From Flavobacteriaceae bacterium PS02337 (GTDB lineage: Bacteria > Bacteroidota > Bacteroidia > Flavobacteriales > Flavobacteriaceae), in assembly GCA_029959285.1 (NCBI GenBank), contig JASCOE010000006.1, forward strand, positions 1 through 64,000: a stretch of 64,000 nt of DNA. The letters are read 5' to 3'. The notes beneath the pieces were generated by a model. It was not told where the DNA came from. It saw nothing but the letters and a program-made list of their open reading frames with translations, and ran no database searches. This document shows positions 1-64,000 of this stretch, piece by piece (the stretch's first letter is position 1; the number at the start of each line of letters is the position of its first letter). A program made the position numbers and the translations under genes.

Positions 1-59
1 TCGTAACTTAATCGTACTGCTGATGATTTAAACTCAGCACTGTAAACTCGTTTTTTCAT
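1..59 (-). CDS. IS3-type transposase OrfA, N-terminus only (runs off the left edge)
   Basis: Reading the minus strand from an ATG at 59 gives MKKRVYSAEFKSSAVRLSY with no stop before the window edge. This matches the usual start of IS3-family OrfA (transposase_8, helix-turn-helix), where a Lys/Arg-rich start is followed by a S-x-E-F-K-x-x-A-V-x-L pattern. Only 19 codons are visible, so the IS subgroup cannot be named. Its promoter-proximal end faces the stop of PRTRC protein B with about 130 bp between them, so the insertion sequence probably lands just downstream of that operon and may have displaced the ThiF-type PRTRC gene that often follows B. I could not fix the terminal inverted repeat. 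Confidence 0.62.
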   Translation of the reverse strand, partial: MKKRVYSAEFKSSAVRLSY

Positions 60-192
60 AATTCTAAGATATTTATTTTTATTTAAACAGTCTTAAAATT
101 TATGTCCCAGTAAATGTAGCAACTCCAGATAGGGTTAGTCGGATTTATGAGGTAGTTATCCGTAAAATGTATTTTTGTTTTCTCAGTAATCA

Positions 193-918
193 TCACAATA
201 GATTTTTAAGGGTTTTGTTATTTTTTTTCAGTACCTCTTTAGGAAATGACTTATCGGAATTGATTAGGTCTTTCCACAGGTTTACACAATTGCCTTTTAT
301 TGGGCTGTTTCTTCCCAATAAATGGCTGAAATAGGAATTAAAAAAGTAGTCTTCCCAACCGTTGGTAAATTCCTCAACCGAAGTCGAGTTTTTAATATTG
401 ATATTGACCGAACCCATACATACTTTCCCATCTTCATAGATGTTGAAAAATGGTGCGCAATACAAAGGCGTTTTTTCTGTCGGTCGTCGGTCGCTTGCCA
501 ATGCAAATACCGTAAGACTATTTTTGTTGGCATACCAAATCATTGGTGGTGCATAAGCCATTCCGTTGGGTATTTCCAAACTGTTCACAAAATACATTTG
601 TCGTCTTTGTGCTTTGGTGTACCACAATACCGAACCTTTATCTGTATTATGATTAATATGCAGTATGTTTGTCGGCAGTATTCCATTGGATTTTAAAAAG
701 GCTTTATCCTTGTCCTTTTCTGTTACTAATGCCCTCGCCAATATTTTTGCTTCCCGTTCTGTGAGTGGGTGGGCATTAATAGGATTACCGTTCTTGTCCA
801 TATCGAAATGCTCCACATATACATCGCTGTTCGCTCCTTTGGTTTCATAGAAAACAAGTGCGGATTTAGGATGGTACAGCGTACCAAAGCTTTCTGTTAT
901 ATCGGTTGTATTTTTCAT
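193..918 (-). CDS. PRTRC system protein B
   Basis: This 241-residue protein resembles PRTRC protein B, a member of the ParB-Related, ThiF-Related Cassette found on plasmids and integrative elements; its biochemical role is unknown. The N-terminus is the typical region with LYHPKSALVFYE, the middle has a YWYTKA/PPMIWYA-like core, and the tail is basic. No signal peptide or membrane segment is visible. The start overlaps the stop of the upstream gene by four bases (ATGA), which indicates translational coupling in one minus-strand operon with PRTRC E, C and the F-like gene. Downstream an IS3-type element begins, so later cassette members are not seen here. Confidence 0.75.
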   Translation of the reverse strand: MKNTTDITESFGTLYHPKSALVFYETKGANSDVYVEHFDMDKNGNPINAHPLTEREAKILARALVTEKDKDKAFLKSNGILPTNILHINHNTDKGSVLWYTKAQRRQMYFVNSLEIPNGMAYAPPMIWYANKNSLTVFALASDRRPTEKTPLYCAPFFNIYEDGKVCMGSVNINIKNSTSVEEFTNGWEDYFFNSYFSHLLGRNSPIKGNCVNLWKDLINSDKSFPKEVLKKNNKTLKNLL

Positions 919-2090
919 TTTCTTGTGGTTTTGTAGTTATAAAGCAGACTGCACATATCGTCTAAAAGGGCAAATAATCTGTTCTCAAAATCAAGGGTGT
1001 TTTTCGTGACCACTTTTTTGTCAAAACTTTTGCAGATGGTCGGTTCCTGCATTGCTGCGTATTCGTTAAACTCGTTGTTGATGCTCTCGGCAAGGTTCTC
1101 GTATAGCCATCCTTTTGTATGCGATATAAAAGAGATATACTTTTCCATACCAATGGTTTCATTGTCGTCGTCGTCATTATCAGTTTCTTGTTCAGGCATT
1201 GGAGCATTTCGGAAAATGCTTGCCTTTGGATATTCCGTAAATAGTACAAAGGCATTAGAAGCTGTCAGCCAACACTCGTGGTCGAATGCATCACTTCTTT
1301 TAAAAGATTCTAAACGTTTTTGAAATACTTGTAAACTCATACGGTTAAAAATCTTTTGCTCGATACAATCTCCAATGAATTCCGCTTTTTCAAACTCAAG
1401 TTTATACACTTCGTTTTCTTCCGTTTCGTCGTCCTGTTCCACCCATTCTTTGTGCATTTCATACATCCAATACAGATAACTGTTTTCCTGTCTGAAATAA
1501 GGAATGTCCGCAATGTTATATAGGTAAGAGCAAACAGAAATAAGCAGTTGGGCATTTCTTTTGCGCTTGGGGTCGTGTAACATCTGATACAGCGGTTCAA
1601 TTGGTATATAATACAGGGTTGTACCCGTGTTGTATTTTTCCTCAGTGATGAAATAGATTTTCTTACTTTCCTGTACCAAACGAATTTCCTGCCAATTCAG
1701 AACACTTTGCCTTAACTTTTCTTCCATATCCCATATAGCCAATGCCAAATTGTATGGGTATTCAAACTGACTAGTCTGCATTGGTTCTATCTTGTAATGT
1801 CCTGCAAGTTTGGAAAGGGACTGATAAAAATCACTTTCTTTTTTTACTGTTTCCTTACAAGCCTGTACAGTCTGCGTTTCTTTCAGTCTGGTCAGGAATG
1901 TAGTCTTTAGAAAACCATTGGCAACATTTCCACAGGGACTGCCCTGCGTTTGTCTTTTTGAACCTCGCTCGCATCTTTGGTTTTTTGCATCCATTGAGTG
2001 AACTCGCAGAGCTGTTTGTACAACTGCCTTTGTCGTTTTTGTTCGGGCTGTCTGATTGTTCCCGATATGATATGTTTGTGCATAGTTCAT
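915..2090 (-). CDS. PRTRC system protein F-like, probably frameshifted near its N-terminus
   Basis: The open frame is 391 codons. By its place between PRTRC C and B, and its acidic, aromatic-rich body, it is most likely PRTRC protein F. From about residue 60 on it reads like an ordinary soluble protein. The first 60 residues do not: they are rich in T, N, Q and R. A better N-terminus exists in another frame from an ATG at 2083 (MHKHIISGTIRQPEQKRQRQ...), which runs 58 codons to a stop at 1907-1909, exactly where the main frame becomes convincing (LKTTFLTRL). Adding one base to the A4 run at 1911-1914 (T4 on the coding strand) would join the two. The gene is therefore probably a one-base deletion mutant or contains a sequencing error. 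A functional role is not known. Confidence 0.6.
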   Translation of the reverse strand: MNYAQTYHIGNNQTARTKTTKAVVQTALRVHSMDAKNQRCERGSKRQTQGSPCGNVANGFLKTTFLTRLKETQTVQACKETVKKESDFYQSLSKLAGHYKIEPMQTSQFEYPYNLALAIWDMEEKLRQSVLNWQEIRLVQESKKIYFITEEKYNTGTTLYYIPIEPLYQMLHDPKRKRNAQLLISVCSYLYNIADIPYFRQENSYLYWMYEMHKEWVEQDDETEENEVYKLEFEKAEFIGDCIEQKIFNRMSLQVFQKRLESFKRSDAFDHECWLTASNAFVLFTEYPKASIFRNAPMPEQETDNDDDDNETIGMEKYISFISHTKGWLYENLAESINNEFNEYAAMQEPTICKSFDKKVVTKNTLDFENRLFALLDDMCSLLYNYKTTRK

Positions 2091-2106
2091 CGCTTTAAAT
2101 TTTGAT

Positions 2107-2325
2107 TTAACCCTTAGTGCCCATTACGCTCTCAAATCGGTATTCTACTGCATCATCCTTAATAGAGGGTGCAGATATTTTGGCGGTTGTCAAAATGGGA
2201 TACCTGTTAGCATAAAAATTTAGTACTGCTTCCACGCTCCAACGTGGTTCGGGATCGGTCAATATAATATCTTGTCCTTTATCTTTGAGTATAAACACTC
2301 TTTCCAATTGCGTTGCTAATAACAT
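2107..2325 (-). CDS. PRTRC system protein C
   Basis: A small protein of 72 residues starting MLLATQLERVF, with the region DPEPRWSVEAVLNFYANRYP and a C-terminal AVEYRFESVMGTKG. This is the characteristic form of PRTRC protein C. The frame stays open up to 2385, but the added 20 residues overlap the end of PRTRC E and are not family-like, so I place the start at the ATG at 2325. That leaves 25 bp after PRTRC E and 16 bp before the F-like frame. It is cytosolic, with no recognisable catalytic motif. Function is unknown; it always travels with the other PRTRC genes on mobile elements. Confidence 0.8.
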   Translation of the reverse strand: MLLATQLERVFILKDKGQDIILTDPEPRWSVEAVLNFYANRYPILTTAKISAPSIKDDAVEYRFESVMGTKG

Positions 2326-2350
2326 GACTATGAATTTTAAGTTATTACAT

Positions 2351-2950
2351 TTATTTTTCCTGTGCAGTTTCTGCTGAGTAATCAACAGTTACTTCTTCCG
2401 CTTTTGCGGGTTCGGGTTTTTCTTCCTCTATAGCTCCAAAAAGACTTGGCGCAGAAAACTTGTCGGATAGTTCTCTTTTGCGTCTGCGTATCTCGTCAGC
2501 CTTTTCAGGGAACTCTGTTATTTCGGGTACTTTTACCCACGCCTCGCGGAATTTGCCTTCTTTTTCCAGTTCATCAGCCTTTGCCATTGCGTCTTTGAAC
2601 TTCTTATCTTTGGCTTCCTGTTCTTTCTTCTGCCTGTCAGCTTTATCTTTCTCCATTGCAGACTGTTTTTTGGTTTCTTCCAACTGCTTCATAAAGGCTT
2701 CCATATCGACCATTATGCCCGAAGCAGTTTGTATGGGTGTGGTTATCTTCTCGAAAAAACCGTTGTCGAGTTCCTCGGCTGTTCCCCGAAGATTAAGGGG
2801 CGGTATGATGTTTTTTGCGTTATCTCCGCATTGTTCGTTTTGGAGCATAACCGATACGATTAGGTTGTTTTCTGCTCCTTTTGCTATGGTAAGTTGTAAA
2901 TCACCTGTAATCTGCAACTGTGCTATCTGATGGAAAAAATTTGCATTCAT
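2351..2950 (-). CDS. PRTRC system protein E
   Basis: This 199-residue protein begins MNANFFHQIAQLQ and matches PRTRC protein E: an N-terminal globular part of about 85 residues (with LTIAKG, MLQNEQCGDNAKNIIPPL and LRGTAEELD), then a long charged helix of Lys/Glu/Gln repeats at about residues 88-160 that should form a coiled coil, then an acidic tail. No signal peptide is present. It is the first PRTRC gene of the operon in this window and is followed by C, F-like and B. The role of the cassette is undetermined; its frequent linkage to ssb, DUF932 and ParB-like genes suggests DNA maintenance of the element. Confidence 0.8.
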   Translation of the reverse strand: MNANFFHQIAQLQITGDLQLTIAKGAENNLIVSVMLQNEQCGDNAKNIIPPLNLRGTAEELDNGFFEKITTPIQTASGIMVDMEAFMKQLEETKKQSAMEKDKADRQKKEQEAKDKKFKDAMAKADELEKEGKFREAWVKVPEITEFPEKADEIRRRKRELSDKFSAPSLFGAIEEEKPEPAKAEEVTVDYSAETAQEK

Positions 2951-2993
2951 CGTTCTAAGATTTTAAAATGTTGTTTAATCGTTCTTTTTCAGG

Positions 2994-3389
2994 CTACCTG
3001 CGGTCAACGAACCCCTCAATTTGCAAGCCTGCTCTTCTGTTTTGCCAATAGACATATTCAAGGGCTCTTTTCTTTATTCTGAATTTTGTACCGTTTACGT
3101 CCCAACGAACCTTTATCCTTTGGATAGTTGAAGGTGTTCTGAATGCGTCATACGTAATTCCTGTAACTTCTTTCTCTTTTTCAATCTTGACAACCTGTAT
3201 AAATACACCCTTTTGCTCTACGTCAGGGTAGTGTGTTGAGAGTAACAGGTTACTGTTTCTGTTAAAGATTTCAAAGCGGACAAAATCCTTATCAGTCAAT
3301 ATAATGTTGAGCAGTTCTAATAAGTTGAAATTCCAATTGAGCAGTATCCTTTCATCGTATCTCTTGTATGTTATAACTCCAATATTCAT
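2994..3389 (-). CDS. Conserved small protein of a PRTRC/DUF932 module, function unknown
   Basis: A 131-residue soluble protein starting MNIGVITYKRYDERIL. It has an acidic-hydrophobic N-terminal half, and a C-terminal half rich in Arg and Lys (QRIKVRWDVNGTKFRIKKRALEYVYWQNRRAG), which could contact nucleic acid. I do not recognise a family. It lies 43 bp upstream of PRTRC E and 51 bp downstream of the DUF932 gene on the same strand, so it is probably part of the same transcript. Its composition and codon use agree with its neighbours, so it is likely a genuine gene of the mobile module. Confidence 0.6.
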   Translation of the reverse strand: MNIGVITYKRYDERILLNWNFNLLELLNIILTDKDFVRFEIFNRNSNLLLSTHYPDVEQKGVFIQVVKIEKEKEVTGITYDAFRTPSTIQRIKVRWDVNGTKFRIKKRALEYVYWQNRRAGLQIEGFVDRR

Positions 3390-3440
3390 AGCGGTTGTTT
3401 TTTAAGGCTACCACCAATTAAGGCGGTAGCCTTTGGTTAT

Positions 3441-4514
3441 TTAGTTAAGTTTTAGGATTTCTGTACCGTCTAAGGCAAAGCCTGTACACAATTCAAATGC
3501 TTTTTGAGATTTGAGCTGGGCAGTACCACCCAAAACAATGCTCTGCAATTTGGCTTCATCGTCTTTGTAATTGCGTACATTCTGATAATAGCCTGTAACA
3601 GCGTTATATGCTCCGAACAATGTACCTTTGGTCGTATCCATCTGCTGTGTCTCACTTATCATAGCGTATGAAAAAGCATCCTCAACGGTATTTTTGAACA
3701 CGGTGGAAATTTCATCTTCCGCACCTTTTTTAAGCAAATCATAGGTTTCCTTATTAGGACAAAGTGCCAATTGGATTAGCTTTCTCACTTCTTTGTCTGT
3801 TACCTTTACTTTTGCCCATTCATTGAAAATACCCTCTAACTGAATGCTCAAGGTATTTGCCAACCCCATAATCTTGTGGGCATTCTCGATACGCTGTTTA
3901 GCTCCCGATGTGTGTTTGATACGCACTACATTGGTCATACTGCGTAACGAAGCGTTCAAAGTGTTTTGGCAAACGATACGGATAGGCGTAAATGCGGCTG
4001 TGATACTTCCGCTACCATCGTGCGAAGTGGTGAGGAAAATGTATTTTTCCGTTACATCATCGCCATTTCCTACTCGGATATAATCAGGTAGTTTGGCTGT
4101 GATAAATATACGTTCCCCGTTGCCCAACACTCCTGCGGTTTCATAGAGTATTCCCTCGTCACCGCCTACAATGGCATCAAAGAAATTAAAAGCTTCACGG
4201 TTTTGTACAATGTGGTAATCCTTGCCGACAACTCCCAACACTGTATTGTTATCCGTGCGTATATTGGCGAAATAGTTAGGCACTTCCAATTCGTTACTGC
4301 CCATCTCAATATTGTTCGAGGTTTCAATAATACCTGAACCTTTTGTAAATAATGGGGATTTTACGACTTCGTAATCTAACCCTGCGAATTTGATAGCTTC
4401 CTCACTTGTCGGGTACTCTGAAACGATTTGTCCTAAATTGTGCCACGCCTTTTGCTGAACACTGAAAAATGAATACTTACCTGTTCTTTCGTTATAGTTG
4501 ATATTATGTGCCAT
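3441..4514 (-). CDS. DUF932 domain protein (phage/plasmid-like)
   Basis: This 357-residue protein starts MAHNINYNERTGKYSFFSVQQ and carries the DUF932 signature through most of its length, including AWHNLGQIVSEYPT near residue 25, a central FTPIRIVCQNTLNASL and a C-terminal TTKGTLFGAYNAVTGYYQN. The family is widespread on phages, plasmids and conjugative elements; its role is unproven. It is cytosolic. Downstream comes the small unknown gene and then the PRTRC cassette; upstream, 44 bp away, is ssb. This order (ssb, DUF932, small protein, PRTRC E-C-F-B) fits a Bacteroidota integrative element backbone. Confidence 0.85.
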   Translation of the reverse strand: MAHNINYNERTGKYSFFSVQQKAWHNLGQIVSEYPTSEEAIKFAGLDYEVVKSPLFTKGSGIIETSNNIEMGSNELEVPNYFANIRTDNNTVLGVVGKDYHIVQNREAFNFFDAIVGGDEGILYETAGVLGNGERIFITAKLPDYIRVGNGDDVTEKYIFLTTSHDGSGSITAAFTPIRIVCQNTLNASLRSMTNVVRIKHTSGAKQRIENAHKIMGLANTLSIQLEGIFNEWAKVKVTDKEVRKLIQLALCPNKETYDLLKKGAEDEISTVFKNTVEDAFSYAMISETQQMDTTKGTLFGAYNAVTGYYQNVRNYKDDEAKLQSIVLGGTAQLKSQKAFELCTGFALDGTEILKLN

Positions 4515-4558
4515 GATAAAATGATTTAAAAATTTGATAATTGTTTGAATACTCTTGA

Positions 4559-4936
4559 TTAAAATGGGAGGTCGTCCTTTTCCTTGCCGTTGCTGTTTCC
4601 CGCAGGAGCCTGTCCAGTTTCCGATTTTTTACCGCCCCCGTGCAGTTTGATTTGCGAGGTGTTAAAGTTCAGTCCTGCGTGCGGTTGTCCGTCACTTCCT
4701 GTCCACGCTCTTGCGCTCACTTTACCTGTCAGTTCTACGACCGTACCCTTAGTGAGTATAGTGGCAACTTTAGGACTTAGCCAATAGGCACAATCGAAGT
4801 AGGTTGTCTGCTCTATGCGTTCGCCCGCTTTGTTTTTGTAGCTGTCGTTGATGGCTACTGAAAAGTTTACTACTGTTTTGCTGTTTGACACGTTGCGTAC
4901 CTGCGCATCCGCTGTCACTCTTCCTGTGATGTTCAT
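4559..4936 (-). CDS. ssb: Single-stranded DNA-binding protein of a mobile element
   Basis: A 125-residue SSB: an OB-fold of about 100 residues (MNITGRVTADAQV, NFSVAINDSYKNKAGE, TTYFDCAYW, GTVVELTGKVSARAW), a short Gly/Asn linker and the acidic C-terminal tip DDLPF that recruits partner proteins. It binds ssDNA as a tetramer during replication, repair or conjugative transfer. It is shorter than typical chromosomal Bacteroidota SSBs and sits with DUF932 and PRTRC genes, so I take it as the element's own copy. It is the first gene of the minus-strand operon, with the 668-bp repeat-rich spacer upstream that must hold its promoter. Confidence 0.9.
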   Translation of the reverse strand: MNITGRVTADAQVRNVSNSKTVVNFSVAINDSYKNKAGERIEQTTYFDCAYWLSPKVATILTKGTVVELTGKVSARAWTGSDGQPHAGLNFNTSQIKLHGGGKKSETGQAPAGNSNGKEKDDLPF

Positions 4937-5059
4937 AATTTCTGCGATTTTTAGTGATTATTTTTTTTTTTAAATTTTATTCGGCAATGAGAGGAGGTGC
5001 TGTTTTGTTTCATCAAATCCATTTTTAATATTTTATTTCTCATTGCTGACATTTTTTTT

Positions 5060-5532
5060 ATTCGTCTAAAGAGCCGGAGTATGCTATGTTTCGTTTCATG
5101 AGCATAAAAAGGTGAGTGTTTAGCAATAGCAAGGCTTTGAAAAAAAATACGACCCGGATGGGTGGAGATTTTTTCTCAAATCTGGAGGGCCTGGCCTTGC
5201 TAGTGCGTTAAGAACACGGAGTTACCTTTGCTCTTGAAATGGGACAAAAGCATACTGGTTTCTTGGATAAAAAATGAAAGGGAAGCAATGATGACAGAGT
5301 TAGGAAATGTCATTAAAGCTTAGACGAATTCATAAATACTGCAAAATTTCTTAAGCCTGCTAAATGATTATTAATTGGTGTGTTTGTATAAAGAAGTCTA
5401 TTAGAACTGCTAATAATTTATTAGAGAAAATTATTGGATCACCTTGGAGGTAAATATTTAGTAAAACTCGTCGCCAATGTTAATAGAAATTGAAAAAAGT
5501 TGATTTTACATTTTCGCAAACCTTAGACGAAT
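5060..5532. repeat. Three copies of the 10-mer TTAGACGAAT
   Basis: Perfect copies lie at 5320-5329 and 5523-5532 on the plus strand and at 5060-5069 on the minus strand (ATTCGTCTAA). The same 10-mer was not noticed elsewhere in the window. The last copy sits about 45 bp upstream of the promoter-like box of the first copper-island gene and the first copy about 125 bp upstream of ssb, so operator sites for a shared regulator are one reading; recombinase arm sites are another. Confidence 0.55.
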
Positions 5533-5550
5533 ATTGTTTTTAACATTATT

Positions 5551-5584
5551 TTTGTTAAAATTAAAAATAATATAAGTACTTTTG
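5551..5584 (+). promoter_or_regulatory. Bacteroidota-type promoter of the copper island
   Basis: TTTG at 5551-5554 and TACTTTTG at 5577-5584 match the Bacteroidota -33 (TTTG) and -7 (TAnnTTTG) elements with a slightly long gap of 22 bp. Transcription would start near 5591, about 14 nt before the ATG at 5605. Confidence 0.5.
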
Positions 5585-5604
5585 CTTTTACTATTACTCA
5601 TCAC

Positions 5605-5976
5605 ATGAACCGATCTCGCATCATATTAATTGTTATACTTGGCTTTTTCTTAATGCCAACGATGACTTTTGCTTGCGAAAAAATCGTGATTAATCATTCT
5701 TGCACAAAAGAAACTTCTAAATCCACGAAAGAAGATGATTGTTGCTCTAAAACAAATCATTCGGGCGACAAAGATCATGATGGTTGTGGTGGGAAATGCG
5801 GACATTCAAGATGCGGCTGTGCCTCAGTTTGCAGCGGAGGAATCACTTTTTTACACGATCTTGAATTCAAAAACATCACAATAGGTGTTTTTTCTTTAAA
5901 ACAAAAATTCCACAATGCAGAAACCTCAATTTTATCTGGTTTCTATTCTATTTGGCTTATACCTAAAATAAGCTAA
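5605..5976 (+). CDS. Secreted Cys/His-rich small protein, putative metal binder
   Basis: A 123-residue protein with a signal peptide (about residues 1-23, cleaved near MTFA-C). The mature N-terminal half is packed with metal ligands: CC pairs, HSG-x-KDHDGCGGKCGH and RCGCASVC, about 12 Cys and 6 His in some 60 residues. The C-terminal third is Cys-free and ends SIWLIPKIS. I do not recognise a named family. It is the first gene of the copper island and has its own promoter-like box; a hairpin at 5980-6013 follows. A periplasmic or outer-membrane copper-sequestering role is an inference from composition and context. Confidence 0.7.
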   Translation: MNRSRIILIVILGFFLMPTMTFACEKIVINHSCTKETSKSTKEDDCCSKTNHSGDKDHDGCGGKCGHSRCGCASVCSGGITFLHDLEFKNITIGVFSLKQKFHNAETSILSGFYSIWLIPKIS

Positions 5977-5979
5977 AAA

Positions 5980-6013
5980 CCTTTTTTGACAGCCATACGT
6001 GTGTCAAAAAAGG
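5980..6013 (+). terminator. Hairpin after the Cys/His-rich gene, possible terminator or attenuator
   Basis: CCTTTTTTGACA (5980-5991) pairs perfectly with TGTCAAAAAAGG (6002-6013), a 12-bp stem with a 10-nt loop. A T-rich stretch follows only from about 6029, so termination may be partial. Confidence 0.45.
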
Positions 6014-6125
6014 AAGCCTATCTGCTTCATTTTTTTATTTTTCGCTTTTTGTAGAATAATGTTCTATACATCTTGTATATACAATTATTTCTCAAAAGCA
6101 ACATTCACTTCAAATACATTTTAAA

Positions 6126-6977
6126 ATGAAATCAATTAAACAAGGATTGATGGCAATTACCCTATTGCTGTCAGTCATAGTGTATGGCGCACCTATAAAA
6201 AATGCTAAAACCTTAAATACAAAAATTTATGGTAATTGTCTAATGTGCAAAACTGCTATTGAAAAAGCAGGAAACCTCAAAAATATCGCTTCGGTAAACT
6301 GGGATGAAAACACCAAGATAGCGGCTATTACCTATGATGAGAAGAAAACAAATCTGGATGAAGTCCTGAAAAGAATTGCCTTAGCAGGATATGACAGCGA
6401 CCAATTCTTAGCTCCTGGTGACGCTTATGCAAAACTTCCACAATGCTGCCAATATGAAAGAACAAATATGGCGGCCCCAATAAAAAAATCCGAAATGGAT
6501 ATGGGTAAAATTGATCATTCACAGCATACAGCCGCAGTTCCTGCCGATGCACAAGAGAACAGTCCTTTTAAAGCAATTTTCGACAGCTACTTTGATGTAA
6601 AAGATGCTTTGGTGAAAACAGATGCTAAAACTGCCGCATTGAAATCTAAAGAGCTCCTTTCTGCAATCAATGCCGTTAAAATGGAGAACCTAAAGCCAAA
6701 AGAACATACTGCATGGATGAATGCATTGAAAAGTTTAGCTTCAGATGCCACAAATATTTCTGAAAACCAAGATGTAAAAAAGCAAAGGGAATCCTTTAAA
6801 AGCTTGTCTAAAAACACTTACAATCTTATAAAAACTACCGATCAGCCACAACCGGTTTATTATAATCATTGTCCAATGGTTGATGCAAATTGGCTGAGCA
6901 AGGAAAGCGGTATCAAGAATCCGTATTACGGTTCGCAGATGTTAAGCTGTGGATCAACTATAGAAACAATCAAATAA
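6126..6977 (+). CDS. Periplasmic HMA-like plus DUF3347 protein
   Basis: A 283-residue exported protein: signal peptide at about residues 1-22, then an HMA-like domain (residues 30-95) with the ligand loop NCLMCKTAIEKAG, i.e. a CxxC metal site, then a His/Met-rich linker (MDMGKIDHSQH), then DUF3347 at about 150-275 ending in YNHCPM ... NPYYG ... LSCGS. DUF3347 proteins are common next to Cus-type efflux genes in Bacteroidota and are thought to bind metal; no biochemical role is established. It begins 149 bp after the Cys/His-rich gene and is followed 15 bp later by the beta-propeller gene, suggesting one operon. Confidence 0.85.
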   Translation: MKSIKQGLMAITLLLSVIVYGAPIKNAKTLNTKIYGNCLMCKTAIEKAGNLKNIASVNWDENTKIAAITYDEKKTNLDEVLKRIALAGYDSDQFLAPGDAYAKLPQCCQYERTNMAAPIKKSEMDMGKIDHSQHTAAVPADAQENSPFKAIFDSYFDVKDALVKTDAKTAALKSKELLSAINAVKMENLKPKEHTAWMNALKSLASDATNISENQDVKKQRESFKSLSKNTYNLIKTTDQPQPVYYNHCPMVDANWLSKESGIKNPYYGSQMLSCGSTIETIK

Positions 6978-6992
6978 TCCCAAATCAGAAAA

Positions 6993-8063
6993 ATGAAAAA
7001 TATAATTACAGGTACTTCAATCCTTGGGGTATTAATCTCAGGAGCTCTATCGCTGTCTTCTTGCAGTAAAACAGACGATATGAATATGTCCGATCCCAAT
7101 CTGAATATAAACTATCCTGCAGCTTATGTGGTCAATGGTCAGGACGGCACAATTTCAGTAATCAAATTGGCAACTAATGAAGTTACAGAAACCATCAGCC
7201 TTATGGGAACCGGTACTGATATGATCATGTGGCCCCACCACATTTCTTTACATTCCAATCACCTGGCCATTGGTGTACCCGGAATGGACTTCTCTGCAGG
7301 CCATAGTGCTGGTATGGAAGGAATGACTGGTAAACTTCTTGTAGTTGATGCCGCTAATGGAACAACTGTAAAAAACATGAGCCTGCCAAAGATGAACCAC
7401 AATACGATATACAGTCCAAATGGTTCAGAAATCTGGGTGCCGCAAATGGACATGAATGGAAAAGTTCTGGTTTATGATGCCTTAACATATGCATTGAAAA
7501 ACACTATAGCGGTAGGTATGATGCCTGCTGAACTTACCTTTTCTTCTGACGGCAGTAAGGCCTATGTCGCTAACGGGGATGACAATACTGTGTCAGTTAT
7601 AAATACAACAACCAAACAAGTTACAGCAACTGTTGCTGTTGGGGACAACCCTGTGGGCGCCTGGACAGGAAGTGATGCCAGAATGTATGTTGATAATGAA
7701 GACGGGCAATCTATCTCTGTGATCAATGTAGCAACCGATGCTGTAGACCAAACAATTGATTTAGGATTTATGCCTGGAATAGCGTCTCACAATGGAAATA
7801 AGAAAGAACTTTGGGTTAGCGATCCTGCCAATGCAAAAGTTCATTACTGGACCTGGGACCAGACAATGATGATGTGGATGCATGGAGGTGTATTTACTAC
7901 TGGTGCCGGTGCACATGCAATAACATTTACAGCAGATGGAAATACAGCCTATGTGACCAATCAGACAGCCAATACGGTTTCTGTCATTAATGTATCAAAC
8001 CATACTGTCTCTAAAACGATTAATGTCGGTAGAAAACCCAACGGATTGGTGCTGAAAATATAA
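6993..8063 (+). CDS. YVTN-type beta-propeller lipoprotein
   Basis: A 356-residue protein with an N-terminal signal ending in a lipobox-like LSLSSC (Cys about 24). The remainder is built from repeated blades of the YVTN kind: AYVVNGQDGTISVI, KAYVANGDDNTVSVIN, YVTNQTANTVSVIN, each followed by a T-x-x-x-x-x-T-I-x-V-G strand. Such seven-bladed propellers act as surface or periplasmic scaffolds, and some as lactonases or cytochrome partners. Met- and His-rich patches (GMDFSAGHSAGMEGM, QTMMMWMHGG) could bind copper. It is 15 bp after the HMA-DUF3347 gene. Its exact role in the copper island is not known. Confidence 0.75.
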   Translation: MKNIITGTSILGVLISGALSLSSCSKTDDMNMSDPNLNINYPAAYVVNGQDGTISVIKLATNEVTETISLMGTGTDMIMWPHHISLHSNHLAIGVPGMDFSAGHSAGMEGMTGKLLVVDAANGTTVKNMSLPKMNHNTIYSPNGSEIWVPQMDMNGKVLVYDALTYALKNTIAVGMMPAELTFSSDGSKAYVANGDDNTVSVINTTTKQVTATVAVGDNPVGAWTGSDARMYVDNEDGQSISVINVATDAVDQTIDLGFMPGIASHNGNKKELWVSDPANAKVHYWTWDQTMMMWMHGGVFTTGAGAHAITFTADGNTAYVTNQTANTVSVINVSNHTVSKTINVGRKPNGLVLKI

Positions 8064-8194
8064 ATCTGATATAAAGGCATTTAAAAGGCGAAATAGAGCT
8101 TGAATTTGCAATCAAAAAAAGAATAATTCTTATAATACTCAAACAAAGGAATGTTGGACAAAACAACATCCATTAGAGATAAAAACTAAAAAAA

Positions 8195-8887
8195 ATGAAA
8201 AAATTAATTTTCTCAACCCTTGTAATGGCAATTGTACTTACAGCTTGTAATTCAAAAAACAAAGAAACTGCAGCTCCTGACGCTGCTTCTGGGACAGCTC
8301 AGAATGATTCACAATTGTATGCCTGTTCCATGCATCCTGAGGTTACAGGAAAAAAAGGGGACAAATGTTCCAAATGTGGAATGGAATTAACCGAGCCGGT
8401 AAAGGAAACGACTGAAAAAAGTGCAGAAGAAAATACAACCCAAACTGCTCAAGGAACATTTTCTATAAACGAAATCGTGAGTAATTATCTGACTCTGAAA
8501 AATGCATTAACGAAAGATGATACAAAAGGAGCTGCAGATGCCGGAAAAGCATTGTATGCAATTTTTAATAGTGTAAATCCCAATTCGATAGATACGAAAT
8601 TAAAAGCAGAATATCTTGATATTGCTGATGATGCCAAAGAACACGCAGAACATATTGGAGCTAACGGTGGAAATATTGAACACCAGAGAGAGCATTTTGC
8701 CATGTTAAGTAAAGACATGAATGATTTGATAAAATCTTTCAAATCTGAACAAAAATTGTATCAGGACTTTTGTCCTATGTATGATGGCGGGAAAGGAGCA
8801 ATTTGGATAAGCGAAACCAAGGAGATCAAAAACCCATATCAAGGAAAAAAAATGTTAACCTGTGGTTCTATGAAAAAAGAACTATAG
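8195..8887 (+). CDS. Lipoprotein with heavy-metal-binding domain and DUF3347
   Basis: A 230-residue lipoprotein: lipobox VLTAC (Cys18), then a heavy-metal-binding domain at residues 42-65 (YACSMHPEV ... CSKCGMEL), a Thr/Glu-rich linker, and DUF3347 from about 90 to the end (DFCPMYDGGKGAIWIS, NPYQG, LTCGS). It is presumably anchored to a membrane facing the periplasm and binds copper or silver. Its DUF3347 half is very close to that of the next gene (9133-9645), with long identical stretches such as ADDAKEHAEHIG, so the two are tandem duplicates that differ by loss or gain of the HMBD and lipid anchor. Confidence 0.85.
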   Translation: MKKLIFSTLVMAIVLTACNSKNKETAAPDAASGTAQNDSQLYACSMHPEVTGKKGDKCSKCGMELTEPVKETTEKSAEENTTQTAQGTFSINEIVSNYLTLKNALTKDDTKGAADAGKALYAIFNSVNPNSIDTKLKAEYLDIADDAKEHAEHIGANGGNIEHQREHFAMLSKDMNDLIKSFKSEQKLYQDFCPMYDGGKGAIWISETKEIKNPYQGKKMLTCGSMKKEL

Positions 8888-9132
8888 TACAGCTAACTAC
8901 TAATAAATTTATCGGGCTGTTTACATAATGACCACTCAATATTCTCGTGACTAATGATGTTCATAATTTATTGAAATGTGAGATGTATCTATTTTTTTAG
9001 ACTACGCCGTGAGATACTCTTTGCAGAATATTCACTTATTTCCCATGTGTTTATTGTGTAAACAGGTCAATAGATATTTTTAAAAAAAATCAAAAGCAAC
9101 CTGTTTTTTAAACAATTTAAAATATAATTAAA

Positions 9133-9645
9133 ATGAAAAATACAATTCTTTCAGCCATATTAATGGTATGCGTAATGGTTTCTGGTAATGCGCAAAGCAA
9201 AAAAACAGAAGCAAAATTTTCAACTGAGCAAATTGTTGCAAATTATTTAGCGTTAAAAAACACCCTTGCAAAAGATGACAGCAACGGAGCTGCTAAAGCT
9301 GGAAAGGCACTGTATGCGACTTTCAAAAGCGTAAATGTAAAATCGATAAATCCAAAATCTAAAGCTGCATATCTTGATATAGCTGATGATGCCAAAGAGC
9401 ATGCAGAACATATTGGTTCTAACGGTGGAAATATTGAACACCAAAGAGAGCACTTTGCCCTACTGAGTAAAGACATAAATGATTTGATTAAAACTTTTGG
9501 AGCTTCAAAAACACTATATCAGGATTCTTGCCCTATGTATGATGGTGGAAAAGGAGCTATCTGGATTAGTGAAACAAAAGAGATAAAAAACCCTTACTAT
9601 GGTTCTAAAATGCTTACCTGCGGTTCAATGAAAAAACAATTGTAA
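9133..9645 (+). CDS. Secreted DUF3347 protein
   Basis: A 170-residue protein with a signal peptide (about residues 1-20, ending SGNAQ) followed only by DUF3347. The conserved pieces are a four-helix region with EHAEHIGSNGGNIEHQREHF, SCPMYDGGKGAIWIS, NPYYG and a terminal LTCGSMKKQL. It is a near-copy of the C-terminal half of the preceding protein. It lies 245 bp after that gene, a gap in which no feature was found, and ends one base before the haem-binding-type gene, so those two are co-translated. Copper binding is inferred from context and the Cys/Met/His motif. Confidence 0.85.
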   Translation: MKNTILSAILMVCVMVSGNAQSKKTEAKFSTEQIVANYLALKNTLAKDDSNGAAKAGKALYATFKSVNVKSINPKSKAAYLDIADDAKEHAEHIGSNGGNIEHQREHFALLSKDINDLIKTFGASKTLYQDSCPMYDGGKGAIWISETKEIKNPYYGSKMLTCGSMKKQL

Positions 9646-9646
9646 A

Positions 9647-10117
9647 ATGAAACGGTTCATCAGAAAGATTCTTTTTATTGGGTTAATTATTTTTCTACTG
9701 ATGCAATTGTATCAGCCTGCCCGCAATTCCGATTACGGGCAGGTTTTACCAATTCACATTTCAAAAGTCTATCCCATTCCCAAAAATATACAAACGATTC
9801 TTCAGACTTCCTGTTACGATTGTCACAGCAATAACACACAATATCCATGGTACTCCTACATCCAGCCGGCACGCACCTTTATGGAAGGACACATCAAGGA
9901 AGGAAAAGAAAATTTGAATTTTAGCCAGTGGGGAAACTATTCCAAAAGAAAGCAGGAGAATAAATTAGACCGAATTTTAAAGCAGATAAAAGCGAACGAA
10001 ATGCCATTGCCTTCTTACACCTTGATCCATAAAAACGCGGTATTGACAGCTGTTCAAAAAGAACAGCTTATAACCTGGATTGAAAAAGTAAGCGATAGTC
10101 TTTCAAAAATAAATTAA
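9647..10117 (+). CDS. Haem-binding domain protein (c-type CxxCH)
   Basis: A 156-residue protein with one N-terminal membrane segment (about residues 8-22) and a periplasmic domain carrying SCYDCHSNNTQYPWYSYIQP (haem motif CYDCH at 56-60), then a GHIKEGKENLNFSQW stretch. This is the haem-binding domain family Haem_bd (PF14376), frequent in Bacteroidota next to efflux genes. It could pass electrons, for instance for Cu(I)/Cu(II) cycling, but that is inference. It sits between DUF3347 and cusA with gaps of 1 and 4 bp, so it is very probably translated with them. Confidence 0.8.
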   Translation: MKRFIRKILFIGLIIFLLMQLYQPARNSDYGQVLPIHISKVYPIPKNIQTILQTSCYDCHSNNTQYPWYSYIQPARTFMEGHIKEGKENLNFSQWGNYSKRKQENKLDRILKQIKANEMPLPSYTLIHKNAVLTAVQKEQLITWIEKVSDSLSKIN

Positions 10118-10121
10118 ACCT

Positions 10122-11432
10122 ATGGTACACAAATTAATAGAATGGTCCCTGCGTAACCGATTCATCGTATTACTATTATCAGCAGGAATATTTGTTTGGG
10201 GTATCATCTCTATTCAAAAAAATCCTATTGATGCTATTCCCGATTTATCTGAAAATCAGGTAATCGTTTTTACAGAATGGATGGGACGTGCTCCACAGCT
10301 CGTTGAAGACCAGATCACCTATCCCTTGGTTACCAACCTTCAGGGATTACCTAAAATTAAATATGTAAGGGCTGCTTCCATGTTTGGTATGAGTTTTATC
10401 TATGTCATTTTTGAAGATGATGTTGATGTATACTGGGCAAGATCAAGAGTGCTGGAAAGGCTCAGTACTATTAGCAGCACCTTGCCCAAAGGAGTTGCCC
10501 CGCAATTAGGACCCGATGGAACTGGGGTTGGTCATATACTCTGGTATACTCTGGAGGCACCCGGTGTTGACCTTGGTGAACAAAGGGCACTACAGGACTG
10601 GTACGTCAAGTTTGCTTTGCAAAATGTTCCCGGAGTGAGTGAAATTGCTTCTTTTGGAGGATTTCAAAAAGAATACCAGGTAACCATTGATCCAAACAAA
10701 CTGCTATATTATAAGCTGTCTGTCCCAGAGGTTATAAGTGCTGTACGTGCCAATAATAATGAAAGTGGCGGAAGAAAATTCGACATGAGTGATATTGGCT
10801 ATATCATTAAGACATCCGGTTATCTGAAATCCATCAAAGAGATTGAGGATATTCCACTGAAAAATCAAAATGGTATCCCTATAAAAGTCAGCGATATAGG
10901 AACTGTCCAGATGAGCGGAGAAACCCGATTAGGGATCTTTGACCATAATGGTACAGGCGAAGTCGTTGGAGGCATCGTCGTGATGCGTTATGGTGAAAAC
11001 GCAGATGCTGTAATTGATAATGTGAAAGAAAAGATGAAAGAAGTTGCAAAAGGGCTTCCTAAAGGCGTAAAATTTAATATCGTTTATGACCGGGGGCACC
11101 TGATTAAAGAATCTATTGATTCGGTTAAGCGCACCTTAATTGAAGAGATGCTTGTGGTGTCGCTTATCGTTATTATTTTTCTTTTTCACTGGCGCAGTGC
11201 ACTAAGTATTATCATCCAGATACCAATTACAATTGCAGCAAGTTTCATACTGCTCAATGCCTTTGACATATCCTCCAATATCATGTCCCTTACCGGTATA
11301 GCACTTGCCATTGGAGTAATAGTTGACAACGGTATAATTATGAGTGAAAATGCCTACCAGCATCTTTCACAACGGTATGCACAATGGGAATCTGAACCAA
11401 AAAATGAAACAAACTCCGATGAAAAGAATTAA
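10122..11432 (+). CDS. cusA: CusA/CzcA-family RND efflux pump, N-terminal part (frameshifted)
   Basis: These 436 codons encode the first part of a heavy-metal RND transporter: TM1 (RFIVLLLSAGIFVWG), the first periplasmic porter half (IPDLSENQVIVFTEW, QLGPDGTGVGHILWYTLE, which is of the Cus copper/silver type), and TM2-TM4 ending at IGVIVDNGIIMSENAYQHL, with the Asp of the proton relay. The frame then stops at 11430-11432 in the cytoplasmic loop after TM4. The rest of the pump continues in the +1 frame. Dropping one A from the AAAA at 11422-11425 would restore a pump of about 1,075 residues, the usual size. It is either a broken gene, a two-piece pump, a recoding site or a sequencing error. 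Confidence 0.85.
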   Translation: MVHKLIEWSLRNRFIVLLLSAGIFVWGIISIQKNPIDAIPDLSENQVIVFTEWMGRAPQLVEDQITYPLVTNLQGLPKIKYVRAASMFGMSFIYVIFEDDVDVYWARSRVLERLSTISSTLPKGVAPQLGPDGTGVGHILWYTLEAPGVDLGEQRALQDWYVKFALQNVPGVSEIASFGGFQKEYQVTIDPNKLLYYKLSVPEVISAVRANNNESGGRKFDMSDIGYIIKTSGYLKSIKEIEDIPLKNQNGIPIKVSDIGTVQMSGETRLGIFDHNGTGEVVGGIVVMRYGENADAVIDNVKEKMKEVAKGLPKGVKFNIVYDRGHLIKESIDSVKRTLIEEMLVVSLIVIIFLFHWRSALSIIIQIPITIAASFILLNAFDISSNIMSLTGIALAIGVIVDNGIIMSENAYQHLSQRYAQWESEPKNETNSDEKN

Positions 11433-13353
11433 AAATATATTTCGCAAAAAACCACAGTGGATATCCGAAGAGGAAAGACTCAAAATAATTGAGAAAAGCA
11501 GCAAGCAGGTTTCTCGCGGCGTATTCTTTGCCACTGTTATTATAATTACTTCTTTCCTGCCTGTGTTTATGCTTACCGGACAGGAAGGGAAGCTATTCCA
11601 TCCCTTAGCCTATACAAAAACATTCATTCTGATTGTAGATGCTCTATTGGTTCTGACATTAGCTCCGGTACTGATCTCTTTTTTCATGAAAGGGAAATTC
11701 CGTCCAACCGATGCACACCCGGTAAATCGTTTTTTGGAGAGAGGCTATGAGCCAATCATACGCTGGGTTCTGAAATGGCGAAAAACAACCCTGACCGTTA
11801 ACATATTGGCATTGTTGATTTCTATCCCATTATTGATGCGCCTCGGAACGGAGTTCATGCCTCCATTGGACGAGCAGAGTATTTTATTTATGCCTGTTAC
11901 CCTCCCTGATGTATCTAATGGAGAAATCAAACGTATTTTACAGGTACAGGATAAAATAATCAAATCGGTTCCCGAAGTCGAAAGTGTTTTAGGCAAAGCC
12001 GGTCGGGCTAACACCGCTACGGATAATTCGCCAATGAGCATGATTGAGACCATTATCATGCTAAAACCAAAATCAGAGTGGCGTGAAGGAATAGATAAAA
12101 AAGATATTATTAAGGAACTCGATACCAAACTGCAGATACCTGGTGTAGTAAATGGATGGACACAGCCTATCATCAACCGTATCAATATGCTCGCTACAGG
12201 AATTCGTACCGACGTGGGTATTAAAGTCTACGGTCAAAATCTCGATACCATTGCGCGAGTATCAGAAAGAGTAAAAATGGCTTTAGAGGGAACCCCTGGT
12301 GTCTCCGACTTATTTGTGGATCCTATTACTGGCGGAAAATACCTTGATGTTGATGTCAATCGTTCGGAACTGGCCCGTTATGGATTAACTGTAGATGATG
12401 TAAACCAAACAGTGGAATTTGCTTTAGGAGGAGCGTCGATCGGCAATACGGTTGAAGGACGAAGACGATTTTCAATAAGCGTTCGTATGGCACAGGATTA
12501 TAGAAATAGCGTGGAACGCATTAAACGCATTCCCTTGCAGTCTCCAACCTTTGGAGAAGTGCCCCTGTCTTCTGTTGCCGATATTAAATTCGTGGATGGC
12601 CCTCCAATGATTAGTTCAGAAAATGCGCTCCTTCGCGGGGCAGTCATGTTCAACATACGTGATCGTGATATGGGGGGAACCGTACAGGAAGCTATGAAAA
12701 AATTAGAAAGTGCCAAAAATATACTTCCCGAAGGGTACTTTATAGAATGGAGCGGACAATATGAGAACCTGATCAGCGGAGAAAAGACCCTTAAGATCAT
12801 TGCACCGATAGTATTGCTTATTATTTTCTTCTCCCTCTATTTTGCCTTTAATTCCCTTAGAGAAGCCTTCTTAAGTCTTATAACAGTGCCTTTTGCTTTG
12901 ATTGGAGGTGCCTATATAATTTTTTTCTGGGATGTCAATCTATCAGTGGCAGTAGCTGTAGGTTTTATAGCCTTGTTTGGTATTGCCGTGGAAACCGGAA
13001 TTGTTATGGTTATCTATCTCAATGATGCCATGGAGCAACTTATCAAGGCCAAAGGAAACTCAAGAGAAACCATTACTAAAGAGGATCTCAGGGAGTATGT
13101 GGTACACGGTGCCGCAAAGAGATTACGTCCAAAACTAATGACCGTATGTGTCTCATTATTTGGATTAGTGCCTGTCCTCTGGTCCAATGGTGTTGGAATG
13201 GATGTAATGAAACCAATTGTATTGCCTATGATTGGTGGCGTATTTACTTCTGCCGTACATATCTTATTAGTAACCCCGCTTATTTTCCTAATGTCTAAAG
13301 AATATGAATTACGAAAATATGGCAAACTCGAAGTACATGATGTCAAACATTAA
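11419..13353 (+). CDS. cusA: CusA/CzcA-family RND efflux pump, C-terminal part
   Basis: This frame (open from 11344; likely re-initiation ATGs at 11404 or 11419) supplies the second part of the RND pump: the hydrophilic linker, TM5 on (FATVIIITSFLPVFMLTGQEG), the second porter half (TEFMPPLDEQSILFMP, RINMLATGIRTDVGIKV, GNTVEGRRRFSISV) and the last membrane segments with the relay residues Glu in GIAVETGIVM and Lys in RLRPKLMTV. It ends with a short tail overlapping the start of the outer-membrane channel gene. As a separate product it would lack TM1-TM4, so activity would need assembly with the first part or a corrected frame. The neighbours supply adaptor and channel of a tripartite Cu/Ag pump. 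Confidence 0.83.
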   Translation: MKRIKNIFRKKPQWISEEERLKIIEKSSKQVSRGVFFATVIIITSFLPVFMLTGQEGKLFHPLAYTKTFILIVDALLVLTLAPVLISFFMKGKFRPTDAHPVNRFLERGYEPIIRWVLKWRKTTLTVNILALLISIPLLMRLGTEFMPPLDEQSILFMPVTLPDVSNGEIKRILQVQDKIIKSVPEVESVLGKAGRANTATDNSPMSMIETIIMLKPKSEWREGIDKKDIIKELDTKLQIPGVVNGWTQPIINRINMLATGIRTDVGIKVYGQNLDTIARVSERVKMALEGTPGVSDLFVDPITGGKYLDVDVNRSELARYGLTVDDVNQTVEFALGGASIGNTVEGRRRFSISVRMAQDYRNSVERIKRIPLQSPTFGEVPLSSVADIKFVDGPPMISSENALLRGAVMFNIRDRDMGGTVQEAMKKLESAKNILPEGYFIEWSGQYENLISGEKTLKIIAPIVLLIIFFSLYFAFNSLREAFLSLITVPFALIGGAYIIFFWDVNLSVAVAVGFIALFGIAVETGIVMVIYLNDAMEQLIKAKGNSRETITKEDLREYVVHGAAKRLRPKLMTVCVSLFGLVPVLWSNGVGMDVMKPIVLPMIGGVFTSAVHILLVTPLIFLMSKEYELRKYGKLEVHDVKH

Positions 13354-14587
13354 AATACTGGCAGTACTATTGCTTTTACTGCCATTACAGCTATTGAGCC
13401 AGACCAAACAGGTCTTGTCTCTTGATACAATCCTTCAAAGGATTGATAAAAAAAACGTGCTCCTGCAAAGTTATAGCCTAAAGGCAGAAGGATATAAATA
13501 TAGTGCCGATGCCGCAACGGCATGGATGGCACCAATGGTGGGTGTGGGAACCTTTATGACCCCCTATCCTTTTCAGGAAGTTATGGATGACCGCGACAAG
13601 GGATCTTTAATGTTCAGAGTTGAACAAGACATCCCCAATATAGGAAAGCTAAACAAGAAGAAAAAATTTATCCAGTCCCAAGGAAACATTGAGAACGCTA
13701 CGCGGACCGTTACTCTTAACGACTATAAAGCTCAGGCCAAGCAGCTCTACTACAGCTGGATGGTAGCCGAACACCGAATGAAAGTTTTGGATCAGAACGA
13801 AAAGATAATGCTGACCATGAAAAAGATTGAGGAAGTACGCTATCCTTACAACCAGTCGCAGTTGGGTAATGTATACAAGATTGATGCAAGGATTGAAGAA
13901 AACAAAAATATGATCCGCATGCAGGAAGGTGAAATCGCAAAAGCAAGAGCATGGCTCAACAGCCTTATGAACCAGCCCGGCAATGCTGATTTTTCAATCG
14001 ACACAAGTATTATCCCTGTCTTCAACCCGGCTTTGCACGACACCACAAGTCTTGCAGCTGTGCGAGGAGATATTAAAAAGATGGATGCGGGAATTGAATC
14101 GATGCAGCTCAGTATTCAGGCGATGAAAGCAGAGAAAAATCCTTCTTTTAAAATCCAGTTTGACCATATGAATTCTTTTGATAAAATGATGCCCAAAGCC
14201 TATTCGGTAATGGCAATGATGTCTATTCCTATTGCTCCCTGGTCATCAAAAATGTATAAATCAGATGTTAAAGCAATGCAATATAATGTACAGGCAATGG
14301 AGAAAGAGAAATCCGCCATGCTGCAGGAAACCCAGGGTATGCTATATGGAATGCAATATGAGATACTGACCATGCAAAAAAGGATCCAGGGACTCGAAAC
14401 AAAAATAATCCCTTCTATGCAAAAATCGCTGGATGTAAACTTTCTGAACTATCAGGAAAACAAACTGCAGATTCCTGTAGTAATTGACTCCTGGGAAGGT
14501 TTAAATATGCTGCAGAATAACTTATTAGATGAAAAATTAAAACTATATCAAATGATTGTCGATTATGAAAAAGAACTCTATCGCTAA
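13340..14587 (+). CDS. Outer-membrane efflux channel, TolC/CusC type
   Basis: About 415 residues from [21 protein letters not shown], a clear signal peptide. I take the ATG at 13340 (or 13337) rather than the frame's first ATG at 13304, because the signal peptide begins there. The body has the long alpha-helical hairpins of the outer-membrane efflux family (OEP): heptad-like stretches such as [16 protein letters not shown] and [18 protein letters not shown], with no lipobox. It is Met-rich ([18 protein letters not shown]), as is common in copper channels. It would form the trimeric exit duct for the pump. It overlaps cusA by 14 bp and the first adaptor gene by 23 bp. Confidence 0.85.
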
Positions 14588-15905
14588 GTTAGTCGGATTG
14601 TTATTCGTTTCGATATTATTATTGACAGCCTGTAACAAGAAAACCGAGCATAACAGTAAGCCAGCACACCAGCATAGTACAAATCAGGAATATACCTGTC
14701 CAATGCATCCCGAAGTTATCCAGGATAAGCCCGGCAGCTGTCCAATATGCGGGATGGAATTGGTCCCAAGGCATACCGCTGGAACGGAAACAGCCATAGA
14801 CAGCAGCTTAAAACACCTGCTGAAACCAGTTAACGAACAAGTCGTTTCAAATATATCTGTCATAAAAGCTGACCAGAGTACTAAAATATTCTCCATGCAT
14901 GTACAGGGAATTATTACCTACGATACCCGTGACCAGACCAGCATTTCCAGCAGGGTAAGCGGAAGGATTGAGCGTCTGCTGATTAAGTACAATTACCAGC
15001 CCGTAAAAAAAGGACAGTTGATCATGGAAATCTATTCTCCTGATCTGGCTGCAGCGCAAAGAGAATTGTTGTTTATTTATCAATCTGATACAAACAGTCC
15101 GATGCTTCAAAAAGCAAAAGACAGACTGTCTCTGCTGGGTATGCAGCAGGGGCAAATTCAACAGGTATTAAAAACAGGTAAAATCGCCTATCGCATTCCT
15201 GTCTACAGTAATGCCACCGGGTACATCTTAGACAACACTGCGGCAGCAAATGCTTCTACAGCAGCTCCTGCGGCTTCGCCTCAAAGCGCACCGTCAGATG
15301 ACGGTATGGGCGCAATGGGTTCAAGTAGCAGTGCAGCATCAAATAGTAGCGCATCTGCCCCTGCTTCCTCTGCTATTATGCTAAGAGAAGGACAGTATAT
15401 TGGTGCAGGACAATCGCTTTTTACAATCTATACCAACAAAAACCTTATCGCAGAATTTGCTTTTGATCCATCAGTATCATCGCAGATTAAAAAAGGGCAA
15501 AAATTGGTATTTTATGAACCCTCAGATAAGCAAACTGTGTATACGGGGACTATCGGACTCATTCAACCCGTCTTTAAAGAGGGAAGCAACTTTACCATAG
15601 CACGGATTTATTTGCAGGATAATAAATTTCAGACCGGGAAATTAGTAACTGCAGCCATTCCTATTGTCAGTAAAGGCTGGTGGCTTCCGCAAAGTGCCGT
15701 TCTTAATTTAGGAAATAAATCCATCGTTTTCAAAAAAGAGCAGGACGTGTTTGTTCCCAGAGAAGTTAAAACGAAAAATAATGCTGATGGAATGGTGCTA
15801 ATAGATCAAGACATCAATGATTGGAATATCGCCAGTAATGCGGCTTATATGATAGACAGTGAGAGTTTTATCAAGACAGCTTCAGAAAATAAATTAAAAA
15901 ATTAA
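14565..15905 (+). CDS. CusB-type periplasmic adaptor with heavy-metal-binding domain
   Basis: A 446-residue lipoprotein (start at the ATG at 14565; lipobox LLTAC, Cys23). Residues 43-68 form an HMBD (YTCPMHPEV ... CPICGMELV). The membrane-fusion protein body follows: [24 protein letters not shown] (lipoyl/barrel), a helical hairpin, and the C-terminal barrel [13 protein letters not shown]. An Ala/Ser/Met-rich insert of about 50 residues at about 222-270 (with [12 protein letters not shown]) interrupts the lipoyl region and looks disordered. It links the RND pump to the channel and could deliver metal. A second, different adaptor follows 3 bp later. Confidence 0.88.
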
Positions 15906-15908
15906 ACC

Positions 15909-17123
15909 ATGAACAATAAAATATTTATTCGTACTATTTTGCTCATTGCAATGGTTTTTCCACTTCTATTTACAGCATGTGCCCAAAAAGAAGAAAAAAA
16001 AACCAGTCAGGAAAAAGCTCAAACCTATACCTGTCCCATGCATCCGCAAATTGTAAAAGATGGCCCCGGCTCATGCCCGATCTGTGGAATGGATCTAGTG
16101 CCCTTCGAAAAAAACAACGCACAGGACTTTCTAACCTTGGGACCTAGCCAACAAGCACTAGCCAATCTGACTACAATAACTGCTGGGGAAAATGAATTTT
16201 CAAATTCTTCCCCTCTCAACGGTCGTTTGGTTACTGATCCTGAGCAAACTATTTACATCTCAAGTCGCGTGGCAGGAAGGATTGAAGAGTTGTATGTAAA
16301 AGAAACGGGGGTTCCGATTAGAAAAGGCCAGCCTTTATACAGAATATATTCAGAGCAGCTTTCAGCCCTTCAGCAGGAGTACCTCCTTGCCACAGCACAG
16401 GCTGCAAGCTTTACTGAGGATAGACGTTTTGCCCAAATAAAGGATGCTGCAAAACAAAAACTGCTATTGTATGGACAGTCTGAAGCCCAGCTTAATGAAT
16501 TATTCAAAAAACAAAAAGCATCGCCTTATGTTGTTTATTACGCGCCAAATTCAGGAATAGTTGCAGAACTTTCCATAACAGAAGGCCAATATATTGCAGA
16601 AGGAGGTTCTATTATGAAACTGGAAGATTACAATCGTTTATGGGTCGAAGCTGATGTCTATCCGGCAGATGCTGGTAAAATTAAAACAGGCCAAAAAGTA
16701 AAAGTCATAGTCTCAGGTTATGAAGATCAGCCCCAAACAATGACGGTAGATTTTATAAATCCTGCCCTGCAGACAAGTAAGCAGATAATACAGCTGCGTG
16801 GTACTATTGCCAATTCAAACAATCAATGGCAGGCAGGTCAGCAGGCGATTGTTTTACTGCCTTCATCAGAGCAAAAAATGAAGTTGACCCTACCTGTTGA
16901 CGCCGTTATCAGAGACGGCAACGGTACACATGTGTGGATTGAAATTGAAAAAGGCAAATATCAGCCTAGAATGGTGGCTATTGGTTCTGAAACCTTCAAT
17001 GAAGTCGAAATTACCAGTGGCTTAAAAAAAGGAGAAATCGTCGTTGCATCTGGCGCCTATCTTTTGTACAGTGAATTTATATTAAAGAAAGGCAAAAACC
17101 CTATGTCAGGAATGAAAATGTAA
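15909..17123 (+). CDS. Second CusB-type periplasmic adaptor with HMBD
   Basis: A 404-residue lipoprotein: signal with lipobox LFTAC (Cys24), HMBD at residues 40-65 (YTCPMHPQI ... CPICGMDLV), then a CusB-like adaptor: RLVTDPEQTIYISSRVAGRIEELYV, hairpin, YNRLWVEADVYPADAGKIKTGQKV (beta barrel), and a membrane-proximal end GLKKGEIVVASGAYLLYSEF. It lacks the Ala/Ser insert of the previous gene and is clearly divergent from it, so they are old paralogues, possibly mixed in one pump as CusB-type pairs. It lies 3 bp after the first adaptor and 18 bp before a DUF3347 gene. Confidence 0.88.
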   Translation: MNNKIFIRTILLIAMVFPLLFTACAQKEEKKTSQEKAQTYTCPMHPQIVKDGPGSCPICGMDLVPFEKNNAQDFLTLGPSQQALANLTTITAGENEFSNSSPLNGRLVTDPEQTIYISSRVAGRIEELYVKETGVPIRKGQPLYRIYSEQLSALQQEYLLATAQAASFTEDRRFAQIKDAAKQKLLLYGQSEAQLNELFKKQKASPYVVYYAPNSGIVAELSITEGQYIAEGGSIMKLEDYNRLWVEADVYPADAGKIKTGQKVKVIVSGYEDQPQTMTVDFINPALQTSKQIIQLRGTIANSNNQWQAGQQAIVLLPSSEQKMKLTLPVDAVIRDGNGTHVWIEIEKGKYQPRMVAIGSETFNEVEITSGLKKGEIVVASGAYLLYSEFILKKGKNPMSGMKM

Positions 17124-17141
17124 TAATCAATCACACAGACA

Positions 17142-17681
17142 ATGAAAAAATTAATCAAAATCGGAATTCCAGTAGCGTCACTCTTCCTGCTTATTGCGTG
17201 CGGTAACGGTGAAAACAATAAGAAAGAGACTCAGCAGAATAATAAAGCCTCTCTCCCAATTTTAAAGGATCCCGTAATCAGGATAAATGATGATATCTTA
17301 AACGCGATATACAGCCACTATGCCCATTTAACAGTAGCCCTTGCCCAAGATAATGTCGCTGAAGCAAAACTGGCGGCCAATGCGATTGAAGCGGGAGCAC
17401 GGGAAATCAACAGCAACAGCAATCTTGCAGCAAGTGCTGCAGCAATCGTTTCAGCTCCCGATATCGATAAGCAGCGAGCTGCTTATTCTAATCTAAGTAA
17501 TGAAATGATCAGCCTGGTAAAAAAAGTAGGAATGGCTGAGGCTGAGCTCTACTTAGAATATTGTCCAATGGCTTTCGACAATAAAGGGGCCGTGTGGATT
17601 AGTTCTACCAAAGAAGTACGCAATCCGTACTTTGGAGAAAAAATGCTCAAGTGCGGCGAGGTGAAAGAAATAATTAAATAA
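17142..17681 (+). CDS. DUF3347 lipoprotein
   Basis: A 179-residue lipoprotein with lipobox LLIAC (Cys20), a short Asn/Lys-rich linker and a DUF3347 domain from about residue 45: helices with AHLTVALAQDNVAEAKLAANAIE, then YCPMAFDNKGAVWIS, NPYFG and a terminal LKCGEVKEIIK. It is more distant from the other three DUF3347 copies than they are from each other (for example AFDNKG instead of YDGGKG). It is the last gene of the tight adaptor cluster; a 180-bp gap with no recognised signal precedes copA. Metal binding is inferred from the conserved Cys-Pro-Met and Cys-Gly motifs. Confidence 0.82.
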   Translation: MKKLIKIGIPVASLFLLIACGNGENNKKETQQNNKASLPILKDPVIRINDDILNAIYSHYAHLTVALAQDNVAEAKLAANAIEAGAREINSNSNLAASAAAIVSAPDIDKQRAAYSNLSNEMISLVKKVGMAEAELYLEYCPMAFDNKGAVWISSTKEVRNPYFGEKMLKCGEVKEIIK

Positions 17682-17861
17682 TTAGAATCTAAGATAGAAG
17701 GTTTTTTATAATTATTTTTTAGTGTTAAACAATTGGTTAAAAATAGCTGATGAAAAAACAAGCCTTTTGAAACAAGCTTAAAATGCATATTAGCTTCAAA
17801 AAAATCACTAACTTTCTATATATTAAAGAAATAACGCATTGAAACTGTAAAAAATAACCTC

Positions 17862-20399
17862 ATGACACACACCTATACAATATCGGGAATGACTTGCGAT
17901 GGATGTCGTACAAAAGTAGAAAAAACGTTAAATGCTGTAGAGGGAATAAAGGCAAAAGTCTCCTTAGATCCTCCATTGGCAACTATTACAATGGAAAATC
18001 ATATTGCGACCGAAGAGCTCCAAGAAGCATTGAATGTGGCTGGAAAGTACACCATTGAAATGACTCAAACCACTCATTCGCACGAAAAAAAAACGGAGAA
18101 ATCATGCTGTAGCACTGCAAAGGATGATGACCACAAACATGATCATAAAACGACAGCCGTACCTCATAATGAAGCGGGTGGAAAATACTATTGCCCGATG
18201 CATTGTGAAGGTGATAAAATGTATGATAAAGCAGGAGATTGTCCTCTATGCGGAATGCATTTGGTACAAGAACCAGCTGCTGCCCAGGTTCAGCAGTATA
18301 CCTGTCCAATGCATCCGGAAGTTATAACCGATTCGCCCGGTTCATGTCCTATTTGTGGAATGGATCTGGTGCCACTGGAGCCAAGTGAAAGTGAAGATCA
18401 AAGAATTTACAAGGATTTGGTTAAGAAAATGAAAATAGCGGTAGTATTTACTGTTCCCATTTTCGCTATAGCTATGATAGAAATGGCTCACAACAATCCT
18501 CTACTACAATTAATGGATGCCTCTAAATGGAACTGGGTACAACTTATTTTATCTCTTCCTGTTGTCTTTTATGCCTGTCGGATATTTTTTGTACGGGCTT
18601 GGAAGTCAATAATTACATGGAACTTAAATATGTTTACCCTTATTGGAATTGGTACAGGAGTAGCATTTTTATTCAGTTTGGCAGGAATGTTTTTTCCAGA
18701 CATTTTCCCAGATGAATTTAAGACCGAACACGGAACAGTGCTGTTATACTTCGAGGCCACAACGGTAATTCTAACTTTGGTTTTGCTAGGACAATTACTC
18801 GAGGCACGAGCACATAGCCAAACCAGTGGTGCTATAAAAGAATTATTAAGACTGGCTCCAACCCAAGCTACTTTGGTAATTGATGGCGGTGATAAAATAA
18901 TCTCAATTCATGATATCAAAAAAGGTGATTTTTTACGGGTAAAACCCGGAGACAAAATTCCTGTAGACGGGAAGATAACGGATGGTGAAAGCACAGTAGA
19001 CGAATCGATGATTACCGGCGAACCAATTCCTGTAGATAAAAAAATAGGTGATATGGTGTCTTCGGGAACTATAAACGGAAACAAATCCTTTATTATGATT
19101 GCCGAAAAAGTTGGTTCTGAAACCTTGCTTTCGCAAATTATACAAATGGTTAATAATGCAAGTCGTTCCAGAGCACCAATTCAGAAACTAGCTGATAGCA
19201 TCGCTAAATATTTTGTACCAATAGTTGTTGTTATCTCGGTTATTACCTTTTTTATTTGGGCAAAATTTGGTCCGGAACCAGCAATGGTTTACGGATTTAT
19301 TAATGCTATTGCAGTATTAATAATTGCTTGCCCTTGTGCATTAGGTTTAGCAACACCTATGTCTGTAATGGTAGGAGTTGGAAAAGGCGCTCAATCGGGA
19401 ATTCTGATAAAAAATGCCGAAGCTTTGGAAAAAATGGACAAAGTAAATGTTCTCATTACGGATAAAACAGGAACAATTACGGAGGGCAAACCTTCGGTAG
19501 AAAAAATCGTAGCGCTGCAATATTCAGAAGATGAACTGCTGCGATACATAGGATCTTTAAATCAGTACAGTGAGCATCCTCTTGCGGAAGCTGTAGTGAA
19601 ATTTGCAAAAGCTAAAAATGTTTCTTTGACCAAAGTAGATGATTTTGAAAACATCGCCGGAAAAGGAGTTATCGGAACTGCTATTGATAAAAAGGTGGCA
19701 TTAGGAAATAAAAAATTAATGGAGCAAGCAGGAGCAACTATTTCTGCCACACTTGAAGAAAAAATTATTGCGGAACAAAAATTAGGAAAAACAGTTTCTT
19801 ATATCGCTGTAGATAAAAATGTAGTGGGATTTGTAACGATAACCGATGCTATAAAACAAACAAGTGCTGCAGCTATAAAAGAATTAATGCGCCAGGGAGT
19901 TGAAGTAATCATGCTTACGGGAGATAATGTAAATACAGCCAAAGCGGTTGCAGACGAATTGCATTTAACCTCTTTTCAGGCAGGTTGTTTACCAGAGGAT
20001 AAATTAAAAGTAATCGAGAAACTTCAAGCCGAAGGAAAAATTGTAGCTATGGCGGGAGATGGAATAAATGATGCGCCAGCTTTGGCCCAATCGGACATTG
20101 GAATTGCGATGGGAACAGGAACAGATGTTGCGATCGAAAGTGCCAAGATTACTTTGGTAAAAGGAGATTTGCAAGGAATTGTAAAAGCAAAAAATCTGAG
20201 CCACGCTGTAATGAGCAACATCAAGCAAAACCTATTCTTTGCTTTTGTATATAATGTCTTGGGCGTACCAGTTGCTGCGGGTGTTTTATATCCGTTTTTC
20301 GGAATATTACTTTCTCCTATGATTGCTGCCTTGGCAATGAGTTTTAGTTCGGTATCTGTTATTGTGAATGCATTGCGATTGAGAAGTTTAAAACTCTAA
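17862..20399 (+). CDS. copA: Copper-exporting P1B-type ATPase CopA with HMA and two HMBDs
   Basis: An 845-residue P1B-type ATPase. N-terminal HMA (GMTCDGC, residues 9-15), a His/Cys-rich linker (71-100), two heavy-metal-binding domains (about 109-135, YYCPMHCEG ... CPLCGM, and 146-171, YTCPMHPEV ... CPICGM), then the pump: membrane Cys-Pro-Cys in [12 protein letters not shown] (about 488), actuator GEPIPVDK, phosphorylation site DKTGT (about 532), SEHPLAEA and hinge [10 protein letters not shown]. It moves Cu(I) or Ag(I) from the cytosol to the periplasm. The first HMBD has MHCEG where others have MHPE. It lies between the DUF3347 lipoprotein and the nuclease-like gene; the next start is 27 bp away. 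Confidence 0.93.
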
Positions 20400-20426
20400 A
20401 GAATAAATAATTTACGATACAAACAA

Positions 20427-21671
20427 ATGACCAATCTAGGACAAATTATTCAGCAGTATAAAAACGATAACGAAAGTGTCTATAATACCTGGTTTATAGA
20501 TAACAACCAACGGTTAAAAGCATTTCGGACTATAAGACGCGGTGTTTTACAAGTCATTGACGATATTAAAAACAAGACCTTCCCTAATGATTTTAAAGAA
20601 AGTAGCTTAGAATTTGTTTTGAGCTGCATTGCCGAGCAAAAACAAGTCTTTGCAGGGGTTTCCCATCCGTTTTACTGGAAACCCAAATTACGTATTCCTG
20701 ATATCTATGAGAATCAAAACAATAAATTGGCTTTCGGCCAGTTCCTTGAAAATTGCATCAATGCTAAATCTGAAGAACAGGTTGTAAAAGAAATTATAAA
20801 ACTAGATGAATTAAAAATTAAAGGATTAGGACCTGCTGTTGCCAGTATTTTATATTTCATACATCCAACCTGGTTCCCACCTTTTAATACCGCTATTCTC
20901 AATGGTTTTAATTTTCTTTTTAAAGACAAAAAAAAATTAGGAAGCTGGACAGAATATCTTAAAATTCGAGAAATTTTATTGGAAACTAATAGTTTGCATA
21001 AATCTCAGCTCTCAAATGATTTGGGTGCCATTGCAGGATTATGTTTTGAAATAGGAACTCAGAAAATGCTAATCGGCAATGATGAATATTTAAGCGAGGC
21101 AGAACGTTCAAGATTCGAAAAAAACGTACACAAACGTCAAAAAGAAATACTCGAAGAAAAATTGGAGGAAAATCTTCATAGTGAGATGCAGTACCATTTA
21201 TTAAAAATTGGAGTTTCATTGGGTTTTGATGTCACCCCAGCGAGTAACGACAAAAGCAAATCGTTTGGAGAGCAAAATTTTTCATTTATATCGATAAATA
21301 AATTTCCAGAACTCCCTACAGAGAAGGACACTCAAAATACTATCAAGCTTATTGATGTACTCTGGTTCGAAAAAGGCACAAACAAGATTATAGGTGCCTT
21401 TGAAGTCGAAAAAAGCACTAGTATTTATTCGGGCATACTTCGCTTGTCTGATCTGTATTTTAGTATCTCCAGCGGACAGGAAGTTTTTTACATTATTATT
21501 CCGGATAACCGGGAAAAAGATGTGGTTCTTCAGCTTAATAGACCCGTTATAAAAAACTCAAAAATGAATATCAAATATATCCTGTTTTCTGAATTAAGAA
21601 CTAATTGTGATGCTATCTGCAAATTTGGAACCGACCATTCAATAATGGAAAAAATATCAAAATCAATTTAA
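20427..21671 (+). CDS. Putative nuclease: HhH-like N-terminus and PD-(D/E)XK-like C-terminus
   Basis: A 414-residue soluble protein without a signal peptide. Residues about 125-165 (LDELKIKGLGPAVASILYFI) read like a helix-hairpin-helix DNA-binding element. A charged coiled segment follows (ERSRFEKNVHKRQKEILEEK). The C-terminal part has IDVLWFEKG ... IIGAFEVEKSTSIYSG, the spacing of a PD-(D/E)XK nuclease core (Asp, then Glu-x-Glu/Lys), then a region like those in restriction-type nucleases. I cannot name a family. It follows copA by 27 bp and precedes a DUF2911 gene by 12 bp on the same strand. Its presence in a copper cluster is unexpected; DNA repair or defence are possible. Confidence 0.6.
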   Translation: MTNLGQIIQQYKNDNESVYNTWFIDNNQRLKAFRTIRRGVLQVIDDIKNKTFPNDFKESSLEFVLSCIAEQKQVFAGVSHPFYWKPKLRIPDIYENQNNKLAFGQFLENCINAKSEEQVVKEIIKLDELKIKGLGPAVASILYFIHPTWFPPFNTAILNGFNFLFKDKKKLGSWTEYLKIREILLETNSLHKSQLSNDLGAIAGLCFEIGTQKMLIGNDEYLSEAERSRFEKNVHKRQKEILEEKLEENLHSEMQYHLLKIGVSLGFDVTPASNDKSKSFGEQNFSFISINKFPELPTEKDTQNTIKLIDVLWFEKGTNKIIGAFEVEKSTSIYSGILRLSDLYFSISSGQEVFYIIIPDNREKDVVLQLNRPVIKNSKMNIKYILFSELRTNCDAICKFGTDHSIMEKISKSI

Positions 21672-21683
21672 AATTAAAAAACT

Positions 21684-22556
21684 ATGAAAAAAATAATTCT
21701 ACTAAGTTTCATTATTATAAAATCATTATCAATTTCTGCACAAGAAAAAGTTCAAATTAAACTTACTTCTGCAAGCCCTTCGGCATCATTTCAACAAGAA
21801 ATTGGAAGTTCAACAATAAAAATGTCCTATAGCAGACCCTTAGTAAGAGGGCGAAAAATATTTGGCGAATTAGTCCCTTTTGGTAAACTCTGGCGAACAG
21901 GTGCCAGCGATTGTACGACCATAAGTACTAATGAAGATATCACCTTTGGAAATAACATTTTAAAAGCAGGGACTTATTCTGTATTCTCAATTCCTTTAGA
22001 AAATGAGTGGACAATCATCATCAATAGTGATATTACTTTACATGGCGAAACTGGTTATGATGAGAAAAAAGATGTTATGCGTTTTACCGTTCCCACAGAA
22101 AAAACAATTAATTTCTACGAAACTTTTACCATTGAGTTAAATGACATCAACAGTAGAGGAGAGGGCTTCCTTAAAATAGAATGGGAAAACACGATGGTTA
22201 AAATACCTATGAAAAGCAAAGCTGACAAAGAAATTTTAGCCCTAATTGACAAATATATTATCAGAGAAAAAAGTCAAAATGCTACTTTAATGTTTCAGGC
22301 AGCAAATTATTATTCAGCCACCGGCAGAGCAAACAATCAAGCAGTATCGTGGTTAGCTGAAGCAGAAAAATTAGATCCTGAAAATTTTTATTATCCGACT
22401 TTAAGACAGAAAATCTCTGTAGAACTGAAGGATTATTCCAATGCTATTGAGGCTGCAAAAAAAGCCCTTGCAATTGCAGAACAGAAAAAAATGAAAGGCA
22501 CCGAAAAATTAAAAAACCAGATTGAAGAGTTACAATTATTACTTAAAAGCAAATAA
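21684..22556 (+). CDS. DUF2911 exported protein with TPR-like tail
   Basis: A 290-residue protein with a signal peptide (about 1-19, ISAQ). Residues about 25-170 are DUF2911, with SASFQQEIGSSTIKMSYSRP, RGRKIFGELVPFGKLWRTGA and LKAGTYSVFSIP. The C-terminal 100 residues are helical repeats (FQAANYYSATG, WLAEAEKLDPENFYYP, DYSNAIEAAKKALA) of the TPR type. It is periplasmic or outer-membrane associated with unknown function, and common in Bacteroidota. It lies 12 bp after the nuclease-like gene, so it is likely in the same transcript; there is no evident metal motif. Confidence 0.88.
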   Translation: MKKIILLSFIIIKSLSISAQEKVQIKLTSASPSASFQQEIGSSTIKMSYSRPLVRGRKIFGELVPFGKLWRTGASDCTTISTNEDITFGNNILKAGTYSVFSIPLENEWTIIINSDITLHGETGYDEKKDVMRFTVPTEKTINFYETFTIELNDINSRGEGFLKIEWENTMVKIPMKSKADKEILALIDKYIIREKSQNATLMFQAANYYSATGRANNQAVSWLAEAEKLDPENFYYPTLRQKISVELKDYSNAIEAAKKALAIAEQKKMKGTEKLKNQIEELQLLLKSK

Positions 22557-22620
22557 ATAATAAGCTATTACAATATCACATCGAAAAATACAAGCGCAGA
22601 AAAAATCCCTGCCATATAAG

Positions 22621-22646
22621 CTAATGGTGTATTATAGTACCATTAG
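22621..22646. promoter_or_regulatory. Inverted repeat CTAATGGT-N10-ACCATTAG upstream of the DUF305 gene
   Basis: A perfect 8-bp inverted repeat lies 54 bp before the DUF305 start codon. There is no T tract, so an operator is more likely than a terminator; a bound factor is not known. Confidence 0.35.
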
Positions 22647-22699
22647 GTTGGTTTTGGAAGGAAATTGATTAATCTAAATAACTTTTAAAGAAAAAAATC

Positions 22700-23194
22700 A
22701 TGAAAATGGAACACACAACACAGCAGCATTCAAAAGAGGTAAACTCCAAAATGTACAAAAAATTAGCCGTTATGATCGTACTGTCATTTATTTCTATGTA
22801 CGCACTAATGTATTCAATGGTCGATGTTTTTGCTAATGTCATTCCCAATGTAAATCAATTTTACATGGCAGGATTAATGACTATGCCGATGCTTATAATT
22901 GAGATTGTTGTAATGGGTAGTATGTATATGAATAAAAAGTGGAATATCATATTACTTGCCACAGGCAGTCTTGCCGCAATCATTTTTTTTTCCTGCATCA
23001 GGCAGCAAGCGGCTGTTGATGATAAAGAGTTCTTAAAATCAATGATTCCACACCATGCAGCAGCAATCCTGATGGCCAAAGAGGCTTCTCTTCACGATCC
23101 AGAAATAAGTCAGCTTGCCCAAGACATTATTAAAGCACAAGAAGCTGAAATTGCGCAGATGAAAGCCAAGTTGAATGAAATGAAAAAAAAATAA
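22700..23194 (+). CDS. DUF305 membrane protein of the copper island
   Basis: A 164-residue protein: a short cytosolic start, three membrane segments (LAVMIVLSFISMYALMY, FYMAGLMTMPMLIIEIVVMG and IILLATGSLAAIIFFS), then a DUF305 tail with FLKSMIPHHAAAILMAKEA and a Gln/Glu-rich helix (about 118-160). DUF305 is a ferritin-like helical family often linked to copper or silver genes; its HH and Met residues suggest metal binding. The first ATG at 22700 and the ATG at 22706 are both possible. The oxidase gene follows 28 bp later, so both are probably co-transcribed. Role inferred from context. Confidence 0.85.
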   Translation: MKMEHTTQQHSKEVNSKMYKKLAVMIVLSFISMYALMYSMVDVFANVIPNVNQFYMAGLMTMPMLIIEIVVMGSMYMNKKWNIILLATGSLAAIIFFSCIRQQAAVDDKEFLKSMIPHHAAAILMAKEASLHDPEISQLAQDIIKAQEAEIAQMKAKLNEMKKK

Positions 23195-23222
23195 CAGAAC
23201 AATATTCTATAAAAATAGTAAT

Positions 23223-25733
23223 ATGAAAAATATACTTACAATACTAGTATTTATCATGCTTCCTGTGCTAATTCAGGCTCAGGATATGAAAACAATGGAA
23301 ATGGATAAAAAGCCTGCGAAAGAAGAGTCAAATCTCACTACGTATACTTGTTCAATGCATCCCGAAATTCATGAATCCAAACAGGGAAACTGCCCCAAGT
23401 GCGGTATGAAACTAGTTCCGGAAAAAGCAGACAAGCAGACAAAAACAGCACAAAATAAAGACATATCCTCCAAGCAAACTGAAAAAGGAAATAAGGTAGT
23501 TCAGAACAGTAATAGTAGTACAATTTCACAGAAAAAAGCTGGAGAAAACAATTCGACGCCACGTGTAGTCCGATATGACCTGTATATAAGAGACACAATT
23601 GTAAATTTTACGGGAAAAACAAAAAGGGCCATTGCCGTTAACGGACAAATACCCATGCCTACTTTGACCTTTACAGAAGGGGATATTGCTGAAATCTATG
23701 TTCACAATGAGCTGGATGAAGATACATCTCTGCATTGGCATGGCTTATTCTTACCCAATCAATATGATGGTGTGCCAAATCTAACTCAAATGCCAATTAA
23801 ACCTCATACCACGCATCTATATACTTTCCCTATTATTCAGCATGGCACACACTGGTATCATAGCCATACGGAACTGCAGGAACAGATCGGCATGTACGGT
23901 TCTTTTATTATGAATAAAAGGACAGATGATCCAACTTTTCGCAAAGGAATTGATGATCTGCCATCTGTTCCCATTGTACTGAGTGAATGGACAGATATGA
24001 AACCTGACAATGTACACCGATTGCTGCACAATGCATCGGACTGGTTTGCTATTAAAAAGGGGACTACACAAAGTTATGCAGAAGCCATAAAGCAAGGGTA
24101 TTTTAAGGATAAAATAAAAAATGAATGGAAGCGAATGAATGCCATGGATGTCAGTGATGTCTATTACGATAAATTTTTAATCAATGGAAAAAATGAAAAT
24201 CAGCTTTCCCAATTTAAAGCAGGTGATAAAGTCCGATTACGGGTTTCCAATGGAGGTGCATCAACCTACTTCTGGTTAACCTATGCCGGTGGAAAAATTA
24301 CGGTTGTGGCTAATGATGGAAATGATGTAGAACCCGTTGAGGTCGATCGATTAATTATTGCAGTTTCTGAAACTTATGATATAATTGTAACGGTTCCAGC
24401 TGATAAAACAGCTTATGAGTTTTTGGCAACACCGGAAGACCGAACAAAATCAACCTCCCTTTATATTGGCAGCGGGATTAAGCAATTAGCTGCACCCCTG
24501 CCAAAGCTTAAATATTTTGAAGGAATGAAGATGATGAACGGTATGATGAAGATGAATGGGGATCTTGATGATATGGGCATGAGCATGAGCCTTAATAAAA
24601 TGGATATGAATGTAGTAATGTACCCAGAAATTACAGGTGAAACAAAACCTAAAACCACTGCAAAAATGGAGGGTATGAAAATGGATGCTGAGCAATACAA
24701 TGCAAATGCGCTTTCAGATATTACAACTCTAAATTATGCAATGCTTAAATCGCCAACTAAAACGACTCTACCTGAAAATGCCCCTGTTAAAGAACTAAAA
24801 TTTGAACTTACCGGAAACATGAATCGATACGTCTGGAGTTTGGATAATAAGGTGGTTTCTGAATCTGATAAAATATTAATTAAAAAAGGTGAAAATGTAC
24901 GCATCGTTTTGCATAATAATTCTATGATGCGCCATCCAATGCACTTACATGGACATGATTTCAGAGTCCTTAATGGTCAGGGAGAATACGCACCGTTAAA
25001 AAATGTCATTGATATAATGCCTATGGAAACAGATACGCTGGAATTTAATGCTAATGTAGATGGGGACTGGTTTTTTCACTGCCATATTTTATACCATATG
25101 ATGAGCGGAATGGGAAGGGTTTTTACTTATGAAAATCAACCTGCTAACCCTGAAATACCAAACCCTAAATTAGCACAAAGAAAACTTTTTGCTGACGACA
25201 GAAAATTTCATTTTATGGCAGAAAATGATTTTGCAACCAATGGAAACGATGGTGAAGCAATGTATCAAAGTACGCGCTGGAGTATTGGAACCGAATGGAG
25301 ATTAGGATACAATGACATGCACGGTTATGAAACCGAAACACATATTGGCCGTTATATTGGAAAAATGCAATGGTTAATGCCTTTCATAGGATTTGACTGG
25401 AGGTATCGAAGAATGGGAGAAGATGTACAGGAAAGCAATCTCTTTGGACAAACCAATACTAAAGATAAACGTGCAGTGGTAAGTCTTGGAGTCAATTATA
25501 CGCTTCCTATGCTAATTGTAGCACAGGCTGAAGTTTTCACAGATGGTAAAGTCCGATTACAGTTTGAACGTAAGGATATCCCTGTTTCTAAAAGACTTAG
25601 AATGAATTTAATGTGGAATACAGACAAGGAATATATGGCAGGGTTACGCTATATAGTTACCAGATGGGGTTCTTTATCCTCTCACTATGACAGCGATATG
25701 GGCTTTGGCGCAGGGTTTATTTTAAATTACTAA
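23223..25733 (+). CDS. Multicopper oxidase (CopA/CueO type) with HMBD and CopB-like C-terminus
   Basis: An 836-residue exported protein. Signal peptide (about 1-19), HMBD (about 40-66, YTCSMHPEI ... CPKCGM), a linker, then a three-domain multicopper oxidase with all Cu ligand motifs: HWHG (171-174), HGTHWYHSH (208-215), HPMHLHGHDF (about 570) and HCHILYHMMSGM (about 618). A Met-rich loop (about 432-495, MKMMNGMMKMNG) resembles the Met-rich insert of CueO. From about 652 the sequence changes to beta strands (TRWSIGTEWRLGYND, HIGRYIG, RAVVSLGVNYTL, RLRMNLMWN) ending in GAGFILNY, typical of the CopB outer-membrane barrel family. It therefore appears to fuse CopA and CopB functions: Cu(I) oxidation and outer-membrane placement. 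Confidence 0.87.
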   Translation: MKNILTILVFIMLPVLIQAQDMKTMEMDKKPAKEESNLTTYTCSMHPEIHESKQGNCPKCGMKLVPEKADKQTKTAQNKDISSKQTEKGNKVVQNSNSSTISQKKAGENNSTPRVVRYDLYIRDTIVNFTGKTKRAIAVNGQIPMPTLTFTEGDIAEIYVHNELDEDTSLHWHGLFLPNQYDGVPNLTQMPIKPHTTHLYTFPIIQHGTHWYHSHTELQEQIGMYGSFIMNKRTDDPTFRKGIDDLPSVPIVLSEWTDMKPDNVHRLLHNASDWFAIKKGTTQSYAEAIKQGYFKDKIKNEWKRMNAMDVSDVYYDKFLINGKNENQLSQFKAGDKVRLRVSNGGASTYFWLTYAGGKITVVANDGNDVEPVEVDRLIIAVSETYDIIVTVPADKTAYEFLATPEDRTKSTSLYIGSGIKQLAAPLPKLKYFEGMKMMNGMMKMNGDLDDMGMSMSLNKMDMNVVMYPEITGETKPKTTAKMEGMKMDAEQYNANALSDITTLNYAMLKSPTKTTLPENAPVKELKFELTGNMNRYVWSLDNKVVSESDKILIKKGENVRIVLHNNSMMRHPMHLHGHDFRVLNGQGEYAPLKNVIDIMPMETDTLEFNANVDGDWFFHCHILYHMMSGMGRVFTYENQPANPEIPNPKLAQRKLFADDRKFHFMAENDFATNGNDGEAMYQSTRWSIGTEWRLGYNDMHGYETETHIGRYIGKMQWLMPFIGFDWRYRRMGEDVQESNLFGQTNTKDKRAVVSLGVNYTLPMLIVAQAEVFTDGKVRLQFERKDIPVSKRLRMNLMWNTDKEYMAGLRYIVTRWGSLSSHYDSDMGFGAGFILNY

Positions 25734-25853
25734 TTCACAATATAAAATAGCACTATAACTCATTTAAAACCAAAGAAAAAAAAACAATTCTTTAGAACTA
25801 GAAATACAATAGTGATTTGATAGTTCAACATTTCTAGATACCACATTTAACCC

Positions 25854-25878
25854 AACCAGCCTTTATCGGCTGGTTTTT
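25854..25878 (+). terminator. Terminator of the copper-island transcript
   Basis: AACCAGCC (25854-25861), a TTTATC loop and GGCTGGTT (25868-25875), continued by a run of five T. It is a perfect 8-bp GC-rich stem about 120 bp after the oxidase stop, suited to end the long plus-strand transcript. Confidence 0.75.
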
Positions 25879-26160
25879 GCATTTGGGCATTTGGAAAATA
25901 AAAGCAACTATATTTACAAGAATCAAGAATATTTAGTTTTTAATCTAACAGCTAAAACAGGCCAGTGGAATGAAGCCATATTATTTACCTGAAGGAGAAA
26001 TGGACATGAATGAAGCACTGTGCTACAATAATATCTTATTGAAAGAATAAATAAATATGTTGCTTTTATACACACTTATAACCCATATTATCGTGCTATA
26101 TATTAATCACATGTTTGCCGCAATTGAATAACTTATAAATAATTATTTAAGATTATTATG

Positions 26161-26191
26161 TTGCAATTTAATATCGTTTTTAATACATTTA
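26161..26191 (+). promoter_or_regulatory. Candidate promoter of the structured RNA
   Basis: TTG at 26161-26163 and TACATTTA at 26184-26191 (consensus TAnnTTTG with G to A at the end) are about 20 bp apart, the usual Bacteroidota -33/-7 spacing. Transcription would begin around 26198. Confidence 0.4.
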
Positions 26192-26197
26192 CAGATA

Positions 26198-26401
26198 TAA
26201 AAGTACATTGACTGACTGAGATTAAATTGATCGAGAATACAAAGGGCTACAAGGTAACTCATTATAAATGAGACCTATTCGGCTACCCCTTTTGGGTAGA
26301 GTATTTGGAAACACCAATAAAATCAACGAATTAAGGAATAGGCAGGTCGTCCTGCCACCCCGACAAAAGTCTTTTCATTTATTTGAAAAGACTTTTTTTT
26401 T
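26198..26401 (+). ncRNA. Candidate structured non-coding RNA with own terminator
   Basis: Five consecutive hairpins lie in 150 nt with no coding frame: 26252-26276 (AGGT-AA-CTCATT / AATGAG-ACCT), 26283-26299 (CTACCC / GGGTAG), 26302-26319 (TATTTGG / CCAATA with a bulge), 26341-26356 (GGCAGG-TCGT-CCTGCC), and a 13-bp terminator stem at 26365-26396 followed by a T run to 26401. The next downstream gene is on the opposite strand, so this is not a leader of that gene. The layout is that of a free-standing small RNA of about 200 nt. From memory it resembles the Flavo-1 class of Flavobacteriia RNAs, with linkers such as GGCTACCC and CCTGCCACCCCGAC, but I could not verify this. It does not look like tmRNA, RNase P RNA or SRP RNA. 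Confidence 0.55.
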
Positions 26402-26464
26402 ATTTTAAATTGAAATATAAAAATCAATCAACACAATAGATTTACAAAATTTATCTCATTTAAA

Positions 26465-26544
26465 ACATAGCCCGTGGTTTCAACCACGGGAAACGTGTCG
26501 TAAATAATATAATACGTTCCAACGGTTGAAACCCTGCGCTATGT
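26465..26544. repeat. REP-like palindromic element (two inverted halves)
   Basis: The left half has CCCGTGGTTTCAACCACGGG at 26471-26490, a perfect palindrome with a 2-nt centre. The whole unit is flanked by ACATAGC (26465-26471) and its inverse GCTATGT (26538-26544), and GGTTTCAACC (26476-26485) recurs inverted as GGTTGAAACC (26524-26533). This is the shape of bacterial REP/BIME elements mobilised by RAYT (TnpA_REP) transposases. No RAYT gene is in the window. Confidence 0.7.
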
Positions 26545-26548
26545 CAAA

Positions 26549-26595
26549 AAACAAAACCTTTGAAGATTAATATCATCTTTCAGAGGTTTTGTTTT
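26549..26595 (-). terminator. Terminator of the beta-helix protein gene
   Basis: AACAAAACCT with TTGAAGAT on one side and ATCTTTCAG with AGGTTTTGTT on the other form a long stem, with A runs to the left that are T runs on the minus strand. It lies just after the stop of the minus-strand gene. Confidence 0.65.
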
Positions 26596-26612
26596 ATACT
26601 ATGTATGTTTAT

Positions 26613-28781
26613 TTATTTTCCCATTTCTATATAAGCAGGAAAAGATTCACTATTTGGCAAAACAAACTGTTCATCGAAAGGCTGCGTTCCTTTATCATTA
26701 TTATATAATTTTACACGCTTTGCGCCTGTCGCCGTACTTCCGCCTGTATTATTAATAACATTTTGAATATTTCCTGGTCCAGCAAAACGTGTAATACACA
26801 TTTTTTCGAGTTGCACATTTGGACTATTCGGTATTTCGAAACCATTTTTCTTGTTTACATTTCCGTCAGTTCCAGTAAAAACAGCATAAGAACCCATTCC
26901 GATACTATGATGTTCTTTTACAGTATTAGCAACTTTAAAAGCAGCATAACCGTCAACTTTACCATTTTGACTGCTCCAGCTTGCTTGATTTGGAGCATCA
27001 TACGGCGGTTCATTTTGAAAGAAATAAGTTCTACCGCGTTCTCCCAACCAGATTACTTCATATTCTTGAAAATGTTCTACAAAAAGACCATAAAGAGTAA
27101 CATCATTACCAGTAACAATAAGTCCGTTTTTACATCTGTCTCTTACCCAACGGGCATCTCCGCCTTTTTGTGAACCATGATCGGCACGCCACAACCAAAA
27201 ATGATCGCCAACAACATTATTACTATTGATCTGCATTGAAGCTTGAATCTGAATATTTTTTGACTGAACTCCGCCTACCCTACAAGTAATATCTGTTAAC
27301 AAAATTGGATCAACAGAATGATCAGCTTTTGCGCCTTCATTTCCAATTCTAATTTGATAGATTGTACTATTAAATGAATCCATCAATAATCCAGCAATGA
27401 TAATTCCATCTTTATCATCAGCATAAATGCATCCCCAAGTATTTTTTTCGGTGGGTTCTAATGTTACAGAAGCGATTCCAGCTCCAAGAAGAATTGCATC
27501 TTTTCTATTTACTTGAATCGGAGCATTTAATGAATAATGCCCAGGAGTAAAAAATATATTTTTACCTGCTTTTAATGCAGTATTTATTTCTACATCAGTA
27601 TCCCCTTCTTTTGTAACATACCAATTAGCAAGCAAATCTTGAATTTTCCCGTCACCCATATTTTTTGATGTCCAAGAAACTCCAACCCTATCTTTTTGCC
27701 AAGACGGAATAAAAACTTTGTACTCGCCATCGTTATCAATAAAAAGAAAAGGCTTTTCTCTGACAATAGGTGTCGCTGCAATTGGAGAATTGGCATCATC
27801 TGCTTGGGGAGGATTTACGCAACCTTGCCATACCATATTATATGATCCGCCCATAGCTCCTGAACCCGAAGGAAATACAGCATTTCTTGTATACCATTGT
27901 TGCTGCCCTTTCCAATTAGGTCTGTCAGAGGTGTAATGAGTATCTGCAATAAAACCTCCACTTCCCCAAAAATTTGTGTCACCTATATCTGAAATGTATT
28001 TTGAAGTGCCATCAATTAACAACCTTCGAGCGCTGGTTGACTGAGAAACTGTCCAAGCAAAATCGCGCAATACTTCTACATTTTCTACAGAACGCCAGAA
28101 AGTACAAGTAGCATTTGCTCCGCCTGAAAGGTGAGGTCTTGTAAATATTGACCCTAATTTAACATCCGAAGGCACTTTTCCTAAGCCTCCGATATGAGAA
28201 TAAAACCCTAATTCAATTGAATTCGCTTCTTTTGATGACGCAGAACCTGATCCGCCGGCATCATAAGTTTGACTCTTTACATTTGGCTTAAAATAATATG
28301 CTTGACGTTTTGTGGTCCATTCGCCATTTGCTCCACCTAAACCAATAGCTCCAAATTGCGAATTAATATCATTTCTTGCTGTTTCTGCTTTTTCATATTT
28401 TCTATCATAGAAATACATATTATCACCAAAAATTTGATTTTCAATCGAAATTATGATGACGATATCGTTTCGAGTAACTTTATAATAATTCTCATATTTA
28501 TCTGCATTTGGCTTATTATCCGTAAATGTTAATTTGTAAGTTGAACCTACCGAAATAAAATCTGACGCCAATCGACTTCCTCCTCTTGTAATTACATAGT
28601 TTCCTGAAGAACCAAATTCTGACCAAGACAAAATTATGTTACGCTTTTTCTTGTCATAAACAATTTTACGTTCGATCTTATTTTCTTGTTTATTTTCGAC
28701 AGAAGAATAAGGAGAAGCAAAACTACATAGAATCATCAGAAATGAAAACACAGTAAATACCGAGATTACTTTTTTAATCAT
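26613..28781 (-). CDS. Secreted right-handed beta-helix protein (carbohydrate-active type, unassigned)
   Basis: A 722-residue protein with a signal peptide (about 1-23). After an N-terminal Ig/fibronectin-like segment and a mid-region with RRLLIDGTSKYISDIGDTNFWGSGG, the body reads like a right-handed beta-helix of the pectate-lyase/GH55 fold: INTALKAGKNIFFTPGHYSL, DAILLGAGIASVTL, DGIIIAGLLMDS, NVVGDHFWLWRADHG and YGLFVEHFQEYEVIW. The order of these blocks is the same as in actinobacterial secreted proteins usually annotated as adenylyl cyclase or F5/8-type proteins, names I do not trust. Substrate unknown. It stands alone with its own terminator, and faces away from rlpA. Confidence 0.7.
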   Translation of the reverse strand: MIKKVISVFTVFSFLMILCSFASPYSSVENKQENKIERKIVYDKKKRNIILSWSEFGSSGNYVITRGGSRLASDFISVGSTYKLTFTDNKPNADKYENYYKVTRNDIVIIISIENQIFGDNMYFYDRKYEKAETARNDINSQFGAIGLGGANGEWTTKRQAYYFKPNVKSQTYDAGGSGSASSKEANSIELGFYSHIGGLGKVPSDVKLGSIFTRPHLSGGANATCTFWRSVENVEVLRDFAWTVSQSTSARRLLIDGTSKYISDIGDTNFWGSGGFIADTHYTSDRPNWKGQQQWYTRNAVFPSGSGAMGGSYNMVWQGCVNPPQADDANSPIAATPIVREKPFLFIDNDGEYKVFIPSWQKDRVGVSWTSKNMGDGKIQDLLANWYVTKEGDTDVEINTALKAGKNIFFTPGHYSLNAPIQVNRKDAILLGAGIASVTLEPTEKNTWGCIYADDKDGIIIAGLLMDSFNSTIYQIRIGNEGAKADHSVDPILLTDITCRVGGVQSKNIQIQASMQINSNNVVGDHFWLWRADHGSQKGGDARWVRDRCKNGLIVTGNDVTLYGLFVEHFQEYEVIWLGERGRTYFFQNEPPYDAPNQASWSSQNGKVDGYAAFKVANTVKEHHSIGMGSYAVFTGTDGNVNKKNGFEIPNSPNVQLEKMCITRFAGPGNIQNVINNTGGSTATGAKRVKLYNNDKGTQPFDEQFVLPNSESFPAYIEMGK

Positions 28782-28997
28782 AAGAATGTTTTTTTTGTGG
28801 TTTGATAGTTTGTATTAATAGAAATTTTAAGGAAGCCTAAAATACCAATAATCTTTAACCTATGTCTTCACTTATTTCTTATCAAAAACTATACAAAGCC
28901 TTGATTTTGTCTTTTCATAACAGAAATAAAGCTTATTGAAGACGTTTATCATTCTCATACAACCTTCTTTTGCGAGTTAATAGAAAGGAAAAGTGAA

Positions 28998-29405
28998 ATG
29001 AAAAAGAGTATATTATTTATGGTATTAGTTTTTTGTCTAAAAGCTAACGCACAACAAAAAAACATCACCGTTATTGATTCTTGTACATCAACAAAAGAAA
29101 GCGTGCTATACAAGAAAAACGCTCATGCATCATATTATCATGATAAATTTAATGGAAGAAAAACAGCAAGCGGAAAACGATTCGATAATAGCCAATTGAC
29201 TGCAGCTCATAAAAAACTTCCTTTTGGAACTAAATTAAGAATCACCAACGAAAAGAATAACAAATGTGTTGTAGTTGAAGTAACAGATAGAGGCCCTTTT
29301 GTTAACGGAAGAGAAATAGATCTATCTAAAAAGGCATTTATGGACATTACTTCCAATATAAAATCAGGTGTAGAATATGTAAAAATCGAAATTATAGAAA
29401 ATTAA
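28998..29405 (+). CDS. rlpA: RlpA-like septal lytic transglycosylase / DPBB protein
   Basis: A 135-residue exported protein: signal peptide (about 1-18, ANAQ), then a double-psi beta-barrel domain with HASYYHDKFNGRKTASGKRFD, LPFGTKLRITN, VVVEVTDRGPFVNGREIDLS. This is RlpA, which cleaves denuded peptidoglycan glycan strands at the division site, or a relative in this size class. It lacks the SPOR domain of the E. coli protein. It is 114 bp upstream of parA on the same strand. Confidence 0.88.
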   Translation: MKKSILFMVLVFCLKANAQQKNITVIDSCTSTKESVLYKKNAHASYYHDKFNGRKTASGKRFDNSQLTAAHKKLPFGTKLRITNEKNNKCVVVEVTDRGPFVNGREIDLSKKAFMDITSNIKSGVEYVKIEIIEN

Positions 29406-29519
29406 TCCTGCCAAACCCCATCAAATAAACGAATAAACAAACTTTCACAAATGTTAACAAAATAGATTTTCAAAAACCATAAATAATTGTATTTTTACGG
29501 TTCAAAATTCAGAAAATAA

Positions 29520-30287
29520 ATGGGCAAAATCATTGCTATTGCTAATCAAAAAGGAGGAGTTGGAAAGACCACTACATCAGTAAATCTTGCTGCCTCATTA
29601 GGTGTTTTAGAAAAAAAAGTATTGTTAATCGATGCTGATCCTCAAGCCAATGCAACATCTGGTCTTGGAATTGATGTAGAAACAGTTGAAATTGGAACTT
29701 ATCAAATTCTTGAGCATACTGCAACACCAAAGGATGCCATTTTAAAATGTACAGCTCCAAATGTTGACGTGATACCTGCTCACATTGACCTTGTTGCTAT
29801 CGAAATTGAATTGGTTGACAAAGAAAACCGAGAATATATGCTTAAAAAAGCATTAGAATCTGCAAAAGAAGAATATGATTTTATCATTATCGACTGCGCA
29901 CCTTCTTTAGGTTTGTTAACCTTGAATGCTTTAACAGCTGCTGATTCTGTAGTTATTCCTATTCAATGCGAATATTTTGCACTTGAAGGATTAGGAAAAT
30001 TATTGAACACTATTAAGAGTATTCAAAAAATACACAACCCAGATCTTGACATTGAAGGTTTATTATTAACTATGTACGATTCAAGATTACGTTTGTCAAA
30101 TCAGGTTGTAGAAGAGGTTCAAAAACACTTTAATGATATGGTTTTTGATACTGTAATTCAGCGAAATGTAAAATTAAGTGAAGCGCCAAGTTTTGGTGAA
30201 AGTATCATTAATTATGATGCAACTAGCAAAGGTGCAGTAAACTACATACATTTAGCTCAAGAAATTATAAAGAAAAACAGCAAATAG
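29520..30287 (+). CDS. parA: Chromosome-partitioning ATPase ParA (Soj)
   Basis: A 255-residue ParA: deviant Walker A KGGVGKTTTS at residues 11-20, LLIDADPQANATSGLG and IIDCAPSLGLLTLNAL. It is a DNA-binding ATPase that works with ParB to move origin regions. It lies 5 bp before parB, as in other Bacteroidota. I looked for a consensus parS (TGTTTCACGTGAAACA) and did not see one nearby. Typical chromosomal copy by length and context (dapB, lepB downstream). Confidence 0.95.
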   Translation: MGKIIAIANQKGGVGKTTTSVNLAASLGVLEKKVLLIDADPQANATSGLGIDVETVEIGTYQILEHTATPKDAILKCTAPNVDVIPAHIDLVAIEIELVDKENREYMLKKALESAKEEYDFIIIDCAPSLGLLTLNALTAADSVVIPIQCEYFALEGLGKLLNTIKSIQKIHNPDLDIEGLLLTMYDSRLRLSNQVVEEVQKHFNDMVFDTVIQRNVKLSEAPSFGESIINYDATSKGAVNYIHLAQEIIKKNSK

Positions 30288-30292
30288 TTTTT

Positions 30293-31195
30293 ATGACAAA
30301 AGCAATTAAAAAACAAGCCTTAGGAAGAGGATTATCAGCATTATTAAAAGATCCGGAAAACGACATTAAATCAGTAGACGATAAAAATGCTGACAAAGTT
30401 GTTGGAAACATCATTGAGCTTGAAATAAGTGCTATAGAAATAAATCCGTTTCAGCCTAGAAGCAATTTTAATGAAGAATCGTTACGTGAATTAGCCACTT
30501 CTATCAAAGAACTTGGTGTAATTCAACCTATTACTGTTCGTAAATTAGATTTTAACAAATACCAGCTAATCTCTGGAGAACGTCGTCTTCGCGCTTCAAA
30601 ATTAGTAGGACTTACTCACGTTCCTGCTTATATCCGTATTGCGAATGACAACGAATCTTTGGTTATGGCTTTGGTTGAAAATATTCAACGCCATGACTTA
30701 GATCCAATTGAGATTGCATTATCATACCAACGTTTAATTGACGAAATTCAACTAACTCAAGAACAAATGAGCGAAAGAGTTGGAAAAAAACGTTCTACAA
30801 TTGCCAACTATTTACGTCTTTTAAAACTAGATCCAATTATCCAAACAGGTATTCGCGACGGTTTTATTAGCATGGGACACGGTAGAGCGATTATCAACAT
30901 TGAAGATCTAGACGTTCAAACCGATATTTACCAAAAAATCGTAAGTCAGAATTTATCTGTTCGTGAAACTGAGGCATTAGTTAAAAATTATCACGAAGGT
31001 CAGCAACCGAAAGAAGACGGAAAACCAAAACCTGAATCTGCATTTGTTGTTAGAGAAACTCAAAAAAACACTTTCAACGATTATTTTGGTTCGAAAGTTG
31101 ATATAAAAGTCGCTGGTAACGGAAAAGGAAAAATTACAATTCCATTTAATTCTGAAGCCGACTTTAACAGAATTATAAAATTAATAAACGGATAG
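30293..31195 (+). CDS. parB: Chromosome-partitioning protein ParB
   Basis: A 300-residue ParB: N-terminal ParB/Sulfiredoxin domain with EINPFQPRSNFNEESLRELA, LISGERRLRASKLVGL and ENIQRHDLDPIEIALSY (CTPase region), central helix-turn-helix (QEQMSERVGKKRSTIANYLRLL) and a C-terminal dimerisation part. It binds parS and loads onto DNA. The stop overlaps the GTG start of the next gene by one base (TAGTG), so the genes are translationally coupled. Confidence 0.95.
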   Translation: MTKAIKKQALGRGLSALLKDPENDIKSVDDKNADKVVGNIIELEISAIEINPFQPRSNFNEESLRELATSIKELGVIQPITVRKLDFNKYQLISGERRLRASKLVGLTHVPAYIRIANDNESLVMALVENIQRHDLDPIEIALSYQRLIDEIQLTQEQMSERVGKKRSTIANYLRLLKLDPIIQTGIRDGFISMGHGRAIINIEDLDVQTDIYQKIVSQNLSVRETEALVKNYHEGQQPKEDGKPKPESAFVVRETQKNTFNDYFGSKVDIKVAGNGKGKITIPFNSEADFNRIIKLING

Positions 31196-31755
31196 TGAAT
31201 AAAATTGTCCCCATCGGTCTATTGTTCTTTCTAACAGGAACCGTTTCTCTTTTTGCCCAGGTAAAAAAAGACACGGTTTTGGTCGTAAAAGACACTACTG
31301 CATATCAAGAAATAGACCCGCTTACACCAGCAAAAGCAGCTTTTTATTCTGCTATTTTACCAGGTTTAGGTCAAGCATACAACAAAAAATATTGGAAAAT
31401 TCCATTGGTTTACGGAGCAATCGGAACCAGTTTGTATTTTTATATAGACAATAATAAAAAATACCACGATTATCGTGATGCCTACAAACGTAGATTAGAA
31501 GGTTATAACGATGATAACTATCAATTTTTGGATGAAAGCAGACTTGTTGCCGGACAAAAATTTTACCAAAGAAACAGAGACTTATCTGCTTTATTTGTCG
31601 TTGGTTTTTATGTCTTAAATATTATTGACGCCAATGTAGACGCGGCTTTAATTCAATTTAATATGAATGAAAGATTATCAATGCGTCCAGAAATTTATCC
31701 CGCCGATGTAACATTTAAACCAAATGTCGGACTAACTTTTAATTACACTTTTTAA
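31195..31755 (+). CDS. DUF5683 envelope protein
   Basis: A 186-residue protein starting with GTG, one base overlapping the parB stop. Signal peptide (about 1-22, SLFAQ), then DUF5683 with PAKAAFYSAILPGLGQAYNKKYWKIPLVY and YHDYRDAYKRRLEG, and a second hydrophobic stretch near 125-140. This family is fixed between parB and dapB in Flavobacteriia; the role is not known. It is most likely an inner- or outer-membrane protein with two or three short membrane segments. Confidence 0.85.
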   Translation: MNKIVPIGLLFFLTGTVSLFAQVKKDTVLVVKDTTAYQEIDPLTPAKAAFYSAILPGLGQAYNKKYWKIPLVYGAIGTSLYFYIDNNKKYHDYRDAYKRRLEGYNDDNYQFLDESRLVAGQKFYQRNRDLSALFVVGFYVLNIIDANVDAALIQFNMNERLSMRPEIYPADVTFKPNVGLTFNYTF

Positions 31756-31794
31756 TAGATTAAATTCTATTTAAAAAATCAAAAAATAATCAGA

Positions 31795-32496
31795 ATGAAA
31801 ATTGCGCTTTTAGGATACGGAAAAATGGGTAAAGTAATCGAAAGAATTGCTTTAGAAAGAGGTCATGAAATAGTTTTAAAGAAAGATGAATTCAATACTT
31901 ATGACGGACTTTCAACCGCCGATGTTGCCATTGATTTCAGCGTTCCTTCTGCAGCTGTAAGCAATATTTCTGCTGCATTCAATGCTAATGTACCGGTAGT
32001 TTCTGGAACAACTGGATGGCTAGAACATTATGATGAAATGATTGCGCTTTGTAACGAAAAAAAGGGTGGTTTTATCTCTAGTTCTAATTTCAGTTTAGGC
32101 GTTAATATTTTCTTTGGATTAAATGAATATTTAGCTAAAATCATGAATCAATTTGATTCTTATAAAGTTTCTATGGAAGAAATTCATCATATCCATAAAC
32201 TTGACGCTCCAAGCGGAACTGCAATTTCTTTAGCGCAAGGCGTTATTGAAAATAGCGATTACGCAAATTGGACGATGGAAGAAGCAAAAAAGAATGAAAT
32301 TCGTATTGAAGCAAAAAGAATCGGAGAAGTTCCTGGAACTCACACCGTAAATTATGATTCTCCAATTGACAGTCTCGAAATTAAACATACTGCCCACAAT
32401 CGCGAAGGCTTTGCACTTGGAGCTGTTGTTGCTGCAGAGTGGCTAGCTGGAAAGCAAGGAATTTTTACAATGAAAGACGTACTAAACTTACAATAA
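31795..32496 (+). CDS. dapB: 4-hydroxy-tetrahydrodipicolinate reductase DapB
   Basis: A 233-residue DapB. The dinucleotide-binding start is LLGYGKMGK, and the active-site region is EEIHHIHKLDAPSGTAISLA. It reduces the product of DapA in lysine and diaminopimelate synthesis, so feeds peptidoglycan. It is shorter than the E. coli enzyme (273), as usual in Bacteroidota. It lies 39 bp after the DUF5683 gene and 56 bp before lepB. Confidence 0.95.
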   Translation: MKIALLGYGKMGKVIERIALERGHEIVLKKDEFNTYDGLSTADVAIDFSVPSAAVSNISAAFNANVPVVSGTTGWLEHYDEMIALCNEKKGGFISSSNFSLGVNIFFGLNEYLAKIMNQFDSYKVSMEEIHHIHKLDAPSGTAISLAQGVIENSDYANWTMEEAKKNEIRIEAKRIGEVPGTHTVNYDSPIDSLEIKHTAHNREGFALGAVVAAEWLAGKQGIFTMKDVLNLQ

Positions 32497-32552
32497 TTGC
32501 CTCAAATTCAGAACTTATTTAATCTGATTTTGAAACTTAAAAATACAATATT

Positions 32553-34133
32553 ATGACATTTTACTCTTGGTTCGTATTTTTCTTAGCTGTTCAAATAATT
32601 CATTTCCTTGGAACTTGGAAATTATATCAAGCAGCTGGAAGAAAAAGCTGGGAAGCAGCAATTCCAGTATACAACTCGATCGTTTTAATGAAAATGATTG
32701 GACGCCCAACTTGGTGGACATTATTACTTTTTATTCCAATTATCAACTTGATAATGTTTCCTGTTGTATGGGTGGAAACGTTGAGAACATTCAATAAAAG
32801 ATCAACTTTAGATACCATTTTAGGTCTTTTCACTTTAGGCTTTTACATCTATTACGTAAACTATACGCAGAAATTAGAATACCGTGCTGAACGTAAATTG
32901 ACACCTGAAAACAAAACAGCCGATACAGTTAGTTCATTACTTTTTGCTATAATCGTTGCCACTTTAGTGCACACGTATGTTGTACAACCTTATACAATTC
33001 CGACATCATCTTTAGAGAAATCATTACTTATTGGAGATTTCTTATTTGTGAGTAAAATAAACTATGGCCCAAGAGTTCCAATGACAACCGTTGCTTTACC
33101 TATGGTTCACGACTCAATTCCTTTAACAAAGAGAAAATCATACTTAAGCTGGCCACAATTACCTTATTTAAGACTTCCTGCTATCCAAAAAATAAAACGA
33201 TGCGATATCGTGGTTTTCAACTGGCCGGTAGATACCGTTCATTATTTCTTTGAACCAAAAGGAAGACCAGGTGTTATTAAACCTATTGATAAAAAATCAA
33301 ATTATGTTAAAAGATGTGTTGGTATTCCTGGAGACAGTTTATCTATAAAAGATGGTTATGTTTTCATCAATGGTAAAAAATTAATTTTACCAGAAAGAGC
33401 TAAACCACAATATTCTTATTCTGTAGCTTTAGATCAAAAAACACCAATTGATTTTGAAACAATTTTCAAAGAATTAGACATTACAGATCCAGCAGGTTTC
33501 AGAACTGAAATTGACGCTGCAGGCAACAGAGTTGAAAAAAGAGACACACTATATTTAGGTTCATTAACAGAAGCAGGAGCAGAAAGATTTAAAAACACTC
33601 CTGGTGTTACTGCTGTAATTAGAAAAGTTGACAAAGGAAATGACAATGCGATTTTTCCTCACATCAACAAATGGAGTCAGGATAACATGGGGCCTATCTA
33701 TATTCCAGAAGCCGGAAAAACGGTTGCCTTGGATAATGTATCACTTCCTTTCTACAAAGAAATTATTACGAATTATGAAGGAAACAAATTAACGATAGAA
33801 GGTTCAAAATTCTTAATTAACGGAAAACCTGCAACTACATACACCTTCAAACAAAATTATTACTGGATGATGGGAGATAACCGTCATAACTCAGAAGATA
33901 GCCGTTACTGGGGTTACGTTCCAGAAAATCATATCGTTGGAAAACCAGTTTTTATTTGGTTAAGCTGGGACACTCACGGAAAAGGCATCAATAAAATTCG
34001 TTGGAGTAGAGTTTTCACAACTGTAGACGGTGAAGGCCAACCACAATCTTACTTCAAATATTTCTTAATCATTCTTGCATTGTATTTTGTGGGAGATTTT
34101 ATTTGGAAAAAAAGAAGACAAAATAAAGCATAA
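32553..34133 (+). CDS. lepB: Signal peptidase I with N-terminal DUF5684 membrane domain
   Basis: A 526-residue signal peptidase. Residues 1-115 form a membrane domain with three or four hydrophobic helices (DUF5684-like, WKLYQAAGRKSWEAAIPVYNS). A further TM at about 125-145 precedes the S26 catalytic core: Ser in TIPTSSLEKSLLIGDFLFVSK, Lys in YVKRCVGIPGDSL, and box E in MMGDNRHNSEDSRYWGYVP. An insert of about 150 residues lies between boxes D and E, and a TM sits at the C-terminus (YFLIILALYFVGDF). It cleaves signal peptides of exported proteins. The length is about twice that of minimal enzymes. Confidence 0.92.
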   Translation: MTFYSWFVFFLAVQIIHFLGTWKLYQAAGRKSWEAAIPVYNSIVLMKMIGRPTWWTLLLFIPIINLIMFPVVWVETLRTFNKRSTLDTILGLFTLGFYIYYVNYTQKLEYRAERKLTPENKTADTVSSLLFAIIVATLVHTYVVQPYTIPTSSLEKSLLIGDFLFVSKINYGPRVPMTTVALPMVHDSIPLTKRKSYLSWPQLPYLRLPAIQKIKRCDIVVFNWPVDTVHYFFEPKGRPGVIKPIDKKSNYVKRCVGIPGDSLSIKDGYVFINGKKLILPERAKPQYSYSVALDQKTPIDFETIFKELDITDPAGFRTEIDAAGNRVEKRDTLYLGSLTEAGAERFKNTPGVTAVIRKVDKGNDNAIFPHINKWSQDNMGPIYIPEAGKTVALDNVSLPFYKEIITNYEGNKLTIEGSKFLINGKPATTYTFKQNYYWMMGDNRHNSEDSRYWGYVPENHIVGKPVFIWLSWDTHGKGINKIRWSRVFTTVDGEGQPQSYFKYFLIILALYFVGDFIWKKRRQNKA

Positions 34134-34157
34134 AAAACGTTAATTCGTTAAACTGAC

Positions 34158-34199
34158 AAATCGTTTAATCGTTCCTTAAAAAGTACGATTAAACGATTT
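34158..34199. repeat. Perfect hairpin repeat, CGTTTAATCG family
   Basis: AAATCGTTTAATCGT at 34158-34172 pairs exactly with ACGATTAAACGATTT at 34185-34199. The same theme recurs at 55593-55632. It could end lepB transcription, but no T tract follows. Confidence 0.6.
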
Positions 34200-34220
34200 A
34201 CCGATTAAACTAAAATAACA

Positions 34221-34841
34221 ATGAATTCCTTACTACTTCCAACTTACTTTCCATCTATTAGTCATTTTGCTGTGATTGTGCAATCTGATATTATTACTTT
34301 TGAAATGGAAGATAATTTTCAGAAACAAACTAATAGAAACAGAACGTATATCTATAGCCCAAACGGAATTCAATTATTAAATATCCCTGTAAAGCACTCA
34401 AAAGAAGCACATCAAAAAACAAAAGACGTTTTGATTGAAAATGAATTTGATTGGCAGAAACAGCACTTAAAATCGCTAGAAGCAGCCTATAGAAGCTCTC
34501 CTTTCTTCGAATATTTTGAAGACGATATTACTCCTGTTTTCGAAAAAAAACATACTTTTTTAATGGACTTGAATTTTGAAATTCTAGAAATCGTTTCAAA
34601 ATGTCTTCGAATGAAATTTGAATTCCAAAAAACAACTGAATACTTTCGTGAACCAACCGATTTGGCAGATTTCAGGTATTTAGCAAACGGAAAAAAAGAC
34701 ACTAATTCATTCGAAAAATATACTCAGGTTTTCGATGATAAACACGGATTTATAAGCAATCTAAGTGTTTTAGATTTACTTTTTAATGAAGGTAAATTTG
34801 CAGTTGACTATTTGAAAACACAAAAACTTATACAGCTTTAG
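34221..34841 (+). CDS. WbqC family protein
   Basis: A 206-residue soluble protein starting MNSLLLPTYFPSISHFAVIVQ and containing FEMEDNFQKQTNRNRTYIYSPNG, which is the WbqC-like family (PF08889). Family members occur in O-antigen and sugar-modification loci, and a biochemical role has not been settled. It sits after lepB on the same strand with 87 bp between them, filled by the hairpin repeat. A C-terminal LSVLDLLFNEGKFAVDYL is the family's usual end. No signal peptide. Confidence 0.85.
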   Translation: MNSLLLPTYFPSISHFAVIVQSDIITFEMEDNFQKQTNRNRTYIYSPNGIQLLNIPVKHSKEAHQKTKDVLIENEFDWQKQHLKSLEAAYRSSPFFEYFEDDITPVFEKKHTFLMDLNFEILEIVSKCLRMKFEFQKTTEYFREPTDLADFRYLANGKKDTNSFEKYTQVFDDKHGFISNLSVLDLLFNEGKFAVDYLKTQKLIQL

Positions 34842-34892
34842 ATTATCGCTTTTAAAAATTTAAGTTTTTAAAGTGTAATTACTTTTTGATTT

Positions 34893-35939
34893 TTATTCAA
34901 TAGAAAGTTTTGCCATAATTGGGTAATGATCTGAATTTTCAAAATCTGAAAAACTTTCGAATTGCTTGACTTTCATTTTACTATCTGTAAAAATATAATC
35001 AATTCTTGCAGGATAATATTTGAATTTATAAGTAGCGCCAAAACCTCCTCCAGCTTCTTCAAAGGCATCTTTTAGCTTTCCTTTGATATTTCTGTACACA
35101 TAAGAAAATGGACTATTATTCATATCTCCACAAATAATCATCGGAGTTTTGCATTTTTTTATGTGTTCCTTAAAAATTTCAGCTTGTTCTTGCTGCTGTC
35201 TAAATCCTTTGCTAATTCGGTTGTAAATAAGTTGCGATTTTTTTTGATTGACATTATCAATATCGTTAGAAATTTCATTTACATCTGGCGATATTCTAAT
35301 AGATTGCAAGTGCATATTATAAACACGAATAACATCTTTACCTCTTTTAATATCAGCATACACTACATTATTATCCGATTTAGGAAAAACGATATTTCCT
35401 TCTTCAATAATTGGGAATTTAGAAAAAATAGCCTGTCCGGTTTTAATTTTATTTCCATCAATAAAAATATATCGATGCGGATACACTTTTAAATCTAAAT
35501 GTGCCGAATTTGAATATTCCTGAATACACAAAATGTCTGGATCTTTTTCATCAATAAATGCTTTAATATTTGATGGAATGTCATCGCGGTCCAGCCATTT
35601 GAAAACATTAAACAGACGAACATTGTAACTCATTACAGAAAAATCTTTTTCGTCTTGAACGTATTCTTTTGCTGAAAATTTATAAAATTTAGTTATAAAT
35701 GTAATTCCTGTCAGTAAAACCAATCCAGACAAAATAAGGCGTTTTTTAAACTGAATTGCCCAATAAACAAAAAACAATCCGTTTGCGACAAAAAAAGCAG
35801 GCATAAACAGCGTAAGCACCGATAAAAGCGGAAAACTCTTAGGTGCTAAAAACGGTAGAATATAAATACTAAATGTGAGAACAGTTAGCACTATATTCAA
35901 AAAGAACATTATTTTATTAAACCAAGAAAGGTTTTTCAT
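34893..35939 (-). CDS. Membrane-anchored endonuclease/exonuclease/phosphatase family protein
   Basis: A 348-residue protein: three N-terminal membrane helices (about 8-95), then an EEP (DNase I-like) domain from about 95. The catalytic positions are visible: Glu in ILCIQEYSN, Asp-Asn in IICGDMNNSPFSYVYR, and His in NSDHYPIMAKLSIE. EEP enzymes cut phosphodiester bonds in nucleic acids, lipids or inositol phosphates; which applies is not shown. It is 16 bp downstream of the rhomboid gene on the same strand and is probably in the same operon. Confidence 0.88.
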   Translation of the reverse strand: MKNLSWFNKIMFFLNIVLTVLTFSIYILPFLAPKSFPLLSVLTLFMPAFFVANGLFFVYWAIQFKKRLILSGLVLLTGITFITKFYKFSAKEYVQDEKDFSVMSYNVRLFNVFKWLDRDDIPSNIKAFIDEKDPDILCIQEYSNSAHLDLKVYPHRYIFIDGNKIKTGQAIFSKFPIIEEGNIVFPKSDNNVVYADIKRGKDVIRVYNMHLQSIRISPDVNEISNDIDNVNQKKSQLIYNRISKGFRQQQEQAEIFKEHIKKCKTPMIICGDMNNSPFSYVYRNIKGKLKDAFEEAGGGFGATYKFKYYPARIDYIFTDSKMKVKQFESFSDFENSDHYPIMAKLSIE

Positions 35940-35955
35940 ATTTTTCTCCTACAAG

Positions 35956-36819
35956 TTATTTTCCAGCTTTAAATAAAAACTCTTTTTCTTCTTTTGTCAG
36001 ACAATCATAACCTGACTGGCTGATCTTATCCAGAATCTCATCAATTTGCTGTTGCGTTTTGTCCTTCGTAACAATTCTTGATGTCGTTTTTTCTGTAGGT
36101 TTTTTGTAATTTTTATGAACTTTTGTAAATGGGGTCGTTGGAGATTTTCTAAAGAGATTGACAAAGAAATCTAATGTTTTTGAAACAATGATACTTAGAT
36201 CTGTTCCATTCTGAAGTAATTTTATATAGACAAAACCAAAAAATGCTCCAGCTAAATGAGAAATGTGTCCACCCATATTTCCAGATCGCAACTGCACCAA
36301 ATCTAAAATTAAAATTACTGCGGTTATATGCCAAAGTTTTACGTTTCCGAATAAAAACAAACGAACATTCATTAATGGAGAATAAGTCGTTGCAGCAACT
36401 AAAATTGCCATGATAGCCGCAGATGCCCCTACTATTGAACCATAAATATTAGAAAAGTAAAAACTCAAAGCAAAAACAACTCCAGCAAAAAGAGCGCTTA
36501 AAACATACAATCCCAAATACTGTTTTTGAGTAAAAAATGTCAAAAACAAATTGCTTGCAAAATTTAAAACCAACATATTAAATACCAGATGCCAAATGTC
36601 AAAATGAAAAAAAGCATAGGTTAAAAACGTCCAAGGCTTAAATAAGAAAACTTGAGGATCTGAAGACAAAGCCAGCCAATTTGGATAATCAAATGCTCCA
36701 ACAAAATTTGGCCAGAAAAAAAGTAAAGAAATTATAAAACAAGCTACATTCCAATAAATCATGCGCATTGCTATACCGCCCAATCTATATTGTAGTTTTA
36801 AATCATCAAGAATATTCAT
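35956..36819 (-). CDS. Rhomboid-family intramembrane serine protease
   Basis: A 287-residue protein with six predicted membrane helices in the first 210 residues, and a charged C-terminal tail. The catalytic pair is visible: Ser in GSIVGASAAIMAIL and His in GGHISHLAGAFFGF, with the L1-loop WHLVFNMLVLNFASN. The nucleophile motif is GASA rather than the usual GASG. It cleaves membrane proteins within the bilayer; the substrate is unknown. It precedes the EEP gene by 16 bp and follows another rhomboid gene at 36864, so the two rhomboids are tandem. Confidence 0.88.
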   Translation of the reverse strand: MNILDDLKLQYRLGGIAMRMIYWNVACFIISLLFFWPNFVGAFDYPNWLALSSDPQVFLFKPWTFLTYAFFHFDIWHLVFNMLVLNFASNLFLTFFTQKQYLGLYVLSALFAGVVFALSFYFSNIYGSIVGASAAIMAILVAATTYSPLMNVRLFLFGNVKLWHITAVILILDLVQLRSGNMGGHISHLAGAFFGFVYIKLLQNGTDLSIIVSKTLDFFVNLFRKSPTTPFTKVHKNYKKPTEKTTSRIVTKDKTQQQIDEILDKISQSGYDCLTKEEKEFLFKAGK

Positions 36820-36863
36820 AAAGTCTTCTTTTGCGTTTTTAAATTAATTATTAAAGTTAAAAA

Positions 36864-37661
36864 TTAATTCCAACGATTATTGTTAAACTGATTTTTTTTC
36901 CAGTACAACATCATTAAAAAACCAGCAATTGCGCCACCAATATGCGCAAAATGCGCTATACCAGTTCCTCCACTCCCAAATAAAGAACTCCCTTTAAACC
37001 CTAAGAATAAGTCGATTGCCAAAATTCCAGGTACAAAATATTTAGCTTTAATAGGAACCGGAATAAACATTAATGCTAATTGAGCATTTGGAAACATAAA
37101 TGCAAAAGCAGTTAATAAACCATAAATTGCTCCAGAAGCCCCTAAAACAGGTGTTTGTGTTATTGCAGCTGCCTGCCCTAAAACATTAAATTGTTCTTGA
37201 GTACAATGTGCATTTTTTAGAATAGTCGCAACTTCACCTTCTATATTTTCGCCAACGGCATATCTTGTATTCAAAATTAGATGAAGATCAGCTTTAGACA
37301 AATTCAAACTAGACACAGAATCTAAAAGAGAATGTATTTGCAAATAATTTACTCCTGTATGCAATAAAGCAGCTCCAAGTCCGCAGGAAATGTAGAAAAA
37401 CAAGAATTTCTTTCCTCCCCAAAAATGTTCCAAAGCAGAACCAAAGGAAACTAGCGCAAACATATTAAATAAAATATGCATAAAATTTGGCAATTGCGCA
37501 TGCATAAACATATGCGTTATTATCTGCCATATTCTAAAATTATCACTTTCTGGATAATACAACATTAAATATTCATACGAAACTGGAACTATTTGAGATC
37601 CAATAAAAAATATAATGTTAATTATAAGCAGTTGTTTAACAACCGGAGTCATATTCATCAT
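36864..37661 (-). CDS. Rhomboid-family intramembrane serine protease
   Basis: A 265-residue rhomboid with six predicted TM helices: MHILFNMFALVSFGSALE in the L1 region, Ser in PVLGASGAIYGLLTAFAFMFP and His in AHFAHIGGAIAGFLM. A loop insert of about 60 residues (with SLNLSKADLHLILNT) sits between the second and third helices. It overlaps the mutL stop by 4 bp (ATGA at 37658-37661), so is coupled to mutL. This is the second of three rhomboids in the window. Confidence 0.9.
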   Translation of the reverse strand: MMNMTPVVKQLLIINIIFFIGSQIVPVSYEYLMLYYPESDNFRIWQIITHMFMHAQLPNFMHILFNMFALVSFGSALEHFWGGKKFLFFYISCGLGAALLHTGVNYLQIHSLLDSVSSLNLSKADLHLILNTRYAVGENIEGEVATILKNAHCTQEQFNVLGQAAAITQTPVLGASGAIYGLLTAFAFMFPNAQLALMFIPVPIKAKYFVPGILAIDLFLGFKGSSLFGSGGTGIAHFAHIGGAIAGFLMMLYWKKNQFNNNRWN

Positions 37662-39589
37662 AACGCAAATTTTTTATCTATATCTTCAACACGCATCGTG
37701 ATGAAGGTTGGTTTTTGAAAAGGTGAAATATTCGGATCTTTACAAGCAAACAAACCGTTTACTAAATTATCTTGTTCTTTTTCGGTTAAATAAGATCCTG
37801 TTTTAACCGCTAAACTTTTTGCCATTGATTTCGCAATCGTATCATTTTGACTGTAACTGCTTGCTGGAATTCCGTCTTGCAAATCACTCAATAATTGCTC
37901 GATTACAAGTGAAACTTCACTTTCTGTAATATTAACCGGAATTCCTGAAATCACAATATGATCGGTTTTACTTTCATCAAAAACAAAGCCTGTTGTTTCT
38001 AATGAAGGTTTTAATTCTTCGATCAATTTCATTTCGGTTGCCGAATAAAACAAATCTAAAGGAAAAAGCAATTGCTGACTCGAAGCTTGATTTACCGTCA
38101 TATTCAACAAAAATTGTTCGTATAAAATTCGTTGATGAGCGCGTTGTTGGTCGACAATAACCATTCCCGATTTAATTGGCGAAACAATATATTTTTTGTG
38201 AATTTGATATGTTTTTTGCGGAGATTGTTCCACTTCATCATCATTAAATAAAGAGGAAGTTACTTCTTCATTTTCGAATGTAAAAGGTGAACTTTCTATC
38301 GTTTCAGGATTTTCTGTATCCAAACCAACATATAAACTTTCCCAACTTGCAGTCGGCTCTACACGTTTGGAATATCCAGAATACGAAGACCCCGAATAAG
38401 AGGATCCAGAAGATGAAGAAGAACCAGAAGTATAACTAGATCCTGAACTCGCTTTACTGTAATGCTGATTGGTTTTATCGTCTGTAAACGGATTAAAAGT
38501 TCCATCTACTTGAATTGTTGGAGTTTCTGCCTCCATATCTTTATAATGATATGGTGTATCTAAATTAGAATCTCGATCAAAATCTAAAACTGGAGCGACG
38601 TTAAACTGCCCTAAACTATGTTTTATTGACGCTCTTAAAATGGCGTATAAAGCCTGTTCGTCATCAAATTTAATTTCTGTTTTTGTCGGATGAATATTGA
38701 TATCGATTGTATTTGGCGGAACTTGCAGATACAAGAAATAACTTGGCTGAGAACCGTCTTTCAATAACCCATCGTAAGCCGCCATTACTGCATGATGCAA
38801 ATAACCACTTTTTATAAAACGATCGTTTACAAAAAAGAACTGCTCTCCTCTATTTTTCTTTGCGAATTCTGGCTTACAAACGAAACCTTGAACATTTATA
38901 ATTTCTGTTTCTTCGCTTACCGGAACTAATTTTTCATTGGTTTTACCAGACATGATTCCCACAATTCTCTGGCGATATCCCGCTGCTGGAAGATTGTATA
39001 ATTCACTTCCGTTATGATAAAAACTAAAATGAATGTTAGGGTGCGCTAAAGCCACGCGCTGAAACTCATCCATAACATGACGAAATTCAACTGTATCTGA
39101 CTTTAAGAAGTTACGGCGAGCAGGAATATTAAAAAATAAATTTTTAACCGCAAATGACGTTCCTTTTGGCAAAACCGCTACTTCTTGCGAAACAAACTTA
39201 CTTCCTTCAATTACAATGTGCGTTCCGAGTTCGTCTTGATCTTGTTTGGTTTTCATTTCCATGTGCGCAATAGCGGCAATAGAAGCTAAAGCTTCTCCAC
39301 GAAAACCTTTAGTTCCAAGAGAAAATAAATCTTCTGCTTGGCGAATTTTTGAAGTCGCATGACGTGCAAAACACAAACGTGCATCTGTAACAGTCATTCC
39401 GACACCATTATCGATAACTTGAACTAATGATTTTCCAGCATCTTTGATAATCAATTTAATGTCCGTTGCTTTCGCATCAACAGCGTTTTCTAACAATTCT
39501 TTTACAACTGAAGCGGGTCTTTGAACCACTTCTCCAGCAGCAATTTGGTTAGCAACGTGATCAGGAAGCAATTGAATAATACTTGACAT
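37658..39589 (-). CDS. mutL: DNA mismatch repair protein MutL
   Basis: A 643-residue MutL. The GHKL ATPase is intact (QIAAGEVVQRPASVVKELLENAVDA, DNGVGM, LGTKGFRGEALASIA), followed by a Ser/Gly-rich linker (about 375-405, many SSGSS repeats) and the dimerisation domain. The canonical endonuclease motif DQHAxHERxxYE reads DQQRAHQRILYE here (38117-38152), so the metal-binding His and Glu are missing, and the C-terminal CPHGRP box is also absent. It couples MutS recognition to repair. Downstream it overlaps the rhomboid by 4 bp. Confidence 0.94.
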   Translation of the reverse strand: MSSIIQLLPDHVANQIAAGEVVQRPASVVKELLENAVDAKATDIKLIIKDAGKSLVQVIDNGVGMTVTDARLCFARHATSKIRQAEDLFSLGTKGFRGEALASIAAIAHMEMKTKQDQDELGTHIVIEGSKFVSQEVAVLPKGTSFAVKNLFFNIPARRNFLKSDTVEFRHVMDEFQRVALAHPNIHFSFYHNGSELYNLPAAGYRQRIVGIMSGKTNEKLVPVSEETEIINVQGFVCKPEFAKKNRGEQFFFVNDRFIKSGYLHHAVMAAYDGLLKDGSQPSYFLYLQVPPNTIDINIHPTKTEIKFDDEQALYAILRASIKHSLGQFNVAPVLDFDRDSNLDTPYHYKDMEAETPTIQVDGTFNPFTDDKTNQHYSKASSGSSYTSGSSSSSGSSYSGSSYSGYSKRVEPTASWESLYVGLDTENPETIESSPFTFENEEVTSSLFNDDEVEQSPQKTYQIHKKYIVSPIKSGMVIVDQQRAHQRILYEQFLLNMTVNQASSQQLLFPLDLFYSATEMKLIEELKPSLETTGFVFDESKTDHIVISGIPVNITESEVSLVIEQLLSDLQDGIPASSYSQNDTIAKSMAKSLAVKTGSYLTEKEQDNLVNGLFACKDPNISPFQKPTFITMRVEDIDKKFAL

Positions 39590-39697
39590 TAAGCAAAAAA
39601 AGTTTTAAAGATTAGTTTCGGTTTTTATAAACCAAGAAGTACAAATTTAGTAAATTTTGATTGGCTTTTAGAATAAGAATAATCATAAAAAAAACAA

Positions 39698-39731
39698 AAA
39701 ACCTATACTATTGTGACACAGTATAGGTTTT
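39698..39731 (-). terminator. Terminator after ribH
   Basis: AAAACCTATACT (39698-39709) and AGTATAGGTTTT (39720-39731) form a perfect 12-bp stem, with A-rich sequence on the left that becomes U-rich on the minus strand. It is 24 bp beyond the ribH stop. Confidence 0.75.
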
Positions 39732-39754
39732 AATATTTTTAAAACAAATGTGTT

Positions 39755-40327
39755 TTATTCGTTTTCGATTTTTCGTGGAGAATCTTCAATTTGAAGTGCT
39801 CCCGAAGCCAATAATGGTTGATTGTAAGCATGAGCGATTGAAGCTTGCTGACGAATGTATGCCATTTTAATTGCTGCAATTGCCGCTTCGGTTCCTTTGT
39901 TTCCGTGAACACCGCCGCTTCTGTCAATTGACTGCTGTATATTATTATCTGTTAAAACACAGAAAATAACAGGAATATCAGTTTGAACATTCAAATCTTT
40001 AATTCCTTGTGTTACGCCTTCACAAACAAAATCAAAATGTTTTGTTTGTCCTTGAATCACACATCCGATTACAATAACTGCATCGACATTTTGCGTTTGA
40101 AGCATTTTTTTTGCTCCATAGATTAACTCAAAACTTCCTGGAACATTCCAGCGAATAATTTGTTGCGCAGGAACATCGCAATCAATTAATGCATCAAAGG
40201 CGCCATTGTAAAGCCCTTCTGTTATAGTATCATTCCATTCAGAAACAACAATCCCAAATCGAAAGTCTTTCGCATTTGGGATTGTGTTTTTATCGTATTC
40301 TGATAGATTTTTATTTTCAGTAGCCAT
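39755..40327 (-). CDS. ribH: 6,7-dimethyl-8-ribityllumazine synthase RibH
   Basis: A 190-residue lumazine synthase: FGIVVSEWND, VPGSFELIYGAKKM, VIVIGCVIQGQTKHFDFVCEG and SGGVHGNKGTEAAIAAI, all of the substrate-site blocks. It joins the pyrimidine and butanone-phosphate branches in riboflavin synthesis, probably as a multimeric capsid-like shell. It has a 26-residue N-terminal extension before the core and a Ser/Pro/Arg-rich tail. It follows the TPR gene by 85 bp on the same strand. Confidence 0.95.
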   Translation of the reverse strand: MATENKNLSEYDKNTIPNAKDFRFGIVVSEWNDTITEGLYNGAFDALIDCDVPAQQIIRWNVPGSFELIYGAKKMLQTQNVDAVIVIGCVIQGQTKHFDFVCEGVTQGIKDLNVQTDIPVIFCVLTDNNIQQSIDRSGGVHGNKGTEAAIAAIKMAYIRQQASIAHAYNQPLLASGALQIEDSPRKIENE

Positions 40328-40412
40328 CTTTTATATTTAAGATTTTAGAATTTTGATTTCAGATTGTAAAAATACAAATCTAAAATCTAAAATCTGACCT
40401 CTATAATAATAA

Positions 40413-41192
40413 TTATTGCGCTAATCCAATCAAAGCATCAACTGAAGCTGCTTCTGGAGAACTATCGTAATTATCTTTGATGTCATTTAAATATTTCAAT
40501 GCATCTTCTTTCTGACCTAAAGCTAAAGCAGTTTTTCCAGCTTTTAATAAGAAACGAGGCGTTGTAAAATCATTTTTGTTAGATTCAGCAGCTTTTACAT
40601 AAAAATCTAAAGCTTCTTTTTGTTGATTTTTTTGAGAATAAGCATCACCTGTTGCTCCTTTAGCTAAAGCACTTAAGATTACGTCTTCAGATTTAAATTC
40701 ACCTAAATATTTAATTGCCTCATCGTATTTACCTGTATTTAAGTAAGCGATACCAGCGTAATAGTTTGCTAAATTTCCAGCATCTGTTCCAGAATATTCG
40801 TCAGCTATTTTGATAAATCCGAATTTACCTTCTGAACCATTTAATGATAATTTGAACAATGAATCGCTAGAAACACCATTTACAGCTTTTTCAAAGTTTT
40901 GTTGTGCAACAAACATTTCACTTGCAGCCTCATCTTGTTTTGGAGTTGCGATGAATTTTTGGTAAGCCAAATATCCAATTGTAGCAACTGCAATACCAGC
41001 AACTAAACCAATAATGATTTTTTGATTTTTAGCCACCCAATCCTCAGTTTTTGAAGCCGTTTCATCTAGTTTTGAGAAAACACCAGCTGTTGTGCTGTCT
41101 TTTTCGTCAATAACCACTTGTTGTTCTTCAGTAACCTCTTTTACTTCCTTCTCTTTTGGTGTCTTATATCCTCTTTTATTGTAAGTTGCCAT
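40413..41192 (-). CDS. Membrane-anchored TPR protein
   Basis: A 259-residue protein: about 60 charged N-terminal residues, one membrane helix (about 61-82, IIIGLVAGIAVATIGYLAYQKF), and a periplasmic TPR array with ALAKGATGDAYSQKNQQKEALDFYVKAA and KAGKTALALGQKEDALKYLNDI. The topology recalls YfgM-like inner-membrane TPR proteins, but no function is proved. It is the first gene of the minus-strand run with ribH and lies divergent from recF with 241 bp between, so that gap holds two promoters. Confidence 0.85.
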   Translation of the reverse strand: MATYNKRGYKTPKEKEVKEVTEEQQVVIDEKDSTTAGVFSKLDETASKTEDWVAKNQKIIIGLVAGIAVATIGYLAYQKFIATPKQDEAASEMFVAQQNFEKAVNGVSSDSLFKLSLNGSEGKFGFIKIADEYSGTDAGNLANYYAGIAYLNTGKYDEAIKYLGEFKSEDVILSALAKGATGDAYSQKNQQKEALDFYVKAAESNKNDFTTPRFLLKAGKTALALGQKEDALKYLNDIKDNYDSSPEAASVDALIGLAQ

Positions 41193-41433
41193 TTAAAATT
41201 TATTTAGTGAACGGCAAAAATAAAATTTTTATTGAAAATGACGTAAAAAATTTCAATTTTATCACTTATTTAGGGGAATTATTTTTGTTATTCGTTTTTC
41301 CTTTCGCGGAAGCGTCAAAATAAATCTGTCGAGAATCGCTCTAAAGCCAATTATATCGATAATTTTCGGTAATTTGCACCCTCAAATTTTTACTGGCTTA
41401 AAACAGTAAATTTTATCTATTGAGTTCCTACAA

Positions 41434-42513
41434 ATGCATTTAAACAAAATATCTTTATTCAATTATAAAAACTTTTCTGAAGCAAATTTTGATTTCGACA
41501 TCAAAATAAACTGCTTTGTTGGAAAAAACGGTATTGGAAAAACCAATGTGCTCGATGCTATTTATCATTTAGCGTACGGAAAAAGCTATTTTAATCCACT
41601 TGCAGTTCAGAACATTAAACATGGTGAAGAGTTTTTTGTGATTGATGCCGAACTCGAAAAAAATGAAAGAACGGAGCAAATTGTTTGCAGTTTAAAAAAA
41701 GGACAAAAAAAGGTTTTAAAACGAAACGGAAAAGCATACGATAAATTCTCCGATCATATTGGTTTTATTCCGTTGGTTATTATTTCTCCAGCCGACAGAG
41801 ATTTAATTGTGGAAGGCAGCGAAACGCGTCGTAAATTTATGGACAGCGTGATTTCGCAACTAGATTCTACTTATTTACAAGAATTAATAGTATACCAAAA
41901 AGTGATTACACAGCGAAATGCTCTTTTGAAATATTTTGCCTTGAATCATGTTTTTGACAATGATACCTTATCTATATATAACGAGCAATTAAATGAATAC
42001 GGAAAATCGATTTTTGAAAAACGAAAAGATTTTCTAGAACAATTTATACCTATATTTAATAGACATCATCAAGCCATAACTGGATCTGAAGAAAGTGTGC
42101 AGTTGGTTTATGAAAGTCATTTGTTCCAAAAAGATCTTTTGACTCTTTTACAAGAAAACATTAATAAAGATCGCGCATTGCATTACACAACTGTCGGAAT
42201 CCATAAAGATGATTTGTCTTTTGAAATTGATTCGCATCCGATAAAAAAATTCGGATCGCAAGGCCAGCAGAAATCATTTTTAATTGCGTTGAAATTGGCT
42301 CAGTTTGAATTTCTAAAAAAACAAAGCGGCGTAAAACCAATTCTTTTGTTCGATGATATTTTTGATAAATTGGACGAAACTCGTGTTGCCAAAATTGTAG
42401 AAATGGTAAATAGCGAAACATTCGGACAGCTTTTTATTTCAGACACACATCCAGAAAGAACCGAAGCTATTGTAAAATCGACACATCAGAGTTATAAAAT
42501 ATTTAATTTGTAG
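41434..42513 (+). CDS. recF: DNA replication/repair protein RecF
   Basis: A 359-residue SMC-like ATPase: Walker [10 protein letters not shown] near residue 29, ABC signature [13 protein letters not shown], and Walker [15 protein letters not shown] with D-loop. RecF loads RecA at gaps with RecO and RecR. The usual neighbours recO or dnaN are not here. It has an all-alpha coiled arm between the two halves. Promoter-like boxes are unclear (a TAATTTGC lies near 41374). Confidence 0.95.
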
Positions 42514-42636
42514 ATTTTTTTTAATGAATGAAAATTGATATAATTTGTATCAGTTTTCAGTATTAATTCAAAAATAGAAATCACTAAATTAGCCTGAATT
42601 AAATTAAAAAATAACGGCAATAAATATAAAAAGGAT

Positions 42637-43311
42637 ATGCTAACGAAAGAATCATTGCAATTTTTAGACGATTTAAAAAAGAACAATAACAGAGAATGGT
42701 TTCAGGAAAATAAAAAACGATATGAAGTTTTCAAAAAAGATTATCATCAATTGGTAAGTGATTTTTTGGATGTTATGAAACCGCTCGATTCTTCATTAGA
42801 ATTATTGGAAGTTAAAAATTGTACCTTTAGAATCAATCGCGATATTCGTTTTTCTAAAGATAAATCTCCATACAAGGCGCATTTAGGCGTTTGGCTTTCT
42901 GCTGGCGCGAAAGGTGCAAATCGTTCTGGATATTATGTTCATATCGAAAAAGGCGCAAGTTTTATTGCAGGCGGATTTTATTCTCCTGAAGCAGAAGATT
43001 TAAAAAAAGTTCGAAAAGAAATTGCCTTTTTCTATGATGATTTACAAGAAATTTTGAATGATAAAAACTTCAAAAAAGAATTCGGAAGTTTAGATACCAA
43101 CGAAAATAATTCACTTAAAAATCCGCCGCGTGGTTACGAAAAAGACCATCCGGCAATTGAGTTTTTAAAATTGAAGAGCTTCACTGCAACTCAAAAATAT
43201 GATATCTCTGAAGTCACCCAAAAAGATTTCGTAAAAAAAATGAGTCAGAAACTTATCGCTCTGAAACCTCTAAATCATTTTATCAATCGCGCTTTAGAAA
43301 CTGAGGAATAA
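42637..43311 (+). CDS. DUF2461 / TIGR02453 family protein
   Basis: A 224-residue soluble protein with FLDDLKKNNNREWFQENKKRYE at the start, then FRINRDIRFSKDKSPYKAHLG, which together define the TIGR02453 (DUF2461) family. The function is unknown. It lies 123 bp after recF on the same strand. A palindromic repeat region (43345-43481) follows. Confidence 0.85.
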   Translation: MLTKESLQFLDDLKKNNNREWFQENKKRYEVFKKDYHQLVSDFLDVMKPLDSSLELLEVKNCTFRINRDIRFSKDKSPYKAHLGVWLSAGAKGANRSGYYVHIEKGASFIAGGFYSPEAEDLKKVRKEIAFFYDDLQEILNDKNFKKEFGSLDTNENNSLKNPPRGYEKDHPAIEFLKLKSFTATQKYDISEVTQKDFVKKMSQKLIALKPLNHFINRALETEE

Positions 43312-43344
43312 AGGATAAATTCGCTACGAATTAATTTTATTTGC

Positions 43345-43481
43345 CACAGATTAAAAAGATTAAACGGATTTGTTGTTAAAGTTGCCACGAATTTCACGAA
43401 TTGACACGAATTAATTAGTGAAAATTTGTGTAATTAGTGACTAAAAAATCATTTTAATCTTTTTAATCTTTTTAATCTGTG
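43345..43481. repeat. Intergenic palindromic repeat (nested arms)
   Basis: Outer arms: CACAGATTAAAAAGATTAAA at 43345-43364 and its exact inverse at 43462-43481. Inside lies a second family with TTGCCACGAATTTCACGAAT and AATTTGTGTAATTAGTG, the same kind as at 62523-62613. Such arms would fold into long hairpins on either strand and resemble short mobile, MITE-like intergenic repeats. They contain no coding frame. Confidence 0.7.
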
Positions 43482-43500
43482 ACAAAAAAACAAAAACCGA

Positions 43501-44547
43501 ATGAAAAGAAAAATACTTTTTCTTGGAGAATATTACCGCGCCGACGCCATAACTTGGATGAAAGGGTTGAAAGAATTTGGCAATTTTGAAATTATCACTT
43601 GGGAACTTCAAACGGCAAATAATCAAAGATTCAAACGAATTTTAGAGTATTTCTTCGCTCCTATTGCTATTCGAAAAATCATTAAAAAAGAAAAACCAGA
43701 TATGGTTATTGCAGAGAGAACTACGAGTTATGGTTTTCTTGCTGCAATTTCGGGTTCAAAAACTATCGCCATTGCACAACAAGGTCGAACCGATTTGTGG
43801 CCCGAAGGTTCAGTTTTATACCCGTTTAAAAAATTCATTCAAAAATATGCTTTTAAGAAAGCACATTTAATTCACGCTTGGGGACCCGTTATGGCGATTC
43901 ACATGAAAGCATCTGGCGTTGACATGAATAAAGTTTTAATTCTCCCAAAAGGAATTGATTTGTCGCTTTTCACTCCTTCAACAAACAATTCAAACAAAAT
44001 TGAAGCGATTGTAACTCGGTCGTTAATGCCAGAATATCGACATGATTCTATTTTAAAAGCTTTCGGAATTTTAAACCAAAAAGGAATTGATTTTTCGCTA
44101 ACGATTGTTGGCGACGGAACTAGATTGCAATATCTGAAAGATTTAGCAAAAGATCTACAAATCGAAAATAAGGTGATTTTTACAGGAAGAATTTCGAATA
44201 CTGAACTTCCTAAATTGTTACAGCAATCAAACATTTATATTAGCATGCCAATTACAGAAGGCGTTTCGGCATCTTTATTTGAAGCAATGGCCTGCAATTG
44301 CTATCCTGTAGTTTCAGATATTCCTGGAAATCAAAGCTGGATTACACATCGAGAAAATGGTCAATTAATTGAAATTGACAATATCGAAATGCTTGCTAAT
44401 GAATTAATTTGGTCTTTTGAAAATCCTGAATTACGAAATGAAGCGATTATTCGAAACAGAAAATTTGTGGAAGAAAATGCAAATTATGAGATCAATATGA
44501 AGCTTATTGCGGAGAAATATCACCAATTATTAAACAATCGTTCTTAA
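43501..44547 (+). CDS. Glycosyltransferase, GT4-like
   Basis: A 348-residue soluble glycosyltransferase of the two-domain GT-B type: MKRKILFLGEYYRADAITWM at the start, VVSDIPGNQSWI, VIFTGRIS and MPITEGVSASLFEAMACNC near 255-275, a GT4 donor-site pattern (ExxSxSxxEAMA). Substrate unknown; a sugar-nucleotide-dependent transfer in polysaccharide or lipid-glycan assembly is likely. The gene stands alone after the palindromic repeat and precedes a rhomboid gene by 38 bp. Confidence 0.85.
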   Translation: MKRKILFLGEYYRADAITWMKGLKEFGNFEIITWELQTANNQRFKRILEYFFAPIAIRKIIKKEKPDMVIAERTTSYGFLAAISGSKTIAIAQQGRTDLWPEGSVLYPFKKFIQKYAFKKAHLIHAWGPVMAIHMKASGVDMNKVLILPKGIDLSLFTPSTNNSNKIEAIVTRSLMPEYRHDSILKAFGILNQKGIDFSLTIVGDGTRLQYLKDLAKDLQIENKVIFTGRISNTELPKLLQQSNIYISMPITEGVSASLFEAMACNCYPVVSDIPGNQSWITHRENGQLIEIDNIEMLANELIWSFENPELRNEAIIRNRKFVEENANYEINMKLIAEKYHQLLNNRS

Positions 44548-44585
44548 TCATCATAATTTAATTAAAACTTGTCTATTTATCAAAA

Positions 44586-46127
44586 ATGGAAGACTTTTTA
44601 AAAAAAATCAGATTAATATTTTTACCGTTTTTAGCAATTGCAATAAGCTTTATTATTTGCTATACTTTTCTGCACTGGTTATTATTTATAAAATTTGAAC
44701 TCTTTTCTATTAAAGAAATGCTTTTAAATTTCTGGCTTCCTGCCGGATTGCCCTTAATCTTTATCTACTTTTTTTTACGCCCAAGATTAAAACTTTTAAA
44801 ATTTAAAGACGATAATAAATCTTTTGGTTTTCAGTTTTTAGCAGTTTTAATTATAGCAATCCCAACAATAATTGCTCAAGAATATTTAATTACTGCAACT
44901 GGAAAACTAACTTCTATTAAAACTATTTCGGAAATTCAAAAACATGAAAAAACGAAATACTACACTTTACAAAAATTTTATATTGATAAAGAAAACATTG
45001 GTGTCCTAAATACTAGCGATGTTTCTGGAAAACACAACGAGAGTTTCAATATGCAAATTTATGTTGCGATGCCTATTTTAGAAACAGCTAAAGACACATC
45101 TAAATCTGAATGTAATTTTTGGTTAGGAAAAGAATATTCTTCTCAAATAAGCAACCGTCTTTCTAGTGATGAAAAACAGATTCGATTTAAGCAATTTGCT
45201 AAAGAATCAGAAGAAGAATTTAAAAGAACAGATTTTACACAATTTACCTATTTAGAATTAGTTGGAAACACAGAAGATCACGATAACTTTAATGAAGCTA
45301 TTGAACAAAACACAAAATATGATTTTATCAATCCTATTTTGCTAAAAGCACACACCGAGCAATTCAGAAACAGAAATGGCAAAAAAATACAATGGTTTTT
45401 AGGCACCTCAATAGGAGGTCCTTTAATTTGGTTAATCATATTATCATTTATTAAATTTCAACCAAAAAGACGCAAAAACCTTAAAGCTGAGAAAAAAACG
45501 GCTTTTGAATCCTTAAAAGAGACTTTCATTTTTTTTATTCCTAAAGAAGGATTTTACATTACTCCTATTTTAATTAACATCAATATTCTTGTATTTATTA
45601 TTATGGTGTTTTCTGGCTTTGGATTTTTTTCATTTAAAGGAAAAGATTTGCTAGAATGGGGAGCAAATTTCAGACCTTTAGTAACAAATGGCCAAGGATG
45701 GAGATTACTAACATCGGTCTTTTTACATGGAGGAATAATCCATTTATTTAATAATATGATTGGACTTTGGTTTATTGGAATTCTTCTAGAAAAATATCTT
45801 GGAACAAAAAAATACCTATTATCTTATTTAGCAACGGGTATTATTGCAAGTCTTGCCAGCATTTGGTGGAATGAAGCAACTGTAAGCGTTGGAGCTTCAG
45901 GTGCAATTTTTGGCCTTTCAGGGTTATTTTTAGCTTTAATAATTTTCAAAGCTTTCGAAAATGATATCAATAAAATATTTTTAAATCTGATTTTAGGATA
46001 TATTGGAATCAACTTAATAATGGGACTTTTAATTCCAGGTATTGACAATGCGGCACATATAGGCGGTCTTGTAAGTGGCTTTATAATAGGCTTTTTACTT
46101 TCAGATTCAATTAGAGCTAAAGAATAA
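44586..46127 (+). CDS. Large rhomboid-family protease with N-terminal membrane/exposed domain
   Basis: A 513-residue protein: two TM helices in the first 60 residues, a third at about 80-97, an exposed domain of some 180 residues, then a C-terminal rhomboid domain (about 300-510) with HGGIIHLFNNMIGLWFIG, Ser in SVGASGAIFGLSGLFLAL and His in DNAAHIGGLVSGFIIGFLL. It is bigger than the other two rhomboids and is not adjacent to them. Substrate unknown. Confidence 0.88.
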   Translation: MEDFLKKIRLIFLPFLAIAISFIICYTFLHWLLFIKFELFSIKEMLLNFWLPAGLPLIFIYFFLRPRLKLLKFKDDNKSFGFQFLAVLIIAIPTIIAQEYLITATGKLTSIKTISEIQKHEKTKYYTLQKFYIDKENIGVLNTSDVSGKHNESFNMQIYVAMPILETAKDTSKSECNFWLGKEYSSQISNRLSSDEKQIRFKQFAKESEEEFKRTDFTQFTYLELVGNTEDHDNFNEAIEQNTKYDFINPILLKAHTEQFRNRNGKKIQWFLGTSIGGPLIWLIILSFIKFQPKRRKNLKAEKKTAFESLKETFIFFIPKEGFYITPILININILVFIIMVFSGFGFFSFKGKDLLEWGANFRPLVTNGQGWRLLTSVFLHGGIIHLFNNMIGLWFIGILLEKYLGTKKYLLSYLATGIIASLASIWWNEATVSVGASGAIFGLSGLFLALIIFKAFENDINKIFLNLILGYIGINLIMGLLIPGIDNAAHIGGLVSGFIIGFLLSDSIRAKE

Positions 46128-46207
46128 TTATATGATATAAACACAAACCTTCACAAGCTTTATACAAACTTTGCTCTTTTTACGATCAAACCAAAAATTA
46201 TAATTCA

Positions 46208-46215
46208 TACTTTTG
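46208..46215 (+). promoter_or_regulatory. Putative -7 box before murB
   Basis: TACTTTTG, a perfect TAnnTTTG match, lies 26 bp before the murB ATG at 46241. No good -33 box at the usual spacing was found. Confidence 0.4.
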
Positions 46216-46240
46216 AACTATATTAAAAAGCCTTTTATTT

Positions 46241-47254
46241 ATGGAAATCCAATCCAATTTTTCTTTAAAAAAACACAATACTTTTGGCATTGAAGCCGCC
46301 GCAAAACAATTTGTTGCCGTTCATTCTATAGATGAATTGAAAACAGTTTTAGCAGAAAATAAAAACGAGAAAAAATTCATTTTAGGAGGCGGAAGCAATA
46401 TGCTTTTAACAAAAGATATTGACGCTTTGGTGATTCACATCGACTTAAAAGGCAAAAAAACAACAAAAGAAGATGACGATTTTGTCTGGGTCGAAAGTCA
46501 AGCGGGAGAAACTTGGCACGATTTCGTACTTTATACAATCGACAATAATTTTGGCGGATTAGAAAATATGTCTCTGATTCCAGGAAATGTCGGCACAACT
46601 CCAGTTCAGAATATTGGCGCGTACGGAACAGAAATTAAAGATACATTTGTTTCTTGCAAAGGCATGAATATCGAAACTCAGGAAATGAGAACTTTTACAA
46701 ATGCCGAATGTAATTTTGGCTACCGCGAAAGTATTTTCAAACACGAAGCAAAAGACCAATATATTATTACTTCGGTTGTTTTCAAATTGACTAAACGCAA
46801 TCATAAAATCAATACATCTTACGGAGATATTTTAGCAGAATTGGCAAAAAACAACATTTCTGAACCGACATTAAAAGACGTGAGCAACGCCGTGATTGCT
46901 ATTAGACAAAGTAAATTGCCCGATCCGAAAGAATTAGGAAACAGCGGAAGCTTTTTTAAAAATCCAATTTTATTAAAATCTGATTTCGAAAAAATCCATC
47001 AAAAATTTCCAGAAATGAAGTTTTATGAAGTTTCAGAAACCGAAGTAAAAGTTCCCGCTGGCTGGCTTATTGAACAAGCAGGTTTTAAAGGAAAACGTTT
47101 TGGTGACGCTGGAGTTCATAAAAATCAAGCTTTGGTTTTAGTGAATTATGGAAACGCAACTGGACAAGAAATTTTAGCCGTTTCAAAAGAAGTTCAAAAA
47201 ACTGTTTTTGAAACTTTCGGCATACATATAGAAGCAGAAGTAAATGTGATTTAA
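46241..47254 (+). CDS. murB: UDP-N-acetylenolpyruvoylglucosamine reductase MurB
   Basis: A 337-residue flavoenzyme: FAD site ILGGGSNMLL and IPGNVGTTPVQNIGAYG, active-site Ser in GNSGSFFKNP, and terminal IEAEVNVI with the Glu of the catalytic site. It reduces enolpyruvyl-UDP-GlcNAc to UDP-MurNAc, an early step of peptidoglycan synthesis in the cytosol. This is the type I (E. coli-like) form by length. It is followed 30 bp later by a small membrane protein gene. Confidence 0.95.
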   Translation: MEIQSNFSLKKHNTFGIEAAAKQFVAVHSIDELKTVLAENKNEKKFILGGGSNMLLTKDIDALVIHIDLKGKKTTKEDDDFVWVESQAGETWHDFVLYTIDNNFGGLENMSLIPGNVGTTPVQNIGAYGTEIKDTFVSCKGMNIETQEMRTFTNAECNFGYRESIFKHEAKDQYIITSVVFKLTKRNHKINTSYGDILAELAKNNISEPTLKDVSNAVIAIRQSKLPDPKELGNSGSFFKNPILLKSDFEKIHQKFPEMKFYEVSETEVKVPAGWLIEQAGFKGKRFGDAGVHKNQALVLVNYGNATGQEILAVSKEVQKTVFETFGIHIEAEVNVI

Positions 47255-47284
47255 ACAAACCAAACTTCATTAATTCAATTTTTA

Positions 47285-47794
47285 ATGAAAAAACTAAACT
47301 TAGGAGTTCTTCTTATTCAATTCTTAGGAATGATTTTCCTAATTAATGGCATTTACCAATTGCGATTATATACAGCTGCAGATAAAGTTATTTGTATAAA
47401 GAATCAATTTCAATTTCAAAAATCAGAAAACTGGGATTCATTATTCCCAACAAATGAAGACGTTACAAATTTCTGGCCTAGTGTTTATATTTGGATATTT
47501 TTCGGTTTATTAATTGGAATTTTCTATGTTGCCTTTCTAAATTGGAAAAGCAAACTTTCTTCTATAAACACTATTTTGCTCGCAATAGCTTTATATATTC
47601 TTTTAAGATTAAAGTTTTTTAGAAAAGAAATATTTTCACATTTTTTCCGACCAATTAGAGTTTTGCTTTCAGATGATTTTGCAACACAATGTTTAATTGA
47701 AGGAATTATTTTTACACTTATCGGTTTTTCTATTATTTACTTTAGTGTCAATTCAAAATTTTTTAACTTTAAAAAAGAAGAAATTGAGCATTAA
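47285..47794 (+). CDS. Small membrane protein, function unknown
   Basis: A 169-residue protein with four hydrophobic segments (about 6-24, 62-80, 93-108 and 137-155), starting MKKLNLGVLLIQFLGMIFLING. No signature or family is recognised. Between the helices is an aromatic-rich loop (NWDSLFPTNEDVTNFWPSVYIW). It sits between murB and the PaiB-like gene on the same strand. Confidence 0.65.
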   Translation: MKKLNLGVLLIQFLGMIFLINGIYQLRLYTAADKVICIKNQFQFQKSENWDSLFPTNEDVTNFWPSVYIWIFFGLLIGIFYVAFLNWKSKLSSINTILLAIALYILLRLKFFRKEIFSHFFRPIRVLLSDDFATQCLIEGIIFTLIGFSIIYFSVNSKFFNFKKEEIEH

Positions 47795-47832
47795 AACACT
47801 ACTGTAAATTCTCCAATTTAAAACAACAAACA

Positions 47833-48447
47833 ATGTATACACCAGATTTATACAAAAACGAAAATCCTGAAGAAATCAGAACTTTTTTGAAAGAAAACAG
47901 CTTCGGAATTCTTATCAATCAAACTAACGGAAAATTATGCGCCACGCATATTCCGATAGAACTAGAAATTAATGCTGAAGGAAAAGAAATTTTACAAGGA
48001 CATATTTCAAAATTAAATCCGCAAGCCGAAGGTTTTAGAGAAAATGATCAGGTTTTAGCTGTTTTTACAGGTCCGCACAGTTATATTTCTTCTTCTTGGT
48101 ACGATCACGAAAATGTTCCAACATGGAATTACATAGCCGTGCATGTTTACGGAAAAATTAAAATTGTTGATTACGAAACTTCGGTTGAACAATTAAAAAA
48201 ATTAGTCGACAAATACGAGGCAAATTCTGAAAACCCTGTACGTGTTGAAGATTTATCTGAAAAAACAATGCGCGAAGCGAGAGGAATATTTGGTTTTGAA
48301 ATAGAAATTGACGAAATTCAAGCTACAAAAAAACTCTCTCAAAATCGTGACGATCACAATTATAAAAACATTATTTCTGAATTAGAAAAGACCGAAAATC
48401 CTCAGTCTATTGCTGTTGCAAAAGAAATGTCAAAATGCCGAAAGTAA
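47833..48447 (+). CDS. FMN-binding negative transcriptional regulator family (PaiB-like)
   Basis: A 204-residue protein of the PaiB family (PF04299): MYTPDLYKNENPEEIRTFLKEN, ATHIPIEL, GHISKLNPQ, TGPHSYISSSWYDHENVPTWNY. The fold is a flavin split barrel; PaiB of Bacillus represses sporulation and protease genes, but most homologues are probably FMN enzymes. No DNA-binding domain is visible. It lies 38 bp after the small membrane gene. Confidence 0.88.
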   Translation: MYTPDLYKNENPEEIRTFLKENSFGILINQTNGKLCATHIPIELEINAEGKEILQGHISKLNPQAEGFRENDQVLAVFTGPHSYISSSWYDHENVPTWNYIAVHVYGKIKIVDYETSVEQLKKLVDKYEANSENPVRVEDLSEKTMREARGIFGFEIEIDEIQATKKLSQNRDDHNYKNIISELEKTENPQSIAVAKEMSKCRK

Positions 48448-48462
48448 AATCGGTTTTAGCTA

Positions 48463-48492
48463 TTGAAATTCGCGAATTGATAAGTACATTTG
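48463..48492 (+). promoter_or_regulatory. Promoter before the GT2 glycosyltransferase
   Basis: TTG at 48463-48465 and TACATTTG at 48485-48492, separated by 19 bp, match the Bacteroidota -33/-7 pair. The start codon is about 40 bp downstream. Confidence 0.6.
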
Positions 48493-48533
48493 CAGTCGCA
48501 GAACGTAAAAATTAATAGAACCAAATAAATCAG

Positions 48534-49640
48534 ATGCTTATATACATATTTTACTTTTTTATTGCTATTGTCGTAGTTCAATTATTTTATTATTTAGGTG
48601 TTTTTGGAAAATTTGCTTTTGCCAAACCGCAGCATGTTACGCCAAAAAAATTGCCTGTTTCTGTAATTGTTTGCGCTAAAAACGAAGAGGAAAACGTAAA
48701 AAAATACATTCCGCTTTTGGCACAACAAGATTATCCAGATTTTGAAATCGTTTTAATTGACGACGCATCGAGCGATGAAACTCTTGAAGTTTTTGAAGAA
48801 TTTGAAAAAGAATTTTCGAATATCCGTTTGGTGAAAGTTGAAAACAATGAAGCTTTTTGGGGAAATAAAAAATACGCTTTAACGCTAGGAATAAAAGCAG
48901 CAAAAAAAGATTATTTATTATTTACAGATGCCGATTGTTTTCCAAATTCTAAAGATTGGATTACTTCTATGACTTCGCAATTTACCATGAATAAAACCAT
49001 TGTTTTAGGATACGGCGGTTACGAAAAAGTAGAGCGTTCTTTTTTAAATAAAATTATCCGTTTTGAAACCGTTTTAACTGCAATTCAATATTTTTCTTGG
49101 GCAAAATTAGGTTCTCCGTATATGGGAGTAGGAAGAAATTTAGCTTATAAAAAAGAAGAATTCTTTAACGTAAACGGATTTATCGATCATATTCAGATTC
49201 GTTCTGGCGATGATGATTTATTTATCAATCAAGCTGCAAATAAAGCAAATACAACCATTTCTTATACTCCAGAAAGTTTTACTTATTCTAAACCAAAAAG
49301 AAGCTACAAAGAATGGTTTACTCAGAAAAGAAGACACATTTCTACGGCAGAACATTATAAGTTTTTTGACAAAATGCAGTTGGGATTATTTTTCCTATCA
49401 CAATTATTTTTCTTTTTATTAGTTATAATCTTGTTGGCTTTTCAATTTGAATGGATTGCCGTATTAGCGATTTTAGCAACACGTTATACCGTTGTTTGGA
49501 CAGTAATTGGATGTTCAGCGGGAAAACTAAAAGAAAATGACCTTAAAATTTGGTTTCCAGTTGTTGAGATAGCACTTATATTAACGCAAATTAATATCTT
49601 TATAACTAATATCTTTTCAAAACCAGTATATTGGAAATAA
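48534..49640 (+). CDS. Membrane glycosyltransferase family 2 protein
   Basis: A 368-residue protein: N-terminal membrane helix (about 1-22), GT2 catalytic domain (VSVIVCAKNEEENVKKYIPLL, IVLIDDASSDET, LLFTDADC, RSGDDDLFINQ) and two or three C-terminal helices (LGLFFLSQLFFFLLVIILL). DDA and DxD motifs (DADC) are visible. It probably adds sugars processively or to a lipid carrier on the inner face. The stop overlaps the TTG start of the sigma-factor gene by 10 bp. Confidence 0.9.
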   Translation: MLIYIFYFFIAIVVVQLFYYLGVFGKFAFAKPQHVTPKKLPVSVIVCAKNEEENVKKYIPLLAQQDYPDFEIVLIDDASSDETLEVFEEFEKEFSNIRLVKVENNEAFWGNKKYALTLGIKAAKKDYLLFTDADCFPNSKDWITSMTSQFTMNKTIVLGYGGYEKVERSFLNKIIRFETVLTAIQYFSWAKLGSPYMGVGRNLAYKKEEFFNVNGFIDHIQIRSGDDDLFINQAANKANTTISYTPESFTYSKPKRSYKEWFTQKRRHISTAEHYKFFDKMQLGLFFLSQLFFFLLVIILLAFQFEWIAVLAILATRYTVVWTVIGCSAGKLKENDLKIWFPVVEIALILTQINIFITNIFSKPVYWK

Positions 49641-50182
49641 ATTCTAAAATAGAAAAAGCAAAAAAAGGCGATCAAATCGCCTTTACTTTTTTATTAGATC
49701 ATTATTGGAATGAAGTATACGGTTTTATGCTAAAACGAACCGAAAACGAAACCACCGCAGAAGATATAACTATAGAAACTTTTTCTAAAGCTTTTGACAA
49801 AATTGCTTCTTATAATTCTGAATTTAAATTTAATACCTGGTTAATTGCTATCGCGAAAAACGTTTATATTGACGTATTGCGAAAAAAGAAAACCAATCTT
49901 TTTATCGAAATTATAGATAATGAAGATCAGCAGGCTTACAACATAGCCGACCCTACTCCATCAGCAGAAGACGCATTAATTAAAGAACAAAATCTTTCTC
50001 GTCTACTTTTGTGCATCAAAGAACTCAAACCACACTACCAAGAAGTTATCCAGCTTCGTTATTTTCAAGAAATGTCTTATCAGGAAATTGCCGTTAAGAT
50101 TAATGAACCTTTAAGCAGTGTAAAAGTTAAACTTTTACGTGCAAAAAAATTATTAGCAGAAATTATCGAACGTAATAGATAA
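49631..50182 (+). CDS. ECF-type RNA polymerase sigma factor
   Basis: A 183-residue sigma-70 family protein (TTG start at 49631, overlapping the GT2 stop). Region 2: KAKKGDQIAFTFLLDHYWNEVYGFM and DITIETFSKAFDKI, ending in TWLIAIAKNVYIDVLRKK. Region 4: KELKPHYQEVIQLRYFQEMSYQEIA and PLSSVKVKLLRAKKLLAE. No anti-sigma gene follows; a TonB gene is 158 bp downstream. It directs RNA polymerase to unknown promoters. Confidence 0.9.
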   Translation: MEINSKIEKAKKGDQIAFTFLLDHYWNEVYGFMLKRTENETTAEDITIETFSKAFDKIASYNSEFKFNTWLIAIAKNVYIDVLRKKKTNLFIEIIDNEDQQAYNIADPTPSAEDALIKEQNLSRLLLCIKELKPHYQEVIQLRYFQEMSYQEIAVKINEPLSSVKVKLLRAKKLLAEIIERNR

Positions 50183-50340
50183 TTTCTTATCTTTAAAACA
50201 AGAAAAATATACTATTCGTATTTTTATTCTTAAATAATCCTATTCATCACATACTAAAACTACAATTTTCTCGTTGTAGCTCCAAACCTAACCCTTTCTG
50301 CGTATGATTTAAAGTTACTTAACCTTAAAACCCAAAAATT

Positions 50341-51168
50341 ATGTCTAAATTGAACATTTATGAAAACAAGTGGAACGATCTTGTTTTCGAAAACAGAAAC
50401 AAAGAGTATGGAGCGTATCAATTACGCCAAGAGAATCCTAGAACTACGGTTAATGCTCTCTTCATGGGTTTATTTTTGATAACTGCTTTGGGAAGCATAC
50501 CTGTACTAATTAACAAGCTTACGCCACCTAGTGATATTACAAGCGAAATTCCCGTTTTAGACGATCCGATTGTTGTGACACCTTATAATCCTAGTGAAGT
50601 AATGCCACCGCCAGCGCCGCCAGCTACAGTAATGGAACAAAGCACAGCAAAAGCGACAGAAGCAATTCAACTAACTAATCCTGTGGTTGCTACCACAGAA
50701 AATGCAGTTGAAAACATTGCGACTAACACTGAAAATGTTCCACATGTAGAAAATACTAGCGGAACAGGAACCTCAGTAAATGTTTTACCAACAGAAGGAG
50801 GCGGAGGAAATGGCAATGTTGCTTCAGTAGCACCACCATCAAATGATCCAGTGTCTTCTGCAATTTTGGACAAAGTTCCTGAGTTTCCAGGTGGAATTGC
50901 ACAATTCTACAAATATGTTGGAAACAATTTCCGCAGACCTGATTTAGATATGGAAAAAACATTAAAAGTATATGTTTTCTTTATTGTTGAAAAAGATGGT
51001 TCACTTACGGATATTACAGTAAAAAATGATCCAGGTTACGGAATGGGAAAAGAAGCAATTAGAGTTTTAAAGTCATTAAAAACAAAATGGAATCCAGGAA
51101 TTCTAGACGGAAAAGCCGTTAGAACAGCATATAGTCTTCCAATTACAGTAAAAACAGAATTGGAATAA
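50341..51168 (+). CDS. TonB-family energy transducer
   Basis: A 275-residue protein: an N-terminal cytosolic NxxKEYGAYQLR segment, one membrane helix (about 37-55), a Pro/Thr/Val-rich periplasmic linker with PPPAPPATV, and a C-terminal TonB domain (from about 180: VPEFPGGIAQFYKYVGNNFRRP, VYVFFIVEKDGSLTDITV, GMGKEAIRVLKSL). It transmits energy from the inner membrane to outer-membrane TonB-dependent receptors. No ExbB/ExbD is near; a strong terminator (51187-51216) follows. Confidence 0.9.
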   Translation: MSKLNIYENKWNDLVFENRNKEYGAYQLRQENPRTTVNALFMGLFLITALGSIPVLINKLTPPSDITSEIPVLDDPIVVTPYNPSEVMPPPAPPATVMEQSTAKATEAIQLTNPVVATTENAVENIATNTENVPHVENTSGTGTSVNVLPTEGGGGNGNVASVAPPSNDPVSSAILDKVPEFPGGIAQFYKYVGNNFRRPDLDMEKTLKVYVFFIVEKDGSLTDITVKNDPGYGMGKEAIRVLKSLKTKWNPGILDGKAVRTAYSLPITVKTELE

Positions 51169-51186
51169 TTAAAACATATTACAGAT

Positions 51187-51216
51187 AAAAAAGCAGGACT
51201 TCGGTTCTGCTTTTTT
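51187..51216 (+). terminator. Terminator of the tonB gene
   Basis: AAAAAAGCAGGAC, TTCG tetraloop, GTTCTGCTTTTTT: a 13-bp stem with the stable UUCG loop and T tail. Confidence 0.9.
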
Positions 51217-51271
51217 GTTTACTTTTATTTTATGAATCAAAAAATACATTCATAAAATAAAATTAATTCTA

Positions 51272-52009
51272 ATGCCTTTTACTTTTTCGCATCCAGCAAT
51301 CATTCTTCCTTTACGATATTTACCAAAATCTTGGTTTTCTTTAACTGCTTTAATAATTGGCAGTTTGACGCCCGATTTTGAATATTTTCTACGAATGAAA
51401 GTCAAAAGTAATTACAGCCATACTTTAGGCGGTATTTTTTGGTTTGATTTACCTCTTGCAATTTTACTGACTTTTATATTTAATAATATCATTCGGAACC
51501 TTTTATTTCAAAATCTCCCTGAAGTTATCAAAAATAGAGTTTTGATTTTCACTGAATTTGACTGGAATATTTATTTTAAAAGAAATTGGTTCATCATATT
51601 GATTTCTTTACTTATTGGAATAATATCGCATATTTTTTGGGATGCTTTCACACATAAACACGGTTATTTTGTAAATGAAATTACTGCATTGAAAAATACC
51701 ATTCGAATCTTTGGAACAGAAATTCCATTTTGGAAAATAGCACAGCATGGAAGTACATTTTTAGGAAGCTTCATTATTATTACTGCTTTCTTAAGTCTTC
51801 CAAAAGATTATAGTTTTAAAGCTATTCCCAACAATATATATTGGACTACGATAATTTTATTTGCTTCCGCGGTTTTGTTCATCAGATTTATATCAAATCC
51901 AAAAGCGTTGAATATTGGAAATTTTGCAGTCTCTTGGATCGCTTCATTTTTACTTTCTATAACTATTATTCCACTAATTATTAAATTCAAATCAGATATA
52001 AAAAAATAG
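51272..52009 (+). CDS. DUF4184 membrane protein
   Basis: A 245-residue protein: MPFTFSHPAIILPLR, GSLTPDFEYFLR and SHTLGGIFWFDLPLAILLTF at the start, then WDAFTHKHGYF, together the DUF4184 signature with His/Asp residues that recall membrane-bound metal-dependent hydrolases. It has six or seven membrane helices. Substrate unknown. It stands alone between the tonB terminator and the PH-domain gene. Confidence 0.85.
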   Translation: MPFTFSHPAIILPLRYLPKSWFSLTALIIGSLTPDFEYFLRMKVKSNYSHTLGGIFWFDLPLAILLTFIFNNIIRNLLFQNLPEVIKNRVLIFTEFDWNIYFKRNWFIILISLLIGIISHIFWDAFTHKHGYFVNEITALKNTIRIFGTEIPFWKIAQHGSTFLGSFIIITAFLSLPKDYSFKAIPNNIYWTTIILFASAVLFIRFISNPKALNIGNFAVSWIASFLLSITIIPLIIKFKSDIKK

Positions 52010-52070
52010 TAAAATCAATTACTTTTACTGCTTCAAAACGAAATCATTTTAACTAATTAAAAACAAAATA

Positions 52071-52451
52071 ATGGGAATATTTTCTGCTATTCTTGGCAAT
52101 GCAGGTTCTGTAAGTCAAGAAGATTTAATTAAAAAATACGGACAACTTTTAACAACAAACGAAGAAATCGAAATGGGTTTTAAACTTATTCGTGATACTT
52201 TCATCTTTACCAACAAAAGATTAATCTTAGTTGATGTACAAGGAATTACTGGAAGCAAAACAGAATACAAATCTATTGCTTACAAAAACATCACAAGATT
52301 TAGCGTAGAAACTGCTGGAACATTTGATCTTGATGCAGAATTAAAAATCTGGATTTCAAGCGAACAACAGCCAAGTATTGTAAAACAGTTCAACAAATCG
52401 GTTAACGTTTACGAAGTGCAAAAGATTCTTGCTTTTCATGTATTAGGATAA
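52071..52451 (+). CDS. Bacterial PH-domain protein
   Basis: A 126-residue protein: IFSAILGNAGSVSQEDLIKKYG, then RDTFIFTNKRLILVDVQGITGSKTEY, KNITRFSVETAGTFDLDAELKIWIS. This is the bacterial PH domain (PF08000). It is soluble, function unknown. A strong bidirectional terminator (52457-52489) follows and also serves the converging M48 peptidase gene. Confidence 0.9.
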   Translation: MGIFSAILGNAGSVSQEDLIKKYGQLLTTNEEIEMGFKLIRDTFIFTNKRLILVDVQGITGSKTEYKSIAYKNITRFSVETAGTFDLDAELKIWISSEQQPSIVKQFNKSVNVYEVQKILAFHVLG

Positions 52452-52456
52452 AAAAC

Positions 52457-52489
52457 AAACCCGGTAAATTTAAAATTTACCGGGTTTTT
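52457..52489. terminator. Bidirectional terminator between PH-domain and M48 genes
   Basis: A CCCGGTAAATTT / AAATTTACCGGG type stem is flanked by A-rich sequence on the left and TTTTT on the right. It serves the plus-strand PH gene and the minus-strand peptidase gene. Confidence 0.9.
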
Positions 52490-52509
52490 ATTATTAAAGA
52501 GAAATTGTA

Positions 52510-53382
52510 TTATTTCTTTTTTGTTGTAGTTTTCTTAGTAGTAGTCGCTTTTTTTGTTGTAGTTGCCGCAGGAACTGTATTCACAATTTTTTGCTGCACG
52601 TAAGCTTTGTACACACCATCTTTTTCAGCTCTCTTTTTAGCATCATCGGCTCTTTTTTGAGAATCAGGATGCGAACTCATCATTTGATCAATAAATGAAG
52701 CTTGAGATCCTTCGCTCATTTTTGCTAAAATTCTAAAAGCAGATTCTTCAGCATTTACATCGTAACCATTTTTTTTCATGAAATTGTAAGCAAATAAATC
52801 TGCTTCCGATTCTTGTTTACGGCTGTATTTACTATCAATAATGGCGCTTCCAATTTTCCCAAGCTGACTATCAGTCACTGTTGCTATAGTTGCAGATTGT
52901 GAAGCTACTCCATCCATCAAAGCTTCTTTTTGGTATGCTGCACGAATTGCATCTCTTGAATCATTATTTGCAACGTGTCCGATTTCATGTCCGATTACAG
53001 CAATTAATTCATTGTCATCCATAATATCCATTAAACCAGAATATACACGAACACTTCCATCTGCAGTTGCAAAAGCATTTACTTCTTTTAATTTGTAGAC
53101 TTTATAATTTAAAGTAAATCCGTCTCCAGCAGCATGTTTTCCAAAAACTCGATTTAATCTCAAAGTATAACCATCAGTTGGTCCAGCAATTTCATGTTCT
53201 GCATCTAACTTAACGACAGCTTCTTTTGATAATTTTGCTGCATCGGCATTACTAAAAGTAAAACCTGTCACACCTTTCTGAACCGCTCCAATCGCTTTGT
53301 CACCAAAATTAATCTGCGCATTCATTTTAGTTAAACCAAATGCTGCAAATAAAAGTCCTACTATTATAAATTTCTTTTTCAT
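52510..53382 (-). CDS. M48-family metalloprotease (exported), copy 1
   Basis: A 290-residue exported M48 peptidase: signal peptide (about 1-22, KMNAQ), zinc motif HEIGH in IAVIGHEIGHVANND at about 134-138, third ligand Glu in KQESEADLFAYNFMKK, and MSSHPDSQKRADDAKKRA. The tail is Lys/Thr-rich (ATTTKKATTTKK). It is about two-thirds identical by eye to the next gene, a tandem duplicate. It probably degrades envelope proteins, as M48 quality-control proteases do. Confidence 0.92.
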   Translation of the reverse strand: MKKKFIIVGLLFAAFGLTKMNAQINFGDKAIGAVQKGVTGFTFSNADAAKLSKEAVVKLDAEHEIAGPTDGYTLRLNRVFGKHAAGDGFTLNYKVYKLKEVNAFATADGSVRVYSGLMDIMDDNELIAVIGHEIGHVANNDSRDAIRAAYQKEALMDGVASQSATIATVTDSQLGKIGSAIIDSKYSRKQESEADLFAYNFMKKNGYDVNAEESAFRILAKMSEGSQASFIDQMMSSHPDSQKRADDAKKRAEKDGVYKAYVQQKIVNTVPAATTTKKATTTKKTTTKKK

Positions 53383-53531
53383 GTTTTTTATAATTACAAT
53401 TTAACAACAAATGTAGCACAACAAAATGCTATATCATTTTACACAAAGTATATTTTTTCAACAAATAAAGGTATAAATTTTAAATGAGTAATATAAGAAC
53501 CGTGCCAATTATTCAGAAAACAACACATAAA

Positions 53532-53566
53532 AAAAACTGGTAAATTCTTTCGATTTTACCAGTTTT
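53532..53566 (-). terminator. Terminator of M48 copy 2
   Basis: AAAACTGGTAAAAT / ATTTACCAGTTTT pair around a short AT-rich loop; read on the minus strand, a run of T follows. It lies 17 bp beyond the stop of the 53583-54443 gene. Confidence 0.8.
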
Positions 53567-53582
53567 ATATTTTTCAAGAAGA

Positions 53583-54443
53583 TTACTTCTTTTTTGCCTT
53601 AGTTTTTTTAACAGGCGCTTTTGTTGCAGGTTTAGCAGGTGCTGTGTTTACAATTTTCTGCTGCACATAAGCATTGTATAAACCATCTTTTGTTGCTCTT
53701 TTTTTAGCATCATCAGCTCTTTTACCAGAATCAGGATGCGAACTCATCATTTTAGTAATAAAAGAAGAATCTGCTCCTTCACTTAATTTTTGTAAAATTC
53801 TAAAAGATGATTCCACAGCGTTAACGTCGTAACCATTTTTTTTCATAAAATTATACGAAAACAAATCTGCTTCAGACTCTTGTTTTCTACTATGTTTGCT
53901 ATCAATCATGGCGCTTCCTAAAGCTCCTAATTGAGATTTTGTAATAGTTTCAATTTTTCCTGATTGTGATGAAGCTGCGTCTAGCAAAGCTTCTTTCTTG
54001 TAAGCTGCCTTTATAGCATCTCGAGTATCATGATTTGCAACGTGCCCAATCTCATGCCCGATAACAGCCAGTAATTCGTTATCATCCATAATATCCATTA
54101 AACCAGCAAATACACGAACACTTCCGTCTGCACAAGCAAAAGCATTAATATCTCTCACTAAGTAAACCTTGTAATTTAAATTAACTCCTTCGCTAGAAGT
54201 ATGTTTACCAAACAAACGATTTAATCGAATAGCATAACCATCTGTAGCCGCAGCAACAGGATTATTGGCATCCATTTCATCAATAGATTGTTTTGCTAAT
54301 GCTGCTGCATCTGCATCACTAAAAGTAAATCCTGCAACTCCTTTTCCTAAAGCGCCCATCGCTTTGTCTGAAAGGATTTGAGCATTCGTTTTAGTAAAAC
54401 CTAAAGCCACTAACAAAACTCCTAATACAATTTTCTTTTTCAT
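53583..54443 (-). CDS. M48-family metalloprotease (exported), copy 2
   Basis: A 286-residue paralogue of the gene at 52510: signal peptide (about 1-21, KTNAQ), ADGSVRVFAGLMDIMDDNELLAVIGHEIGHVANHD with the zinc motif HEIGH, Glu ligand in KQESEADLFSYNFMKK, and a Lys/Pro/Ala-rich tail (KPATKAPVKKTKAKKK). Each copy has its own terminator, and 200 bp separate them, so they may be separately controlled. Confidence 0.92.
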   Translation of the reverse strand: MKKKIVLGVLLVALGFTKTNAQILSDKAMGALGKGVAGFTFSDADAAALAKQSIDEMDANNPVAAATDGYAIRLNRLFGKHTSSEGVNLNYKVYLVRDINAFACADGSVRVFAGLMDIMDDNELLAVIGHEIGHVANHDTRDAIKAAYKKEALLDAASSQSGKIETITKSQLGALGSAMIDSKHSRKQESEADLFSYNFMKKNGYDVNAVESSFRILQKLSEGADSSFITKMMSSHPDSGKRADDAKKRATKDGLYNAYVQQKIVNTAPAKPATKAPVKKTKAKKK

Positions 54444-54687
54444 TTTTTCTATTTTTTATTTAACGACAAAATTAGAATTGCATGAATTGTACTTTACCCT
54501 TAAAAGTCAAATTTGTAACACTTTAAGCCCAAGTTTTAAATCTTAAAAAGTGAGTTGTAAATCTTAAATTTTAAGAACTTTTAAAAAATATGAAAATTAA
54601 AATATATCTAAAAGCAAATTATTAACATAAACCAGCACAAAAACTAAACGAAAAGCAAATAAACGCCTCCAAATAAACTACATTCCG

Positions 54688-54695
54688 TATCTTTG
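54688..54695 (+). promoter_or_regulatory. -7 box (TATCTTTG) of lipA
   Basis: A perfect TAnnTTTG box lies 19 bp before the lipA ATG, which places the start of transcription about 12 bp before the start codon. Confidence 0.55.
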
Positions 54696-54713
54696 TGCTT
54701 TGATTATTGATAT

Positions 54714-55580
54714 ATGGAAACAATTTCTGAAAACATACCAACCGCAAAACCAAAGTGGTTAAAAGTAAAATTACCCATCGGACAAAAATATACTGAACTT
54801 AGAGGTTTAGTCGACAAATACAGCTTAAATACTATCTGCACTTCTGGAAGCTGCCCAAATATGGGAGAATGCTGGGGTGAAGGAACTGCAACTTTTATGA
54901 TTTTAGGAAATGTTTGCACGCGTTCTTGCGGATTCTGCGGCGTTAAAACTGGAAGACCTGAAACGGTAGATTGGGATGAACCTGAAAAAGTTGCCCGTTC
55001 TATTAAAATAATGAACATCAAACATGCTGTTGTTACAAGTGTTGACAGAGACGATCTTAAAGACGGAGGTTCTATTATTTGGATGGAAACTGTTAGAGCT
55101 ATTCGCAGAATGAATCCTAACACTACTCTTGAAACTTTAATTCCAGATTTTCAAGGAATTGAAAGAAACATAGATCGTATTGTTGAAGCAAATCCTGAAG
55201 TGGTTTCTCATAACATGGAAACGGTTCGCCGTCTGACTCGTGAAGTTCGTATTCAGGCAAAATATGATAGAAGTTTAGAAGTTTTGCGTTATTTAAAAGA
55301 AAAAGGAATCAACAGAACTAAATCTGGAATTATGTTAGGTCTTGGAGAAACAGAAGAAGAAGTTTTTCAGACTATGACAGATTTAAGAAATGCAAATGTA
55401 GACGTGGTAACTATTGGACAATATTTACAGCCAAGTAAAAAACATCTTCCTGTAAAAGAATTCATTACGCCTGAACAATTTGCTCGATACGAAAAATTTG
55501 GTCTTGAATTAGGTTTCAGACATGTTGAAAGCGGACCTCTTGTTCGTTCTTCATACAAAGCACAAAAACACATTTTATAA
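54714..55580 (+). CDS. lipA: Lipoyl synthase LipA
   Basis: A 288-residue radical-SAM enzyme. The auxiliary cluster cysteines lie in [20 protein letters not shown], the SAM-cluster motif is [15 protein letters not shown], and the C-terminal [13 protein letters not shown] has the Ser ligand (RSSY). It inserts two sulfur atoms into octanoyl groups on lipoyl domains. It has a promoter box at 54688. A palindromic repeat follows, then gap. Confidence 0.97.
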
Positions 55581-55592
55581 AAAAGTTTAACC

Positions 55593-55632
55593 GTTTAATC
55601 GTTTAATTGTTAAACCGATTAAACGATTAAAC
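55593..55632. repeat. Palindromic hairpin repeat, second copy of the CGTTTAATCG theme
   Basis: GTTTAATCGTTTAAT at 55593-55607 pairs exactly with ATTAAACGATTAAAC at 55618-55632, 10 nt apart. The sequence theme is shared with 34158-34199. It lies between lipA and gap. Confidence 0.65.
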
Positions 55633-55654
55633 AGTTAATCGAATAAACAAAAAA

Positions 55655-56653
55655 TTGAAAACAAGAATTGCCATTAATGGATTTGGAAGAATTGGAAGAA
55701 ATCTTTTCCGTCTTCTTTTAAATCATCCTGAAATTGAAGTTGTTGCTATTAATGATATTGCCGACAATAAAACCATGTCACATTTAATCAAATATGACAG
55801 TATTCATGGTGTTTTACCTTTTGAAGTGAGTCATGATGAGAATAATATAATTGTAGATGGAAGGCATTTTTTCTTTTTTCATGAAAAAAACATTTCAAAT
55901 TTAGACTGGAAATCACATTCAATTGATATTGTTATCGAGTCGACTGGAAAGTACAAAACACACGAAGAATTAAATAGACATTTAGAAGCTGGAGCAAAAA
56001 AAGTAATTCTTTCTGCACCTTCTGAAGTAGATACAATAAAAACTGTAGTTCTTGGAGTAAATGAAAATATTTTGGACGGAACCGAAAATATTGTTTCTAA
56101 TGCAAGTTGCACAACAAACAACGCTGCTCCGATGATAAAAATTATCGAAGAATTGTGCGGAATTGAGCAAGCTTACATTACAACCATTCATTCTTACACA
56201 ACCGACCAAAGCCTTCACGACCAGCCACATAAGGATTTACGTCGCGCAAGAGGTGCTAGTCAATCAATTGTTCCAACAACTACTGGTGCAGCTAAGGCAT
56301 TAACAAAAATTTTTCCTAAATTGCACAATAAAATCGGTGGATGCGGGATTCGTGTTCCGGTTCCAGATGGTTCATTAACAGATATTACCTTCAATGTAAA
56401 TCGCGCAGTTACTATTGAAGAAATAAATAAAGCATTTGAAGAAGCTTCCAAAACAAGTTTAAAAGGAATACTAGATTACACTGAAGACCCTATTGTTTCA
56501 GTTGATGTAATTGGCAACAAACATTCATGTTTATTTGATGCACAGCTAACTTCGGTTATCGATAAAATGGTAAAAGTTGTAGGTTGGTACGATAACGAAA
56601 TTGGCTATTCATCTAGATTGATTGATTTAATTTTACTAATAAGAAAAAAATAA
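55655..56653 (+). CDS. gap: Glyceraldehyde-3-phosphate dehydrogenase
   Basis: A 332-residue type I GAPDH with a TTG start (MKTRIAINGFGRIGRNLFR). The NAD site is INGFGRIGR and VAINDIAD, the catalytic Cys is in VSNASCTTNNAAP, and the phosphate-site and C-terminal blocks are intact (HSYTTDQSLHDQPHKDLRRARGAS, TTTGAAKAL, WYDNEIGYSSR). It interconverts glyceraldehyde-3-phosphate and 1,3-bisphosphoglycerate. No other glycolysis genes are near. Confidence 0.95.
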   Translation: MKTRIAINGFGRIGRNLFRLLLNHPEIEVVAINDIADNKTMSHLIKYDSIHGVLPFEVSHDENNIIVDGRHFFFFHEKNISNLDWKSHSIDIVIESTGKYKTHEELNRHLEAGAKKVILSAPSEVDTIKTVVLGVNENILDGTENIVSNASCTTNNAAPMIKIIEELCGIEQAYITTIHSYTTDQSLHDQPHKDLRRARGASQSIVPTTTGAAKALTKIFPKLHNKIGGCGIRVPVPDGSLTDITFNVNRAVTIEEINKAFEEASKTSLKGILDYTEDPIVSVDVIGNKHSCLFDAQLTSVIDKMVKVVGWYDNEIGYSSRLIDLILLIRKK

Positions 56654-56679
56654 GGTTCATTGTAAAAGCATTGCCATAC

Positions 56680-58851
56680 ATGAAATACTATCTTTTTATT
56701 GTTGTTTGTTTTTTAAACTCGTTTTTGTATTCTCAAACTAAAAAGAATACGGACAGCGTTGTCTATTATAATAAGCTGGCCAATTACAATCTTAACAACA
56801 AAAAGTTTAGTCAGGCAGTTTTTTACACTCAAAAATCAATTAGTTTTTGTGAGATAAATGGCAAGAAAGAAAATTTAGCCATTCAAACATTCAAACTTGG
56901 CAAAATTTATTACAACCAAAAAAAGTTTGAAGATGCTTTAAAGAATTTCCACAAAACCGTTTCTTTATTTGACACTTTAAAACCTAGCTGTACCAAAGTT
57001 TTGGCATTGCATTACATTGGTTTGAGCAATACTGCAAAAGGCGATTACAAAACTGCTGGTGTATATTATACAAAATCGCAACAATTATTAAAAGAGCTTC
57101 ATATTGAAGATCATGCCGACGTTTTGGATTACCAAATAGCAATGGCATTAAAAAATAATCAAGATCTGCCTTTAGCTGCAAAAACATTTCAAAAAATAAC
57201 TAAAAAACCAGATAATAGTGCTATTATCAAAACTAAAGCAGATTCTTATTATCAGTTGGGTTTAATCGAAACACAGCTCAAAAGAAATGATTCTGCCATA
57301 ATTTACTTTGATAACGCGTTAGAATACAACGCCAAAAACAATGATTTTACAAAAAAATCTAAAATTGTTTTAGCAATAAGCCAATATTACAAACAAAGCA
57401 AAAACTTTGATTTGGCTTACTCTTATTTAGATGAACATTATCAGCTTGAAAATTATCTTTTAAAATTAAAAAATGCCAAAGTAGATTTAAATGAATTCGA
57501 AAAATTCAAGAAAAACCAATCTCTAAATAATACTATCAAAAAAGAAAGCGAAGAAAAATTTCAGCTAAAAACATATCGTTATTCAAAATTAGTCAACATT
57601 TTAGCAATTGCATTAATTTCTATTTTATCGCTTTTGAGTTTGGCTTTATACAAAAATAATATCATTAGAAATCAAAACAATTTACTGCTAAGAGAAAAAA
57701 ACAAAGAATTAATTTTAGCTAAAAATAAAGCCGAAAAAGCTTCAAAAGCAAGATCAGAATTTTTATCAACCGTAAGTCACGAATTGCGAACTCCTTTGAA
57801 CGCTATTAACGGAATTACACACATTTTACTGGAAGACAATCCGAAGAAAAAACAATTAAAATATCTAGAATCTTTAAAATTTTCAGGCAATTATTTAACC
57901 ACTTTTATTAATGAAATTCTGGAAGTTAATAAAATTGATTCCACCAAAGTTGAAGTAGAAAATATCAGCTTTAATTTGAAAGAATTACTTTTTAATATTC
58001 AAAGTTCTTTAAAAGAATTGGCAACAGCTAATAGAAATTACTTCAATTTAGAAATAGACAATTCAATTCCAGATAATTTAATGGGAGACCCAACCAAATT
58101 ATCTCAAATCATACTCAACCTGATTAACAACGCGTTAAAGTTTACACAAAACGGACACGTAAATGTAATTGCAAAATTATATTCGCAAGAAGATGAGCAT
58201 GCTACGGTTTACTTTGAAATAGTCGATACCGGAATCGGAATTCCTGAAGATAAACTTCAAACTGTTTTTGAAAGTTTTTCGCAAGGATCTATCGAAGTAA
58301 ACAGAAAATATGGCGGAACTGGCCTTGGTCTTACTATTGTAAAAAAATTAATTGAACTATTAGGAGGCGAAATAAAATTAAAAAGTGAAGTTGGTAAAGG
58401 TTCTACTTTTACCTTCAAATTAAATTTCAAAATTAATAACGAACCATTGGAAATAGTTGAAGAAGTAAAACCATACAATGACAAACAATTGATGAATAAG
58501 TCTATTTTATTGATTGAAGACAACAAAATCAATCAAATGATAACTAGAAAAATGCTTGAAAACAAAAACATTACCTGCGAAATTGTAGATAATGGAGAAG
58601 ATGCTGTCGAGCTTTTAAAAATCAAACGTTTTGATATGATTTTAATGGATGTTCATCTTCCTGGAATTAACGGAACTACAGCCACAAAATTGATTCGTGA
58701 GTTTGACAAAACAACTCCAGTTATTGCTTTAACTGCTATTTCGCTTGACGAAAACCGTGACATGCTTCTTTCTTTCGGAATGAATGATGTTATTACAAAA
58801 CCTTTTGTTCCAGACGAATTTTACTGCACGATTGCTAAGTTTTTTGATTAA
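56680..58851 (+). CDS. Hybrid sensor histidine kinase with TPR sensor and receiver
   Basis: About 723 residues from the ATG at 56680 (a TTG at 56671 is also open): signal peptide (about 1-19), periplasmic TPR repeats (about 25-290), one TM (about 303-325), a short coiled segment, HisKA with the phospho-His in TVSHELRTPLNAINGI, HATPase_c (NLINNALKFTQNG, DTGIGIPEDKL, GGTGLGLTIVKKLIELLGG) and a receiver domain (about 607-723; ILLIEDNKINQMI, MILMDVHLPGING, TKPFVPDEF). The phosphate moves within the protein. No partner regulator gene is nearby, and the ligand is unknown. Confidence 0.92.
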   Translation: MKYYLFIVVCFLNSFLYSQTKKNTDSVVYYNKLANYNLNNKKFSQAVFYTQKSISFCEINGKKENLAIQTFKLGKIYYNQKKFEDALKNFHKTVSLFDTLKPSCTKVLALHYIGLSNTAKGDYKTAGVYYTKSQQLLKELHIEDHADVLDYQIAMALKNNQDLPLAAKTFQKITKKPDNSAIIKTKADSYYQLGLIETQLKRNDSAIIYFDNALEYNAKNNDFTKKSKIVLAISQYYKQSKNFDLAYSYLDEHYQLENYLLKLKNAKVDLNEFEKFKKNQSLNNTIKKESEEKFQLKTYRYSKLVNILAIALISILSLLSLALYKNNIIRNQNNLLLREKNKELILAKNKAEKASKARSEFLSTVSHELRTPLNAINGITHILLEDNPKKKQLKYLESLKFSGNYLTTFINEILEVNKIDSTKVEVENISFNLKELLFNIQSSLKELATANRNYFNLEIDNSIPDNLMGDPTKLSQIILNLINNALKFTQNGHVNVIAKLYSQEDEHATVYFEIVDTGIGIPEDKLQTVFESFSQGSIEVNRKYGGTGLGLTIVKKLIELLGGEIKLKSEVGKGSTFTFKLNFKINNEPLEIVEEVKPYNDKQLMNKSILLIEDNKINQMITRKMLENKNITCEIVDNGEDAVELLKIKRFDMILMDVHLPGINGTTATKLIREFDKTTPVIALTAISLDENRDMLLSFGMNDVITKPFVPDEFYCTIAKFFD

Positions 58852-58880
58852 TTTTTTTTAGCTTCTGAGGTTCTAAGCTA

Positions 58881-59903
58881 CTAAGATTCTAAGTTTTTCT
58901 TAACATACTCAAAAATTGTAGCATCAAAATTTTGTTGGTGATTTATGAAAGAACTTTTTATTGGAAGATAATACAATTGAGAAACCAATTTAGAATCTTT
59001 TAAACGCACATAATCTTTTTCGGTTGTAATTATTTTTCTTCCATTTGCTTTATTTTGAATGGCTTCTAAATCTGCATCAGAAAAATGATGATGATCTGGA
59101 AAAGTTAAACATTCATCATTTTCATTTTTTAAATAATCAAAAAATGGTTTTGGTTTCGCAATTCCAGCTAAAAGTAATTTTGACTCTGATTTAATTTCTT
59201 CAACAGCAATTTTTTCTTCTTTACCGTAAATCACTTCGTCATAATCTATAAAAGTAAAAAAGATCTGTTGCGAACAGCTTAACTTTAATTTCAATCTAAT
59301 TTCGGCTTGTTTTTCATCAGATACATTTTTTGGACATTTTGTAACCACCACAATATTTGCTCTGTTTGCTCCACTTCTACTTTCTCTTAAATTTCCTGTT
59401 GGCAGCATAAAATCGTCTGCATACAAATCATCATAAGAAGTCAATAAAATATAAAAACCAGCTTTTACTTTTCGGTGTTGATATGCATCATCAAGCAGAA
59501 TAATTTCTGGAGTAATTTGCTGCGAAAGCAATTGTTTAATTCCGTTTGTTCTATTGGCATCAACAGCAACCATTACAAATGGAAACTTTTGATAAAATTG
59601 AAAAGGTTCGTCTCCTAAAATTTCGGCATTAGAATTTTCATCAGCCAAGACAAAACCTTCAGACTTTCTTTTATAACCGCGGCTCAAAGTTGCAATTTGA
59701 TATTTATCAGATAATAATCGAATCAAATATTCTGTCTGAGGTGTTTTTCCAGTTCCGCCAACGCTCAAGTTTCCAACAGCAATTACAGGAACATCAAATG
59801 AAGTTGATTTTAAAATTCCTTTATCAAAAAGAATATTACGAATTGAAGTGATGAATCCGTATAAAATGGCAAATGGGAAAAGTATTTTTCGAAGTAAATT
59901 CAT
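58881..59903 (-). CDS. lpxK: Tetraacyldisaccharide 4'-kinase LpxK
   Basis: A 340-residue LpxK: N-terminal hydrophobic helix (about 5-20, LFPFAILYGFITSI), P-loop VGNLSVGGTGKTPQTE, LSRGYKRKSEGF, GDEPFQFYQK, IILLDDAYQHRKV and TEKDYVRLKD. It phosphorylates the lipid A disaccharide at the inner membrane. It lies 5 bp after the toxin gene of a YoeB-type pair on the same strand, so this essential gene may share that operon's promoter. Confidence 0.95.
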   Translation of the reverse strand: MNLLRKILFPFAILYGFITSIRNILFDKGILKSTSFDVPVIAVGNLSVGGTGKTPQTEYLIRLLSDKYQIATLSRGYKRKSEGFVLADENSNAEILGDEPFQFYQKFPFVMVAVDANRTNGIKQLLSQQITPEIILLDDAYQHRKVKAGFYILLTSYDDLYADDFMLPTGNLRESRSGANRANIVVVTKCPKNVSDEKQAEIRLKLKLSCSQQIFFTFIDYDEVIYGKEEKIAVEEIKSESKLLLAGIAKPKPFFDYLKNENDECLTFPDHHHFSDADLEAIQNKANGRKIITTEKDYVRLKDSKLVSQLYYLPIKSSFINHQQNFDATIFEYVKKNLES

Positions 59904-59908
59904 AGAAG

Positions 59909-60190
59909 TTATTTATCTGAATAATGACCCATTGCAGAAATTACAAAAACGGTTACAATATCTTCTTGTACTTTATAGATAATTCTGTCTTTAGAATTTA
60001 TTTCTCTAGACCAAAAACCACTCAATCCATATTTTAATGCTTCTGGCTTCCCAACACCTTCATAAGGCGTTTCGCCAAGCTCTTCTAAAATCTGATTAAT
60101 TTTTTTGATACTGGCCTGATTACCTGCTTTGAAATATTTTTTTAAATGTGACTCTGCTAATTTTTCTATTTTAACCCTAAACTTCCCCAT
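59909..60190 (-). CDS. YoeB/Txe-family toxin (RNase)
   Basis: A 93-residue toxin: AESHLKKYFKAGNQASIKKINQIL, then VGKPEALKYGLSGFWSREINSKDRIIYKV and SAMGHYSDK. These match the YoeB/Txe pattern GxPExLK-xGxWSRxI-xRxxYxV-HY, where Glu, Arg, His and Tyr form the active site. YoeB cleaves mRNA at the ribosome. Its start overlaps the antitoxin by 25 bp, as usual in such pairs. It precedes lpxK by 5 bp. Confidence 0.88.
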   Translation of the reverse strand: MGKFRVKIEKLAESHLKKYFKAGNQASIKKINQILEELGETPYEGVGKPEALKYGLSGFWSREINSKDRIIYKVQEDIVTVFVISAMGHYSDK

Positions 60191-60411
60191 ACATCTTTTG
60201 GATCAACCTCTTTATATTCACCTCTTTTATCTGCATCTAATACCATTTTTACAAATTCAGGATTATAAATACTTTCTTCCTCATTAACCTGCCCGTAATT
60301 ATCTGTTTCAATGATTTCAATTTCTTCAAAACCTTTAAAACTATTAAACATGGCGATAAAAGCTTTCCCTATCTTCGTGCGTTCGTTTATTTTTACTGTA
60401 AGCGTTTTCAT
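60166..60411 (-). CDS. Putative antitoxin of the YoeB-type pair
   Basis: An 81-residue protein starting MKTLTVKINERTKIGKAFIAMFNSF, with an acidic middle (EEIEIIETDNYGQVNEEESIY) and a helical tail (PEFVKMVLDADKRGEYKEVDPKDVW). It is not a typical YefM but has the usual arrangement of a DNA-binding strand or helix at the N-terminus and an acidic toxin-binding tail. By position, first gene and overlapping the toxin, it is the antitoxin. The promoter (60429-60436) and two palindromes lie directly upstream. Confidence 0.75.
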   Translation of the reverse strand: MKTLTVKINERTKIGKAFIAMFNSFKGFEEIEIIETDNYGQVNEEESIYNPEFVKMVLDADKRGEYKEVDPKDVWGSLGLK

Positions 60412-60428
60412 AGTTCTTCATTTAAACA

Positions 60429-60471
60429 CAAAGATACAAAATTGATACTATTAGTAATATAATGTATTACT
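60429..60471 (-). promoter_or_regulatory. Promoter and candidate operator of the toxin-antitoxin operon
   Basis: The minus strand has TATCTTTG (60429-60436), 18 bp before the antitoxin start. Two palindromes follow upstream: TACTATTAGTA (60446-60456) and AGTAATA-TAATG-TATTACT (60453-60471). Such repeats are where toxin-antitoxin complexes bind to repress their own operon; that this pair does so is inference. Confidence 0.5.
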
Positions 60472-60601
60472 GGCAATAACTTCAGAAAACAATATTATCC
60501 AAATATTTTAAAGTTGACACGTTTCTTTGTTAATTTGTTTAAAGTTTCAATCTGTACAACGCAAGAAAACCTGAAACTTGAAATCTGAAACAATAATGTA
60601 C

Positions 60602-61696
60602 ATGAAAATCAAAAATATAATATCAGTTCTCGAAGAAATGGCTCCGTTGGCTTATGCAGAAGATTTTGACAATGTCGGACTTTTAGTTGGAGATTCTGAA
60701 ACCGAAAGTACTGGAGTTTTAGTTTGTCATGACGCTTTAGAAAGTGTAATTGACGAAGCTATTGCTAAAAATTGTAATCTCGTAGTTTGTTTCCATCCGA
60801 TATTATTTTCTGGAATTAAGAAAATTACAGGCAAAAATTATGTCGAGCGTGCTATTTTAAAAGCTATTAAAAACGACATTGCCATTTATGCGGTTCATAC
60901 AGCGCTTGACAATCATTCGCAAGGTGTAAATAAAATTTTCTGCGATGCTCTGGGATTGATAAATACCAAAGTTTTGATTCCAAAACAAAATTTTATTCAA
61001 AAATTAGTCACTTTTACCGTTCCAGATAATGCCGATAAAGTTCGAAATGCTTTATTTGAAGCTGGCGCTGGTCGAATAGGCAATTATGATAATTGCAGTT
61101 TCAACACAAATGGATTTTTTACTTTTCAAGGAAATGAAGATAGCAATCCAGTAATTGGAGAAAAAGGGAAATTGCATACCGGAGAAGAAATCAAAATTGA
61201 GGTTGTTTTTGAAAAACACCTACAATCTCGAATTTTAAAAGCTCTTTTTGCCAATCATATTTATGAAGAAGTCGCTTATGAAATTTATGATTTAAAAAAT
61301 TCGCATCAAAATATTGGTTTGGGAATGATTGGAGAATTAGAAATTGAAATTGATGAAAAAGATTTTCTCCTTTCTGTAAAAGAAAAAATGATTGCAGACG
61401 GAATTCGTCATTCTTCGTTTTTAGGAAAGAAAATAAAAAAAGTTGCTGTTCTGGGCGGTTCAGGAAGTTTTGCTATTAAAAATGCAATTCAGGCTGGAGC
61501 AGATGCATTTCTAACTGCAGATTTAAAATATCATCAGTTTTATGAAGCAGAAAACAAGCTACTTTTAGCCGATATTGGTCATTTTGAGAGCGAACGCTAT
61601 ACAAAAAACTATATTGTTGATTTTCTTCGAAAAAAAATTCTTAATTTTGCCATCATTTTATCGGAAGAAAATACAAATCCAGTTAAGTACTTATAG
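60602..61696 (+). CDS. Nif3-like dinuclear metal centre protein (GTP cyclohydrolase I type 2 / NIF3 family)
   Basis: About 364 residues from the ATG at 60602 (MKIKNIISVLEEMAPLAYAED; an ATG at 60596 is also possible). NIF3 core: DNVGLLVGD, NLVVCFHPILFSGIKKI with His ligands, IYAVHTALDNHSQGVNKI, and C-terminal ADAFLTADLKYHQFYEA and DIGHFESE. A middle insert domain (YqfO/CutA-like, about 130-235) is present. It binds two metal ions; the reaction in bacteria is uncertain. It is followed 3 bp later by the zinc-ribbon-like gene. Confidence 0.92.
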   Translation: MKIKNIISVLEEMAPLAYAEDFDNVGLLVGDSETESTGVLVCHDALESVIDEAIAKNCNLVVCFHPILFSGIKKITGKNYVERAILKAIKNDIAIYAVHTALDNHSQGVNKIFCDALGLINTKVLIPKQNFIQKLVTFTVPDNADKVRNALFEAGAGRIGNYDNCSFNTNGFFTFQGNEDSNPVIGEKGKLHTGEEIKIEVVFEKHLQSRILKALFANHIYEEVAYEIYDLKNSHQNIGLGMIGELEIEIDEKDFLLSVKEKMIADGIRHSSFLGKKIKKVAVLGGSGSFAIKNAIQAGADAFLTADLKYHQFYEAENKLLLADIGHFESERYTKNYIVDFLRKKILNFAIILSEENTNPVKYL

Positions 61697-61699
61697 AAT

Positions 61700-62479
61700 A
61701 TGACGAATACGAAAGAATTAAGTGTTGAGGACAAGTTAAGAGCAATATATGATTTACAGCTTATTGACTCTAGAATTGACGAAATCAGAAACGTTAGAGG
61801 AGAACTTCCTTTAGAGGTTGAAGATTTAGAAGATGAAGTTGCAGGTTTAAGCACTCGTTCAGAAAAACTGAAAGGTGAACTTGAAGTGATTGAGGAGCAA
61901 ATCAAAGCGAAGAAAAACGCTATTGATGAGCATAAAGAAGTGATCAAAAAGTACACAAAACAACAAGAATCAGTACGTAACAACAGAGAATTTAATTCTT
62001 TGACAAAAGAGGTTGAGTTTCAAGAATTAGAAATTCAATTGGCTGAAAAGCAAATCAAAGAAATGAAAGCTTCTATCGAGCACAAAAAAGAAGTTATTTC
62101 TAATTTAAAAGAAAAACTTGACGCTAAAAGCTCTCATTTAAAACATAAAAAATCTGAATTAGATGCTATTATGGCTGAAACTCAGAAAGAAGAAACTTTC
62201 TTAACTGAAAAGTCTGCTGAATTTTCTGCTCAAATCGAAGACAGATTATTGGCTGCTTACAACAGAATCAGAAGCAGTGTTCGTAACGGATTAGCTGTAG
62301 TTTCTATTGAAAGAGGAGCTTCTGCTGGATCTTTCTTTACAATTCCACCTCAAACTCAGGTTGAAATTGCTTCAAGAAAGAAAATCATCACTGATGAGCA
62401 TTCAGGAAGAATTTTAGTTGACACTCAATTAGCTGAAGAAGAAAAAGAAAAAATGGAACAATTGTTCTCAAAATTCTAA
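61700..62479 (+). CDS. Coiled-coil protein of the C4 zinc-ribbon family without the cysteines
   Basis: A 259-residue soluble protein: coiled coil from about 20 to 170 (EVIEEQIKAKKNAIDEHKEV), then the C4-type zinc-ribbon region of the DUF164/zf-RING_7 family. In this gene all four Cys positions are changed: RGASAGSFFTIPPQTQVEIA and ITDEHSGRILVD stand in the place of C-x2-C...C-x2-C. The ribbon probably keeps its fold without zinc. It is 3 bp downstream of the Nif3 gene, a pairing common in Bacteroidota, and has a strong terminator (62484-62511). Confidence 0.88.
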   Translation: MTNTKELSVEDKLRAIYDLQLIDSRIDEIRNVRGELPLEVEDLEDEVAGLSTRSEKLKGELEVIEEQIKAKKNAIDEHKEVIKKYTKQQESVRNNREFNSLTKEVEFQELEIQLAEKQIKEMKASIEHKKEVISNLKEKLDAKSSHLKHKKSELDAIMAETQKEETFLTEKSAEFSAQIEDRLLAAYNRIRSSVRNGLAVVSIERGASAGSFFTIPPQTQVEIASRKKIITDEHSGRILVDTQLAEEEKEKMEQLFSKF

Positions 62480-62483
62480 TAAG

Positions 62484-62511
62484 AATCCCGATTTAATCGG
62501 GATTTTTTTTT
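62484..62511 (+). terminator. Terminator of the Nif3/zinc-ribbon operon
   Basis: AATCCCGAT / ATCGGGATT form a 9-bp stem around TTA, followed by eight or more T. Confidence 0.92.
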
Positions 62512-62522
62512 GCATTTATTTT

Positions 62523-62613
62523 TTGCCACGAATAGCACAAATTTTCACTAATTATTTTTAGCCTATAATAATGTGAATAAAAAATTCGTGCTAATTTGTG
62601 TAATTCGTGGCAG
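62523..62613. repeat. Palindromic intergenic repeat (TGCCACGAAT family)
   Basis: TTGCCACGAATAGCACAAAT at 62523-62542 and the inverse ending in AATTTGTGTAATTCGTGGCA near 62592-62611 are near-perfect arms of a 90-bp palindrome. Half of the same sequence recurs inside 43345-43481. No coding frame. Confidence 0.7.
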
Positions 62614-62648
62614 ACCTTTTTTACCTTTACTAAAATAAAATTTAAGTT

Positions 62649-63506
62649 TTGAAAATTAAAAAAGGAATTCGTTTCATCACATTAAAATCTGTTGGATCAT
62701 ATATCAACTTTTTAAGTTATGTTCGTCCGCAGAAAGCGATGGAACTTTCATATGCACTTTTTAGTCAGCCCAGAATTGGGAGATTACAAAAAGAAACACT
62801 TCCAAAGGTTTTAAAAAATACAGAAACAGAAACATTTCATCATAACGATCATCATTTTCAAACGTATATCTGGAAAGGAAATGAAACTAAAATTCTATTA
62901 GTTCACGGTTGGGAAAGCAATGCTTCTCGTTGGAAAAAAACTTTACCACATCTTCAGAAATCTGGAAGTACGATAATTGCCATAGATGCGCCTGCACACG
63001 GACAAAGCAGCGGAAAAGAATTTAATGTTCCGCTTTATGCAGAATTCATTAATAAAGCAGTCGAGAAATATCAACCAACCATTATTATCGGACATTCTAT
63101 TGGAGGCGCTGCTTGTGTGTATCATCAATATTTATTTCCGAATACGAGCATTAATAAAATGGTTATTCTTGGTGCGCCTTCAGATTTGAAGACTTTGATC
63201 GATAATTATATTTCGATGTTGAGTTTGAATAGAAAAATGCTTCCGCTTTTAGAAAACAAATTCATCAATCGTTTCAACTTTAAACTCGAGGATTTTTCAG
63301 GTCAAAAATTTGCATCACAATTTAATATTCCAGGATTGATCGCTCACGATACTTCAGATAAAATTGTGGCTTTCGCCGAAGGGCAAAAAATAGCGAGCAA
63401 TTGGAAAAATAGCCAATTTATAGAAACAAGCGGTTTAGGCCACGGAATGCACGATGACGAATTGTATAATAAAGTGATTGAGTTTTTGTTTGAAGGCACA
63501 AAGTAA
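62649..63506 (+). CDS. Alpha/beta hydrolase
   Basis: A 285-residue hydrolase with a TTG start (62649). Typical fold motifs: TKILLVHGWESNASRWKKTLP, IIAIDAPAHGQSSGKE, nucleophile elbow IIGHSIGGAACVYH (Ser), acid in PGLIAHDTSDKIVAF, and catalytic His in TSGLGHGMHDDE. No signal peptide; an intracellular esterase or lipase-like enzyme of unknown substrate. Confidence 0.88.
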   Translation: MKIKKGIRFITLKSVGSYINFLSYVRPQKAMELSYALFSQPRIGRLQKETLPKVLKNTETETFHHNDHHFQTYIWKGNETKILLVHGWESNASRWKKTLPHLQKSGSTIIAIDAPAHGQSSGKEFNVPLYAEFINKAVEKYQPTIIIGHSIGGAACVYHQYLFPNTSINKMVILGAPSDLKTLIDNYISMLSLNRKMLPLLENKFINRFNFKLEDFSGQKFASQFNIPGLIAHDTSDKIVAFAEGQKIASNWKNSQFIETSGLGHGMHDDELYNKVIEFLFEGTK

Positions 63507-63579
63507 CAAAGGACAAAGGTTCAAAGGTTTTCTGCTTCAACTCATAACTTATAATTCATAACTCATAATTCTCAAAAAA

Positions 63580-63924
63580 ATGATAGCTGTAATTTTTGAA
63601 GTCATTCCAAACCAAGGAAAAAAAGAAGAATATTTAGATATTGCGGCGAATCTAAAACCGGAATTAAGTCATATAGATGGATTTATTTCTATAGAAAGAT
63701 TTCAAAGTTTGGCAGATCCTGGAAAAATTCTGTCTTTATCTTTTTGGAGAGATGAAGAAAGCATTCAACAATGGCGAAATCTAGAAATGCATCGCTCTGC
63801 ACAGTCAAAAGGCAGAAATGAAGTTTTTAAAGATTATCATTTAAGAATCGCAACGGTTGTTCGCGATTACGGAATGTTTGAAAGAAATGAAACTCCAGAG
63901 GATAGTACTGAATTTCATAAGTAA
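63580..63924 (+). CDS. Antibiotic biosynthesis monooxygenase (ABM) family protein
   Basis: A 114-residue protein: MIAVIFEVIPNQGKKEEYLDIAA, IDGFISIERFQSLADPGKILSLSFWRDEESIQQWRN, HRSAQSKGRNEVFKDYHLRIA. This is the dimeric ferredoxin-like ABM fold. Members act on quinones, haem or polyketide substrates; this one cannot be assigned. It stands alone after the hydrolase. Confidence 0.88.
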   Translation: MIAVIFEVIPNQGKKEEYLDIAANLKPELSHIDGFISIERFQSLADPGKILSLSFWRDEESIQQWRNLEMHRSAQSKGRNEVFKDYHLRIATVVRDYGMFERNETPEDSTEFHK

Positions 63925-63968
63925 GTTACAGATATTCAAATGTTTTCTTTTGGTAGTATATGCCCAGT

Positions 63969-64000
63969 TTTGTCATTCCGAGAAACGAGGAATCTCCACA
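63969..64000. repeat. Start of a Bacteroidota intergenic repeat (cut by the window end)
   Basis: TTTGTCATTCCGAGAAACG and GAGGAATCTCCACA are, from memory, a repeat sequence common between genes in Bacteroidota. Only the first half is visible. Confidence 0.5.

Follow-up and report, generated by a model that had tools for sequence, protein, structure and literature searches.

A probable right attachment site (attR) of an integrative and conjugative element at a tRNA-Pro gene in a Flavobacteriaceae genome

A promoter, a row of hairpins and a terminator that accompany no gene readily suggest a small RNA, and the question raised by positions 26198-26401 is whether they form one. We examined this locus within a window of 64,000 nucleotides, the whole stretch of DNA analysed, from Flavobacteriaceae bacterium PS02337. 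The original prediction, made from the letters alone, had placed here a free-standing multi-hairpin RNA at the border of an island. Our analysis instead identifies the locus, with a probability of about 0.92, as the right attachment site (attR) formed where an integrative and conjugative element (ICE) entered a tRNA-Pro(TGG) gene at its 3′ end.

Insertion at the 3′ end of tRNA-Pro

An uninterrupted empty site covering both flanks was found in the related genome G015, in which the chromosome aligned continuously from tRNA-Pro into the sequence of window 26350 onward. Positions 915-6042 of G015 aligned to 13945-8763 of another contig of our genome, C2, at 86%, with the tRNA-Pro gene inside the aligned part, and its positions 6018-6086, 6187-9163 and 9260-12001 aligned to window 26350-26418 (91%), 26444-29404 (81%) and 29410-32156 (92%), respectively. 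In a further genome, G004, the upstream flank was matched at 75% and the 52 bases across the border, comprising tail and terminator, agreed at 98% with the sequence at its tRNA-Pro; its downstream flank beyond the border gave no match to the window. These alignments show that the insertion interrupted the chromosome where tRNA-Pro ends on its 3′ side. The right end of the element lies at 26349/26350 or within the repeated tail, since the empty-site homology starts at 26350, and the predicted island border was thereby confirmed.

The empty site divides the locus into three parts: 26198-26349 is the end of the element, 26350-26364 is the 3′ tail of the host tRNA-Pro(TGG) (TCCTGCCACCCCGAC, forward strand), and 26365-26400 is a displaced terminator on the same strand. 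The tail was aligned to the tRNA-Pro gene of G015 and equals the tRNA-Pro(TGG) tail, so that a tRNA 3′-end repeat stands at the border. The strong intrinsic terminator of the original prediction is present, at 26365-26396 followed by a T tract, and it is the tRNA's own, as G015 and G004 carry tail and terminator behind tRNA-Pro. To its left, the right part of the element on this contig would occupy positions 1-26349, an extent deduced from the empty site. The next downstream gene, at 26613-28781, lies on the opposite strand, as had been stated, and no tRNA or tmRNA was found within the window.

A search of 60 relatives pointed to the same gene. Six other genomes matched the last ~52 bases at 94-98% identity, and further matches were shorter or weaker. 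In five of the six (L006-L010), ARAGORN annotated a tRNA-Pro(TGG) gene whose 3′ end is the match; in the remaining one (L005), the closest tRNA-Pro was ~560 bp away. Beyond the tRNA terminator, at window 26467-26542, there is also a palindromic stretch, GCCCGTGGTTTCAACCACGGG ... CGGTTGAAACC. Sequences like it occur near the border or tRNA-Pro in L043 and L006, and it may be a dispersed repeat.

A tRNA-Pro(TGG) gene also adjoins the other end of the element in the same genome. Contig C2 carries this intact tRNA-Pro, the left end of the element, an integrase gene (int) and an HTH_17 gene, whose small product may be a directionality factor. The integrase, at C2 7240-8475 on the reverse strand, is a tyrosine integrase with Arm-DNA-bind_5, SAM_5 and Phage_integrase domains and stands beside this other junction. 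We infer that C2 and the contig of the window, C53, hold the two ends of one element. The part of the element within the window contains PRTRC, DUF932 and SSB genes and a copper/heavy-metal efflux cluster, the latter identified by inspection of the sequences. Among the relatives, G134, G180, G304 and G409, which each hold both ends on a single contig, were examined for conjugation genes, and all four carried exactly one relaxase (PF03432) and one TraM (PF12508) match between the ends. In another relative, 65 kb separate the ends (G233:C6:267531-332840), and the 20 of 53 ORFs scanned there included TraM, TraO, DUF4138, PRTRC_E and the same class of integrase; no relaxase match was found on this contig, and this element has probably been shortened. 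The element of the window is itself split over contigs, with the three TraO-matching genes of the genome on other contigs, and our provisional assignment of the family to the ICEs comes from the conjugation genes between the ends in relatives.

Conserved blocks of the element end and their distribution

We then compared the locus across genomes. Among 399 genomes of the genus, 29 (own genome included) gave any match at E <= 1e-4. The right end was present nearly in full in 23 (own genome included, by reading of the match table); three others (G077, G122 and G210) gave a partial match, and three (G106, G135 and G208) had only a ~28-base motif of the left end. A sequence-only model, R1, matched 12 of 397 genomes family-wide and 4 of 395 phylum-wide, the own genome included each time and mostly weakly; its effective sequence number is low (1.73), and some of the weak matches are left ends or chance-like. 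A pattern scan of genome contigs for GACCTATTCGGCTRCCC returned 69 stretches, with many from Flavobacterium, one from a Parapedobacter and one from a Sphingobacterium, and we took the many unrelated genomes among them as chance matches. Blastn at 1e-5 found no copy among 50,697 phage records or 72,556 plasmid records.

The alignment took in 33 distinct relatives, of which 30 were counted after leaving out L052 (insertion) and L054 and L055 (partial or diverged). Conservation across the whole set starts at the TTG of the promoter described below and stops in the tRNA tail. The tRNA-Pro tail CCGAC follows 26 of the 30 aligned copies and is not found behind the other four, and the terminators vary from host to host. 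Right ends without an exact tRNA-Pro tail were seen in L112, L120, L074 and L060, as well as in L052, and no tRNA was found in the 8-kb locus of the left end L121; all six are apparent secondary insertion sites. In L110, L046 and L063, the right end is joined straight to the left end of the element, which could stem from the assembly, from tandem insertion or from a circular form. Two diverged right ends, L140 and L142, stop at CTGTCATCCCGAC. In the diverged left end L137, this sequence agrees with the tRNA-Pro(GGG) tail, and target choice therefore seems to have moved between proline tRNA genes.

Within the element end, conservation is concentrated in blocks that look like DNA sites. The best-conserved block of this element part is a tandem direct repeat, GAGACC-TATTCG-GCTACC, at 26270-26287 on the forward strand (mean column identity 0.99). 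The motif, of the form GNNACC-N6-GNNACC, is present at both ends of the element and lies beside int on C2. We also inspected seven diverged loci read as right ends, L143 being the least certain, and in six of the seven the two hexamers are identical (GTTACC or GTGACC) with a 12-bp period; the scan required GNNACC twice and did not force the free bases to be identical. One locus, L144, carries an inverted copy of the motif too. The repeat probably represents integrase arm-type sites.

The start of the predicted transcript is covered by another conserved block, AAGTACATTGACTGA, at 26201-26215 on the forward strand (mean column identity 0.95). An inverted copy of one segment, TCAGTCA, stands next to int at the opposite end of the element, where 67-68 bp separate it from the tandem repeat. 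This 7-mer, chosen after seeing the alignment, was found in 14 of 24 left ends versus a mean of 0.23 and a maximum of 3 in shuffles. An ungapped copy of the full 15-mer at left ends was discarded, as it occurred with at most four mismatches in 3 of 24, and the best matches were mostly at the level of shuffles.

Close to the core, at 26321-26333 on the forward strand, the sequence AATCAACGAATTA fits WATCAANNNNTTR, which we take to be the IHF consensus, and could bind IHF. The consensus was exact in 27 of the 30 relatives (shuffles: mean 0.22, maximum 3), and L110, L084 and L074 miss it by one base or an insertion; in L063, the site has changed at free positions only (TATCAACATATTA). Among the seven diverged right ends, it was exact in three (two on the other strand), present with one mismatch in one and absent in three. 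Across the whole window, the consensus has 11 matches, which is the chance level. The border itself is spanned by the inverted repeat GGCAGG-TCGT-CCTGCC at 26341-26356, whose left half belongs to the element and whose right half belongs to tRNA-Pro. Its two halves are probably the core-type sites of the integrase, and the crossover would take place here.

Folding and the alternative readings

The original prediction saw in the locus a self-contained transcription unit with five well-formed hairpins, and an undescribed class of structured small RNA acting in trans from 26198 to 26401 would account for its conserved promoter (28 of 30 relatives) and highly conserved body. The whole stretch also folds better than its shuffles (z -3.42), but this stems from the terminator: when the stretch was split, the element part 26198-26350 alone gave z -0.49, with 58 of 200 shuffles folding equally well, versus z -7.53 for 26351-26405 alone. 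All five hairpins can be drawn, at 26220-26232, 26258-26272, 26283-26299, 26305-26317 and 26341-26356, but no excess over chance was seen in the element part. In the hairpin at 26283-26299, two of six pairs form in at most 2 of the 30 relatives, and the 3′-most hairpin is none other than the inverted repeat of the core, which arises at the contact of the element with the T-arm sequence of the tRNA. One-sided changes at 26258-26272 mostly preserve pairing, and this hairpin is the best remaining candidate for an RNA fold.

Compensatory base changes, which had been suggested as a check, gave a divided answer. In the drawn hairpins, 84.0% of cells were paired versus 83.1% in column shuffles (reached by 0 of 500), two-sided changes occurred in 8 pairs versus a shuffle mean of 3.7 (1 of 500), and the covariation score was 0.091 versus 0.075 (0 of 500), all of these measures being inflated by related rows and by a structure drawn from one row. 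When the structure was slid along the alignment, all slid versions were lower in paired cells (30-49%), further pair types (at most 14 versus 25) and covariation score (at most 0.028), but a slide of +1 column tied on two-sided changes, with 8 pairs and 11 cells versus 8 pairs and 10 cells for the structure itself. RNAalifold on the 30 rows returned 16 pairs at -7.96 kcal/mol with a covariation term of -0.35 and a two-sided change in one pair of one sequence. This consensus fold was no better than those of 200 column-shuffled alignments, either in full (z -1.17, 27 of 200 as low) or for the element part only (z -0.86, 34 of 200 as low). We took this evidence as insufficient for a conserved RNA fold and judged a structured RNA unlikely. 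Self-containment was not supported either, as the terminator belongs to the host tRNA-Pro and varies between hosts, and the most conserved block recurs at the other end of the element. All considered, a trans-acting small RNA is an improbable explanation of the locus.

A likeness to the Flavo-1 motif had also been proposed. Covariance-model scanning of the window against Rfam, the check that had been recommended, gave no family at the gathering level, and Flavo-1 was not among the 11 matches of a relaxed scan of 25734-26612. Those 11 (mir-676, ohsC, PyrR and others) were all below their gathering scores and were rejected. Flavo-1 RNA (RF01705) does occur in the same genome: when 150 of 1699 candidates were scored, 62 matches were obtained, 51 of them above the cut-off. 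None of the 62 lies on contig C53, and there was no match at 26198-26401, so the chance that the locus is a Flavo-1 RNA is negligible.

The locus had further been described as lacking a coding frame. An ATG frame of 46 amino acids does exist, but one-base length changes among relatives fall inside it, and we rejected a coding reading because of these frame shifts. A narrower version is a leader-peptide attenuator, in which translation of ATG-(R/G)-P-I-R-L-P over the tandem repeat at both ends could control transcription toward int. The ATG and these codons are indeed found at both ends, at window 26268-26287 and at the left end, and the block has two synonymous substitutions (CTA to TTA in L036 and CTA to CTG in L123), but two others (L110 and L060) are non-synonymous, and in several copies one-base length changes shift the frame just past the common codons while the nucleotides beyond stay conserved. 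In diverged elements the block is a tandem repeat, and its left-end copy is found upstream of the place presumed to hold the int promoter. A leader peptide is thus very improbable, and the shared codons probably coincide with a DNA site.

The outward promoter and comparison with known systems

The attR reading leaves the promoter to be accounted for. A TTG at 26161-26163 (-33) and TACATTTA at 26184-26191 (-7), on the forward strand, form an outward-facing promoter sequence with a predicted start near 26198 and a spacing of the Bacteroidetes type. The promoter-like pair of the original prediction (26161-26191) held up: the pattern TTG-N19-21-TAnnTTT, pointing across the attachment site, was found in 28 of the 30 close relatives versus a shuffle mean of 1.0 and a maximum of 4, although relatedness inflates the count. 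The strict form was found in one of the seven diverged relatives. A -7-like sequence precedes the tandem repeat by ~40 bp in five of these seven, versus 86 bp in the window, so the position of the promoter differs there. A sigma-70 scanner, which does not cover Bacteroidetes promoters, reported six promoter-like sites versus 4.5 expected, and none at 26161-26191 on the forward strand. The DNA above the promoter differs across the set, with about a dozen relatives sharing some of it; that 28 of 30 nevertheless retain the promoter positions makes transcription probable. These patterns make an outward transcript likely within the Flavobacterium group, and one of ~200 nt, from the promoter to the displaced terminator, plausible.

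At the left end of the element, a strong hairpin terminator starts 35 bp past the start of the CCACCCCGAC tail, before int, and in the joined arrangement the int start codon is at 309 bp from the start of this tail. A promoter-like sequence of int's own was also read there by eye. The left-end terminator replaces that of the tRNA, and it would also stop the outward transcript. Because a strong terminator precedes int and int has a promoter-like sequence of its own, promoter switching is uncertain, and any role of the outward promoter toward int is put forward here with that reservation.

We propose that the last ~190 bp of the element would be the long regulatory arm of the attachment site, laid out like the P arm of lambda attP, with arm sites in pairs for the integrase, a bend site of the IHF type and the core, and with the integrase encoded at the opposite end beside the reconstituted tRNA gene. 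Insertion moved the tRNA's terminator to the far side of the element, and the conserved promoter of the arm is directed outward over the core. While the element is integrated, this promoter would give a ~200-nt non-coding transcript that stops at the tRNA's terminator; once the element is excised, the promoter would point at the left end and int, as do the outward 3′-end promoters of ICEclc and ICEKp1. A doubtful, though possible, extension is that the transcript is functional and dependent on state: in the chromosome it would stop at the host tRNA terminator, whereas in the circle it would read the joined core, the element's terminator and, by regulated read-through, int. ICE promoter switching would then exist in Bacteroidetes in a form that includes its own attenuator, and a protein on the conserved start block would also silence the promoter.

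The junction corrects a tempting mis-call: where a promoter, hairpins and a terminator occur with no gene, they can mark the seam between a mobile element and the tRNA gene that it entered, and not a new RNA. For an ICE family that carries copper/heavy-metal cargo in this genome, it further supplies the attachment site, the tRNA-Pro target and a probable anatomy of the arm sites, and a promoter switch known from Proteobacteria becomes testable in Bacteroidetes. Our literature search returned nothing joining "integrative and conjugative element", Flavobacterium and tRNA-Pro, and the combination of Flavobacterium, tRNA-Pro and genomic island led to work on Porphyromonas phages. Within the literature searched, the tRNA-Pro site of this ICE family may thus be undescribed, while the kind of junction is known.

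The closest parallels are ICEKp1, ICEclc and ICEEc1. According to the accessible parts of PMC13023037 and, for ICEclc, PMC2704930, an outward promoter at the 3′ end of these elements drives int once they are excised. As here, these ICEs sit at the 3′ end of a tRNA gene with int beside the tRNA on the same strand, the tRNA terminator displaced to the far end and a far-end promoter pointing outward. Unlike in them, the promoter here is of the Bacteroidetes type and is known as a sequence pattern, a strong terminator contributed by the element separates int from the tRNA, and int is accompanied by its own promoter-like sequence. Autoregulated tRNA-associated integrase genes, with attL overlapping the int promoter, are described in the available text of PMC2951348, and such autoregulation may fit the motif near int. 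Among related hosts, the ICEs of Chryseobacterium and Elizabethkingia (ICECleSHZ29, PMC12561888; ICECspPOL2, PMC8694125; excerpts of both) likewise occupy tRNA 3′ ends, with direct repeats of 17-18 bp, but use tRNA-Met, tRNA-Glu and others, whereas the family described here uses tRNA-Pro. The CTnDOT/NBU1 integrase subgroup, as far as the accessible text of PMC8138268 describes it, likewise comprises Bacteroidetes tyrosine integrases with an arm-binding domain acting on subterminal arm sites, a likeness drawn from domains. The general layout is that of lambda attR and its P arm, as given in the available part of PMC4880445: the end away from int has a long arm with arm sites for the integrase, the IHF site is close to the core, and the core is bipartite. 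The junction differs from lambda in the sequence and number of the arm sites, and its sites for integrase, IHF and directionality factor are predictions from sequence.
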